Shown here one piece after another: positions 1 to 51,365 of a stretch of DNA of 51,365 nucleotides. The stretch is from Pseudorhodobacter antarcticus (GTDB lineage: Bacteria; Pseudomonadota; Alphaproteobacteria; Rhodobacterales; Rhodobacteraceae), in contig CAMBWO010000002.1 of the NCBI GenBank assembly GCA_945871285.1, positions 1 through 51,365 on the forward strand, given 5' to 3'. The stretch's first letter is position 1, and the number at the start of each line of letters is the position of its first letter. The notes beneath the pieces were generated by a model. It saw only the letters and a list, made by a program, of their open reading frames with translations, was not told where the DNA came from and made no database searches. Both the position numbers and the translations under genes were made by a program.

Positions 1-375
1 GGCATCTGGGAGGCCAAAAAGATCGCCGCCATGGCCGAGGTGTTCAACGCCGAAATGGCCCCGCACCTCTATGCGGGCCCGGTGGAATGGGCGGCCAACA
101 TCCATTTCGCCACCTCGATCCCCAACCTGCTGATCGCCGAAACCATCCAGACCGGCGGCGATTTCCACCTGAAACTGATCAAGAACACCATCACCTTCGA
201 CGATGGCTACATCATCCCCCCCGAGGCCCCCGGTCTGGGCATCGACTTTGACGAAGACCTCGCCCGCGCCCACCCGTTCAACGGCACCGGCCTGCATCTG
301 CAAATGCAAGAGGCCCCCTGCGACTACCGCCACGGCAACCGCTTTGCCGGGGGGGCACCCGCGCCTTCGACATGA
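1..375 (+). CDS. Mandelate racemase/muconate lactonizing (enolase superfamily) enzyme, C-terminal part, truncated by window edge
   Basis: Open frame from base 1: GIWEAKKIAAMAEVFNAEMAPHLYAGPVEWAANIHFATSIPNLLIAET, typical C-terminal barrel segment of the enolase superfamily. Confidence 0.75.
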   Translation, partial: GIWEAKKIAAMAEVFNAEMAPHLYAGPVEWAANIHFATSIPNLLIAETIQTGGDFHLKLIKNTITFDDGYIIPPEAPGLGIDFDEDLARAHPFNGTGLHLQMQEAPCDYRHGNRFAGGAPAPST

Positions 376-379
376 AAAA

Positions 380-410
380 GGGCGGGAAAACCCCCGCCCC
401 CTTCATCTTT
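380..410 (+). terminator. Putative intrinsic terminator after the enolase-superfamily gene
   Basis: GGGCGGG-aaaacc-CCCGCCC stem followed by cttcatctttt. Confidence 0.55.
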
Positions 411-461
411 TCACAAATATCCTGCAGGGGTGCGGGGATGCAAAATCCCCGCTCCTACCTG

Positions 462-1544
462 TCAGCTTGCGCTCTCGACGCCTTTGACGAACCAGTCCAT
501 CATCGCCAACTGCTCCAGCGTCATCACTTCGCCGGCCTTGACCCGCTCCACCCCGTCCTGGTCCAGGATCGGGCCGGTAAAGATGTCGAAGGTGCCTGCC
601 ATATAGCCCGCCTTGACCTCATCCGCCGCGGCAACCGCCTCGGGGGTGACAGCGGCGCTGTAGGGCGAGATGACGACCGTGCCGTCAACCATGCCATCCC
701 AGGTGTCGGTCGAGGTCCAGGTGCCATCCACAATCGCCTGCGCGCGCAGGATGTAATAGGGGCCCCAGATGTCCTCGATCGCGGTCAGATGCGCGGTCGG
801 TGCAAAGGCCGACATGTCGGCACCCTGACACAAGCCGAACAGACCCTTCTGCTCCAGAATCTGCAACGGCGCAGGGCTGTCGGTGTGGGTGGTGACGAAA
901 TCGCAGCCCAGGTTGACCAGCGTCTCGGTCGCGGCGGCCTCTTTCGGCGGATCGAACCAGCTGTCGATCATCACGACCTTGACCACGGCCGCCGGGTTTT
1001 GCTTTTGCGCCGCCAGCGCGAACGAGTTCACGCCCAACACCACTTCCGGAATCTTGAACGACCCCAGATAGCCCAGCACGCCAGTCGTGCTCATCTTTCC
1101 GGCAATCGTGCCCAGAACGGCGCGGCCTTCATGGAACCGGCTGTTGTAGGTCGCCACGTTGTCGGCGCGCTTGAAGCCTGTGCAATGCTCGAACTTGACG
1201 TCCGGGAATTCCTTGGCCACTTCCAGCGTCTGGTCCATATAGCCAAACGAGCAGGTAAAGATCAGCTTGCAGCCCTGCTGTGCCAGATCGCGCAGCACCG
1301 GAATTGCGCTTGCATCCTCGGCCACGTTCTCGACATAGACCGTCTCGACCTTGTCGCCCAAGGCAGCATCCACCGCCTCACGGCCCTTGTTATGTGCCCA
1401 GGTCCAGCCAAAGTCGCCGATCGGGCCCAGAAAAATAAAGCCGACCTTGACCTTGTCTTGCGCGAATGCGGGTGCGCCCACCAAGGTGGCACCGGCAACA
1501 GCGCCCGCCCCCTTGATCAGCGTCCGTCTTGAAATTGTCGTCAT
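462..1544 (-). CDS. BMP family ABC transporter substrate-binding protein
   Basis: MTTISRRTLIKGAGAVAGATLVGAPAFAQ (Tat-like signal) then KVKVGFIFLGPIGDFGWTWAHNKGREAV, typical BMP/Med lipoprotein family. Confidence 0.9.
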   Translation of the reverse strand: MTTISRRTLIKGAGAVAGATLVGAPAFAQDKVKVGFIFLGPIGDFGWTWAHNKGREAVDAALGDKVETVYVENVAEDASAIPVLRDLAQQGCKLIFTCSFGYMDQTLEVAKEFPDVKFEHCTGFKRADNVATYNSRFHEGRAVLGTIAGKMSTTGVLGYLGSFKIPEVVLGVNSFALAAQKQNPAAVVKVVMIDSWFDPPKEAAATETLVNLGCDFVTTHTDSPAPLQILEQKGLFGLCQGADMSAFAPTAHLTAIEDIWGPYYILRAQAIVDGTWTSTDTWDGMVDGTVVISPYSAAVTPEAVAAADEVKAGYMAGTFDIFTGPILDQDGVERVKAGEVMTLEQLAMMDWFVKGVESAS

Positions 1545-1567
1545 GGATCACTCCTGTTGGTTTCTTG

Positions 1568-2491
1568 TCAGGTCGAAGGAAGAAACGGTTTTCCCAGACA
1601 CGCCGGGGCATTGCTGCCCGCCGTGCCACGGGCCGAGATGAACGTCAGGGCAACAACCGTCATGACGTAGGGCATAGCCGCCCAGAATTGCGACGGCAAG
1701 AACGAGAACCCGGCCGCCTTGGCATAAAGCTCCAACGCCATCAGTATGCCAAAGAAATAGGCACCAATCAGCAACCGCCCCATCCGCCAGCCGGCAAAGA
1801 CGACCAGCGCCAAGGCAATCCAGCCCCGCCCCGCCGTCATCTCCTCGGCCCACATCGGCGTGATGACCATGCTGAAATAGGCCCCGCCAATCCCCGCCAT
1901 CGCCCCGCCAAAGGCAATCGCGCCATAGCGGACCTTGCGGACGGAATAACCAATGCTGTGCGCGCTCAGGTCATTCTCGCCCACCGCCCGCAAGATCAGC
2001 CCGGCCCGCGTCGATTTCAGGAACCACGCCGTCAAGGGCACCATGATCAGCGCGAAATAGACGATGGGCGAATAGCCGAAGAACAGCTGCCAGATCGGGT
2101 CCTTGGCCAGCGACGCCGGGAACAGCGACCCGAACGGCATCACGATCCGCCCGGTAAACCCCACCCCCAACAGCGACGACAACCCCGGGCCAAAGATGGT
2201 CAGCGCAAGTCCCGTCGCAACCTGATTGCTGTTCAGCTGCAACACGAACACCGCAAACAACATCGACGCCGCGGCCCCGCCCGCCGCAGCCCCCAGAATG
2301 CCCACCCACGGGTTGAACGTCATCACCGTCACCGCAAAGCCGGAAATGGCGCCCATCAGCATCATCCCCTCGACCCCCAGGTTCAACACCCCCGCCTTTT
2401 CCACCACCAATTCCCCAATCCCGGCCAGCAGGATCGGCGTGGTCAGTCCGACAATGGTGATGATCGCCAAAATGATGAACTCGGCGCTCAT
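1568..2491 (-). CDS. ABC transporter permease (nucleoside/BMP type)
   Basis: MSAEFIILAIITIVGLTTPILLAGIGELVVEKAGVLNLGVEGMMLMGA; ORF track start is too far upstream. Confidence 0.88.
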   Translation of the reverse strand: MSAEFIILAIITIVGLTTPILLAGIGELVVEKAGVLNLGVEGMMLMGAISGFAVTVMTFNPWVGILGAAAGGAAASMLFAVFVLQLNSNQVATGLALTIFGPGLSSLLGVGFTGRIVMPFGSLFPASLAKDPIWQLFFGYSPIVYFALIMVPLTAWFLKSTRAGLILRAVGENDLSAHSIGYSVRKVRYGAIAFGGAMAGIGGAYFSMVITPMWAEEMTAGRGWIALALVVFAGWRMGRLLIGAYFFGILMALELYAKAAGFSFLPSQFWAAMPYVMTVVALTFISARGTAGSNAPACLGKPFLPST

Positions 2492-3555
2492 GCCACGGCC
2501 CCCTTGACCAGTTTGATGCGGTAGCGCACCAGAATGTCGCTTGCCAATATCAAGAACAGCATCATCGCCTGGAATATCCCCGCCGTCGAACTGGGGATCT
2601 TGACCGAGGTCTGCGCCATCTGCCCGCCCACATAGGTCACGGCCAGCACGATCCCCGCAATCAAACAGCCAATCGGGTTCAACCGCCCCAGAAAACACAC
2701 GATGATCGCGGTAAACCCGTACCCCGAGGCGAACCCCAGATCCATCTTGTGCAGCACCCCGGTAAACTCCAACGCCCCCGCCAGGCCCGCCATGCCGCCC
2801 GAGATGATCATCGCCAGCCAGATCGTCTGCTTGCCATCAAACCCGCCATGCCGCGCCGCATTGGGCGCCGACCCCACCACCCGCACCTGAAAGCCAAACA
2901 CCGACCGCGACATCAGATACCAGAACACGAACGGCAAGATCACCGCCACCAGAACCCCCAGATGCACCGTGCTGGTGCCCAAAACGGGCAAGGTCTGGCT
3001 GTCCACCAACGGCGCGGTCACCGGAAAATTGCGCCCCTCGGGGTCCTTCCACGGCCCGCCGACCAGATAGCTCAGCGCATGGCCCGCGACATAGGTCAGC
3101 ATCAGGCTGGACAGAATCTCATTCACACTGAACCGCGTGCGCAACCCCGCCGGCACCGCCGCCCAAGCCGCCCCGCCGATCACCCCCGCCGCCACCATCA
3201 GCGTCACCACCACCGGCCCGCCCATCGTGCCAAAGGCCAACCCCACCCCGGTCGCACACAGCGCGCCGACGATATACTGCCCCTCGGCCCCGATGTTCCA
3301 GACCTGCGCCCGGTTCGCCACCGACAAACCCAGCGCGATGATGATCAACGGCGCCGCCTTGACCGCCACATCCTGCCATTTGTAACTGGTGATCAGCGGG
3401 GTGATGAAAATATCCGTCACCGCCTTGAACCCGTCGATCCCCAGCAGATCAAACACCACAATCCCGATCAGCATCGTGACCAGAACCGACACGACCGGCG
3501 TCACCACCAGCATCGCCATGCTGGGTTCGCGCCGCTTTTCCAGTTTAATGCGCAT
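2488..3555 (-). CDS. ABC transporter permease (nucleoside/BMP type)
   Basis: MRIKLEKRREPSMAMLVVTPVVSVLVTMLIGIV...NIGAEGQYIVGAL; overlaps downstream permease by 4 bp. Confidence 0.88.
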   Translation of the reverse strand: MRIKLEKRREPSMAMLVVTPVVSVLVTMLIGIVVFDLLGIDGFKAVTDIFITPLITSYKWQDVAVKAAPLIIIALGLSVANRAQVWNIGAEGQYIVGALCATGVGLAFGTMGGPVVVTLMVAAGVIGGAAWAAVPAGLRTRFSVNEILSSLMLTYVAGHALSYLVGGPWKDPEGRNFPVTAPLVDSQTLPVLGTSTVHLGVLVAVILPFVFWYLMSRSVFGFQVRVVGSAPNAARHGGFDGKQTIWLAMIISGGMAGLAGALEFTGVLHKMDLGFASGYGFTAIIVCFLGRLNPIGCLIAGIVLAVTYVGGQMAQTSVKIPSSTAGIFQAMMLFLILASDILVRYRIKLVKGAVA

Positions 3556-5104
3556 GGGTGTTCTCCCCCACCGGCTCGGAACCGTGAATGCCACCCATCA
3601 GCAACCCGATCTCCTCGATCCTGGCATCCGCCACCGCCATTGCGGGCGACAAGCGCCCCTCGTTGATCACCGCCAAGGTGTCGCACAGCGACAAAAGCTC
3701 GTCCAAGTCCTGGCTGATCACCACAATCGCCGACCCCTGCGCCGCCAGATCGACCAGCGCCTGATGTATCGCCGCCGCAGCCCCCGCATCCACCCCCCAG
3801 GTCGGCTGCGACACCACCAGCACATCAGGTTTTTGCAAAATCTCGCGCCCCATGATGAATTTCTGCAAATTCCCGCCCGACAGACTTTCGGCAAAGGCCC
3901 CCGGCCCCGTCGCCTTGACGGCAAACACCTCGATCACCTCACCGGCATAGGTCCGCGCGGCTTGGGCGTTGATCATGCCGCCCCGCACCATGCCCATGCG
4001 GTCCCGCCCGGTCAAAATCGCATTGTCCGCCAGCGAAAAATCCGGCACCGCCGCATGGCCGTTGCGCTCCTCGGGGACCGACGCCATGCCCACCAGCCGC
4101 CGCGCCTTGGCCGACAGGCGGCCAATCTCGGCCCCGCTGACCGTGATCGCGCCATGGTCCTGCACCGGCACCTCACCCGACAGCGCCATCATCAGCGCGT
4201 TCTGCCCGTTGCCCGCCACACCCGCGATGCCAAAAATCTCACCCGCCCGCACCGAAAACCCGATGTCGCGCAGCGCCGTGCCGAACGGCCCGTCCTTGGG
4301 CACGCTCAACCCCCGCGCCACCAGCTTCTCCGCGCCAAAGACGCGCCCCGGCTTGCGCTGAATTTCCTTCAGATTGCCGCCGATCATCTTTTCCGCCATC
4401 GACCGGCTGGTTTCCACCGATGGATCACAGGTATCGACCAGCTTGCCGCCGCGCAGGATCGTCGCCGAATCGCACAACGCCTTGATTTCATGCAATTTGT
4501 GGCTGATGTACAGGATCGAACAGCCCTCGGACGCCAACTGCCGCAGCACGACGAACAGCTGCTCCACCTCTTGCGGGGTCAGCACCGAGGTCGGCTCATC
4601 CATGATCAGCAGGTTGGGGTTCAGCAGCAATGCCCGCACAATCTCGATCCGCTGCCGCTCGCCCACCGACAGGGTCGAAACAATCCGATGCGGCTCCAGC
4701 TTCAGCCCATACTGCCCCATCACGGCCAGAATCTTCGCCTCCAGATCGCGGGCTGCTATGCTGGCATCCATCCCCAGCGCGATGTTTTCCAGCACGGTCA
4801 TCGCCTCGAACAGCGAAAAATGCTGAAACACCATGCCAATGCCCAGCTTGCGCGCCGCCTTGGGGTTGGCCACCGTGATCCGCTGGCCGTTCCAGCGAAT
4901 TTCCCCGGCATCGGGCTGCATGATGCCGTAAATCATCTTGACCAGTGTCGATTTTCCCGCGCCATTCTCGCCCAGCAATGCATGAATTTCCCCGGGGCGA
5001 ACCGAGAAGCTGACATGGTCATTCGCCAGAACGCCGGGAAAGCGTTTGGTAATGCCGTTCAATTCCAGTCTTGGGGTCAGGCTGTCCTCCATCGCGGCGC
5101 TCAT
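3545..5104 (-). CDS. ABC transporter ATP-binding protein (two ABC domains, nucleoside type)
   Basis: Walker A GENGAGKST, LSVGERQRIEI, MDEPT, second LSGGNLQKFIMGRE. Confidence 0.92.
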   Translation of the reverse strand: MSAAMEDSLTPRLELNGITKRFPGVLANDHVSFSVRPGEIHALLGENGAGKSTLVKMIYGIMQPDAGEIRWNGQRITVANPKAARKLGIGMVFQHFSLFEAMTVLENIALGMDASIAARDLEAKILAVMGQYGLKLEPHRIVSTLSVGERQRIEIVRALLLNPNLLIMDEPTSVLTPQEVEQLFVVLRQLASEGCSILYISHKLHEIKALCDSATILRGGKLVDTCDPSVETSRSMAEKMIGGNLKEIQRKPGRVFGAEKLVARGLSVPKDGPFGTALRDIGFSVRAGEIFGIAGVAGNGQNALMMALSGEVPVQDHGAITVSGAEIGRLSAKARRLVGMASVPEERNGHAAVPDFSLADNAILTGRDRMGMVRGGMINAQAARTYAGEVIEVFAVKATGPGAFAESLSGGNLQKFIMGREILQKPDVLVVSQPTWGVDAGAAAAIHQALVDLAAQGSAIVVISQDLDELLSLCDTLAVINEGRLSPAMAVADARIEEIGLLMGGIHGSEPVGENTHAH

Positions 5105-5433
5105 CCCGCTGCCCCATGCTGAACGCCCGGACCTGACCTGCCCAGCCCGCGCGCATTTGAAACAGCTTCAAGTTTCATCCACATCTGACGCGCCGCGCCG
5201 ACATGGGGCCGCCGTCCGGTGCACCCAGTTTCCAAGCCGTTCCCCATCCTGTCCCCTCGCTTGTTGCGCTGCGGGGGTTGGGGTCAGGCTAGACTGGAAA
5301 ACGTGCAACCGACAAGACTTTCATCAGGATAGCGGCCCGAATAAACGGCATCTGCCTGTTTTCTGCGTTTTTACTTGAATCCGCCGCCCGTCCCGGCGAC
5401 GATTTGCGCAACTTGTCCTCTGGGGGTCCGACC

Positions 5434-5904
5434 ATGCTTGATCACGAAGCTTTCCTGCGCCTTGCCATCGCCGAGTCGCGCAAGGCGCGCGAGGCGGGCA
5501 ATCACCCCTTTGCCAGCATCCTCGTGGGGCCCGACGGCACCATCCTGATGACCCAGCACAACGCCTATATGCCCGACCACGACATGACCGGCCACGCCGA
5601 ACGCGTGCTGATGACCCGCGCCTCGACCAGCCTGCCGCCCGCCCTGCTGCGCGAATGCACGATCTATACCAGCGCCGAACCCTGCGCGATGTGTGCCGGC
5701 GCGATCTACTGGACGGGTCTGAAACGCGTGGTCTACGGCCTGACCGAAAAAGATCTCAAGGCGATCACCGGCGACCACCCCGAAAACCCCACCCTCGACC
5801 TGCCCTGCGAGGTGGTCTTTGCCGCCGGTCAGCGCCAGGTTGAGGTGATCGGCCCCATGCTGGAGGCCGAGGCCGCCGCGGTGCACGAGGGGGCGTGGGG
5901 CTGA
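5434..5904 (+). CDS. Nucleoside/cytidine deaminase family protein
   Basis: MLDHEAFLRLAIAESRKAREAGNHPFASILV, HAE and PCAMCAGA zinc motifs. Confidence 0.9.
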   Translation: MLDHEAFLRLAIAESRKAREAGNHPFASILVGPDGTILMTQHNAYMPDHDMTGHAERVLMTRASTSLPPALLRECTIYTSAEPCAMCAGAIYWTGLKRVVYGLTEKDLKAITGDHPENPTLDLPCEVVFAAGQRQVEVIGPMLEAEAAAVHEGAWG

Positions 5905-5915
5905 GTTATACCTAA

Positions 5916-5946
5916 CATAGGGTTAACGAAAATCGCCAACCCTATG
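5916..5946. terminator. Hairpin in convergent intergenic region
   Basis: CATAGGGTT / AACCCTATG perfect 9-bp stem. Confidence 0.4.
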
Positions 5947-5965
5947 AAATATAACGGTTTTCAAA

Positions 5966-5985
5966 AGTGTCCACGCGCGGACACT
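5966..5985. repeat. 20-bp near-perfect palindrome AGTGTCCACGCGCGGACACT
   Basis: Direct reading; related palindrome at 49715-49730. Confidence 0.75.
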
Positions 5986-7274
5986 CAAATTTTCGGCGCA
6001 AAATCCCGCCCCCCATCAATTTCCGCTGGCCGCCCCTCCAGGAAAAGCTGCCCAATCTGCGGGGCGGTGCGGGCAATCACGCGGCCCCTGCGGATCACGG
6101 CCAGCCTGACCGGCTTCAACCGCAACGCCTCGGCCGGGTCGCGCGCCTGCAAGATCACCAGATCGGCGTTGCAGCCCTTTTCCAGCCCATAGCCCTGCAA
6201 CCCCATCGTCCGGGCCGAATTGACCGTCAGCGCGTCGAATATGCGGGATTTATCCTCCATCGAGGCCATCTGGGCCACATGGATCGCCATGTGGCCCACC
6301 TCCAGCATGTCGCCCTGCCCCATCGAATACCACGGGTCCATCACGCAATCATGGCCGAAAGACACGTTGATCCCGGCCTCCATCAACTCCTTGACCCGCG
6401 TCATGCCCCGCCGCTTGGGATAGCTGTCGTGCCGCCCTTGCAGCATGATGTTGATCAGGGGGTTCGGGATGACATTCATCCCCGCCTCCGCGATCAGCGG
6501 AATCAGCTTGCTGACATAATAGTTGTCCATCGAATGCATCGACGTCAGATGCGACCCCGCCACCCGCCCCTGCAACCCAAAGCGCACCGTCTGCTGGGCC
6601 AAGGTCTCGACATGCCGGCTCAGCGGATCGTCCGTCTCATCGCAATGCATGTCCACCGGCAAACCCCGGTCGGCGGCAATGCGGCACAACGCCTCGACCG
6701 AAAGCCGCCCCTCCTCCATCGTCCGTTCAAAATGCGGGATGCCGCCGACGATATCAGCCCCCATGTCCAGGGCGCGGTTGAAGGCCGCAACCCCCTCGGG
6801 CGCCCGGAAATACCCGTCCTGCGGAAAGGCGACGATTTGCAGGTCCAGATAGGGCTTTACCCGCTCCCGCACCTCGATCATCGCCTCGATCGTCACCAGT
6901 CGCGGGTCCGAAGTGTCAACATGGGTGCGCACCGCCAGCAACCCCTGCGTCACCGCCAGATCACAATAGCGCAGCGCCCGTTCCACCAGCGCCTCACGCG
7001 TCAAGGTCGGCCGCAACTCACCCCACAGCGCAATCCCCTCCAACAAAGTGCCCGACCGGTTCATCCGGGGCAGGCCCAGCGACAAGGTCGCATCCATGTG
7101 AAAATGCGGGTCAATGAAGGGCGGCGTCACCAAACGCCCCGTCGCGTCGATCTCCTCCCGCGCCGTCGCGTCGATCCTGACCCCGACGGCCGCGATGGTC
7201 GCGCCCATGACCGCAATGTCGACCCCGCTGCGCCCGTCAGGCAGATTGGCGTTCCGGATGATCAGATCAAACAT
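5985..7274 (-). CDS. Amidohydrolase, cytosine deaminase-like
   Basis: FIDPHFHMDATLSLG, DMHCDETDDP, GHDCVMDPWYSMGQGDML, CodA-like. Confidence 0.88.
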   Translation of the reverse strand: MFDLIIRNANLPDGRSGVDIAVMGATIAAVGVRIDATAREEIDATGRLVTPPFIDPHFHMDATLSLGLPRMNRSGTLLEGIALWGELRPTLTREALVERALRYCDLAVTQGLLAVRTHVDTSDPRLVTIEAMIEVRERVKPYLDLQIVAFPQDGYFRAPEGVAAFNRALDMGADIVGGIPHFERTMEEGRLSVEALCRIAADRGLPVDMHCDETDDPLSRHVETLAQQTVRFGLQGRVAGSHLTSMHSMDNYYVSKLIPLIAEAGMNVIPNPLINIMLQGRHDSYPKRRGMTRVKELMEAGINVSFGHDCVMDPWYSMGQGDMLEVGHMAIHVAQMASMEDKSRIFDALTVNSARTMGLQGYGLEKGCNADLVILQARDPAEALRLKPVRLAVIRRGRVIARTAPQIGQLFLEGRPAEIDGGRDFAPKI

Positions 7275-7439
7275 GCTGTGGCCTTCCCCGCTGTCCAGCG
7301 TGACTATCCCCCGATAAACCCGGCCTGTGCAACTGCCGACGCACCAAAAGCACCGGCTGGCTGCCAGGCATCGCTGATCCGTTGGATCACGGCAGGGTCC
7401 GGCCGCAGTTCGGGCAATGAAAACGCGCCCCGCGGTCCG

Positions 7440-7454
7440 TTAACCAAGGGTTAA
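7440..7454. promoter_or_regulatory. Candidate CtrA binding site TTAACCAAGGGTTAA
   Basis: Exact TTAA-N7-TTAA upstream of ORF at 7478. Confidence 0.4.
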
Positions 7455-7477
7455 CCAAACCACAGCAGAGTGCGGGG

Positions 7478-7777
7478 ATGAGATGGCTTATCCCCCTGAT
7501 CTTGCTCGCCGCCTGCGGCGCACAGCCCTCGCCCACCATGCTGGGGGCCGAGCGGCGCGATGTCGTCGCTTCCGGGCGCAGCTACGCCGTGTTCTGGACC
7601 CCACGCCGGGTCGAGGTGATCCGGCTTGGTTGGGCCTCACCGGGTGAGCATCAGGGGATACGGGCGACGATGCTGGACCTGATCCCGCAGGTCACGGGAT
7701 GCCGGCTGAACGAGCGCAGCATCACCGGGGACTCCGGCGAAATGCGCGGCGCGATCACTTGCCCGAGGGGCCCTTGA
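7478..7777 (+). CDS. Small hypothetical lipoprotein-like protein
   Basis: MRWLIPLILLAACGAQPSP signal with lipobox LAAC. Confidence 0.6.
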   Translation: MRWLIPLILLAACGAQPSPTMLGAERRDVVASGRSYAVFWTPRRVEVIRLGWASPGEHQGIRATMLDLIPQVTGCRLNERSITGDSGEMRGAITCPRGP

Positions 7778-7946
7778 CCAAAAGGACATAGCCCGCATAA
7801 ACCCCTGACCCCAAGAACAAAATCCCCCAGAACGGCTCTTGAAACCAGAACTCGGCCAGACCCCACAGGGTGGGCAGGATGAAGGTCGCCCAGCGGCGCC
7901 AAACCGGGGCAAAGAACGGGTCGTCGGCATCCAGAATTTTTTTCAT
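7755..7946 (-). CDS. Small hypothetical membrane protein (63 aa)
   Basis: MKKILDADDPFFAPVWRRWATFILPTLWGLAEFWFQEPFWGILFLGSGVYAGYVLL, two hydrophobic segments. Confidence 0.55.
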   Translation of the reverse strand: MKKILDADDPFFAPVWRRWATFILPTLWGLAEFWFQEPFWGILFLGSGVYAGYVLLVKGPSGK

Positions 7947-8070
7947 GCGCGCACTCTAGTCGATCCCGCCGCGGCTTGCCAAGGCACGGCCTTCATCTTG
8001 CCTGGGCCGCATGCTACGTTACGCTTGGGCGGACCGCCGAACCTCGGTCACGCCAAAGGGGGACGCTGCG

Positions 8071-8325
8071 ATGTCATTTTTTGGTTTTCTGTCAGTTCTG
8101 ATCATCGGTGGCATCAGCGGCTGGCTGGCGGGGCGCTTGGTCACAGGCTACGGCTTTGGTTTGATTGGAAATATTGCCGTAGGAATCGTGGGCGCCCTTG
8201 TCGCGCAACTGCTGTTCCCGCGCATTGGCCTCGGCTTTGGCGGCGGGGCGTTCTCCGACATCGTGCGGGCCACCTTTGGCGCAGTGATCCTGCTGGTGCT
8301 GATCCGGGTTGTCAGGCGCGCCTGA
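8071..8325 (+). CDS. GlsB/YeaQ/YmgE family membrane protein
   Basis: MSFFGFLSVLIIGGISGWLAGRLVTGYGFGLIGNIAVGIVGALVAQLLF. Confidence 0.8.
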   Translation: MSFFGFLSVLIIGGISGWLAGRLVTGYGFGLIGNIAVGIVGALVAQLLFPRIGLGFGGGAFSDIVRATFGAVILLVLIRVVRRA

Positions 8326-8964
8326 TCATCCGCAATAGGACCCAGGCCGCGCAAGTTGCGAACAGGCCTCGATGCGGGTGCGGTTGAAATCGGTGGCCGT
8401 GCTGGCGAACATCTGGTTGCCATTCACGTTGGTTCCCAGACCCGCGCCGACCTGCGTATAGCCTTTGGCCGAATCCTGCGCCTGCCGCACACCCAGATGG
8501 GCGGCCTGCGCGATCTGGGCCAGGGCCGCCTCGCGCTTTTTCGGATCGTCCGAGGACCGCAGCAAGACCGTTTTCAATTCCGCCCGCAGGGTGGTGACGC
8601 TGGCGCGTTGGCGTTTGACATCGGCCGCCGCGCGGGCCTTGACCTCGGCGGCCTGCGCCCGAGCCGAGGCATTGTTGGCCTTGATCTCGTTCTGCATGCT
8701 CAGCCAATAGCCGGTCAGACCCCCGGCAACGGCCCCGGCGATCATCGCCTGATCCGCATTGCCGCCGTTCTGCTTGGCCAAAAGGTTGCCCAACAAGGCT
8801 CCGGCCAAGGCACCGCCCACCACAGTTTGCACGCGACGCGCCTTGATTTCATTGGCTTTGCATAACAATCGCACCGATTCCAGCGTGGGATTGGCGCAGT
8901 CCAGTTTGGCGACCGCCGGGTGAGACCACAACAACAAGGCGGACAAGATCAGGGCCTTGCGCAT
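8326..8964 (-). CDS. Hypothetical secreted protein with glycine-zipper-like segment
   Basis: MRKALILSALLLWSHPAVA signal; GALAGALLGNLLAKQNGGNADQAMIAGAVAGGLTGYW. Confidence 0.65.
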   Translation of the reverse strand: MRKALILSALLLWSHPAVAKLDCANPTLESVRLLCKANEIKARRVQTVVGGALAGALLGNLLAKQNGGNADQAMIAGAVAGGLTGYWLSMQNEIKANNASARAQAAEVKARAAADVKRQRASVTTLRAELKTVLLRSSDDPKKREAALAQIAQAAHLGVRQAQDSAKGYTQVGAGLGTNVNGNQMFASTATDFNRTRIEACSQLARPGSYCG

Positions 8965-9028
8965 GCTATCCTCCGGAGCTCCAAAATCCAAGGATGCAGC
9001 GAATATGCCCGTAACGCAACCGTGATGA

Positions 9029-11206
<2,178 letters not shown>

Positions 11207-11535
11207 CTGATTCCCTCCGGCACCCCAATGTATTCCGTTTTTGTTCACGGGGAAGGGGGCAGTTGCACAAGGTTAACCAATCCTGACGAAACGTTACCGA
11301 AACGGCTTCAATCTTATGGAAAAGGCCGCAAAACCCTGCATCTTTCAGTTGATATACATGGCGTTTCCGGCCAGATTGTCCAGGCAAGCAGCAAATGCCG
11401 CTGTCGGCTGGTTGCACCACACACCCCACCCACTCCCGTAACCAGCCGACAGCAACGCCACCCGGACTGAACGGACTTGCACTTTCCCCCCAGTTTCGGA
11501 ATAAAGCGAGCAGTCCCAACCCCCCCGAGGTTCCC

Positions 11536-11847
11536 ATGCGCGCACGCATCTACCAACCCGCCAAGACCGCCATGCAGTCCGGCACCGCCAAGGCCAAGGG
11601 CTGGGTGCTGGAGTTTGCGCCGGATACGGCCCGCGCGGTGGACCCCTTGATGGGCTGGACCTCGTCCGACGACACGCAGGCGCAGGTGCGCTTGCGGTTT
11701 GACACCCGTGAGGCGGCAGAGGCCTATGCGCAAGAGCGCGGGATCACCTGCGATGTGACGGACCCCAAGCCGCGCAAACCCATTATCCGACTGCGCGGCT
11801 ATGGTGAGAATTTCGCGACCGACCGCAAGAGCGTTTGGACGCATTGA
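11536..11847 (+). CDS. ETC complex I subunit (NDUFS4-like) family protein
   Basis: [29 protein letters not shown]...[29 protein letters not shown]. Confidence 0.88.
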
Positions 11848-11895
11848 CTGCCCACCCGCCCTGACCGGGGCCTTTTTGAAAATGAGGGGTTTCAT

Positions 11896-13341
11896 ATGAC
11901 CAGAGCAGCTATCCTCGCCGTCCTGCCGCTTGTCTTTGCCGGCAGCACCGCCTTCGCCGAAGCCACCGATGAGGGGGCCGCCCGGCTGACACAGGTTTTC
12001 CAGACCTACCTCGGCACGGTCGAGGGGGTCGTGACGGTTGCCGTCGCTGGCGACAGCTATACCCTGACGCTGGACGCCGCCCCTTTTGCCGCCCTGGCCG
12101 CCGAGAATGGTGGCTCTGCCAGCGTCTCGCCGATGGTGATGACCCTGACCGACAATGGCGACGGCACCTGGGACGTGACGCAGGATCAGCCGCTGACGCT
12201 GGCCTTTGCCGTGCCGGGCCAGGTCGATGTCAAGGCCGACATCGCATCCTTCACCTCCGAAGGGGTGTTTGACGAGGCGTTGATGAGCTTTACCTCCTCG
12301 ACCTCCGAAATGACCAACCTCACGATGGTGCAAAAGATCACCGATCCGACCGCGGGCGAGATGACGTCCAACGTGACCGTGGCCTCTGCGACGTATGAGA
12401 CGACCGGCGTGGCCGGGGCGGCAGGCGGCGTCGACAACACCGTGAAGATGGAGTTGACCGGCCTCACCCAGGATTTCCTGGTTCCCGCCACCGAGGGCAT
12501 GCCGGCGATGCCGGTGACGATGACCGCCGAAACCATGGTGCAAACCGGCAAGATCGACGGCCTGCGTCCGGATGCGTTTTATCAGATGATGGCCTGGTTC
12601 GTCGCCAACCCGTCCGAAGAGGCGATGCTGGCTCAGCGGGCCGGGATGAAGTCGATCCTTCAGGCCGGCCTGCCATTGTTTGGCGCGATGACGACCACCA
12701 GCACCGGCAAGAACATCGCCGTGACCACGCCGATGGGCGGGGTCAGCATGGCCGAAATCGGCATTGACGTCGACGTGAACGGCCTGGTCGCCGATGGCAA
12801 GTTGCGCGAGGCGATTTCGGTCAAGGGTCTGACCTTGCCCACCGAAATGATCCCGCCATGGGCCGTGCCGATCCTGCCCAAGGACATCTCGTTCGACTTC
12901 CAGGTCACCGATTTCGACGCCGCTGCCGCGGCGAATGTCGCGATGGGCCTGTTCGACTTGCCCCCCGGCACCGAACCCGACGACGCGTTCAATGCCGCTC
13001 TGCTGGCCGCCCTGCTGCCCAAGGGCACCGTGACCATCGGCCTGAACCCGGGCGGCATTTCGGGCGACGGCTATGCGCTGACCTATCAAGGGGCGATGGT
13101 GGCCGGTCCCGAAACGGAAATCCCGACCGGCACCGCCACGATCACCCTGACCGGGATCGAAACCTTGCAAGCCGCACTGGACGCCGCCCCCGAGGATATC
13201 AAAGGCCAGGCGATGATGGGCGTCGGCATGGCGCAAGGCATGGCGAAACCCGGCCCCAACGGAGAATTGGTCTGGGAGATTGACGCCAGCGTCCCCGGCA
13301 GCCTGTCTGTGAACGGCATGCAGATGATGGGCGGCAACTGA
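11896..13341 (+). CDS. Secreted hypothetical protein, possibly DUF2125 family
   Basis: Signal MTRAAILAVLPLVFAGSTAFA; long repetitive beta-type protein. Confidence 0.6.
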   Translation: MTRAAILAVLPLVFAGSTAFAEATDEGAARLTQVFQTYLGTVEGVVTVAVAGDSYTLTLDAAPFAALAAENGGSASVSPMVMTLTDNGDGTWDVTQDQPLTLAFAVPGQVDVKADIASFTSEGVFDEALMSFTSSTSEMTNLTMVQKITDPTAGEMTSNVTVASATYETTGVAGAAGGVDNTVKMELTGLTQDFLVPATEGMPAMPVTMTAETMVQTGKIDGLRPDAFYQMMAWFVANPSEEAMLAQRAGMKSILQAGLPLFGAMTTTSTGKNIAVTTPMGGVSMAEIGIDVDVNGLVADGKLREAISVKGLTLPTEMIPPWAVPILPKDISFDFQVTDFDAAAAANVAMGLFDLPPGTEPDDAFNAALLAALLPKGTVTIGLNPGGISGDGYALTYQGAMVAGPETEIPTGTATITLTGIETLQAALDAAPEDIKGQAMMGVGMAQGMAKPGPNGELVWEIDASVPGSLSVNGMQMMGGN

Positions 13342-13814
13342 TGGACGGGGCGCGCCTGACCATCGCCAGGGAAAGCCCGCTTGGGCCGGACCTTGCGCTG
13401 CTGATGGCGCGCCACACCATCGACATGCACGCCGATACGCCACCCGAAAGCATCCACATGATGGATGCCAGCCAGTTGGCCATCGCCAGCGTGGCGTTTT
13501 ACGTGATGCGGCTGGACGGCAAAGTCGTCGCCATGGGCGCCTTCAAACAGTTCGACGGCCCCCACGCCGAGATCAAGTCGATGCATGTCCTGTCCGAAAA
13601 CCGCGGTCAGGGCCTGTCGCGGATTCTGCTGGACCATCTGGTCGCCGAGGCCAAGGCCGCCGGGATGACACGCCTGAGCCTCGAGACCGGCGCGCAATCC
13701 ATGTTCGCCCCCGCCCACCGCCTCTACACCCGCGCCGGCTTCGCCGACTGCCCGCCCTTCGGCTCCTACCGCCTGGACGCCAATTCAGTTTTCATGACAC
13801 TTACCCTTGCATGA
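13341..13814 (+). CDS. GNAT family N-acetyltransferase
   Basis: MHVLSENRGQGLSRILLDHLVAEAKAAGMTRLSLETG. Confidence 0.9.
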   Translation: MDGARLTIARESPLGPDLALLMARHTIDMHADTPPESIHMMDASQLAIASVAFYVMRLDGKVVAMGAFKQFDGPHAEIKSMHVLSENRGQGLSRILLDHLVAEAKAAGMTRLSLETGAQSMFAPAHRLYTRAGFADCPPFGSYRLDANSVFMTLTLA

Positions 13815-13844
13815 AATCTGACTCTGCCGCAAAACACCAATAGC

Positions 13845-13921
13845 GGCTCCGTAGCTCAACTGGATAGAGCAAGGACCTTCTAAGTCCGAGGTTGAGGGTT
13901 CGATTCCTTCCGGGGCCGCCA
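13845..13921 (+). tRNA. tRNA-Arg (anticodon TCT)
   Basis: GGCTCCG acceptor pairs with CGGGGCC, GGAC-CTTCTAA-GTCC anticodon arm, GGTTCGATTCC T-arm, encoded CCA. Confidence 0.95.
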
Positions 13922-14159
13922 AATCGATAACAGATGCCAATGAGGCATAAAGATGTACGAAAACGCGGCTTTCCTGAACACCCCCTGTCAAGTGATTTAA
14001 CCGTGATCGTGCGCCACGCTGACGTGAGTGAGGCGCGGAGTGTCCTGAAGCTTTTGCTTTATCAAGAGAAAATGGCTATCGTACAACAAGGCACACGCAG
14101 TCTCGTCGCGTTTACAGCGGCAGTGTGGGCGAATTGCGCTCTGCAGCCCGCCAGATCGA

Positions 14160-14753
14160 GTGGCTACGCCAACTCGCGGAAAAGCCGGCAATCTGACCTT
14201 GGTTGGTGGCTTCGGCAGGCCTTCTACCGGAGAGCTGGGCTTCGAGCTTTTCGTTCCGGCCGATGAGGCGGCAGGGGTCTGGAATGCGCTCTTCCGCGCC
14301 GGGGGTGCCCATGGCCTGCGCCCCTACGGCGTGAACGCGATGTTCACCCTCGGGCTCGAGAAACTTTACCCCGCCCATGGTACCGACATAGACGAGAGCC
14401 TCACACCATTCCATCTCGGGACCGATGCTTTCATCAAGTTCGACAAGGGCGATTTCATCGGCCGCGAGGCACTGTTGCGGACCCGCGAGGCGGGCGTGAA
14501 GACCGCTTGGGTTGGGTTGAGGCTGACAGGCGAGATCCCCGTCCCTGCCCAGACCCCGGTGATGGCCGAGGGCCGAGAGGTCGGCCGCATTACCTATTCC
14601 GGCAATGGCTATTCGGTGGGCGCGGTGCTGGCCACGGCGCATGTCGAAAGGGAATTTGCCACCGAGGGTGCCGAGGTCAGCGTCCTGGGCAAACCCGCGA
14701 CGGTGGCGCGCAAGGCTTTCTTCGATCCCAAGGGCATGCGGCTGAAGTCTTGA
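14160..14753 (+). pseudogene. Aminomethyltransferase (GcvT) domain, C-terminal fragment
   Basis: TGELGFELFVPADEAAGVWNAL...LEKLYPAHGTDIDESLTPFHLG...FIGREALL; N-terminal folate-binding part missing. Confidence 0.75.
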
Positions 14754-14829
14754 GGAGGAGGTGCAGCCGGACTGAACTTACAGACAGAAGAGGGCGGTCC
14801 AAAGCGAACGGTCGACCGAGCTGTAGCAC

Positions 14830-15807
14830 GTGATCCTGCTTCTCCCGTTGGGTCACTCCGGCATGCCGCAGCGACCCGGCATTGATCTTGCGGCGCGGGG
14901 AACTGCTACGATCGGAGGCGTGGTGTCGACCAACGCGGGTGGCATCATGGCGCATCGCTATGGGGTGATGCGCCATCGCGTGTTGGGGCTGGAGGCGGTG
15001 CTGCCCGATGGCACCATCTATTCCGACATGACCCGCGTGGTGAAGAACACGGGCGGCTATGATCTGAAGCACATCTTTATCGGCGCTGAAGGCACCCTTG
15101 GCATCGTCACGCGTGTGGTGATCAAGTTGGAGCCGCTGCCGCAGTCCACCGCCACTGTGATGCTGGGCCTGCCATCGGTGGCTGCGGCGTTGGAGGCGAT
15201 CAGCTTCGCGCTGCGATCTGATGCCGGGCATTTGCGGGCGGCTGAAGGGCTGTGGCAGTCCTATATTCAACTGGCCGCCCAGGCGCAGGGCTGGTCAGAG
15301 CCAAGCTTTCCGCTGGATCAGCCGGTCTGTCTGTTGCTGATGCTGGGCAGTGCCAATCAAGCTAATCTGAGCGATGGTATCGAACAGATCTTTGCAGCCA
15401 TCCTCGACAGCCACCCAACTGCCACGGGCATTGTCGCCGCGTCCAAACGCCAAGAAGCCGATTTGTGGCGATTGCGCGAAGACACCGATCAGCTGTACCG
15501 CGCCCATGCGGCGGCGCCATCCTATGATGTTTCGGTGCCGCTGTCCGAAATCGGGGCCTATGTTGACCATGTCATCAGCGGTCTGGCCCGGATCGACGCC
15601 CGTCTGGTGCCCTATGTCTTTGGGCATCTGGCCGACGGAAATCTGCATATCGTGCTGAACCGCGCCGGTCCGCTGGATGACGCCATATCCAGCGCAGTCG
15701 AGCATGTGCTTTACGCAAATCTGCGTGCCCTTGGCGGATCATTTTCTGCCGAACACGGGGTGGGGGCCAAACGCATATCCGGCACTTCTTTCGGTCAGCC
15801 CGGTTGA
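14830..15807 (+). pseudogene. FAD-binding oxidase (glycolate oxidase GlcD/D-lactate dehydrogenase type), truncated at both ends
   Basis: TIGGVVSTNAGGIMAHRYGVMRHRVLGLEAVLPDG, FGHLADGNLHIVL, SAEHGVGAKR then sequence diverges. Confidence 0.8.
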
Positions 15808-16150
15808 TCATCCGGGTCTGGCGTGGGGGACGGAGATTTTCAGGCCCGCGATGGTGAAGGTGATCACCGGCGCGAGCGCTACGACCAATACAGGTATCGC
15901 GGCCACCGCCACTGGCTATGTCTCGGCCTTTGCTCGGGCGGCAATGGCGCAAGCGCGGGTTCTGCCCTTGGTGATGGAATGCGGCACGCTCAGCAGTGCC
16001 GAAATGCAGCGCCGGGTCGTGGACGACAACTGGCTGCATCTTTACGGCAAGCTCGAGTCCGAGCGCGGCCAGCGCATCAAGACAGACTTGGTGCATGGCT
16101 TCATTCCACAAGATGATAGCTGGCAACAGATCTGCCTTGCCACCAGTCCC
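15800..16150 (+). pseudogene. DUF2817-like (M14-type) C-terminal fragment
   Basis: TATGYVSAFARAAMAQARVLPLVMECGTLSSAEMQRRVVDDNWLHLYG; no start region. Confidence 0.5.
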
Positions 16151-17281
16151 AGTGTACCTCGCAAGATAATGGTTCCGGCGCCGCATCTCAGTACGGTCGC
16201 TGGCAGGCATCATCACGGTGCGTCCAGTGCATCGCCATGACGCGCAAGCGCCGTCGAGATCAATCTGGCTGATCGTCCCGCAGCTTTGGCAGCGCCACAA
16301 AAGACCTTCGGGCGCGGGCGTGAAGCGCAGGGCTGCAAGATTAAGGACATACCCGAAGCCACCCGGAATCAGAAGTCTATGACGTGGGCGCGTCGCCTCT
16401 TCCCAGAAGGCCGAAAGAATGTCTCGCGCCACTGAATCGCTCAGACCCAGCTGATCGACCATGAGCCAGATAGGTCGGTTGGGACGTCCTGCTTCCGGAA
16501 GCAAGGTCCGGAGGCGTTTGCTTGCATTGGTACGGGTCAGCGACCACGAAATGTCAGCGCTCGGCTGACTTTCACCCCAACTCGACTCGTCTGTCAGGTC
16601 GATCACCTCAAGGTTATTGATCGCCCGCGAATGTCTCATCAGGTCCAATAAAAACCTTACCAGAGCGGGGGCCAACGCCTGCCGGTCAGACGCCAGAAGT
16701 TCGGCCACACGTCGCGTGATAGCTGGGGTGCCCTCGTAACCAACCGTGGCCAAACCCAAAGACTCGAGCGACACCCGCAACGCGCCACCGCAGACTTCGG
16801 CCGCGACGAGTGCCGTCAACCTGTCTTTTGCAGCTGTTGTGCTCATCGGTTCGGGGTTCCGCCGATCATAGAGGCGGAAACCCTCACGCCGGAGCGCCCG
16901 CCAGACTCCGTCGCAAAGGCTTTGCAAGTCCAAGGGTTCATTGGCTTCGCGCTGAAGAGCCTTCACCATGGCCGAGCGGATTGCTTGATCCCTGGCAGTT
17001 CGTTCAAAGAAAGGGGCAAAAAATGCTGCATCCTGTCGGCTGTCGGCAAAGACCAGAAGGTTGCGTCCCTTCATCGGAGCGTCTGGTGCATGGCCGGGGG
17101 CGGGAGGCAGCGCCTCGATAAGCGCCTGCGCTGTCACAGCGGCAAGAGCATCGTCACCAGGGTGGATCGATGTGACCGGTTCCGCGAAGCGTCCCCCCGT
17201 GTGGCCGCCTGAGATGCACTTTCGTACATATCCTTTTCTCTGCGAGAACTGCGGCGCGTGAACAACGCCTTGATATGCCAC
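16140..17281 (-). pseudogene. Internal fragment of a DEAD/DEAH helicase with DUF1998-like features
   Basis: RNLLVFADSRQDAAFFAPFFERTARDQAIRSAMVKAL; WRCQSCGT; NHYLARY; both ends missing. Confidence 0.6.
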
Positions 17282-17316
17282 CCAATCCCCCCGTCACCAA
17301 CTTTCAGCTATAGCTC

Positions 17317-17712
17317 ATGGCGGACGCGCCGGCGCGGCTGTTTGCCGAACTCTTGCCCTTCTTCATTCTCCAGATCGACCACTCCTCCTACGCCCGCTTC
17401 GAAGATCGTCCCTTCGGCAAGTGGGATGTGTGGATGAACGTTATCAACGTCGAGGCCGACCTTGGCACCACCGAGCAGGCGCTGTTCGCGGCCTTCTACG
17501 GCGAGGACCATGACTGGGGCAATGCGGGATGGCGCGAAATGGCCGCGTTCTCTTCCTGCGTCCTGAGACCGCTAGAATGGGCCGGTTTGCTTGCCGAGAC
17601 CAGTGAAACGAACGCAGGCAAGCTTATGCACCACGTCTTCAAGACGCCACTGTGGCGCGCTTCTTTGAAACTGGACACCGACGACATTCTGAAGCCCGTG
17701 AAAGTTCAGTAG
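17317..17712 (+). CDS. Hypothetical protein, likely a fragment
   Basis: Open 131-aa frame ILQIDHSSYARFEDRPFGKWDVWMNVINVEADLGTTEQALFAAFYG; no recognised family. Confidence 0.35.
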   Translation: MADAPARLFAELLPFFILQIDHSSYARFEDRPFGKWDVWMNVINVEADLGTTEQALFAAFYGEDHDWGNAGWREMAAFSSCVLRPLEWAGLLAETSETNAGKLMHHVFKTPLWRASLKLDTDDILKPVKVQ

Positions 17713-17879
17713 GCACTGGCCGATTTCGGCCCAGCCCTGCCGCTCGGACAACCCAAGATGACAGCTCCCGCGAATCTCAAGTTCTTTGAAGTGGACCCGA
17801 CCCCGGAGCGAACGCGGCTGCAGTCCAACCTTCTCTGGGGCATAAAGCATTGATTTATAATGATGCCGTATATCTGAAT

Positions 17880-18086
17880 GTATTTGCGGCGGATAACGGA
17901 TGCAAACAACGGACCAAATCTGTGCCACCCGAACCGGACAGTCTCGTGGCTGATATCGATCCCGCGCTCATGCAACAGGTCCTCCACGTTGCCCAGCGAC
18001 AGAGGGAACCGGATGTACATCATAACCGCCAAGCGGATGACTTCTGGGCTAGTCTTAAAGTAGCGAAAGGGGCTGCGTTTTGTCAT
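17880..18086 (-). mobile_element. IS6-family transposase, N-terminal fragment
   Basis: RSPFRYFKTSPEVIRLAVMMYIRFPLSLGNVEDLLHERGIDISHETVRFGWHRFGP, then diverges. Confidence 0.85.
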
Positions 18087-18164
18087 CCGTTGAGGTTAGG
18101 CGACCGTCCAGCCCCACATAAGAATTTTGCGCTGACACTGCCCTGTGATCAAAGGCGATACGCT

Positions 18165-19655
18165 CTAATGCACCGCCGCATACATGACTTTCTGCTCCGT
18201 CGCCTCGGATGGAGTGAACTCCTCGACGATCCGCCCCTGCCGCGCAACCAGAATCCGGTCCGACAGGTTCATGATCTCGGGCAAGTACGACGAGATCACA
18301 ATGACTGCCAGCCCATCATCTGCCAGACTCTGGGTCAGTTGGTGTATCTCGGCAATAGCCCCGACATCGACACCCCGGGTCGGTTCGTCAAAGATGACCA
18401 GCCTCGGTTTTTGCACCAGCGATTTGGCGATCACCACCTTTTGCTGATTTCCGCCCGACAGTTCGATCACTTGGGCATCGGCATTGATCGTCTTGATGTT
18501 CAGCTTCTTGCGCCACACCTCGGCCAGTGCGGCCATCTCGGCATAGCTGACGATCGCCGGCCCCTTGGCGGCAAGGCGGCCCAGATGCAGGTTCTGCGCG
18601 ATCGACATCTGGTCAAAAAAGCCTTCCAGCTTGCGGTCCTCGGTCACATAGACCACGCCGTCCAGCACCGCATGGCGGGGCAGGCGATAGGTGACCGGGC
18701 GGTCCATCAACCGCACCTCGCCCCCGTTGAAGAAGTTGCGCTTCAGCACCCCGGCCACGATTTTGGCAGTCTCGGTCCGGCCTGACCCGATCAGGCCAAA
18801 GACCCCTGTCACCTGGCCCGCATAGACCGTGAACGAGGTGTTGCGCACCATCGACCCCATCGACAGGTTCTGCACCGACAGCACCTTTGCCCCCGGTGCG
18901 CGCACCTTTCCGGCGTGGCGCTGATACAGCGCCCCAGACAGCGTGCGCCCGACCATCGCCTGAATGATCTTGTCGCGGTCAAAGGCGCTGGCCTGATCGG
19001 TCACAACCAGTTCGCCATCCCGCAGGATGGTGATGCGGTCGGCGATCATCAGCGCCTCTTCGATGGCATGGCTGATAAACACAACGGCCACCCCGTCCTG
19101 CTGCAACCGTATGACCAGCGCAAAGAAATGGCGCTTTTCCTCGGGCGTCAGGGTCGCTGTCGGCTCATCAAAGATGATCAGCCGGGCTTTTTGCAGCACG
19201 GCGCGGGCAATTTCCACCATCTGCTTTTGTGCGGCCCCGAGATTGGCCACCATCGCCAACGGGTCCACGTTGAAGTTCAGCCGTTGCAGGAACTGCTGCG
19301 CCGCAATGGTCAGGCCGCGCAGGCGGTTGTAGTATTTCTCGTTGCCCAGATACAGATTCTGCGCCACCGTCATCGACGGGACAAGGCTGGTTTCCTGAAA
19401 GACCATCGCCACCCCATGCGCCAGCGCCTCAGAGGGCGAGCGGAAGGCGACCTCTTGCCCCGCCACCTTCAAGCTGCCGGAACTGGCTCCGGTCACCCCG
19501 GCGATGATCTTGGTCAGCGTCGATTTGCCGGCCCCGTTCTCGCCCAGCAGGGCGTGAATTTCGGCTGGCATCACGGTAAAGGTAACACTTTTGACCGCGG
19601 GAACGCCGCGATATTCCTTGGTGATCCCGGTCATTTCGACAAGTGGCGTGGTCAT
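18165..19655 (-). CDS. Sugar-type (RbsA-like) ABC transporter ATP-binding protein, cassette 1
   Basis: GENGAGKSTLTKIIAG, GAAQKQMVEIARAV, LSGGNQQKVVIAKSL, DEPTRGVDVGA; 496 aa. Confidence 0.95.
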   Translation of the reverse strand: MTTPLVEMTGITKEYRGVPAVKSVTFTVMPAEIHALLGENGAGKSTLTKIIAGVTGASSGSLKVAGQEVAFRSPSEALAHGVAMVFQETSLVPSMTVAQNLYLGNEKYYNRLRGLTIAAQQFLQRLNFNVDPLAMVANLGAAQKQMVEIARAVLQKARLIIFDEPTATLTPEEKRHFFALVIRLQQDGVAVVFISHAIEEALMIADRITILRDGELVVTDQASAFDRDKIIQAMVGRTLSGALYQRHAGKVRAPGAKVLSVQNLSMGSMVRNTSFTVYAGQVTGVFGLIGSGRTETAKIVAGVLKRNFFNGGEVRLMDRPVTYRLPRHAVLDGVVYVTEDRKLEGFFDQMSIAQNLHLGRLAAKGPAIVSYAEMAALAEVWRKKLNIKTINADAQVIELSGGNQQKVVIAKSLVQKPRLVIFDEPTRGVDVGAIAEIHQLTQSLADDGLAVIVISSYLPEIMNLSDRILVARQGRIVEEFTPSEATEQKVMYAAVH

Positions 19656-20704
19656 GGCTGCACCTCGGTCAGGGCCAGAACGGCATTGCCGCCCCGGCTG
19701 GTCACCAGCACCCTATCGCCCAGATGCAGAGCCGAGGTCACGCCGTGGAACCGCCCGTCCGCCCGGCTGTGATAGCTGGCAATCGGCTGAAACCGCCCAT
19801 CCAGACGCACCAGCAACCCATAGGACCGCGTCGGCGCCCAGGGCTTGACGATGCCATGGGTGCGGATCGCGCCGCCCTGCATGGGTTCGTTGAAATTGAC
19901 GGCAGGCGACAGGGTTGGGGCGATCCAGTGATCCGGCTCCACCTCGCGCATCATCCGCTCGCGGTAGTCGCGTTCGCGCAGGACCAGTTCGATCAACTGG
20001 TTGCGCGGGGCAAAGACCGTCAGCCACCAGCCCCCCGGCGCAGGCGACAGACGGCCGGGATAGCCCGGCAGATCGGTGAACAATGGTGTGGCACCGGGCT
20101 GCATCACGCGGTGCCGCCACGCCTCCACCACCACCAGTTGCCTGCCGGACGTCATCGCGGCCCCACAGGGCCAGGCCAGGCCCTGCGCCAGCCTTTCGGT
20201 CCCCCCGTCAGCCACGCGCAGCGACCAGACCGACCCCGTGGCCCCGGCCTGCAACAGGTCCCGCTTCCATTCGCCCGCCGAGTTGCGGCTAGACCCGACA
20301 CAGACCACGATCCGGCCCGCGCCACCCGGCGCCATCGCGGTCACGCAAGGCCCGGGCGAGGTGACGCTGCGGTCCCTATCGCCCACCAGGACAAGACTGC
20401 CATCCGCCAGCGCAATCGCCAGCGTGTCGTCCTGCACCGCCAGCGCCGTCACCTCGGCCGCGCAGCGCCGCCAGTCCGTGACGGCCCCCGTCGCCGGGTC
20501 CAGACGGTGAATGTCACAGCCCGACGAAAACAGCACCTGCCCGCGAAACATCACCAGATTGTCCGGCGCTGCAATCCGGGCGACCACCGCCGCCTCCTCC
20601 AGCCGCGTGTTGGGCCGCAGCGTCCCGTCCATCGGCGGCACGGTCGCTGCATGGGCCCCGCGCCCGCGGAACCGGTCCACCTTGTCCGCGACCCACCCCA
20701 TCAT
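19652..20704 (-). CDS. Stand-alone SMP-30/strictosidine-synthase-like beta-propeller protein, cassette 1
   Basis: MMGWVADKVDRFRGRG...VPPMDGTLRPNTRL; DLPGYPGRLSPAPGGWWLTVF; 4-bp ATGA overlap with 20701 gene; no signal peptide. Confidence 0.8.
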   Translation of the reverse strand: MMGWVADKVDRFRGRGAHAATVPPMDGTLRPNTRLEEAAVVARIAAPDNLVMFRGQVLFSSGCDIHRLDPATGAVTDWRRCAAEVTALAVQDDTLAIALADGSLVLVGDRDRSVTSPGPCVTAMAPGGAGRIVVCVGSSRNSAGEWKRDLLQAGATGSVWSLRVADGGTERLAQGLAWPCGAAMTSGRQLVVVEAWRHRVMQPGATPLFTDLPGYPGRLSPAPGGWWLTVFAPRNQLIELVLRERDYRERMMREVEPDHWIAPTLSPAVNFNEPMQGGAIRTHGIVKPWAPTRSYGLLVRLDGRFQPIASYHSRADGRFHGVTSALHLGDRVLVTSRGGNAVLALTEVQP

Positions 20705-22821
20705 GACGGCATCCCCCAATAGGCGCCCGGGCCGGTCCAATCCGGGTCGGCGCCCGGGATCTTGTAGCGCCCGATCCGGTTGTTGAAGATGCCGCCGAGG
20801 TAAAGATACCCCTTGTGCTCGCGGATCGAGGTGACCTGTGGGTGCCGCTCGCCCACGCCATCCCACAAGGATTGCACGATCTGGCCCGACAGGTCGAACT
20901 TGATCACCCCACCGGTGTTCATGTTGGGATACAGCCATTCATCCCGCGCAATCTGCATCACCATATGCTTGCGAAAGCGCGGCATCTTTTGCGCCAGGTC
21001 AAAGGCGGGGGCGCGCATCCCGATGATTCCGCACCAGAAATTGCCATCCGAGGCCAGGTTGATGTTGTCCGGATATCCCGGCAGGTCGGGGATCACCGTC
21101 TCGACCAAGCCCTTTTTCGGCCCGTCATAATAATAGCGGCTGATCCGGCAGCCCCAGGTTTCCGCGAACAGGAACGATTGCCCCCCCGGCACCATGCAGA
21201 TGCCATTCGGAAACTGCCGCCCCGACAGCACCGTCCGCGACGACCCGTCGCGCGGATCATAGCAGATGATGCGCCCATTGCCGCGCCCCTCGAGTGCGTC
21301 GATGATCCAGTCGTGCATTTCATAACGGATCGTCGCCTCGGAAAAGAACACCCGTCCGTCCGGGGCAATATCCAGATCGTCGGCAAGCCGCATCCGGCTG
21401 TCATCCACGATCGACAGCCAGGATCGGTTGGTTTCATCCGACAGCTTGATCACCTCGCGGGCACGGGTGACCTTGTACAGCCCCATCCCCCCCACGCAGA
21501 CCAGCAGGCTGCCCTCGCGGTCAAAGGCCAGACCCAGGGTGGAGCCGCCGATATGCACGTAAACCTCGCGCACCTTGTGGTCCGGCGCCAGAAACCGGAT
21601 GATATCGCCATCGCGGCTGCCGCAATAAAGATTGCCCTCGGCGTCCAGGATCACGTCTTCGGGGCCATCGACCTCGCCCACGCCGATGGGTTCGGCATCG
21701 GACAAAAGGTCGTTGATCGCATAGGGCGTATCGGGGGCGCGGCTGACCTTCTTCAGGGGCGGCAAGGCGAAATACGTGGGCGAGACGTAAGAGCGTGCCA
21801 GCAGTTTCGCCCGGTTCTTCAGCCAGCGCACGTCGATGGCCACGGCCATCAGCAAGATCGAGCCCAGAACCAGCGACGATGCCCCCGACCGCAGGCCCAG
21901 CCGGATCAGACTGTTGGTGATGATGACCACGATGATCACGCCCAGCACGGTCTTGAACACCGACCCGCGCCCACCGCCCAGACTGGTGCCGCCCAACACG
22001 ACCGCCGTCAGAATGGTAATCTCCAACCCCAGCCCGGTGTCATTGCCCAGACTGGCCAGACGCGCCGCATAGAAAATGCCCGCCGCAGCCGCCAGCATCC
22101 CCGAAACCACATAGGTCAGGCACACCGTCCGCCGCACGTCGATGCCCGCGTTATGCGCCGCCCGCCTTGATCCGCCCACGGCCAGAATATGCCATCCCGG
22201 CCGCAGACGGGTCAGCACGAAATGGGCCAGCGCCGCCAGTGCCAGCGCGACCAAAAAGCTGGGCGCCATGCCAAAGACCGTCTTGAAGGCCAGAAAATCC
22301 CACACCGGATTTGAAATCTGTACGCTTGTGATGTCCTTTGAGTAGGACAGCAGCAGCGTGTCCGTCACCGCCCGCACGATGATCAGCATCACCAGCGTCG
22401 TCAGAAAGGCGCGCAGCCGCAAATAGCCGATCAGCACCCCGTTGACCAAACCGATCAACCCGCCTACCGCCAGCACCGCCAGCGCCGCCAGCCACCAAGG
22501 CAGGCCGATGACCCCGCCAAGTGCCAGCATCGACAGGTTCGCCAACGCAAACACCGACCCGACGGACAGGTCGATCCCACCCGCCATGACCACGATCGTC
22601 AGCCCCAGCGCCACCAGCAGATATTCGCCGGATGTCCGGGTCATCCCGCTCATGCTGCCCGCGGTGAACATGCTGGGCAGCAGCGCGCCAAAGATGGCGA
22701 GTGCGATCAGCAGGAACAGGAAGGGGATGGCGTTGTCGACCCAAGTCTTGGACAGGATCTCGCCCACAACCTTGTCGGGGACAAGTTTGTAGCGCCACCG
22801 GGTGAAAAGGTCGCTTGCCAT
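20701..22821 (-). CDS. Fusion: RbsC-type ABC permease + C-terminal strictosidine-synthase/SMP-30-like propeller, cassette 1
   Basis: EYLLVALGLTIVVMAGGIDLSVGSVFAL...LGGTSLGGGRGSVFKTVLGV then DGPEDVILDAEGNLYCGSRDG...QFPNGICM...FAETWGCRISRYYYDGPKKG...PGYPDNI; one 706-aa frame. Confidence 0.93.
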   Translation of the reverse strand: MASDLFTRWRYKLVPDKVVGEILSKTWVDNAIPFLFLLIALAIFGALLPSMFTAGSMSGMTRTSGEYLLVALGLTIVVMAGGIDLSVGSVFALANLSMLALGGVIGLPWWLAALAVLAVGGLIGLVNGVLIGYLRLRAFLTTLVMLIIVRAVTDTLLLSYSKDITSVQISNPVWDFLAFKTVFGMAPSFLVALALAALAHFVLTRLRPGWHILAVGGSRRAAHNAGIDVRRTVCLTYVVSGMLAAAAGIFYAARLASLGNDTGLGLEITILTAVVLGGTSLGGGRGSVFKTVLGVIIVVIITNSLIRLGLRSGASSLVLGSILLMAVAIDVRWLKNRAKLLARSYVSPTYFALPPLKKVSRAPDTPYAINDLLSDAEPIGVGEVDGPEDVILDAEGNLYCGSRDGDIIRFLAPDHKVREVYVHIGGSTLGLAFDREGSLLVCVGGMGLYKVTRAREVIKLSDETNRSWLSIVDDSRMRLADDLDIAPDGRVFFSEATIRYEMHDWIIDALEGRGNGRIICYDPRDGSSRTVLSGRQFPNGICMVPGGQSFLFAETWGCRISRYYYDGPKKGLVETVIPDLPGYPDNINLASDGNFWCGIIGMRAPAFDLAQKMPRFRKHMVMQIARDEWLYPNMNTGGVIKFDLSGQIVQSLWDGVGERHPQVTSIREHKGYLYLGGIFNNRIGRYKIPGADPDWTGPGAYWGMPS

Positions 22822-22848
22822 GCCAGGTCCCATCGGAATTCAAGAAAA

Positions 22849-22876
22849 GGCCGGGCGGGCCGCAACCCGCCCGGCC
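22849..22876. promoter_or_regulatory. Intercistronic hairpin between binding-protein and fusion-permease genes, cassette 1
   Basis: GGCCGGGCGGG-ccgcaa-CCCGCCCGGCC, 11-bp perfect stem; minus-strand transcript continues CTTTTCTTG. Confidence 0.7.
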
Positions 22877-22885
22877 AGTGTCAGA

Positions 22886-23896
22886 TCAGCCGCCGGACTT
22901 GCCGATTTCGTCCAAGGTCCAGCATGACGACGGGGTCATGTTGTCCTTGGTGATCTGCACCAGCGGGCTCAGCAGCGCGAACGGGGCCGAGCCTGCGGGC
23001 AATTTGGCCTGCAACAGCATCTTGATTGCGTCGTTCAGGTCACGCGCCTGACCGGCCACGTTATAGCTGTTGTAGACCGAGAATTCGCCTGACTCTACCT
23101 TGGCGCAGCCTGCCTCGCGGCTGCCGCCGCCCGACGTGGCCAGCACGACCTTGCCTTCCAGCCCCGCCTCGCGGATGGCGCCCGCGGTGCCGGTGTCGGC
23201 CACGTCCCAAAAGCCCGCGATGCCGCACAGATCCGGGTTCTGCTGCAAAACCGTCGCCGTGATGGCAAAGGCCTTGGACGCATCCCAGTCCGCCGCCTGG
23301 CTGGAGACGATGGTGACACCGGGGTTCTTTGCCACCAGATCCTCGATCCCCTGTTTCATCAGGATCGACGCCGGCGCCGCCGTGGCCCCTTCGACCACCG
23401 CGATCTTGCCCGAGGTGCCAGCACCACATTTGTCGACCAGCGCCTGCGCCGTCACGGTGCCGATGCGATACCAGTCGGGCCCGATATAGGCGTCCGACTT
23501 GGTTTCAACGCTTTGCTGCACCTGGATGACCGGGATGCCTGCGGCGGCGGCCTGCTGGACCAGCCGGTTATAGGACTGGTTGTCATTATTCTGGATAACC
23601 AGCAGATCGGGCGCTTCCTCGATCAGTGAGGTGATCGCCTGAATGCCGGACTCGACGCTCCAGTTCGGGTCGCGCACGATGATCTCATATCCCAGGTCGT
23701 CGGCCTGGCGCTGCATCCCCGCCAACCAACCCTGCGTCAGGTCAAAGCCCATCGAAATCGGCACAAAGCCAACCTTCTTTCCCTTGAGCGCCTCGTAGTA
23801 GCTGGGTGCCACGCTGTCTTGCGCCAGCACCACGCCCGCCGTCATCGACAGAACTGCGCAGGCCAGCCCCGTCTTTACCATCTTCTTGTAATCCAT
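22886..23896 (-). CDS. Periplasmic sugar-type substrate-binding protein, cassette 1
   Basis: Signal ...MTAGVVLAQ; KGKKVGFVPISMGFDLTQGWLAGMQRQADDLGYEIIVRDPNWSVESGIQAI. Confidence 0.92.
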   Translation of the reverse strand: MDYKKMVKTGLACAVLSMTAGVVLAQDSVAPSYYEALKGKKVGFVPISMGFDLTQGWLAGMQRQADDLGYEIIVRDPNWSVESGIQAITSLIEEAPDLLVIQNNDNQSYNRLVQQAAAAGIPVIQVQQSVETKSDAYIGPDWYRIGTVTAQALVDKCGAGTSGKIAVVEGATAAPASILMKQGIEDLVAKNPGVTIVSSQAADWDASKAFAITATVLQQNPDLCGIAGFWDVADTGTAGAIREAGLEGKVVLATSGGGSREAGCAKVESGEFSVYNSYNVAGQARDLNDAIKMLLQAKLPAGSAPFALLSPLVQITKDNMTPSSCWTLDEIGKSGG

Positions 23897-23944
23897 CAGG
23901 TTTCCTCCCTAGATTGATTTTCCGTTGTCAGCCCCAACGCGGGG

Positions 23945-24928
23945 TCAGATATCCCCCTGCTGCGCCGTCTGTTCGTCGCGCGGGTTGATCAGTGTATCCA
24001 GGACCAGCGCGAACAACAGGATCAGCGCCTTGATCACGTTTTGCGCGGTAAAGGTCAGGTTCAGCATCGTCATGCCGTTCAACATGATGCCGATCAACAA
24101 TGTGCCCACCACCACGCTCAGGATTCCGCCACGTCCGCCAGACAGCGATATGCCGCCCAGAACGACGACCAGGATCACGTCATAAACCAGCGTGCCCGAC
24201 ACGATTCGCGTGTTCATGCTGGCAACCAGCATGGTCATGATCAGCCCCGCCAGCAGCGCGATCAGCGCCGAGATGACATATTGCAGGACCATCATCGACC
24301 GCACCGGCACCCCGGTCGTGCGCGCCGCCTCCGGGTTGTCGCCCATCGCATAGATGAACCGCCCGTCGCGCAAATAGCGCAACGCTAGATGCGCCAGTGC
24401 CGCACAGCCCAGAAAGGCAATCACAGGCACTGGCAACCCCAACGGCCGCGCCGCGACCAGATCCGCCAACCAGCGCCAGGCTTCGGGCAAGTGGTTCACA
24501 TCCGATTCGACGAGGAAATACTTGCCGAACCCATAAACCGTCACTCCCATCGCCAGCGTCGCAAAGATGGCGGGGATCTCGACATAGGCAACCAGAATTC
24601 CGTTCAGGATGCCCACCATCACACTGAACGCAATCGCCATCGGCAGCGCCTGCGCCAACGGGGCGCCCGCATTCAACTGCACCAGCATCCACGCAATCGC
24701 GACCGACATCGACGCGACCATCGACAGGTCGATCCCGCGGCCCAGAATGGTGATCGCCATGCCCAAGCCCAGAATGCCCAGCACAGACACGCTTTGCACC
24801 ATCGACACGATATTGCCGGCCGACAGGAAATCACGGATCAGCACCGAAAACACGCCGAACACCACGATTGCAATCGCCAGGATGATCTGCTCCTGACCAA
24901 TCCGCCCGCGTCTGTTGCCACCCGACAT
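23945..24928 (-). CDS. RbsC-type ABC permease (unfused), cassette 1
   Basis: MSGGNRRGRIGQEQIILAIAIVVFG...LGMAITILGRGIDLSMVASMSVA...GGISLSGGRGGILSVVVGTLL. Confidence 0.93.
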   Translation of the reverse strand: MSGGNRRGRIGQEQIILAIAIVVFGVFSVLIRDFLSAGNIVSMVQSVSVLGILGLGMAITILGRGIDLSMVASMSVAIAWMLVQLNAGAPLAQALPMAIAFSVMVGILNGILVAYVEIPAIFATLAMGVTVYGFGKYFLVESDVNHLPEAWRWLADLVAARPLGLPVPVIAFLGCAALAHLALRYLRDGRFIYAMGDNPEAARTTGVPVRSMMVLQYVISALIALLAGLIMTMLVASMNTRIVSGTLVYDVILVVVLGGISLSGGRGGILSVVVGTLLIGIMLNGMTMLNLTFTAQNVIKALILLFALVLDTLINPRDEQTAQQGDI

Positions 24929-24982
24929 GCTGTCCCCTCCCCGGTCCAACCGACTTGACTCGCACCTCCACAATGATGAAAG

Positions 24983-24996
24983 TGAGCGAGCGCTCA
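24983..24996. promoter_or_regulatory. Palindrome TGAGCGAGCGCTCA, candidate TetR operator
   Basis: TGAGCG-AG-CGCTCA perfect dyad in the divergent region between permease and tetR. Confidence 0.6.
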
Positions 24997-25063
24997 GTTT
25001 TTTTTGTAATCCCCCTTTCCGACTCTGTCAATTCAGCTAAATAGTCACTGAAAGGAATCTCAC

Positions 25064-25765
25064 TTGGATGTCACCGCGACCCAACTGTTGCATCTGCGCC
25101 CGCGCGAGCTGACCTCGGCCGTGCTGTGCGCGGTCATCTTTCGTCAGTTCAGCGCCACCATCCGCGTGCAGAAGGAGCATGTCGGCGTTCCGAATCTGGA
25201 AAGGATCATCCTGGCCGCGCTGGATATTGGCCGCCGCAAGGGGTTCCACTCCACCACCACCCGCGATCTGGCGGAGGCCAGCGGCCTCAGCATGGGGGCG
25301 ATCTACAATTATGTGGACAGCAAGGAAACCTTGCTGCGCATGATCCTGGCCGGGGTCGACTATGCGGTCGAACAGGCCATCGTGCCTTTCGACAAAGGCG
25401 AGCAAGACGACCCGACCCTGCGTCTGCACGGCCTGATACGCCGGCATATCGAGGTGTCCGATATCTTGCAACGCTGGTTCGCCTTCGCCTTTCTGGAAAT
25501 CAAGTCCTTTGACAAGGTCGCCCGCGACTCGGTTCTGCAATCCGAACTGCGCAACGAACGCCTGATGGCGGACGCCATCGCCGAGGGTATCGCGCGCGGG
25601 ATCTTCATCGACCTGCCGCCGATGCGCCTGGCCGCAATGATCATGCCCCTGTTGCAGGACTGGTATATCAAACGCTGGAAATTCCGGCAGCGCGACATGA
25701 CCAGCGTCGCCTATGTCGAGGCGGTGATCAACTTTGTCGACAGGGCCATCGCCCGCCCGATGTGA
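25064..25765 (+). CDS. TetR/AcrR family regulator (TTG start)
   Basis: RIILAALDIGRRKGFHSTTTRDLAEASGLSMGAIYNYVDSKETLLRMIL HTH. Confidence 0.88.
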   Translation: MDVTATQLLHLRPRELTSAVLCAVIFRQFSATIRVQKEHVGVPNLERIILAALDIGRRKGFHSTTTRDLAEASGLSMGAIYNYVDSKETLLRMILAGVDYAVEQAIVPFDKGEQDDPTLRLHGLIRRHIEVSDILQRWFAFAFLEIKSFDKVARDSVLQSELRNERLMADAIAEGIARGIFIDLPPMRLAAMIMPLLQDWYIKRWKFRQRDMTSVAYVEAVINFVDRAIARPM

Positions 25766-25834
25766 GGGCGGGCGATCGTTGATTGCCCAAACTCGGGCCC
25801 TTATGCTAACCGGAATGCCATGCAAGGAAGCCAC

Positions 25835-26464
25835 ATGACAAAACCCCGAAACAAGCCAAAGGATGCCTCGGTCTGGGACGAGGTCACCGAACTCAAGCGG
25901 GAAAAGATACTTCAAAGCGCGGTTGATCTGTTCTATGCGCGCGGCTACTTGCCCACCACGATGGATGATATCGCCGAAAGCATCGGCGCCACCAAACCTT
26001 TTGTCTACTATCACTTTGAAAACAAGGCCGAACTTCTGTCCGAAATCGCCCGCCGCACCCTGCGCGAATGGCTGGGCGTGACCACGCGCGTCAGCGAAAA
26101 ATCCTTGCCCCCGACCGAGGCGCTGTCGCTGGCGACCCAGCAGTTCACCCTTATCGTGCTGAACATGTACAAACTCGTCTCGATCTATTTCCGCGAACAG
26201 CTGAACCTGCCCAAGGACGCGGCCGAGGAAATCGCCCGCATGCGCCGCGAGATCGACACTCAGGTCCGCACCATCCTCTCCGATGGCAAGAAGGCGGGCG
26301 TGTTTGACTTCGAGGATCTCGCCGTCGCCAGCCAGGTCGTGACCGGCATGGTCAGCTTTGTCTTTGCCTGGTACCGCGAACCTTCGCGTCTGTCCAAGGA
26401 CGAGATTTGCAAACAGATGGTCTCGCATGTACTGCGTTCTGTCGGAACGACGACCGCAAGCTGA
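25835..26464 (+). CDS. TetR/AcrR family regulator
   Basis: KILQSAVDLFYARGYLPTTMDDIAESIGATKPFVYYHFENKAELL HTH. Confidence 0.92.
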   Translation: MTKPRNKPKDASVWDEVTELKREKILQSAVDLFYARGYLPTTMDDIAESIGATKPFVYYHFENKAELLSEIARRTLREWLGVTTRVSEKSLPPTEALSLATQQFTLIVLNMYKLVSIYFREQLNLPKDAAEEIARMRREIDTQVRTILSDGKKAGVFDFEDLAVASQVVTGMVSFVFAWYREPSRLSKDEICKQMVSHVLRSVGTTTAS

Positions 26465-26593
26465 TTTTAGCGCCGCTGCAATATTTTGCCACCAACTAAA
26501 TTCGTCAAATATTGGTTGTGATTCGAACAGTGACCTCCTAGCCTGACTGAATGGCGCAGATATTGCGACAAAAATCAGAAATGGGAGGCCAGG

Positions 26594-27232
26594 TTGCTTA
26601 CAGTTCACCATCTCGGCATTTCGCAGTCAGACCGGATTGTCTGGCTTTGCGAGGAATTGGAAATCCCCTACGACTTTGTCCGCTATGAACGGACGGCCAT
26701 CAACCTGACCCCGCCCGCTTACCGTGCGCTGCATCCCAGCGGCACGTCGCCGGTCATCACCGAAGGCGACCTGACTCTGGCCGAATCCGGGGCGATCATC
26801 GAATACATCATCGCCAGACATGGCCAGGGCCGTTTTTCAGTCGGCCCGGATAGCCCTGATTTCGCTGACTATAAATACTGGATGCACTATGCCAACGGTT
26901 CTTTTATGGCGGGTGGGATCCTCGCTTTTTCCATCGGCGTCCTGAATGTCATCCCCGAAAATGGCACGATCCGCGACATCAACACGCGCTATGCCCGTGG
27001 GTTTGACATGGTGGAAAAGCATCTGGCCACCTCGCCCTTTCTGGCTGGGGCTGAGTTTACGGCGGCCGATATCATCATGCTGTTTCCGCTGACAACCATG
27101 CGTCTGTTCACGCCGATGGATCTGGGACCGTTCCCCCATATCCGCGCCTATTTGCAGCGTATCAGCGCCCGACCGGGATTTCAGCGCATGGTCACTAAAA
27201 TATCTCCCGATCCGGCACCGCCGCTGGTCTGA
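26594..27232 (+). CDS. Glutathione S-transferase family protein (TTG start)
   Basis: LTVHHLGISQSDRIVWLCEELEIPYDFV...PSGTSPVITEGDLTLAESGAIIEYI. Confidence 0.92.
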   Translation: MLTVHHLGISQSDRIVWLCEELEIPYDFVRYERTAINLTPPAYRALHPSGTSPVITEGDLTLAESGAIIEYIIARHGQGRFSVGPDSPDFADYKYWMHYANGSFMAGGILAFSIGVLNVIPENGTIRDINTRYARGFDMVEKHLATSPFLAGAEFTAADIIMLFPLTTMRLFTPMDLGPFPHIRAYLQRISARPGFQRMVTKISPDPAPPLV

Positions 27233-27243
27233 TAACGACAACA

Positions 27244-27275
27244 CGCTGCGCCCCGTATTTTAACGGGGCGCAGCG
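27244..27275. terminator. Hairpin between convergent GST and oxidoreductase genes
   Basis: CGCTGCGCCCCGT-attttA-ACGGGGCGCAGCG, 13-bp perfect stem. Confidence 0.65.
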
Positions 27276-27323
27276 TTGTAATCAAAAAAAATTATAGCAA
27301 GATTATTTCCCGGACTGCCCTGG

Positions 27324-28379
27324 CTAAATCAAAGTCGGATCAAGGATCAGCTTGCCAAAAACCTTGCGCTGCCGCAGCAATTCCTGCGCCCGGGGCAGAT
27401 CGGCCAACGACAGGGTTTCCTGCACCACTTGGCGCAGATTGCCCTGACCCGCCATCCGCATCACCGCCAGAAAATCCCGCCGCGTGCCGCCAAAGGACCC
27501 GATCAGTGTGTGTTCCTTGACGAACAGGTGCCACAGATTAAAGCCCACCATGAACCCCGAATGCCCCCCGCAGGTGACCAGACGCCCGCCGCGCGCCAGC
27601 GCCTTCAGACTGCCCTCCCAAGTGGACTGGCCCACATGTTCGAAAACGATGTCGACGCCACGCCCCCCGGTAAAGCGGCGCACCTGATCGGGCCAGGTCG
27701 GGTCGTTGTGATCCACCGCGAAATCCGCGCCCACCTCCAGACAGCGCCGCACCTTTTCGGCCCCGCCTGCCGTGGCGATCACCCGCGCCCCGGCCGCCTT
27801 GGCAATCTGCATGCCCAGAACGCCGATGCCCGATCCGCCCGCGATAATCAGCACATCCTCGCCCAGCACCACCTTCGCGCGGTCGCGCAGCATGTGCCAT
27901 GCGGTGGGCCCGGTGACGGCCACCGCCGCAGCGGCGCCATAGTCCAGCCCCGCCGGCATCGCCCACAATTGCCGCGCCGGCGCCACCGCATATTCGGCAT
28001 AGCCGCCCTCGGTCTGCACACCAAACACCCGGCTGTTGCGGCACATGTTCGTCTCGCCCCGGATGCAGTTTTCGCACTGCCGGCACGCGATGATCGGGTC
28101 CACGACCACCCGCGCGCCCTCGGCCCAATCGGTCACACCCTCCCCCAGTGCCACAATATCCCCCGCCACTTCGGTGCCAGAGATGTGGGGCAGCGGCACC
28201 TCTTGCGGCGTCTGTCCGTCTTTGGTCAGCAAGTCGACCTGATTCAACCCACAGGCTCGGACCTTGATCAGCACCTCACCCGGCCCCGCCACCGGAACCG
28301 GCACATCATTGTCCAGCCGCAGTTCCGCCTGGCCACCCGGCCCCGCATGCAGCCGCGCCGCGCGCATAGTCATTGTCAT
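27324..28379 (-). CDS. Zinc-type alcohol dehydrogenase/quinone oxidoreductase family protein
   Basis: GEVLIKVRACGLNQVDLLTKDG, CRQCENCIRGETNMC, IIAGGSGIGVLGMQIAKAAGARV. Confidence 0.92.
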   Translation of the reverse strand: MTMTMRAARLHAGPGGQAELRLDNDVPVPVAGPGEVLIKVRACGLNQVDLLTKDGQTPQEVPLPHISGTEVAGDIVALGEGVTDWAEGARVVVDPIIACRQCENCIRGETNMCRNSRVFGVQTEGGYAEYAVAPARQLWAMPAGLDYGAAAAVAVTGPTAWHMLRDRAKVVLGEDVLIIAGGSGIGVLGMQIAKAAGARVIATAGGAEKVRRCLEVGADFAVDHNDPTWPDQVRRFTGGRGVDIVFEHVGQSTWEGSLKALARGGRLVTCGGHSGFMVGFNLWHLFVKEHTLIGSFGGTRRDFLAVMRMAGQGNLRQVVQETLSLADLPRAQELLRQRKVFGKLILDPTLI

Positions 28380-29188
28380 TTGCGTCCCTCTTTCAAGGCC
28401 GACAGATAATCGGCCTTTTTCTGCTTGAACTCGTCCGACTGGAAGGTCAGGCCATTGGCCACCGCCTCCATGCCCAGCTGTGTGCGCAAATCGCTGCGCT
28501 CGCCATTCTTCAGGACCAGCTTCATCATCCGCAGCGCGTCCGACCCCATCCCGCCAATCTGGGCGGCCAGCGCATCCATCCGCACGGTCAGTGCAGCGGG
28601 ATCATCGACCACCTCGTTCACCAGTCCCCAGACCAGCGCCGTTTCCGCATCGACCTTTTGGCCCAGCACCGCCATCTGCAGCGCCCGCGACGGGCCGACC
28701 ACGCGCTGCGCAAGCCACGACAGCCCGAAATCCTGTATGACATCCAGCATCAGGGGCACCATCCAGAACCGCGCCGCCCGTACCGAAACCCGCATGTCGC
28801 AGGCCATCGCCAGACCCAACCCACCCCCGCCGCAGGCATGGCCGTTCAGCGCCGCAATCGTGACAACCTCCTGCTCGAACAGCGCGGTGATGACCCGGTG
28901 CTGACCGTTCAACAACCGTGTTCCGGCAAAGACCGAAGGGTCGTCGACATGTTCCATGAAGAACGGCGTATCCAGATCGACCCCGGCGGAGAACAACCGC
29001 CCGGCGCCTTGCAGGAACAGCGCATTCAACCCCTGCCGCGCCCGCACCCGGTCCAGCGCATCCAGAAGCTCATCGAGCATTTGCGGGTTCAGCGCGTTCA
29101 GCCGGTCGGGCCGGTTCAGCGTCAGCCGCGCGATCCGCCCCTCGAACGCCAGCATGATCGTCTGATACTGTGGTACATCCTGCGCCAT
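28376..29188 (-). CDS. Enoyl-CoA hydratase/isomerase family protein
   Basis: MAQDVPQYQTIMLAFEGRIARLTLNRPDRLNALNPQML; NGHACGGGGLGLAMACDMRV. Confidence 0.9.
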   Translation of the reverse strand: MAQDVPQYQTIMLAFEGRIARLTLNRPDRLNALNPQMLDELLDALDRVRARQGLNALFLQGAGRLFSAGVDLDTPFFMEHVDDPSVFAGTRLLNGQHRVITALFEQEVVTIAALNGHACGGGGLGLAMACDMRVSVRAARFWMVPLMLDVIQDFGLSWLAQRVVGPSRALQMAVLGQKVDAETALVWGLVNEVVDDPAALTVRMDALAAQIGGMGSDALRMMKLVLKNGERSDLRTQLGMEAVANGLTFQSDEFKQKKADYLSALKEGRK

Positions 29189-29225
29189 TCCATCCCCCAT
29201 TTTCCCCGCCAAGTCGAAAATTCGC

Positions 29226-29996
29226 TCACGCGCCCCGGAATACCGGCGCCCGCTTTTCCAAAAAGGCGGCCATGCCCTCCATCTGATCCGGGCTGCCGAA
29301 CAGGCCGTGAAAAACCCGCCGCTCGAACAGCAACCCCTCGTCCAGCGACACCTCTTCGGCCTGACCAATCGCCTCGCGGATCAGCCGGACAGCGGGCCGC
29401 GAATAGGATGCGATCAGCCGTGCCGCCTCCATCGCCTGCTGCAAGACCTGCCCATCGGGCACCACCCGTGCCACCAGCCCCGCCTGCAACGCCTCGGCCG
29501 CGTCCATCATCCGACCTGTCAAATGCATATCCATTGCCCGCGCCCGGCCGATCAGCCGCGTCATCCGCTGGGTGCCGCCAATCCCGGCCATCACACCCAG
29601 CTTGACTTCGGGCTGGCCGAACCTTGCGCCCTCGCCGGCAATGGCAAAGTCGCACATCATCATCAACTCGCACCCGCCGCCCAGGGCATAACCGTTGACC
29701 GCAGCGATCTTGGGCTTGCGGCTGCGGGCAAAGCCCTCCCACTCGCCAAAGAAATCCTGCGCCTGCATCGCCTCGGCCGTCTTGTCCGCCATTTCCGCGA
29801 TGTCGGCCCCGGCAGCAAAGGCCCGGTCATCGCCGGTGATCACCAGACAGCCGACCTCGGGGGTCGCGTCCAGGTCCTGCACCGCTGCGATCATCTCGCG
29901 CGCCAGTGCCGAATTCAGCGCATTCAGCTGCTTTGGCCGGTTCAGCCGGATCAGCGCCACGCCGCTGTCGCGGGTTACCTCGATCAGCCCGGTCAT
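29226..29996 (-). CDS. Enoyl-CoA hydratase
   Basis: IRLNRPKQLNALNSALAREM; AVNGYALGGGCELMMMCDFAIAGEGARFGQPEVKLGVMAGIGGTQRM. Confidence 0.93.
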   Translation of the reverse strand: MTGLIEVTRDSGVALIRLNRPKQLNALNSALAREMIAAVQDLDATPEVGCLVITGDDRAFAAGADIAEMADKTAEAMQAQDFFGEWEGFARSRKPKIAAVNGYALGGGCELMMMCDFAIAGEGARFGQPEVKLGVMAGIGGTQRMTRLIGRARAMDMHLTGRMMDAAEALQAGLVARVVPDGQVLQQAMEAARLIASYSRPAVRLIREAIGQAEEVSLDEGLLFERRVFHGLFGSPDQMEGMAAFLEKRAPVFRGA

Positions 29997-30865
29997 GTGC
30001 GCCCCCGCTTTTCGAACCGCGGCAGCATGGCGGAAAAGTCCATGCCCCGCCCGCCCTCATCCTCGACGAACTGCCGGTACAACGCGGTCGCCAACTGCCC
30101 CATCGGCGTGTCGGCATCCACGCCCTCGGCCGCCATCTGCGACAGGCTCAAATCCTTCAGCATCAGTTCCGAGGCGAAACCGGGCTTGTAGCCATTGTCC
30201 GCCGGTGATTTCGGCCCCACACCCGGCGCCGGGCAATAGGCGTTCATCGTCCAGCTGTAACCCGACGATGTCGACACCACATCGAACATCTTCTGCCGGT
30301 CCAGCCCCAGCTTGTCAGCCAGGGCAAAGGCCTCGCAGGTGGCGATCATCGTGACACCCAGGATCATGTTGTTGCATATCTTTGCCGATTGCCCCGCGCC
30401 CGAGGCCCCGCAATGCACCGCCTTTTGACCCATCACCGCAAACAGCGGCTGCACCACAGCATAGGCCGCCTCTGTGCCGCCGACCATAAAGGTCAGCGTC
30501 CCTGCCACCGCCCCGCCGATCCCGCCCGATACCGGCGCATCCAGCGCCATCAACCCCGCCGCCGCCGCCTGTTCGGCCACCGACCGCGCACTCGCCACAT
30601 CGACGGTCGAACTGTCACACAGCACGGCACCCCGCGACATCACCGGGATCACCTCTGCCGCCACCGCCCGCAGAATGGCCCCGTTGGGCAGCATGGCAAT
30701 CACCACCTCGGCCCCCGTCGCCGCCTCGGCGGCGCTACCGGCCCGCGCCACCCCATCCGGCATGGGTGCCACCAGATCGAATCCACGCACCTCATGCCCG
30801 GCCTTGGCCAGATTGGCCGCCATCGGGCCGCCCATATTGCCCAACCCGATAAACCCGATCTTCAT
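29993..30865 (-). CDS. 3-hydroxyisobutyrate dehydrogenase-like
   Basis: MKIGFIGLGNMGGPMAANLAKAGHEV; DAPVSGGIGGAVAGTLTFMVGG; CGASGAGQSAKICNNM. Confidence 0.93.
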   Translation of the reverse strand: MKIGFIGLGNMGGPMAANLAKAGHEVRGFDLVAPMPDGVARAGSAAEAATGAEVVIAMLPNGAILRAVAAEVIPVMSRGAVLCDSSTVDVASARSVAEQAAAAGLMALDAPVSGGIGGAVAGTLTFMVGGTEAAYAVVQPLFAVMGQKAVHCGASGAGQSAKICNNMILGVTMIATCEAFALADKLGLDRQKMFDVVSTSSGYSWTMNAYCPAPGVGPKSPADNGYKPGFASELMLKDLSLSQMAAEGVDADTPMGQLATALYRQFVEDEGGRGMDFSAMLPRFEKRGRT

Positions 30866-30878
30866 CCCGTTCTCCCTT

Positions 30879-31907
30879 TCATGCCGCAAACAGCGTGGGC
30901 AGCGGCCTCAGCCCCGCCAAAAGCGCCGCTTCATCCACCGCCTCCAGTGTTGCCGGCTGCCAGTGCGGCGTGCGGTCCTTGTCGATCACCGCCGCGCGGA
31001 TGCCCTCATAGAAATCCCACCCTGTCAGGGCCAGGTCGCTCGCTGCAAACTCTCGGTCCAGACAGGTTTCCAGATCCGCCGACCCCGCCGCCATCCGCAA
31101 CAGATGCAGCGTCAAAACCAAAGAGGTGGGCGAGTTTCGGGCCAGCAGCGCCACCGTCTCGGCCGCAAACGCAGTCCCTTCGTCCCGCAGCACCTGCATG
31201 ATCGCGGCCATATCCCGCCCGGCAAAGGCCCGCTCGATCAGCCCGGCCTGTGCCAATAACCGCGACGGCCCCGGCTCGGCCCGATGTGCCGCAATCGCGG
31301 CCTCGGGGTCCACTCCGGCGGCCAGATCGGCCAGCAGCGCCGGAACCGCCCCGGACGGCACCATCGCATCGCCCAACCCCGCCGCAATTCCATCTGCCGC
31401 GCCGATCGTGGCCCCCGTCAGCCCGATCCACAGGCCCAACCCATGCGGTGCCCTCGCCAGCGCCCAGGTCGCGCCCACATCGGGGAAATAGCCGATTCCG
31501 ACCTCGGGCGTGGCGAACCTGACCGTCTCGGTCATCACCCGGTGGCGACCATGGATGCACAGCCCCACGCCGCCCCCCATGCAGATGCCATGCATCACCG
31601 CGACCCAGGGCTTGGCCAGCCGTGCAATCCGCGCATCCAGCCGGTATTCCTCGGCCCAGAATTGTATCGGTATCTCGGGCGCGCTGCGTCCGTGGGTCCA
31701 GATCGATTTGATATCCCCGCCCGCACACAGCGCCCGGTCGCCCTCACCGGTCAGGGCGATCACCTGCACCGCGGGGTCCGCCTCCAGACGGTCCAGACCA
31801 TCCTGTATCAGCCGCACCATTTCCAGATTCAGGCTGTTCAGCGCCTCGGGCCGGTTCAGATGCACCCGCCCCAGCGCGCCCTCAACCGATATGACAACCA
31901 CGCTCAT
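30879..31907 (-). CDS. Enoyl-CoA hydratase/isomerase, 3-hydroxyisobutyryl-CoA hydrolase-like
   Basis: HGICMGGGVGLCIHGRHRVMTETVRFATPEVGIGYFPDVGATWALARAP. Confidence 0.88.
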   Translation of the reverse strand: MSVVVISVEGALGRVHLNRPEALNSLNLEMVRLIQDGLDRLEADPAVQVIALTGEGDRALCAGGDIKSIWTHGRSAPEIPIQFWAEEYRLDARIARLAKPWVAVMHGICMGGGVGLCIHGRHRVMTETVRFATPEVGIGYFPDVGATWALARAPHGLGLWIGLTGATIGAADGIAAGLGDAMVPSGAVPALLADLAAGVDPEAAIAAHRAEPGPSRLLAQAGLIERAFAGRDMAAIMQVLRDEGTAFAAETVALLARNSPTSLVLTLHLLRMAAGSADLETCLDREFAASDLALTGWDFYEGIRAAVIDKDRTPHWQPATLEAVDEAALLAGLRPLPTLFAA

Positions 31908-33046
31908 CGGCCCGCCACCAGCGACCGCGCCACGATCAAGCGCATGATCTCATTGGTTCCTTCCAGAATCTGATGCACCCGCAGATCGCGGACGATCTTT
32001 TCCAGCCCATAATCGGCCAGATAGCCATAGCCGCCATGCAGTTGCAGAGACTGGTTCGCGATGTCGAACCCGGCATCGGTCACAAACCGCTTTGCAGCCG
32101 CGCACAGGACCGTCGCATCCGCAGCACCCGCATCCAGCGCACAGGCCGCCCGCCACAGGAAACTGCGCGCCGCCTCCAGGTCGATATTCATATCGGCTAG
32201 CCGGAATTGCAGCGCCTGCATCTCGGACAGCTTTTTGCCAAAGGCCCGCCGCTCGGCCATATAGCCCAGCGCCTTGCCCAAGGCTGCCCCGGCCCCGCCC
32301 AGCGAACAGGCCGCGATGTTCAGCCGCCCTCCGTCCAGACCCGCCATTGCAATGGCAAATCCCTGCCCCTCGGCCCCCAGCAGCGCCTCGGGCCCCAGCC
32401 GCACGCCGTCCATGATTACGGTACGGGTCGGCTGTGCGTTCCAGCCCATCTTGCGTTCATTGGCCCCAAACGACAGGCCCGCCACATCCCCTGGCATCAG
32501 AAAACACGAAATCCCCTTGGCCCCTGGCCCGCCGGTCCGCGCCATCACCAGATAGACCGCCGACGATCCCGCCCCCGAGATGAACTGCTTTTGCCCAGTC
32601 AACCGCCATCCTTCGCCGTCCCTCTCGGCCCGCGTGGTCAGCGCCGCCGCATCCGATCCCACCCCCGGTTCGGTCAGGCAATAGGAGGCGCGCTGCGTCA
32701 GGCCAACCAGAGCCGGGCACCAGTGCCGCCGTTGCGCCTCGGACCCGAATCGATCAATCATCCACACACACATGTTGTGGATCGAGACATAGGCAGCAAT
32801 CGTAGGGCAAGCCGCGGCCAGCGCTTCAAAGATCAGCACGGCGTCCAGCCGCCCCAACCCCGTGCCGCCCACATCCTCGCGCGTGTAGATGCCGCCCAGC
32901 CCCAGGGCCCCGACCTCGGCCAGCACATCCACCGGGAAATGCTTGTCGGCGTCCCACTGAACGGCAAACGGAGCTATTCGGTCGGCGGCAAAGCCCCGCG
33001 TCATCTCGACAATCGCCTGCTGGTCTGCGGTCAGGGCAAAGTCCAT
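31904..33046 (-). CDS. Acyl-CoA dehydrogenase, isobutyryl-CoA dehydrogenase-like
   Basis: MDFALTADQQAIVEMTRGFAADRIAPFA; YCLTEPGVGSDAA; LHGGYGYLADYGLEKIVRDLRVHQILEGTNEIMRLIVAR. Confidence 0.93.
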   Translation of the reverse strand: MDFALTADQQAIVEMTRGFAADRIAPFAVQWDADKHFPVDVLAEVGALGLGGIYTREDVGGTGLGRLDAVLIFEALAAACPTIAAYVSIHNMCVWMIDRFGSEAQRRHWCPALVGLTQRASYCLTEPGVGSDAAALTTRAERDGEGWRLTGQKQFISGAGSSAVYLVMARTGGPGAKGISCFLMPGDVAGLSFGANERKMGWNAQPTRTVIMDGVRLGPEALLGAEGQGFAIAMAGLDGGRLNIAACSLGGAGAALGKALGYMAERRAFGKKLSEMQALQFRLADMNIDLEAARSFLWRAACALDAGAADATVLCAAAKRFVTDAGFDIANQSLQLHGGYGYLADYGLEKIVRDLRVHQILEGTNEIMRLIVARSLVAGR

Positions 33047-33047
33047 G

Positions 33048-34229
33048 TCAAACCCGCTCAATCGCCAGGGCAATCCCCTGCCCGCCACCGATGCACATCG
33101 TGATCAGCCCGAACCGCCCGCCCGTACGGTGCAGGTAATCCATCGCCTTGACCGTCAGAATGGCCCCGGTCGCCCCCACCGGATGCCCCATTGCAATCCC
33201 CCCGCCGTCCGGGTTGACGCGCGCCGGGTCCAGCCCCAATTCGCGGTTCACTGCCAGCGCCTGCGCGGCAAAGGCCTCGTTCGACTCGATCACGTCGAAA
33301 TCCCCAATCGTCATCTCGGTCCGCGCCAGCAAGGCCCGCACGGCAGGCACCGGGCCAATTCCCATCACTCCCGGATCGACCCCGGCATGGGCATAGCCCA
33401 CGATCCGCGCCAACGGTTGCAGCCCGCGCGCCGCCACCTCTGCCCCCGAGGCCAGCACCACCGCCGCCGCCCCGTCATTGATGCCTGACGCATTGCCAGC
33501 CGTGACCGTTCCATCCTTGCGGAACGCCGCCCGCAAACCCGCCAGCGTCTGCGCCGTCGTGTCCCCCTTGGGATGCTCGTCCACCGCGAAACTGACGGGT
33601 TTGCGCCCCACCATCACCTCGACCGGCAGGATCTGCCGCGCAAAATGCCCCGCCGCTTGTGCCGCAGCACAGCGCCGCTGGCTTTCCAGCGCAAAATCGT
33701 CCTGATCCTGCCGCGTGATCCCGTAACGCTCGGCCACATTTTCCGCCGTGATCCCCATGATCCCATTGCCGAACGGATCGGTCAGCACGCCGGACAACCC
33801 ATCCACCAGCCCCGCATCCCCCATCTTTTGGCCAAAGCGCGCGACCTGCACATAATGCGGCGCGCGGCTCATCACTTCCGTCCCACCGGCCAGCGCCAAT
33901 CCGAAATCGCCCAGCATGATCCCCTGCGCGGCCGAGATGATCGCCTGCACCCCGCTGCCACACAGCCGGTTCAGCGTCATCGCCGGCACCTCGCGCGGGA
34001 TGCCTGCATTCATCGCGGCAATGCGGGCGACATAGGCATCCCGTGGCCCCGTCGGGATGACATTGCCAAACACCACATGGCCCAGCGCGTCCGGCACAAC
34101 CCCCGCCCGCGTCATCGCCTCGGCGGCCACCAGCGACCCCAGTTCGTCCGGCGTCTTGCCCATCAGGCTGCCGCCAAAGGCCCCGATGGCCGTGCGGACG
34201 CCGGACAGGATGTAAACAGCTTCGGCCAT
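33048..34229 (-). CDS. Acetyl-CoA acyltransferase (thiolase)
   Basis: [12 protein letters not shown] active site, [28 protein letters not shown]. Confidence 0.95.
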
Positions 34230-34240
34230 AGCGGGCTCCT

Positions 34241-35791
34241 TCAATTCTTGGGGTTCAGGGCCAGATGATCCGCCCGCAACTGATATTTCATAATCTTGCC
34301 GATCGAGGTTTTTGGCAAAGCGTCGCGATATTCGAACAGCGTCGGCACCTTGAAACGCGCTAGCGACCGCGCACACCAGTCCGCCAGCTCGGCATCCGTG
34401 GCGGCAGAGCGCAGGACGACAACCGCCTTGACCGCCTCATCCCGCAAGGGGTCGAACACCCCGATCACCGCACATTCCGACACCGACGGATGCTCGCCCA
34501 GCACGCGCTCAACCTCGCCCGCCGCGATATTCTCGCCCGCGCGCTTGATCACATCCTTGGACCTGTCCAGGAAATGCAGATAACCATCGTCATCAAACCA
34601 GCCATTGTCGCCTGTGATCAGACAGCCATCCTGCATCGCCGCGAGTGTCGCCTCGGCATTGCGGAAATAGCCCAGGAACAGCGGCGCGCCCCGCACCACG
34701 ATCCCGCCGCTTTGCCCGGCAGGCATGTCCTGCCCAGCCTCGTCCACCACCCGGATCTGCCGCCCCAGCACGGGCAGGCCAATGCAATGGCGTTTGGCGA
34801 CGCCGTGCCGCACCGGGTTGGCCGTGCAAATGCCAAAGGTTTCGGACAGGCCATAGCCTTCGATCAACCGCACCCCGAACCGGCCTTCAAAGGCACTCCA
34901 TTCCGCGTCCGAGGTTGGCAGGGCATAAAACGAAACCCGAACGTCGTGTTGTGCATCCGTCTTCTGCGCCGTTTGCGCCAGCAAGGTCCGCAGGATCATC
35001 GGCACGATGCTGATGAAGGTGCAGCGATGCCGCCTGACCTGCGCCCAATAGCGGCTGGCACTGTAGGTTTGCAGCAAGACGACCGTGCCCCCCACCGTCA
35101 ACGTCGGCATCACCCCCACGAACTGCCCGTTCACATGGAACAGCGGCAGCACCACGCAGGTCCGCTCGTCGCCGCGCAGCCCGAAATGCTGGGCCAGGGC
35201 GATGCCCTGCATCACGCTGCCATGATGCCCCAGAATCGCCCCCTTGGGCCGCGAGGTTGTCCCCGAGGTATAGATGATCTGCGACGCATCGCCGGGTGCC
35301 ACCACCACAGGCAGCGGGTCCGCGTGCGGCAGCCCCTCCAGCAGGTTGAACCCCGGCTCCGCCCCCTGATTTCGCGCCAAAACCCTGACCGCGACCGCAG
35401 GGCACGCCGCCTCGACCGCGCGGAACTTCGGCAGGAAAACCGGCTCGGTGATCAGCCCCGCGCAGCCCGCATCGTTCAGCAGATAGGCCAGTTCGTCAGG
35501 CGAGTAATGCACATTGACCGGCACCATCACCGCGCCGATCTGGTTGATCGCAAACCACGCCTGCAAGAATTCGGGGCAGTTCACCAGCATAACGGCCACG
35601 GTCTGCCTCGGCCCGATGCCCTGCGCCGCCAGATGACCCGCAAGCCGGTTCACCTTGTCGCCAAAGGCGGCATAGGTCAGTTCGCTGACGGCGCCCGCCT
35701 CATCCTCGAACACCACGAACGTCTTGTCCGGGTTCTGCGCCACTTGCAAATGCAACAGCCCCGGAACTGTCATCGTGCCCGCCACATCCAT
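34241..35791 (-). CDS. AMP-dependent acyl-CoA synthetase
   Basis: [49 protein letters not shown]. Confidence 0.93.
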
Positions 35792-36156
35792 CAGCTGATC
35801 CCCCCAGACACCAGCCGCACCGCGCCCTCGATCACAGGCTCACCACGCTGATTGACGCATTGAAACTCGATCCCTTCGGGGCCATCCGCCTTGACCACGA
35901 TCCCGATCGTGTCGCCGGGATGGCAGGGCCGCAGATAGCGCAGCTTCATCCCCGTTCCTTGCGGCAGCACCGCCAGGCCCAGACGCGCCTGCACGAGCCG
36001 AAAGACTGGCTCCAGCGGGATACAACCATGCGCAATCGTCCGGCCAAACGGCGTCGCCGCGGCAAAGTCGGGGTCGACATGGACCGGGTTGAAATCGCCC
36101 GAGATTGCCGCGTAGCTGTCGATCATGGCCTGCGTGATGGTGATGCTGGGGGTCAC
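35791..36156 (-). CDS. MaoC-like hotdog dehydratase
   Basis: AAISGDFNPVHVDPDFAAATPFGRTIAHG. Confidence 0.9.
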   Translation of the reverse strand: MTPSITITQAMIDSYAAISGDFNPVHVDPDFAAATPFGRTIAHGCIPLEPVFRLVQARLGLAVLPQGTGMKLRYLRPCHPGDTIGIVVKADGPEGIEFQCVNQRGEPVIEGAVRLVSGGIS

Positions 36157-36560
36157 GGCGCGCCCTCAGGGATGATCGCGGTGAATTTCACGCGGCAGAC
36201 CTGTTCGCCCGCCGGATTGGTCGTGTCCATCTGATAGGTCAGAAAACGGCGGCCTTTGCGTTCGAACCGGTCGGTTATCACCAGCTTCGTCACCAGCACC
36301 TCGCCCGCCTGCGCCGGAACGCCGTAGGTGTTTTCGTCCCCGACCCGGATCACGCCTGGCGGAAACACCTGCGCCTCCCATCCCAGCCGCAGCCCAAAGG
36401 CCAAGCACATCGAGGTGGGTGCCACGCCTTGATACTGCGCCCCATCGTAGCCCAGCAGCCCGCAAAACCGGTCAATCTCGGTCTGGGTCAGCAGGGTCTG
36501 CGCCCGGCATACCTCGCGCCCCAATTCCGCACCGGCATAGGTCGTCATCGGATGGGTCAT
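36153..36560 (-). CDS. MaoC-type N-terminal domain dehydratase subunit
   Basis: Hotdog protein, 4-bp overlaps with both neighbours; FPPGVIRVGDENTYGVPAQAGEVLVTKLVITDRFERKGRRFL. Confidence 0.75.
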   Translation of the reverse strand: MTHPMTTYAGAELGREVCRAQTLLTQTEIDRFCGLLGYDGAQYQGVAPTSMCLAFGLRLGWEAQVFPPGVIRVGDENTYGVPAQAGEVLVTKLVITDRFERKGRRFLTYQMDTTNPAGEQVCRVKFTAIIPEGAP

Positions 36561-37768
36561 CGCATCCCCGCCAACATCGTGGCGGGTTTTTCCAGCAGCG
36601 CCCGCAGTTCGGACCGGAACCGCCCCGCCACCGCTCCGTCAATCAGCCGGTGGTCAAAGGTCATGCTCATCATCATCATCGGGCGGATCACGACCTGGCC
36701 ATCGCGCACCACCACCTCGTCCGTGATCGCGCCAATTCCCAGAATGGCCGATTGCGGCGGGTTCAACAGCGGCGTCTCGAAATCCCCGCCATACGACCCA
36801 AAGTTCGAAAGGGTGAACGTCCCGCCCGTCGCATCCTGTTGGCCCAGCCGCCCCGCCCTTGCCCGCGCCGCCAGATCAATCCGCTCATGCGCAATCTCGA
36901 TCAGCGATTTGTGATCCGCATCCTTGATCACCGGCACGATCAGCCCATCGTCCAGCGCCACCGCCAGCCCGATGTTGACATGATCCCAGGTCACGATCTC
37001 ATCCCCGATGATCGAGGCGTTGATGTCGGGCATCCGCGCCAGCACAATCGCACAGGCCTTCAGCACGATGTCGGTGAACGTGACCCGCACCCCCAGCGCG
37101 CGCTCATTTGCCACACAAGACGCCCGCAGCGCCACGACCTCGGCCATGTCGACCCGCGCAAAGGCGGTCATCTGCGCCGACATCTGCAAGCTTTGCATCA
37201 TGTTGCGCGCAATGGTCCTACGCAGTCCCGCAAGCGGCCGCCGCAACGGACCCGGCCCTGTCGCCTCCACTTGTATCTGCACCTGTTCTGGCACCTCTGC
37301 CTGTCGCTGGATCGCCTGATCCACATCCCGGCGCAGCACCGCCCCATGCGCCCCGGTTCCCGTCAACCCGACCGGATCAATCCCCGCCCCGGTGGCCACC
37401 CGCCGCGCCAGGGGCGACACCCGCTTGCGCTGCCCAACGGCCATCGCAGCCGACACTTCCGCCCGCGCCACCACTGCCGCCACCGCAACAACCGGTGCGG
37501 CCCCCGGCTCCACCGCCGCCAAAGCCTCGGCAGCCGTCTCATACAGCCCGCCGATCACCGCGCCCACCAGGTGCACACTGTCCACCCCGGCAAAGCGCCG
37601 CAGATATCCCCCGGCATCCGCCTCGACCTCAGAGGTGATCTTGTCCGTCTCGATCTCGAACAACACCTCGCGCTTTTCGACACGCTCGCCATCGGCCTTG
37701 GTCCAAGCGGTCAGGGTGCAGTCGACCATCGTCAGGCCCAGCTTAGGTATCGCGATCAGATGTGCCAT
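36557..37768 (-). CDS. 2-oxoacid dehydrogenase E2 (dihydrolipoamide acyltransferase)
   Basis: Lipoyl ETDKITSEVEAD; peripheral-subunit-binding RVSPLARRVATGAGIDPVGLTGTGAHGAVLRRDV; catalytic FDHRLIDGA. Confidence 0.94.
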   Translation of the reverse strand: MAHLIAIPKLGLTMVDCTLTAWTKADGERVEKREVLFEIETDKITSEVEADAGGYLRRFAGVDSVHLVGAVIGGLYETAAEALAAVEPGAAPVVAVAAVVARAEVSAAMAVGQRKRVSPLARRVATGAGIDPVGLTGTGAHGAVLRRDVDQAIQRQAEVPEQVQIQVEATGPGPLRRPLAGLRRTIARNMMQSLQMSAQMTAFARVDMAEVVALRASCVANERALGVRVTFTDIVLKACAIVLARMPDINASIIGDEIVTWDHVNIGLAVALDDGLIVPVIKDADHKSLIEIAHERIDLAARARAGRLGQQDATGGTFTLSNFGSYGGDFETPLLNPPQSAILGIGAITDEVVVRDGQVVIRPMMMMSMTFDHRLIDGAVAGRFRSELRALLEKPATMLAGMR

Positions 37769-37778
37769 GCCGCTCTCC

Positions 37779-38756
37779 TCATGCCATCAGGTCGCGCACG
37801 GCGGCGACGATCGCATCGGTGTCGGGGTTCAGGAACTGGTCGAACTGCCGTCCGAACGGCGCAGGCGTGAATGGCGGCGACAACCGCCGCACCGGCTGGT
37901 CCAGGTCAAAGAACGCCCGCTCACCGATCTCGGCAGCCACTTCCGACCCAAAACCGAAATTCTTGTGCGACGACGACACCACCAGACAGCGGCTCGTCTT
38001 GCTGACCGAGGCCGTGATCGTGTCGAAATCCAGCGGCGAAATCGTGCGGGGGTCGATCACCTCAACCGAAATCCCGTCCACCGCCAGCCGCTCTGCCGCC
38101 GCCAACGCCCGCGCCACCATCAACCCCGAGGCGACAACCGTCACATCCGTGCCCTGCCGCTTCACATCGGCCTTGCCGATCGGGATCAGGAAATCCTCGT
38201 CATCCTCGATCTCCTCCTTGATCCGGTGCATGGCGATGTGTTCGATAAAGATCACCGGGTTGTCGTCCCGGATGGCCGATTTCAGCAGCCCCTTGGCATC
38301 GCGCGGGGTCGATGGCATCACCACCTTCAGCCCCGGAATATGCGCCACGATTGCCTCCCAGGCCTGGGAATGATGCGGCCCGATGCCCATTTCCACCGCG
38401 GATGACATCCGGATGACCAAGGGCATCTTGAACATCCCGTCATAGATGTAATGCGTCTTGGCCGCCTGATTGGCGATCTGGTCCAGACACAGGCCCAGAA
38501 AGTCGATGAACATGATCTCGACAATCGGCCGCCGCCCCGCCATCGCGGCACCCACGCCCAGACCCACGATGATCTCCTCGCTGATCGGCGTGTCGCGCAC
38601 GCGCATCGGTCCGAACGCATCCAGCAACCCGCGCGAGGCGCCAAAGGCCCCGCCCGCCACCGCCACGTCCTCGCCGATCAGGAACACGCGGTCATCCCGC
38701 GCCATTTCCTCGCGCATCGCATCTATGATCGCCCAGCAATAGGTCTTGGTCGGCAT
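37779..38756 (-). CDS. 2-oxoacid dehydrogenase E1 beta subunit
   Basis: AIIDAMREEMARDDRVFLIGEDVAVAGGAFGASRGLLDAFGPMRVRDTPISEE. Confidence 0.95.
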   Translation of the reverse strand: MPTKTYCWAIIDAMREEMARDDRVFLIGEDVAVAGGAFGASRGLLDAFGPMRVRDTPISEEIIVGLGVGAAMAGRRPIVEIMFIDFLGLCLDQIANQAAKTHYIYDGMFKMPLVIRMSSAVEMGIGPHHSQAWEAIVAHIPGLKVVMPSTPRDAKGLLKSAIRDDNPVIFIEHIAMHRIKEEIEDDEDFLIPIGKADVKRQGTDVTVVASGLMVARALAAAERLAVDGISVEVIDPRTISPLDFDTITASVSKTSRCLVVSSSHKNFGFGSEVAAEIGERAFFDLDQPVRRLSPPFTPAPFGRQFDQFLNPDTDAIVAAVRDLMA

Positions 38757-38770
38757 GGGATTCCCTCAGG

Positions 38771-38818
38771 CTCAGGCGAAAACGGGCTCAGGCGACAACA
38801 GGCTCAGGCGAAAACTTT
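38771..38818. repeat. Three tandem 16-bp units spanning the E1-alpha stop codon
   Basis: ctcaggcgaaaacggg / ctcaggcgacaacagg / ctcaggcgaaaacttt. Confidence 0.85.
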
Positions 38819-39754
38819 CAGCAGGGCGGTTTCAGGCGCGGGCAGCGGGCTGTCCAGCGCAAAGGTCACCGCCTCCGCCACCTCGGCCGCGACCGCCGCC
38901 TCCAGCGTAACCAGACGGTCCTCCTCGACGCCCACCTCGGCCAGCAGATGCCTGCGAAACCGCGCCACAGGGCAGCGCGCCTTCCACTCGGCCTCTTCGT
39001 TGCGGGTGCGATATTTCCGCGGATCGCCTTCGAAATGGCCACCCCAGCGATAGGTTTTCAACTCCAGCAGCGTCGGCCCGTCGCCGGCCCGTGCCCGGTC
39101 GACCGCCCGGCCCGCAGCGGCCCGCACCGCCAGCACGTCATTGCCGTCGACAATCTCGGAGGCCACACCGTAACCCGTGGCCCGCGCCGCGACATCGGGC
39201 TGACCGACGGTCTGGACAAACGGCGTCATCTCGGCATACAGGTTATTCTCGCACACCATGATCAAGGGCAGCTTCCACGCCGCCGCCACGTTCAGCGTCT
39301 CGCCAAAGGCGCCGTTGTTGCTGGCCCCTTCGCCAAAGAACACAACCGACACGGCCCCCAGACCGTCCATCTGCGCCGCCAGAGCCGCACCGGCCCCAAT
39401 CGGCATTCCCGCGCCGACGATGCCGTTTCCGCCCAAAATCCCCAGCGCCGGATCGGCCGCGTGCATCTCGCCGCCCCGCCCGCCGCAAATCCCGGTGGCC
39501 TTGCCCAACATTTCTGCCATCATCGGCTTCAACGCCATGCCCTTGGCCAGATAATGCCCGCGCCCCCGATGGTTCGACACGACATAGTCGGTGTCATTCA
39601 GGCCCGAACAGACGCCCACCGCGCAGGCCTCTTGCCCCAGATACGAATGGATATACCCTGGAAACACATTCTTGGCGAACAGGTCGTTCAGCTGCGCCTC
39701 GCATTCGCGGATCAGCAGCATCGAACGGTACAGCGTGATAGGGTCTTGGGTCAT
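38804..39754 (-). CDS. 2-oxoacid dehydrogenase E1 alpha subunit (thiamine diphosphate dependent)
   Basis: YIHSYLGQEACAVGVCSGLNDTDYVVSNHRGRGHYLAKG; FFGEGASNNGAFGETLNVAAAWKLPLIMVCENN. Confidence 0.95.
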   Translation of the reverse strand: MTQDPITLYRSMLLIRECEAQLNDLFAKNVFPGYIHSYLGQEACAVGVCSGLNDTDYVVSNHRGRGHYLAKGMALKPMMAEMLGKATGICGGRGGEMHAADPALGILGGNGIVGAGMPIGAGAALAAQMDGLGAVSVVFFGEGASNNGAFGETLNVAAAWKLPLIMVCENNLYAEMTPFVQTVGQPDVAARATGYGVASEIVDGNDVLAVRAAAGRAVDRARAGDGPTLLELKTYRWGGHFEGDPRKYRTRNEEAEWKARCPVARFRRHLLAEVGVEEDRLVTLEAAVAAEVAEAVTFALDSPLPAPETALLKVFA

Positions 39755-39761
39755 GGTGCCC

Positions 39762-40925
39762 TCAATAGCTTTTCGGCAGACCAAGCCCGACCTGGGCGAT
39801 ATAGTTCTTGCCCATCTCGTTCGTGATCGGCGCAAAGATCAGCTGACGTATATCACGGTAATAGCGCTGCATGTGGTATTCCATCGCAAAGCCATAGCCG
39901 GCCAGAACCCGCATCCCCCGGTCGGTCGTGCGAAACGCCGCCTCGGATGCGAAATATTTGGCCATCGACGCGGGCAGTGAACAATCCTGCCCCTGATCCT
40001 GCATCCACGACGCCTTGTAGGTCATCAGCCGCGCAAGCTCGATCTCGGTCAGACTGTCGGCCAGGGGGTGCTGCACCGCCTGGAACTGCCCGATGGGTCG
40101 GCCAAAAGCGGCGCGTTCCTTGGCATATTGCACCGCATCGTCCAGCGCCCCTTGGCCCAGACCCACGCAAACAGCGGCGACAAAGATGCGTTCGTTGTTC
40201 AGCGTGTCGATGATGGCATGCCAACCCCGGCCCTCGGTGCCGACGACCGAGGATTTCGGAACGCGCACGTCCTTGTAGCTGACCTCGTAGGAATGCAGGA
40301 ACTTCGACCCCAGCTTTTCGATCTTGCGATAGGTTATCCCGGGTGTGTCCTTTGGGATCAGGAACACCGTCAGCCCGTGCGACAGCTTATCCGGGTTCCG
40401 CGCCGTCCGCGCCACCACGAACAGCCAGGACGCGATGTTCAGCCCCGTCGTCCAGATCTTGGCACCGTTGATGATGAAATCATCGCCGTCGGCAACTGCC
40501 TTGGTTTTCATCGCACCCAGAATGTCGGTGCCGCCATCAGGTTCGGTCATCGACAGGGCAAAGTGAACATCCCCCGTGGCGATGCGGGGCAGAAACTCCT
40601 GTTTCTGTTCCGCACTGCCGTGCCGTTCGATCGTCACCGCCCCGAACGAGATGTCCAGCCCATAGGCCAGCGCCACGGTTGAGGAATGCCGCGCCAGTTC
40701 CTCCAGCACGATGGTTTCCTCGACTACGCCGCCGCCAGTGCCGCCAAACTCCTCGGGAACGGAGGCGCCCATCAGTCCGATCTCGGCCATCTTGTCCAGC
40801 AATCCCTCCGGGAAGGTGCCCTTGGCGTCCCACTCGGCCACCGCATCCTTGGGCATTTCGCGTTCCACGAACTTTCGCACCAGATCGCGCAGAGCAAGCT
40901 GATCCTCGGTGAAGTCAAAGTTCAT
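39762..40925 (-). CDS. Acyl-CoA dehydrogenase
   Basis: MNFDFTEDQLALRDLVRKFVEREMPK; FALSMTEPDGGTDILGAMKTKAV. Confidence 0.94.
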   Translation of the reverse strand: MNFDFTEDQLALRDLVRKFVEREMPKDAVAEWDAKGTFPEGLLDKMAEIGLMGASVPEEFGGTGGGVVEETIVLEELARHSSTVALAYGLDISFGAVTIERHGSAEQKQEFLPRIATGDVHFALSMTEPDGGTDILGAMKTKAVADGDDFIINGAKIWTTGLNIASWLFVVARTARNPDKLSHGLTVFLIPKDTPGITYRKIEKLGSKFLHSYEVSYKDVRVPKSSVVGTEGRGWHAIIDTLNNERIFVAAVCVGLGQGALDDAVQYAKERAAFGRPIGQFQAVQHPLADSLTEIELARLMTYKASWMQDQGQDCSLPASMAKYFASEAAFRTTDRGMRVLAGYGFAMEYHMQRYYRDIRQLIFAPITNEMGKNYIAQVGLGLPKSY

Positions 40926-40971
40926 GGTCGTCCTCCCGTTTGCCCCGATCCGCAAAGACCGAAGCCATTTT

Positions 40972-40998
40972 CGTACCTATCAGTATCTAAGTCTACTA
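40972..40998 (-). promoter_or_regulatory. Conserved promoter/operator element, copy A
   Basis: Minus strand TAGTAGACTTAGATACTGATAGGTACG, 46 nt before acyl-CoA dehydrogenase start. Confidence 0.65.
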
Positions 40999-41147
40999 AT
41001 GGGTATGTTGTCAACTGCCTGTCGTCGATTGATCGCGCCCGGCGTCGAAAAAGAGGTGTCATGTGCCCACTTGCCCCGAAGCTCAATCGCCCTGTCGCGG
41101 CAGGGGGCCCATATTCCAGTTGACATGATCTCGGATCGGCTACTAAC

Positions 41148-41174
41148 TAGTATGCAATGATACTGAAAGGTAGG
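41148..41174 (+). promoter_or_regulatory. Conserved promoter/operator element, copy B
   Basis: TAGTATGCAATGATACTGAAAGGTAGG, 47 nt before CoA ligase start; 20/27 identical to copy A in gene orientation. Confidence 0.65.
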
Positions 41175-41221
41175 CATGCCGGCGCGGTCTGCGGGTCGCG
41201 TGTTTGGGGGAGGGGTCGGTC

Positions 41222-42820
41222 ATGAACCAGAATGCCACGGCAGTTGACGGCGGCCCCGCAGTCCCGGCCGAACGGGTTTTTCATTACATGCTGCAAAACC
41301 GCGCCGCCGCCGCCTCAGGGCAAAAACCCTTTCTCGTAATGGACAACCGCAGCCTGACCTGGGCCGATACGGATGAACAGGTGAACCGTTGGGCCCACGG
41401 CATTGCCGCCTGCGGCGTCACCAAGGGCGACCGCGTGCTGTTGATGATCCCCTCAGGCATCGAACATGTGCTGATCTGGCTGGCCCTGTGCAAACTTGGC
41501 GCGATCATGGTGCCGGTCAACGACGCTTATCATGGGGCGATGCTGCGCCATCAAGTCAACGATTCCACGGCGGCGCTGGCCATCGTCGCCGCCCGCCATC
41601 TGCCCGCTTGGGCCAATCTGGCCGCCGATCTGCCGCATCTGCGCCAGATCGCCGTGATGGGTGGCCCCGCCCCGGACACGCCGGCGCCATGGTCCTGGTC
41701 CGACGCCGCCCTGCTGTTCTGCCCCGACACCACACCCTTGCCCCGCATCGTCCACGGTCATGACCCGATGGCGATCTTCTACACCTCGGGCACCACTGGC
41801 CCGTCCAAGGGCGTGCTGTACAGCTATGCCCAGGCCTGGACCTCGGCCCAGGTTCCGGCCGAGTGGTGCCTGCCCGAAGACGTCTTTTACATGTTCCTGC
41901 CGATGTTCCATGTCGGCCTGTCCCAGATGGTCGGCCTGGTCCTGCTGTCCGGGGCCACGATGGTCATCCGCGAGAAGTTCAGCGCCAGCGCCTTCTGGCC
42001 CGATGTGCGCCGCCATGGCGTGACGATAACGATCCTGCTCTCGACCATGCCCAATTTCCTGATGTCACGCCCCGCCGACCCCGCGGATCGCGCCCATCCC
42101 CTGCGCCACGTCATCATCATCCCGCTGCCCGCCGACCTTGAGGCCTTCAAAACCCGCTTCGACGTCCAGATCGCCACCTGGTTCAACATGACCGAGGTCA
42201 GCGTGCCCCTGCGTTCGGACGGCTTTAGCGTGACGGGTGGCACCTCAGCGGGCCGCCCCCGCCCCGGCGTCACCGCGCGCATCGTCGACGACCTTGACCA
42301 GCCGCTGCCCGCGGGCATGGCCGGCGAACTGGTCCTGCGCGCCGATACCCCGTGGGAGTTTTGCCTGGGCTACTGGCAAAACCCCGCCAAGACGGTCGAG
42401 GCCTGGCGCAACCTGTGGTTCCACACCGGTGACGCCTTCCGCACCGATGACGCGGGCAATTTCTACTTTGTCGACCGGCTCAAGGACACGATCCGCCGCC
42501 GCGGTGAAAACATCTCGTCCTTCGAGGTCGAGCGCGAGATGGAAAGCCACCCCGCCGTTCTGGAATCCGCCGCCGTCGCCGTGCCCTCGGGCTGGGGCGA
42601 GGATGACATCAAGGCCGTCGTTGCCCTGAAACCCGGCGCCACCCTGACCGCGCCAGACCTGCACGCCCATCTTGCAGCACGGCTGCCCGCCTACATGGTG
42701 CCCCGCTTCATCGAAATCCTGGCCCAGGAATTGCCCAAAACCCCGACCGGCAAGACGGTCAAGGCCGCCCTGCGCGCCACCGGCACCGCCGCCGCCTGGG
42801 AATCCGGGGGCAAAACATGA
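41222..42820 (+). CDS. AMP-dependent CoA ligase (CaiC-like)
   Basis: IFYTSGTTGPSKGVLYSY; DRLKDTIRRRGENISSFEVE; PKTPTGKTVKAAL. Confidence 0.93.
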   Translation: MNQNATAVDGGPAVPAERVFHYMLQNRAAAASGQKPFLVMDNRSLTWADTDEQVNRWAHGIAACGVTKGDRVLLMIPSGIEHVLIWLALCKLGAIMVPVNDAYHGAMLRHQVNDSTAALAIVAARHLPAWANLAADLPHLRQIAVMGGPAPDTPAPWSWSDAALLFCPDTTPLPRIVHGHDPMAIFYTSGTTGPSKGVLYSYAQAWTSAQVPAEWCLPEDVFYMFLPMFHVGLSQMVGLVLLSGATMVIREKFSASAFWPDVRRHGVTITILLSTMPNFLMSRPADPADRAHPLRHVIIIPLPADLEAFKTRFDVQIATWFNMTEVSVPLRSDGFSVTGGTSAGRPRPGVTARIVDDLDQPLPAGMAGELVLRADTPWEFCLGYWQNPAKTVEAWRNLWFHTGDAFRTDDAGNFYFVDRLKDTIRRRGENISSFEVEREMESHPAVLESAAVAVPSGWGEDDIKAVVALKPGATLTAPDLHAHLAARLPAYMVPRFIEILAQELPKTPTGKTVKAALRATGTAAAWESGGKT

Positions 42821-43794
42821 CCCGCACGCGATCGAAACTCACCCAGGGCCGCATCGTGCTGGCCATCGCCATCATCGCCTTTGCCACGTTCTCGTTGCTG
42901 GTTCCGGGATTTCTGTCGGCGGGCAATGTCTCGCGCCTGTTGCAGAACGTCTCGATCCTCGGCATCCTTGCCATGGGCATGGCCCTGTCCATCATCGGGC
43001 GCGGCATCGACCTGTCGATGGTTGCCTCGATGGCCGTCTCGGTCGCCTGGATGCTGGCCGAGATGAATGCAGGTGCCTCCTTTGCCCATGCCTTCGGTTA
43101 TGCCCTGATATTCAGCATCGCGGTCGGCCTGATCAACGGCGTCCTGATTGCCTACGTGGAAATCCCGCCCATCTTTGCCACCCTTGCCATGGGCACCGCG
43201 ATTTACGGCTTTGGCCGGGTGTTCCTGCTGGCCTCGGATGTCAATTACCTGCCCGACAGCTGGGCCTGGCTGAACACCCTGGCCACCGCCGCCCCCTTGG
43301 GCATTCCCGTCTCGGTCCTGTGCTTTGGTGCCGTCTGCGGCATCGGCCACCTGTTCCTGCGTCGGGCCCGCGAAGGGCGTTACATCTACATGATGGGCGA
43401 CAACCCCCAGGCCGCCCGCATCACGGGCGTGCCCCTGCGCGTGATGATCGTCGCGCAATATGTCCTGACCTCGCTGGTCGCCCTGACGGCGGGCCTGCTG
43501 ATGGCCGCCCTTGTTGCCACGATGAACACGCGCATCGTCGGCTCGACATATGTCTATGACATCATCCTGGTCGCGGTTCTGGGCGGCATCAGCCTGTCTG
43601 GCGGGCGCGGCGGGGCGGGCAGCGTGATCGTCGGCACCCTGCTGATCGGCATCCTGCTGAACGGGATGACCATGATGAACCTGGGCTACACCACCCAGAA
43701 CGTGATCAAGGCGCTGATCCTCTTGGCCGCCCTGATCATGGATTCGCTGGTGAACCCCCGCGACGAACAGACATCCCAGCAGGGAGACATCTGA
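42817..43794 (+). CDS. RbsC-type ABC permease (unfused), cassette 2
   Basis: LGILAMGMALSIIGRGIDLSMVASMAVS...GGISLSGGRGGAGSVIVGTLLIGILLNGMTMMNL; 4-bp overlap with CoA ligase. Confidence 0.94.
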   Translation: MTRTRSKLTQGRIVLAIAIIAFATFSLLVPGFLSAGNVSRLLQNVSILGILAMGMALSIIGRGIDLSMVASMAVSVAWMLAEMNAGASFAHAFGYALIFSIAVGLINGVLIAYVEIPPIFATLAMGTAIYGFGRVFLLASDVNYLPDSWAWLNTLATAAPLGIPVSVLCFGAVCGIGHLFLRRAREGRYIYMMGDNPQAARITGVPLRVMIVAQYVLTSLVALTAGLLMAALVATMNTRIVGSTYVYDIILVAVLGGISLSGGRGGAGSVIVGTLLIGILLNGMTMMNLGYTTQNVIKALILLAALIMDSLVNPRDEQTSQQGDI

Positions 43795-43832
43795 AACCAC
43801 CACTTCACAACCAATCCAGGGAGGACAGGAAC

Positions 43833-44849
43833 TTGAAGATCACCACCACACTCGTCACCGCCGCGACCCTTTGCCTTGCCGTGCTCGCAAGCCCGCTCGC
43901 AGCGCAGGACGCCACACCCGGCGCAGGCTTTTACAACGCGCTCAAGGGCAAGAAGATCGGCTTTGTCCCCATCGCGATGGGCTTCAACGAAACCCAGGCC
44001 TGGCGCACCGCGATGGAACGGCAAGCCGCCGCCCTTGGCTATGAAATCATCGTCCGCGATCCGAACTGGAGCATCGAGGCCGGTATCCAGGCGATCAATT
44101 CCCTGATCGACGAAAAGCCCGATATCCTGATCATCGAAAACATCGACAACAGGTCCTACAACCGCATGGTGCAGAAATCCATCGCGGCGGGCATCCTGAC
44201 CATCCAGACCCAGCAGCGGTCCGAAATTGCCAGCGACGCCTATATGGGGCCGGACTGGAACGAGATGGGCCGCAATGCCGTCGACGGCATGGTGCAACTG
44301 TGCGGCACGGACAGCGGCAAGAATGGCAAGATCGCCATCATTCAGGGTGCCCTGACCGCCCCGGCCAGCCTGCTGCAACAGGCCGGCATCGACGAGGCGC
44401 TGAAAGCGCATCCCGAAATCACGGTCGTTTCCAATCAGGCCGCAGACTGGGACGCGACCAAGGCCTATCAGATCGCCACCACCGTCCTGCAACAGGAACC
44501 CGACCTGTGCGGCATCGTCGGCTTTTGGGATGTGGCCGATGCAGGCATCGCCTCGGCTGTGAAAGAGGCCAATTTGCAGGGCAAGGTCGCCGTCATCACC
44601 TCGGGCAGCGGCGCGCGCGACTCGGCCTGTGACAAGATCGCCTCGGGTGATTTCACCTTCTACACCAGCTACAACACCGCAGGTCAGGGCCGCGATCTGA
44701 ATGCGATCATCCGCACCCTGCTGCAAACCATGCCAGCGCCGGGCAGCAAGCCCTTTGATCTGCTCAGCCCGCTGATCCGCATCACGAAAGACACGATGAC
44801 CCCCTCGTCGTGCTGGACGCTGGACGAACTGGCCCAGATCGGAGGCTAA
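43833..44849 (+). CDS. Periplasmic sugar-type substrate-binding protein, cassette 2 (TTG start)
   Basis: Signal ...AVLASPLAAQ; KGKKIGFVPIAMGFNETQAWRTAMERQAAALGYEIIVRDPNWSIEAGIQAI. Confidence 0.92.
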   Translation: MKITTTLVTAATLCLAVLASPLAAQDATPGAGFYNALKGKKIGFVPIAMGFNETQAWRTAMERQAAALGYEIIVRDPNWSIEAGIQAINSLIDEKPDILIIENIDNRSYNRMVQKSIAAGILTIQTQQRSEIASDAYMGPDWNEMGRNAVDGMVQLCGTDSGKNGKIAIIQGALTAPASLLQQAGIDEALKAHPEITVVSNQAADWDATKAYQIATTVLQQEPDLCGIVGFWDVADAGIASAVKEANLQGKVAVITSGSGARDSACDKIASGDFTFYTSYNTAGQGRDLNAIIRTLLQTMPAPGSKPFDLLSPLIRITKDTMTPSSCWTLDELAQIGG

Positions 44850-44854
44850 GCCGC

Positions 44855-44885
44855 CTTGCCGACCGCGCACCCTGCGGTCGGCAAG
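44855..44885. promoter_or_regulatory. Intercistronic hairpin between binding-protein and fusion-permease genes, cassette 2
   Basis: CTTGCCGACCGC-gcaccct-GCGGTCGGCAAG, 12-bp perfect stem. Confidence 0.7.
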
Positions 44886-44991
44886 CCGATTCCTGCGCAG
44901 AGATCGCAACGGAGCTTTCGAAAACTCCGGGTGCCCAATCGCGGCGGCGGCCCCCCCTGGCCGTCCCCTAGTTGCCAAACCGAGCAAAACC

Positions 44992-47112
44992 ATGACCCGT
45001 GACGACCTTGTCCGCTGGCGGTATCGCCTGATCCCCAACAACGTGCTGGGCGAGATTCTGTCCAAAACCTGGATAGACAACGCCGTTCCTGTCCTGCTGC
45101 TGTCCATCCTGCTGGCGGTCTTTGGCACGCTGGTGCCGAACCTTCTGTCGACGGGCAACCTCAGCAACCTGTCGCAGACGGTGGGGGAATATCTGCTGAT
45201 GGGTCTGGGCCTGACCATCGTCGTGATGGCGGGCGGGATTGACCTGTCGGTCGGCTCGGTCTTTGCGCTGGCCAATCTCTTGGTCATCGCGCTGGCCGGT
45301 TGGGCGGGCCTGTCGCTGTGGGTGGCGGTGCCGCTGACCTTGCTGGCGGGCGGGTTGGTCGGGCTGGTGAATGGCGTCCTTGTCGGCTACCTGCGCCTGC
45401 GCGCCTTTCTGACCACGCTCGTTACCCTGATCGTGGTGCGCGCGCTGGTGGACAGCCTTTTGCTGGGCTATTCTCAGCAAATCGGCGCCGCCCCGATTGT
45501 TTCGGGCTTTTGGGATTACCTGGCCTTCGGCACCTTTTACGGCATGGCCGCCAGCTTCATGGCCGCCGTCGCCTTGGCCGTGGCCGTTCATGTTTTCCTG
45601 ACCCGCCTGCGGCCCGGCTGGCACATCATCGCCGTCGGCGGATCGCGCCGGGCGGCCCATAACGCCGGGATCGACGTGCGCCGCACGGTCTGCCTGACCT
45701 ATGTCGCCTCGGGCGTGCTCGCCGCCCTCGCCGGCGTCTTTTACGCCGCCCGCCTGATGAGCCTTGGCGCCGAAACCGGGGTGGGCCTTGAAATCACGGT
45801 CCTGACCGCCGTCGTCCTTGGCGGCACCTCGCTTGGCGGCGGGCGCGGTTCGGTGGTCAAGACCGTGCTGGGCATCATCATCGTGGTCGTCATCACCAAC
45901 AGTCTGCTGCGCTTCAACCTGCCCAGCGGTTCCTCATCCCTCGCCCTTGGCATCATCCTGCTGCTCGCCGTCGCCATCGACGTCCGCTGGGTCAAGAACA
46001 AACGCAAGGTCCTGGACCAGACCTACGTCGCCCCCACCTATTTCGAGCTTCCCCCTTTGCCGGATGCCCGCCGCGGGGCCGCCACCCCCTATGCCGTGAA
46101 TGACCACCTCGCCTCAGCCGAACCCATCGGCCTTGGCCTGCTCGACGGTCCCGAGGATGTCATTCTGGACACCGACGACAACCTGTACACCGGCAGCCGC
46201 GATGGCAACATCCTGCGCCTGATGGCCCCCGACTACAAAACCATCGAGCATTTCGCCCATATCGGCGGCCAACCCCTCGGCCTCGCCTTCGACCGGGCCG
46301 GCAACCTGGTAACCTGCGTCGCGGGGATGGGCCTTTATATGGTCCGCCCCAACCGCGAGGTTGTGAAACTGTCCGATGAAACCAACCGCACCCTGTTTTC
46401 CATCATCGACGACAGCCGGATGCGTCTTGCCGACGACCTTGACATCGCCCCTGATGGCCGGGTGTTCTTCAGCGAGGCCACCATCCGCTATTCCCTGCAC
46501 GACTGGATGGTCGACGCCCTCGAAGGGCGCGGCAATGGCCGCATCATCTGTTACGATCCCCGCGACGGGTCCTCGCGCACCGTCCTGCCCCGCCTGCAAT
46601 TTCCCAACGGCATCTGTATGGTGCCGGATGGCCAATCTTTCCTCTATGCCGAAACCTGGGGCTGCCGCGTCAGCCGCTATTACTTCGATGGCCCCAAAAA
46701 GGGCCGCACCGAAATCGTCATCGCCAACCTGCCGGGCTACCCCGACAACATCAACCGCGCCTCGGATGGCACCTTCTGGCTTGCCATGATCGGAATGCGC
46801 ACCCCGGCCTTCGATCTGTCGCAACGCATGCCCGGCTTTCGCCGCCGCATGGCAATGCAGGTCGCGCGTGACCAGTGGGTGTTCCCCAACCTCAACACCG
46901 GCGGCGTGATCAAGTTCGACCTTGCAGGTCAGGTCCTGCAATCGCTGTGGGATGGCGAGGGAGGCCGCCACCCGCAAGTCACCTCGATGCGCGAACACAA
47001 GGGCTGGCTCTACCTCGGCGGCATCTTCAACAACCGCATCGGGCGCATCAGACTTCCCGACGCCGACCAGACCTGGACCGCACAGGCGTCCTATTGGGGG
47101 GCCAAATCATGA
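44992..47112 (+). CDS. Fusion: RbsC-type ABC permease + C-terminal strictosidine-synthase/SMP-30-like propeller, cassette 2
   Basis: LGLTIVVMAGGIDLSVGSVFALANLL...LGGTSLGGGRGSVVKTVLGIII then DGPEDVILDTDDNLYTGSRDG...QFPNGICM...YAETWGCRVSRYYFDGPKKG...PGYPDNI; 706 aa. Confidence 0.94.
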   Translation: MTRDDLVRWRYRLIPNNVLGEILSKTWIDNAVPVLLLSILLAVFGTLVPNLLSTGNLSNLSQTVGEYLLMGLGLTIVVMAGGIDLSVGSVFALANLLVIALAGWAGLSLWVAVPLTLLAGGLVGLVNGVLVGYLRLRAFLTTLVTLIVVRALVDSLLLGYSQQIGAAPIVSGFWDYLAFGTFYGMAASFMAAVALAVAVHVFLTRLRPGWHIIAVGGSRRAAHNAGIDVRRTVCLTYVASGVLAALAGVFYAARLMSLGAETGVGLEITVLTAVVLGGTSLGGGRGSVVKTVLGIIIVVVITNSLLRFNLPSGSSSLALGIILLLAVAIDVRWVKNKRKVLDQTYVAPTYFELPPLPDARRGAATPYAVNDHLASAEPIGLGLLDGPEDVILDTDDNLYTGSRDGNILRLMAPDYKTIEHFAHIGGQPLGLAFDRAGNLVTCVAGMGLYMVRPNREVVKLSDETNRTLFSIIDDSRMRLADDLDIAPDGRVFFSEATIRYSLHDWMVDALEGRGNGRIICYDPRDGSSRTVLPRLQFPNGICMVPDGQSFLYAETWGCRVSRYYFDGPKKGRTEIVIANLPGYPDNINRASDGTFWLAMIGMRTPAFDLSQRMPGFRRRMAMQVARDQWVFPNLNTGGVIKFDLAGQVLQSLWDGEGGRHPQVTSMREHKGWLYLGGIFNNRIGRIRLPDADQTWTAQASYWGAKS

Positions 47113-48152
47113 TCTCCTGGGTCCGCTCCCGCATCGACACCTTTCTGGGCCAGGGCGACGCCGCCGTGACCGTCCCGCCGATGGACGGCGCGCTGTCGCC
47201 CAACACCCGGCTGGACCGCGCCGCCCTTGTCGCACGGATGGATTCCCCCGACGACATCGCCCAGGGTGACGCCACCTATGTCTCCAGCGGCAACACCGTC
47301 TACCGCCTTGCGCCGGACGGCACCCCCGAACCCTTTCACCACTTTGCTGAAACCATCACCTGCCTTGCCGCACGGGGCGACCGGCTGGCCGTGGGCCAGG
47401 CCGACACCATCATCCTGCTGCACGAAGGCTGCGAAACCATCGTTTCCGTCCCATGCCCCACTGCGCTTGCATTCAACGGCGACACCCTGATCGCGACCCA
47501 AGGCTCCAGCCGCAATGCGCCGCACCAGTGGAAACATGACCTGATGCAGCGCGGATCGACCGGTGCCGTCTGGCAGATCGCCCCGAACGCCGCACCCAAA
47601 CCCCTCGCCACCGGGCTTGCCTGGCCGAACGGCATCGCCATCACGCCCATCGGCATCGTCATCTCGGAAAGCTGGCACCACCGCCTGATCCGGCTTGGCA
47701 CCGCCCAACCCGTCCTGTCCGACCTGCCCGGCTATCCCGCGCGCCTCGCCCCGGCGCGGGATGGCTGGTGGCTTGCCCTTTTTGCCCCGCGCGGCCAACT
47801 GGTCGAATTCGTCCTGCGGGAACGCCGCTACTGCACCCGCATGATGGCCGAGATTGACCCCGACAACTGGCTTGCCCCCGCCATCGCCCCGCCCAAAAGC
47901 TTTCTTGAACCCATGATGGGCGGGGCGCTGCGCTCCCACGGCTTCGCCAAACCTTGGGCGCCCTCAAACTCCTATGGGCTGCTCGTGTGCCTTGACGCCC
48001 ATTTCCGCCCGATCCGCAGCTTTCACAGCCGCGCCGATGGCACCCGCCACGGCATCACGGCGGCACTGGACCTCGGGTCACATGTCCTCGTCGCCTCGCA
48101 CGGCGGCAACGCGCTGCTCAAACTTGACCCGACGGCGGGGGACCGACCATGA
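47109..48152 (+). CDS. Stand-alone SMP-30/strictosidine-synthase-like beta-propeller protein, cassette 2
   Basis: MISWVRSRIDTFLGQG...VPPMDGALSPNTRL; GLAWPNGIAI; DLPGYPARLAPARDGWWLALF; ATGA overlaps on both sides. Confidence 0.82.
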   Translation: MISWVRSRIDTFLGQGDAAVTVPPMDGALSPNTRLDRAALVARMDSPDDIAQGDATYVSSGNTVYRLAPDGTPEPFHHFAETITCLAARGDRLAVGQADTIILLHEGCETIVSVPCPTALAFNGDTLIATQGSSRNAPHQWKHDLMQRGSTGAVWQIAPNAAPKPLATGLAWPNGIAITPIGIVISESWHHRLIRLGTAQPVLSDLPGYPARLAPARDGWWLALFAPRGQLVEFVLRERRYCTRMMAEIDPDNWLAPAIAPPKSFLEPMMGGALRSHGFAKPWAPSNSYGLLVCLDAHFRPIRSFHSRADGTRHGITAALDLGSHVLVASHGGNALLKLDPTAGDRP

Positions 48153-49639
48153 CCGAACCCCTTGTCTGCCTGTCCCAGATCACCAAGGAATATTTTGGCG
48201 TTCCCGCCATCCGCGCTGTCGATTTCACGGTCTGGCCCGGCGAAGTCCACGCCCTTGTCGGGGAAAACGGGGCCGGAAAATCCACCCTGACCAAGGTCAT
48301 GGTCGGCATCACCGCCCCCACCTCGGGCACCATCGCGGTTGACGGCCAGCTCGTCACCCTGCGCTCCCCGGCCGAGGCGCTCAATCTGGGCCTCGCCATG
48401 GTGTTTCAGGAAACCAGCCTCGTGCCGTCGATGACGGTGGCGCAGAACCTGTATCTCGGTCAGGAACATTTCTTCACCCGCCTGCGCGGCATGTATATCG
48501 CCGCGCAGCAATTCCTCCAGTCGCTGAACTTCAACGTCGATCCGATGACCCCGGTCGCGTCCCTTGGTGCGGCGCAAAAGCAGATGGTCGAAATCGCCCG
48601 CGCCGTTCTGCGCAAGGCCCGGCTGATCATCTTCGATGAACCCACCGCCGCCCTGACACCCGAGGAAAAGCATCACTTCTTCGCCCTGATCGAACGGCTC
48701 AAGGCCAGCGGTGTCGCCGTGGTCTTCATCTCTCATGCCATCGAAGAGGCGTTGCAAATCGCCGACCGCATCACAGTCCTGCGCGATGGCGAGGTGGTGA
48801 CAACCGACGCCGCCCAGACCTTTGACCGCGCTTCCATCATCCGCGCCATGGTCGGCCGCACCCTGTCGGACGAACTTTACACCCGCAAGGATGGCCAGAC
48901 GCGCCCGCCTCAGGACCTTGTCCTGTCGGTGCAAAACCTGTCGATGGGCTCGATGGTCCGCAACACGTCGTTTTCCGTCTATGCCGGTCAGGTGACGGGC
49001 ATCTTTGGCCTGATCGGCTCGGGGCGGACCGAAACCGCCAAGGTCGTGGCCGGGGTGCTGAAACGCAACCTGTTTCACGGCGGCAAGGTCAGCCTTTTCG
49101 CCCGCGCCGTCCGCTACCGGATGCCGCGTCAGGCCATGCTGGACGGCATCGTCTACGTGACCGAAGACCGCAAGACCGAAGGCTTTTTCGAAGGCATGTC
49201 CATCGCCGAAAACATCTTTGCCGGCCGCCTGACCGCCCGGGGTCCCCGCGTCGTCAGGCCGGCCCAGATGATGAAACTGGCCGAGGATTGGCGTGACAAG
49301 CTGAACATCCGCGCCATTGATGCGGATGCCCGCGTCGTCGAACTGTCCGGCGGCAATCAGCAAAAGGTGGTGGTCGCCAAATCGCTGGTCCAGCGCCCGA
49401 AACTCGTGATCTTTGACGAACCGACCCGCGGCGTCGACGTGGGCGCCATCGCCGAGATTCACGCCATCATCAAGGGTCTGGCCGATGACGGCCTTGCCGT
49501 GGTGGTCATCTCCTCTTACCTCCCCGAAGTTCTGAACCTGTCGGACCGCATCCTGGTGGCCCGCCAAGGCCGCATCGTCGAGGAATTCGCCCCCCAGGAC
49601 GCAAGCGAAGAGACGATCATGTATGCCGCCGTCCACTGA
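48149..49639 (+). CDS. Sugar-type (RbsA-like) ABC transporter ATP-binding protein, cassette 2
   Basis: GENGAGKSTLTKVMVG, GAAQKQMVEIARAV, LSGGNQQKVVVAKSL, DEPTRGVDVGA; 496 aa, close paralog of 18165 gene. Confidence 0.95.
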   Translation: MTEPLVCLSQITKEYFGVPAIRAVDFTVWPGEVHALVGENGAGKSTLTKVMVGITAPTSGTIAVDGQLVTLRSPAEALNLGLAMVFQETSLVPSMTVAQNLYLGQEHFFTRLRGMYIAAQQFLQSLNFNVDPMTPVASLGAAQKQMVEIARAVLRKARLIIFDEPTAALTPEEKHHFFALIERLKASGVAVVFISHAIEEALQIADRITVLRDGEVVTTDAAQTFDRASIIRAMVGRTLSDELYTRKDGQTRPPQDLVLSVQNLSMGSMVRNTSFSVYAGQVTGIFGLIGSGRTETAKVVAGVLKRNLFHGGKVSLFARAVRYRMPRQAMLDGIVYVTEDRKTEGFFEGMSIAENIFAGRLTARGPRVVRPAQMMKLAEDWRDKLNIRAIDADARVVELSGGNQQKVVVAKSLVQRPKLVIFDEPTRGVDVGAIAEIHAIIKGLADDGLAVVVISSYLPEVLNLSDRILVARQGRIVEEFAPQDASEETIMYAAVH

Positions 49640-49714
49640 CCAAAGGCCCGGCAAATGGTTTCCACCCGGTTAATGTAAAATGCCAAGCCATTGACACTAA
49701 TGGATAAAAATATG

Positions 49715-49730
49715 TGTCCACGCGTGGACA
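49715..49730. repeat. 16-bp perfect palindrome TGTCCACGCGTGGACA
   Basis: Direct reading; related to palindrome at 5966-5985. Confidence 0.8.
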
Positions 49731-49737
49731 AACCGAC

Positions 49738-50244
49738 CTAACGCCGCGTGATCCGGGGCGAGGGCGTCTCGGCCGGGCTCGGCAACCGCTCGGACGGCTC
49801 GAACGGCGGGTCGATCCACCCGTCACTCCCCGCGACGGTCAGCCGACGGTTTTCTATCCGCCAGCCCTCGTCGGTCAGCCGGTGGCGATCATGATAACGC
49901 CCCCACAGATCAATTCGCCGCCCCTCCGCCAGCGTCAGATGCCAGGCATAGACATAGGCCGTCGACTGCGCCGTGTCCGGCCCGGTCAGGGTGACCTTGA
50001 TGTTCGACACATGGTGACTGGTCCGGCTGAACGGTGCCAATGTCCTCGCAAACATCAACGCCAGATCCGCCCGCCCGATCACGGCATGCCCCGAGCCCAG
50101 CTCGAAACAGCCATCCTCGCAGAACACGCGGCTGACCAGCAGGGCTGCATCGTTGCGGTCTACGAAGTGGCTATAATCTGCCAGCAAGTCCACAATGAGA
50201 CGCCGCTGCTCCAGTTCCCAAACCAGCCGTTCCGTCTCGCTCAT
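49738..50244 (-). CDS. NTF2-like/SnoaL family protein
   Basis: MSETERLVWELEQRRLIVDLLADYSHFVDRNDAALLVSRVFCEDGCFELG...HHVSNIKVTL. Confidence 0.85.
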   Translation of the reverse strand: MSETERLVWELEQRRLIVDLLADYSHFVDRNDAALLVSRVFCEDGCFELGSGHAVIGRADLALMFARTLAPFSRTSHHVSNIKVTLTGPDTAQSTAYVYAWHLTLAEGRRIDLWGRYHDRHRLTDEGWRIENRRLTVAGSDGWIDPPFEPSERLPSPAETPSPRITRR

Positions 50245-50632
50245 CGTATCACCCTGGACCACAGCGCCGCGCAATATCAGCGCCACGCCGAACCATACAG
50301 AAGCCATCGGCAAAAGCACAGGGCAACTGGGCTGCGGGCGGCCATCCGGCGTACCGCTTCGGCGCTGCAAGGGGTCCGGACTGCCCGTCGGCTCCCAAGG
50401 CAAGCGGCAACAGCTCTTTTTCAGGCATGCAACGGGGTGCTGTTGCAGAACTCACGCTTGAGCTGTCAACGGCGGCGTAGAATCCTGCAACTGGGGAGGA
50501 GCAAACGTCGGCCAATGGGGATCTTGTTGATTTTCACGCAGAACTGAGCCGGGTCTGGAGTGAACCCCACGGACTGGAACACAGGGTCCGAAAGATCTGA
50601 TACGCTGAACGGGCCTTGCATGGAGAAGGTTC

Positions 50633-50941
50633 ATGTCATCACCAGGTCCCTATCGTCGACATTCGACACCGTTCAATCTGCAGTTGCGCTAGGATATACG
50701 TGCTGGCATCATCGGTCGGCGCGATGCGCAGCGCAGCCTTAACATCTCCGCCAACCTCATCCAGCTGTGGCTGACCCAGTTCGACCGCGGCGAGTTGACG
50801 AACGAAGAGGCTGAAGCTGGCGTGATCGCCGAATGCGAGACCTGCATTGCCGCCCTTGAGCGCAAGGTGGGTCAGCTGACAATGGAGCTGAATCTTGCCA
50901 AGAAAACACCGCCGATGCCGACCGCGGCCGGCAGCGAGTGA
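50633..50941 (+). pseudogene. IS3-family transposase OrfA-like with in-frame TAG
   Basis: MSSPGPYRRHSTPFNLQLR*DIRAGIIGRRDAQRSLNISANLIQLWLTQFDRGELTNEEAEAGVIAECETCIAALERKVGQLTMELNLAKK. Confidence 0.65.
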
Positions 50942-51039
50942 CCTTAGGTCATCAACGGCGCCGCCGCCTGCTCCATCAGGCGGGGGTGCAAAGCCATGAA
51001 CCTACCGCGCAAGGAGATACAATTGTCGTTCCTCCGAGA

Positions 51040-51226
51040 AGGCCGAAGGGCTTACAGACGCCGAGCTGACTTCCATCATCGAGGACATCCAGGATGAGTT
51101 GCCCTGCTACGGCTATCGGCGCGTGAACTAGGAGCTTCGGCGTCACGGATTTATCATCAATCAAAAGAGGGTAGCACGAGTGATGCGTCTGGCGGGGCTT
51201 GGCATCAAGCCCCGCACGGAACGTGT
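51040..51226 (+). pseudogene. IS3-family transposase OrfB N-terminal fragment with in-frame TAG
   Basis: EGLTDAELTSIIEDIQDELPCYGYRRVN*ELRRHGFIINQKRVARVMRLAGLGIKPRTERV. Confidence 0.75.
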
Positions 51227-51365
51227 CAACGACTTTGAGACAGCGGGTTTTTTTAGTTTAGGCTTGGGCTGGCTCCGTCTTCTTGGGCGGGTTGATCCAG
51301 ACAGCAGTCGGGATTTGGGGTGGTTTGGGACGCTGGCGGACGAATCTCTCTGGGGTGCTGAGAAA
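51224..51365 (-). mobile_element. End of a second, oppositely oriented IS3-family element (transposase C-terminus), cut by window edge
   Basis: Minus strand FLSTPERFVRQRPKPPQIPTAVWINPPKKTEPAQA*; terminus near tgtcaacgactttgagacagcggg. Confidence 0.6.

Follow-up and report, generated by a model that had tools for sequence, protein, structure and literature searches.

A putative 32-bp TetR operator shared by the divergent promoters of a catabolic operon and a CoA ligase/ABC transporter cassette in Pseudorhodobacter antarcticus

Two back-to-back gene groups, one predicted to break down an acid and the other to import a substrate, were found to carry the same putative regulatory site in a 51,365-nt stretch of Pseudorhodobacter antarcticus DNA (contig CAMBWO010000002.1), referred to here as the window. 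The two sites are very probably copies of a single 32-bp operator, bound by the TetR-family protein TetR2, which would jointly repress the divergent promoters until it is released by an acyl-CoA. Within this model, we infer the binding itself, repression rather than activation, the stoichiometry of two dimers per operator and the identity of the inducer. Judged from its sequence, the arrangement appears to be a familiar type of TetR gene switch, newly delineated here at two back-to-back gene groups. What had been a resemblance between two promoters becomes a testable regulon, in which a named candidate repressor is matched with a defined 32-bp element and with target promoters across several genomes, and one of two adjacent TetR genes can be provisionally assigned to one operator. 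The switch also provides a handle on the pathway substrate, because TetR2 is expected to be induced by one of the pathway intermediates.

The catabolic operon is on the minus strand and is led by an acyl-CoA dehydrogenase gene (39762..40925). The remaining run of genes (27324..39760) encodes E1 alpha, E1 beta, E2, a MaoC-like protein, MaoC, a CoA ligase, a thiolase, a second acyl-CoA dehydrogenase, 3-hydroxyisobutyryl-CoA hydrolase, 3-hydroxyisobutyrate dehydrogenase, two enoyl-CoA hydratases and a zinc alcohol dehydrogenase; an E3 gene was not observed among them. The dehydrogenase, the E1 alpha/E1 beta/E2 genes of a 2-oxoacid dehydrogenase-like complex and the MaoC genes make up a core at 36557-40925, which is kept in genomes G216 and G801 and in Pseudohoeflea beside differing transporters. 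On the plus strand, an AMP-forming acyl-CoA ligase gene (41222..42820) leads cassette 2, a sugar-type ABC cassette (42817..49639) with genes for a permease, a binding protein, a fused permease (permease plus strictosidine-synthase-like domain), an SMP-30-like protein and an ATPase. A paralogous sugar-type cassette, cassette 1, lies on the other side of the catabolic genes (18165-24928), and both encode a fusion of a permease with a strictosidine-synthase-like domain as well as a second SMP-30-like protein. The adjacent genes tetR1 (25064..25765) and tetR2 (25820..26464) are both on the plus strand, and tetR2 is followed by a glutathione S-transferase-like gene (26594-27232).

The resemblance had been described as a pair of 27-mers, and both their coordinates (40972-40998 on the minus strand and 41148-41174 on the plus strand) and their identity (20/27) were reproduced. 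When the alignment was extended past them, the 27-mers turned out to be the right-hand portion of a longer inverted repeat. The element proposed by the first-pass annotation is therefore present, but it had been drawn too short; the left arm was overlooked and the true length is 32 bp. The pattern is TAC-N6-GTA-N8-TAC-N6-GTA, which can also be written as TAC-N5-AGTA-N8-TACT-N5-GTA. Putative operator 1, at the catabolic operon promoter (40974..41005), reads TACCCATTAGTAGACTTAGATACTGATAGGTA on the minus strand and has an exact core (12/12). Putative operator 2, at the promoter of the CoA ligase and ABC cassette 2 (41141..41172), reads TACTAACTAGTATGCAATGATACTGAAAGGTA on the plus strand. The unit TAC-N6-GTA occurs four times in the 51-kb window, and all four occurrences are arms of these two operators.

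Both operators were found again in relatives. The gene set is rare; among 298 family genomes, 2 encode a close relative of the dehydrogenase, as do 3 of the 16 genus genomes. Two genus relatives, one of which is a Pseudorhodobacter antarcticus MAG (L013), have the same divergent gene pair and the same pair of elements with a different spacer sequence. Scans were conducted with a matrix built solely from the two window sites. Two sites in a genus relative scored 34.9 and 30.2, and the next match scored 10.0. Over 39.8 kb of the locus in Pseudohoeflea sp. DP4N28-3 (L015/G694), four sites scored 29.4, 22.6, 20.5 and 20.5, followed by 6.5; they precede the dehydrogenase, the CoA ligase, a separate enoyl-CoA hydratase unit and tetR2. 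As a control, a matrix from four Pseudorhodobacter sites reached a maximum of 11.8 over 200 shuffles. The genome G801, a distant relative, was reached via its TetR2 homolog, and its top three matches to the window-only matrix were at the dehydrogenase promoter (19.2), at the promoter of a gene that starts at L067:14341 (18.4) and at the ABC binding-protein promoter (18.1), compared to a highest maximum of 13.7 in 300 shuffled trials. Across eleven sites from four lineages, each site retains 10-12 of the 12 core bases, whereas the 6- and 8-base gaps are variable; the independent lineages are few (one genus, Pseudohoeflea and G801). The earlier proposal of a single operator governing both the catabolic operon and cassette 2 is well supported by the recurrence of the site pair at the same divergent region in relatives, by its absence from unrelated places and by its company with a TetR gene that has its own copy in Pseudohoeflea.

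The presence of four TAC half-sites in the 32 bp suggests that two TetR2 dimers bind next to each other, so that one dimer would occupy each TAC-N6-GTA and two dimers each operator. The centers of the two units are 20 bp apart, which is about two helical turns. A similar dimer site is used by DarR, a mycobacterial and rhodococcal TetR repressor with the operator ATACT-N4-AGTAT (PMC10636190). Its 20-bp operator, TAGATACTCCGGAGTATCTA, contains TAC-N6-GTA, Lys44 reads T-x-C, and the crystal has two dimers per operator (PMC10636190). TetR2 and DarR are homologous by sequence (E 3e-17), and the recognition helix with Thr-Lys and Tyr-Tyr is present in TetR2 too, with K59 at the place of DarR Lys44 and both tyrosines retained. 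However, the DNA-contacting Gly45 of DarR is Pro60 in TetR2, so the pair of Lys44 and Gly45 is not preserved. DarR has overlapping sites within 20 bp, whereas two full TAC-N6-GTA units stand side by side here. Dimers of QacR also overlap on their operator, as in DarR. A further difference is that the TetR2 targets are a catabolic operon and an importer, with no sign of c-di-AMP as a ligand.

We tentatively suggest that two complete DarR-type dimer sites stand in tandem within the operator, with the dimers on one face of the DNA, that this architecture is specific to the subfamily and that it couples a portable catabolic core to the importer of the host. If this is true, the dehydrogenase/E1-E2/MaoC core would be coupled to whichever importer the host acquired. 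A less likely variant of the main model is that a single central TetR2 dimer sits on the inner AGTA-N8-TACT dyad and that the outer TAC and GTA provide minor contacts. This inner dyad is exact at both window sites, but the outer TAC and GTA are conserved about as well as the inner ones, and the spacing of the DarR dimer site is TAC-N6-GTA.

At both predicted promoters, the 32-bp dyad is downstream of a TTGACA box. The probable -35 box of the catabolic operon (41009..41014, minus strand) and the possible -35 box of the CoA ligase promoter (41120..41125, plus strand) are both where the first-pass annotation had placed them, but their distances to the element are unequal, with 3 nt upstream of operator 1 and 15 nt upstream of operator 2. 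We infer the -35 assignment, since a strict sigma-70 consensus scan found no full promoter over either site. The 3-nt gap on the dehydrogenase side is identical in both relatives compared, whereas the gap on the CoA ligase side is 15 nt in the window and 3 nt in the relatives. Compared with the relatives, the window CoA ligase promoter has 12 additional bases from TTGACA to the operator (41126-41140). When eight promoters were compared, the box was 3 nt before the element in five, one of these being TTGACG. In Pseudohoeflea, the hydratase unit has a gap of 22 nt, and the best box at the tetR2 promoter is TTGAGT, 5 nt from the element. The spacing to the start codons had also been described as matched. 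The 27-mers do lie 46 nt from the ATG at 40925 (minus strand) and 47 nt from the ATG at 41222 (plus strand), but this agreement is a coincidence, given that the gap from the 32-bp element to the dehydrogenase is 48 nt in the window, 64 nt in a genus relative and 83 nt in Pseudohoeflea.

According to the proposed mechanism, TetR2 would occupy both copies of the operator and cover the DNA immediately downstream of the -35 boxes, and with it the -10 region, excluding RNA polymerase. Both the catabolic operon and cassette 2 with its CoA ligase would be silenced in concert. TetR2 would then be freed by an inducer, in all likelihood an acyl-CoA formed from the imported acid via either CoA ligase (41222-42820 or 34241-35791), and its release would switch on import, activation and breakdown simultaneously. 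It seems improbable that TetR2 instead activates here, or represses one promoter and activates the other. Some TetR-family proteins are known to act as activators, and the geometry of the two promoters is not identical because of the 15-nt gap at operator 2 compared to 3 nt elsewhere. However, a protein bound to these sites would obstruct the polymerase, given their position downstream of the TTGACA boxes, and the characterized relatives KstR2 and FadR are repressors. The same is true of MbdR and DarR (PMC4424350, PMC10636190).

If TetR2 is a repressor, a pathway acyl-CoA is the likely class of inducer, as judged from MbdR and from other TetR repressors that control acyl-CoA catabolism. KstR2, FadR and AibR are repressors of this kind. 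MbdR of Azoarcus responds to 3-methylbenzoyl-CoA, the first CoA intermediate, and its operators overlap the promoter (PMC4424350). Its system resembles ours in that a TetR-type palindromic operator is repeated across the promoters of one catabolic cluster, including those of its own gene and of a CoA-ligase gene. It differs in that the pathway is aromatic and anaerobic and in the spacing of the operator, ATAC-N10-GTAT (PMC4424350) versus TAC-N6-GTA-N8-TAC-N6-GTA here. A fold search returned KstR2, FadR (Bacillus), AibR and PfmR as neighbors of the TetR2 structure model, and some of these were also matched by sequence; the search is only a hint, since the model has low confidence (mean pLDDT 63, below 50 in the DNA-binding part). 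These four proteins regulate other gene sets, and their operators differ from the 32-bp element. A literature search for the regulon found nothing relevant.

Comparison of the genomes points to TetR2 as the likely binder, not both TetRs. TetR2 has the TetR N-terminal HTH domain (PF00440, 2.6e-15) together with PF17932 (3.4e-23), and its recognition helix, GATKPFVYYH (residues 56-65), is invariant down to 53% overall identity, including in G801. Every genome with the conserved element at this gene set has a TetR2 ortholog, with identities of 86% in the genus relatives, 82% in Pseudohoeflea and 53% in G801. TetR2 and the site co-occur across the genomes compared, and G216 is without both. Its dehydrogenase is 80% identical and its dehydrogenase, E1, E2 and MaoC genes are at 59-80% identity, but no element was found at the dehydrogenase locus and the best match to TetR2 in the genome was 28%. 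In Pseudohoeflea, 35 nt separate one element (G694:C1:337017-337048) from the tetR2 ATG that follows it, and no TetR1 ortholog was found (best 22%) despite the four copies of the element. TetR2 is the predicted repressor because of this site before tetR2 where TetR1 is missing, and because TetR2 and the element are lacking together in G216. Signs of autoregulation are limited to Pseudohoeflea and, weakly, to G801, where two weaker sites before tetR (9.1 and 7.9) are inside the shuffled range, since no operator copy was found before tetR2 in the genus of the window, where tetR2 follows tetR1 (best score 7.2 in L064).

Binding of the element by TetR1, or by a mixture of TetR1 and TetR2, is very unlikely. 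The two genes are adjacent, lie 15 kb from the element, share the Pfam pair PF00440/PF17932 and are both kept in the genus relatives. However, the four Pseudohoeflea elements are accompanied by a TetR2 ortholog without TetR1, and the recognition helix of TetR1, GLSMGAIYNY, differs from that of TetR2. A separate palindrome, GTGAGCGAGCGCTCAG (24982..24997), also precedes tetR1, between it and ABC cassette 1. As a candidate TetR1 operator that differs from the 32-bp element, it is the probable target of TetR1 at cassette 1. The core of this palindrome is conserved in the relative L064, and its 14-mer is matched exactly only once in the window; the assignment to TetR1 comes from two close genomes.

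The sequence GATACTGAWAGGTA has two exact copies in the 4.6-Mb assembly, both within the studied intergenic region, which answers in the negative the question raised by the first-pass annotation of whether the motif is frequent at unrelated loci. The exact 32-bp dyad was likewise found at two places in the same assembly, both of them the operators, and in 0 of 297 other family genomes. One near match elsewhere (C86:11964, 1 mismatch) was rejected, since a reversed control pattern was equally frequent (2 versus 2 per strand, counted after the two window sites were removed). The best 27-mer match between the two upstream halves (about 148 nt each) was 20, and 100 Markov shuffles gave a mean of 15.6 and a maximum of 19; the 20/27 pairwise match on its own is thus only moderately significant, because shuffles reach 19/27. 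Nevertheless, an origin of the similarity by chance, or by duplication of a promoter stretch that takes no part in regulation, is hardly credible and in effect refuted, because the 12 core bases are conserved across lineages while the gaps vary, and the sequences flanking the 32-bp element at operators 1 and 2 do not match.

A search of the plasmid collection for the dehydrogenase gave no match. Plasmid-borne homologs of TetR2 reach a maximum identity of 40%. On one plasmid (CP023455.1; L069 16229-16260), a weaker element with a score of 18.1 lies about 200 nt past the gene of a 40% identical TetR2 homolog.
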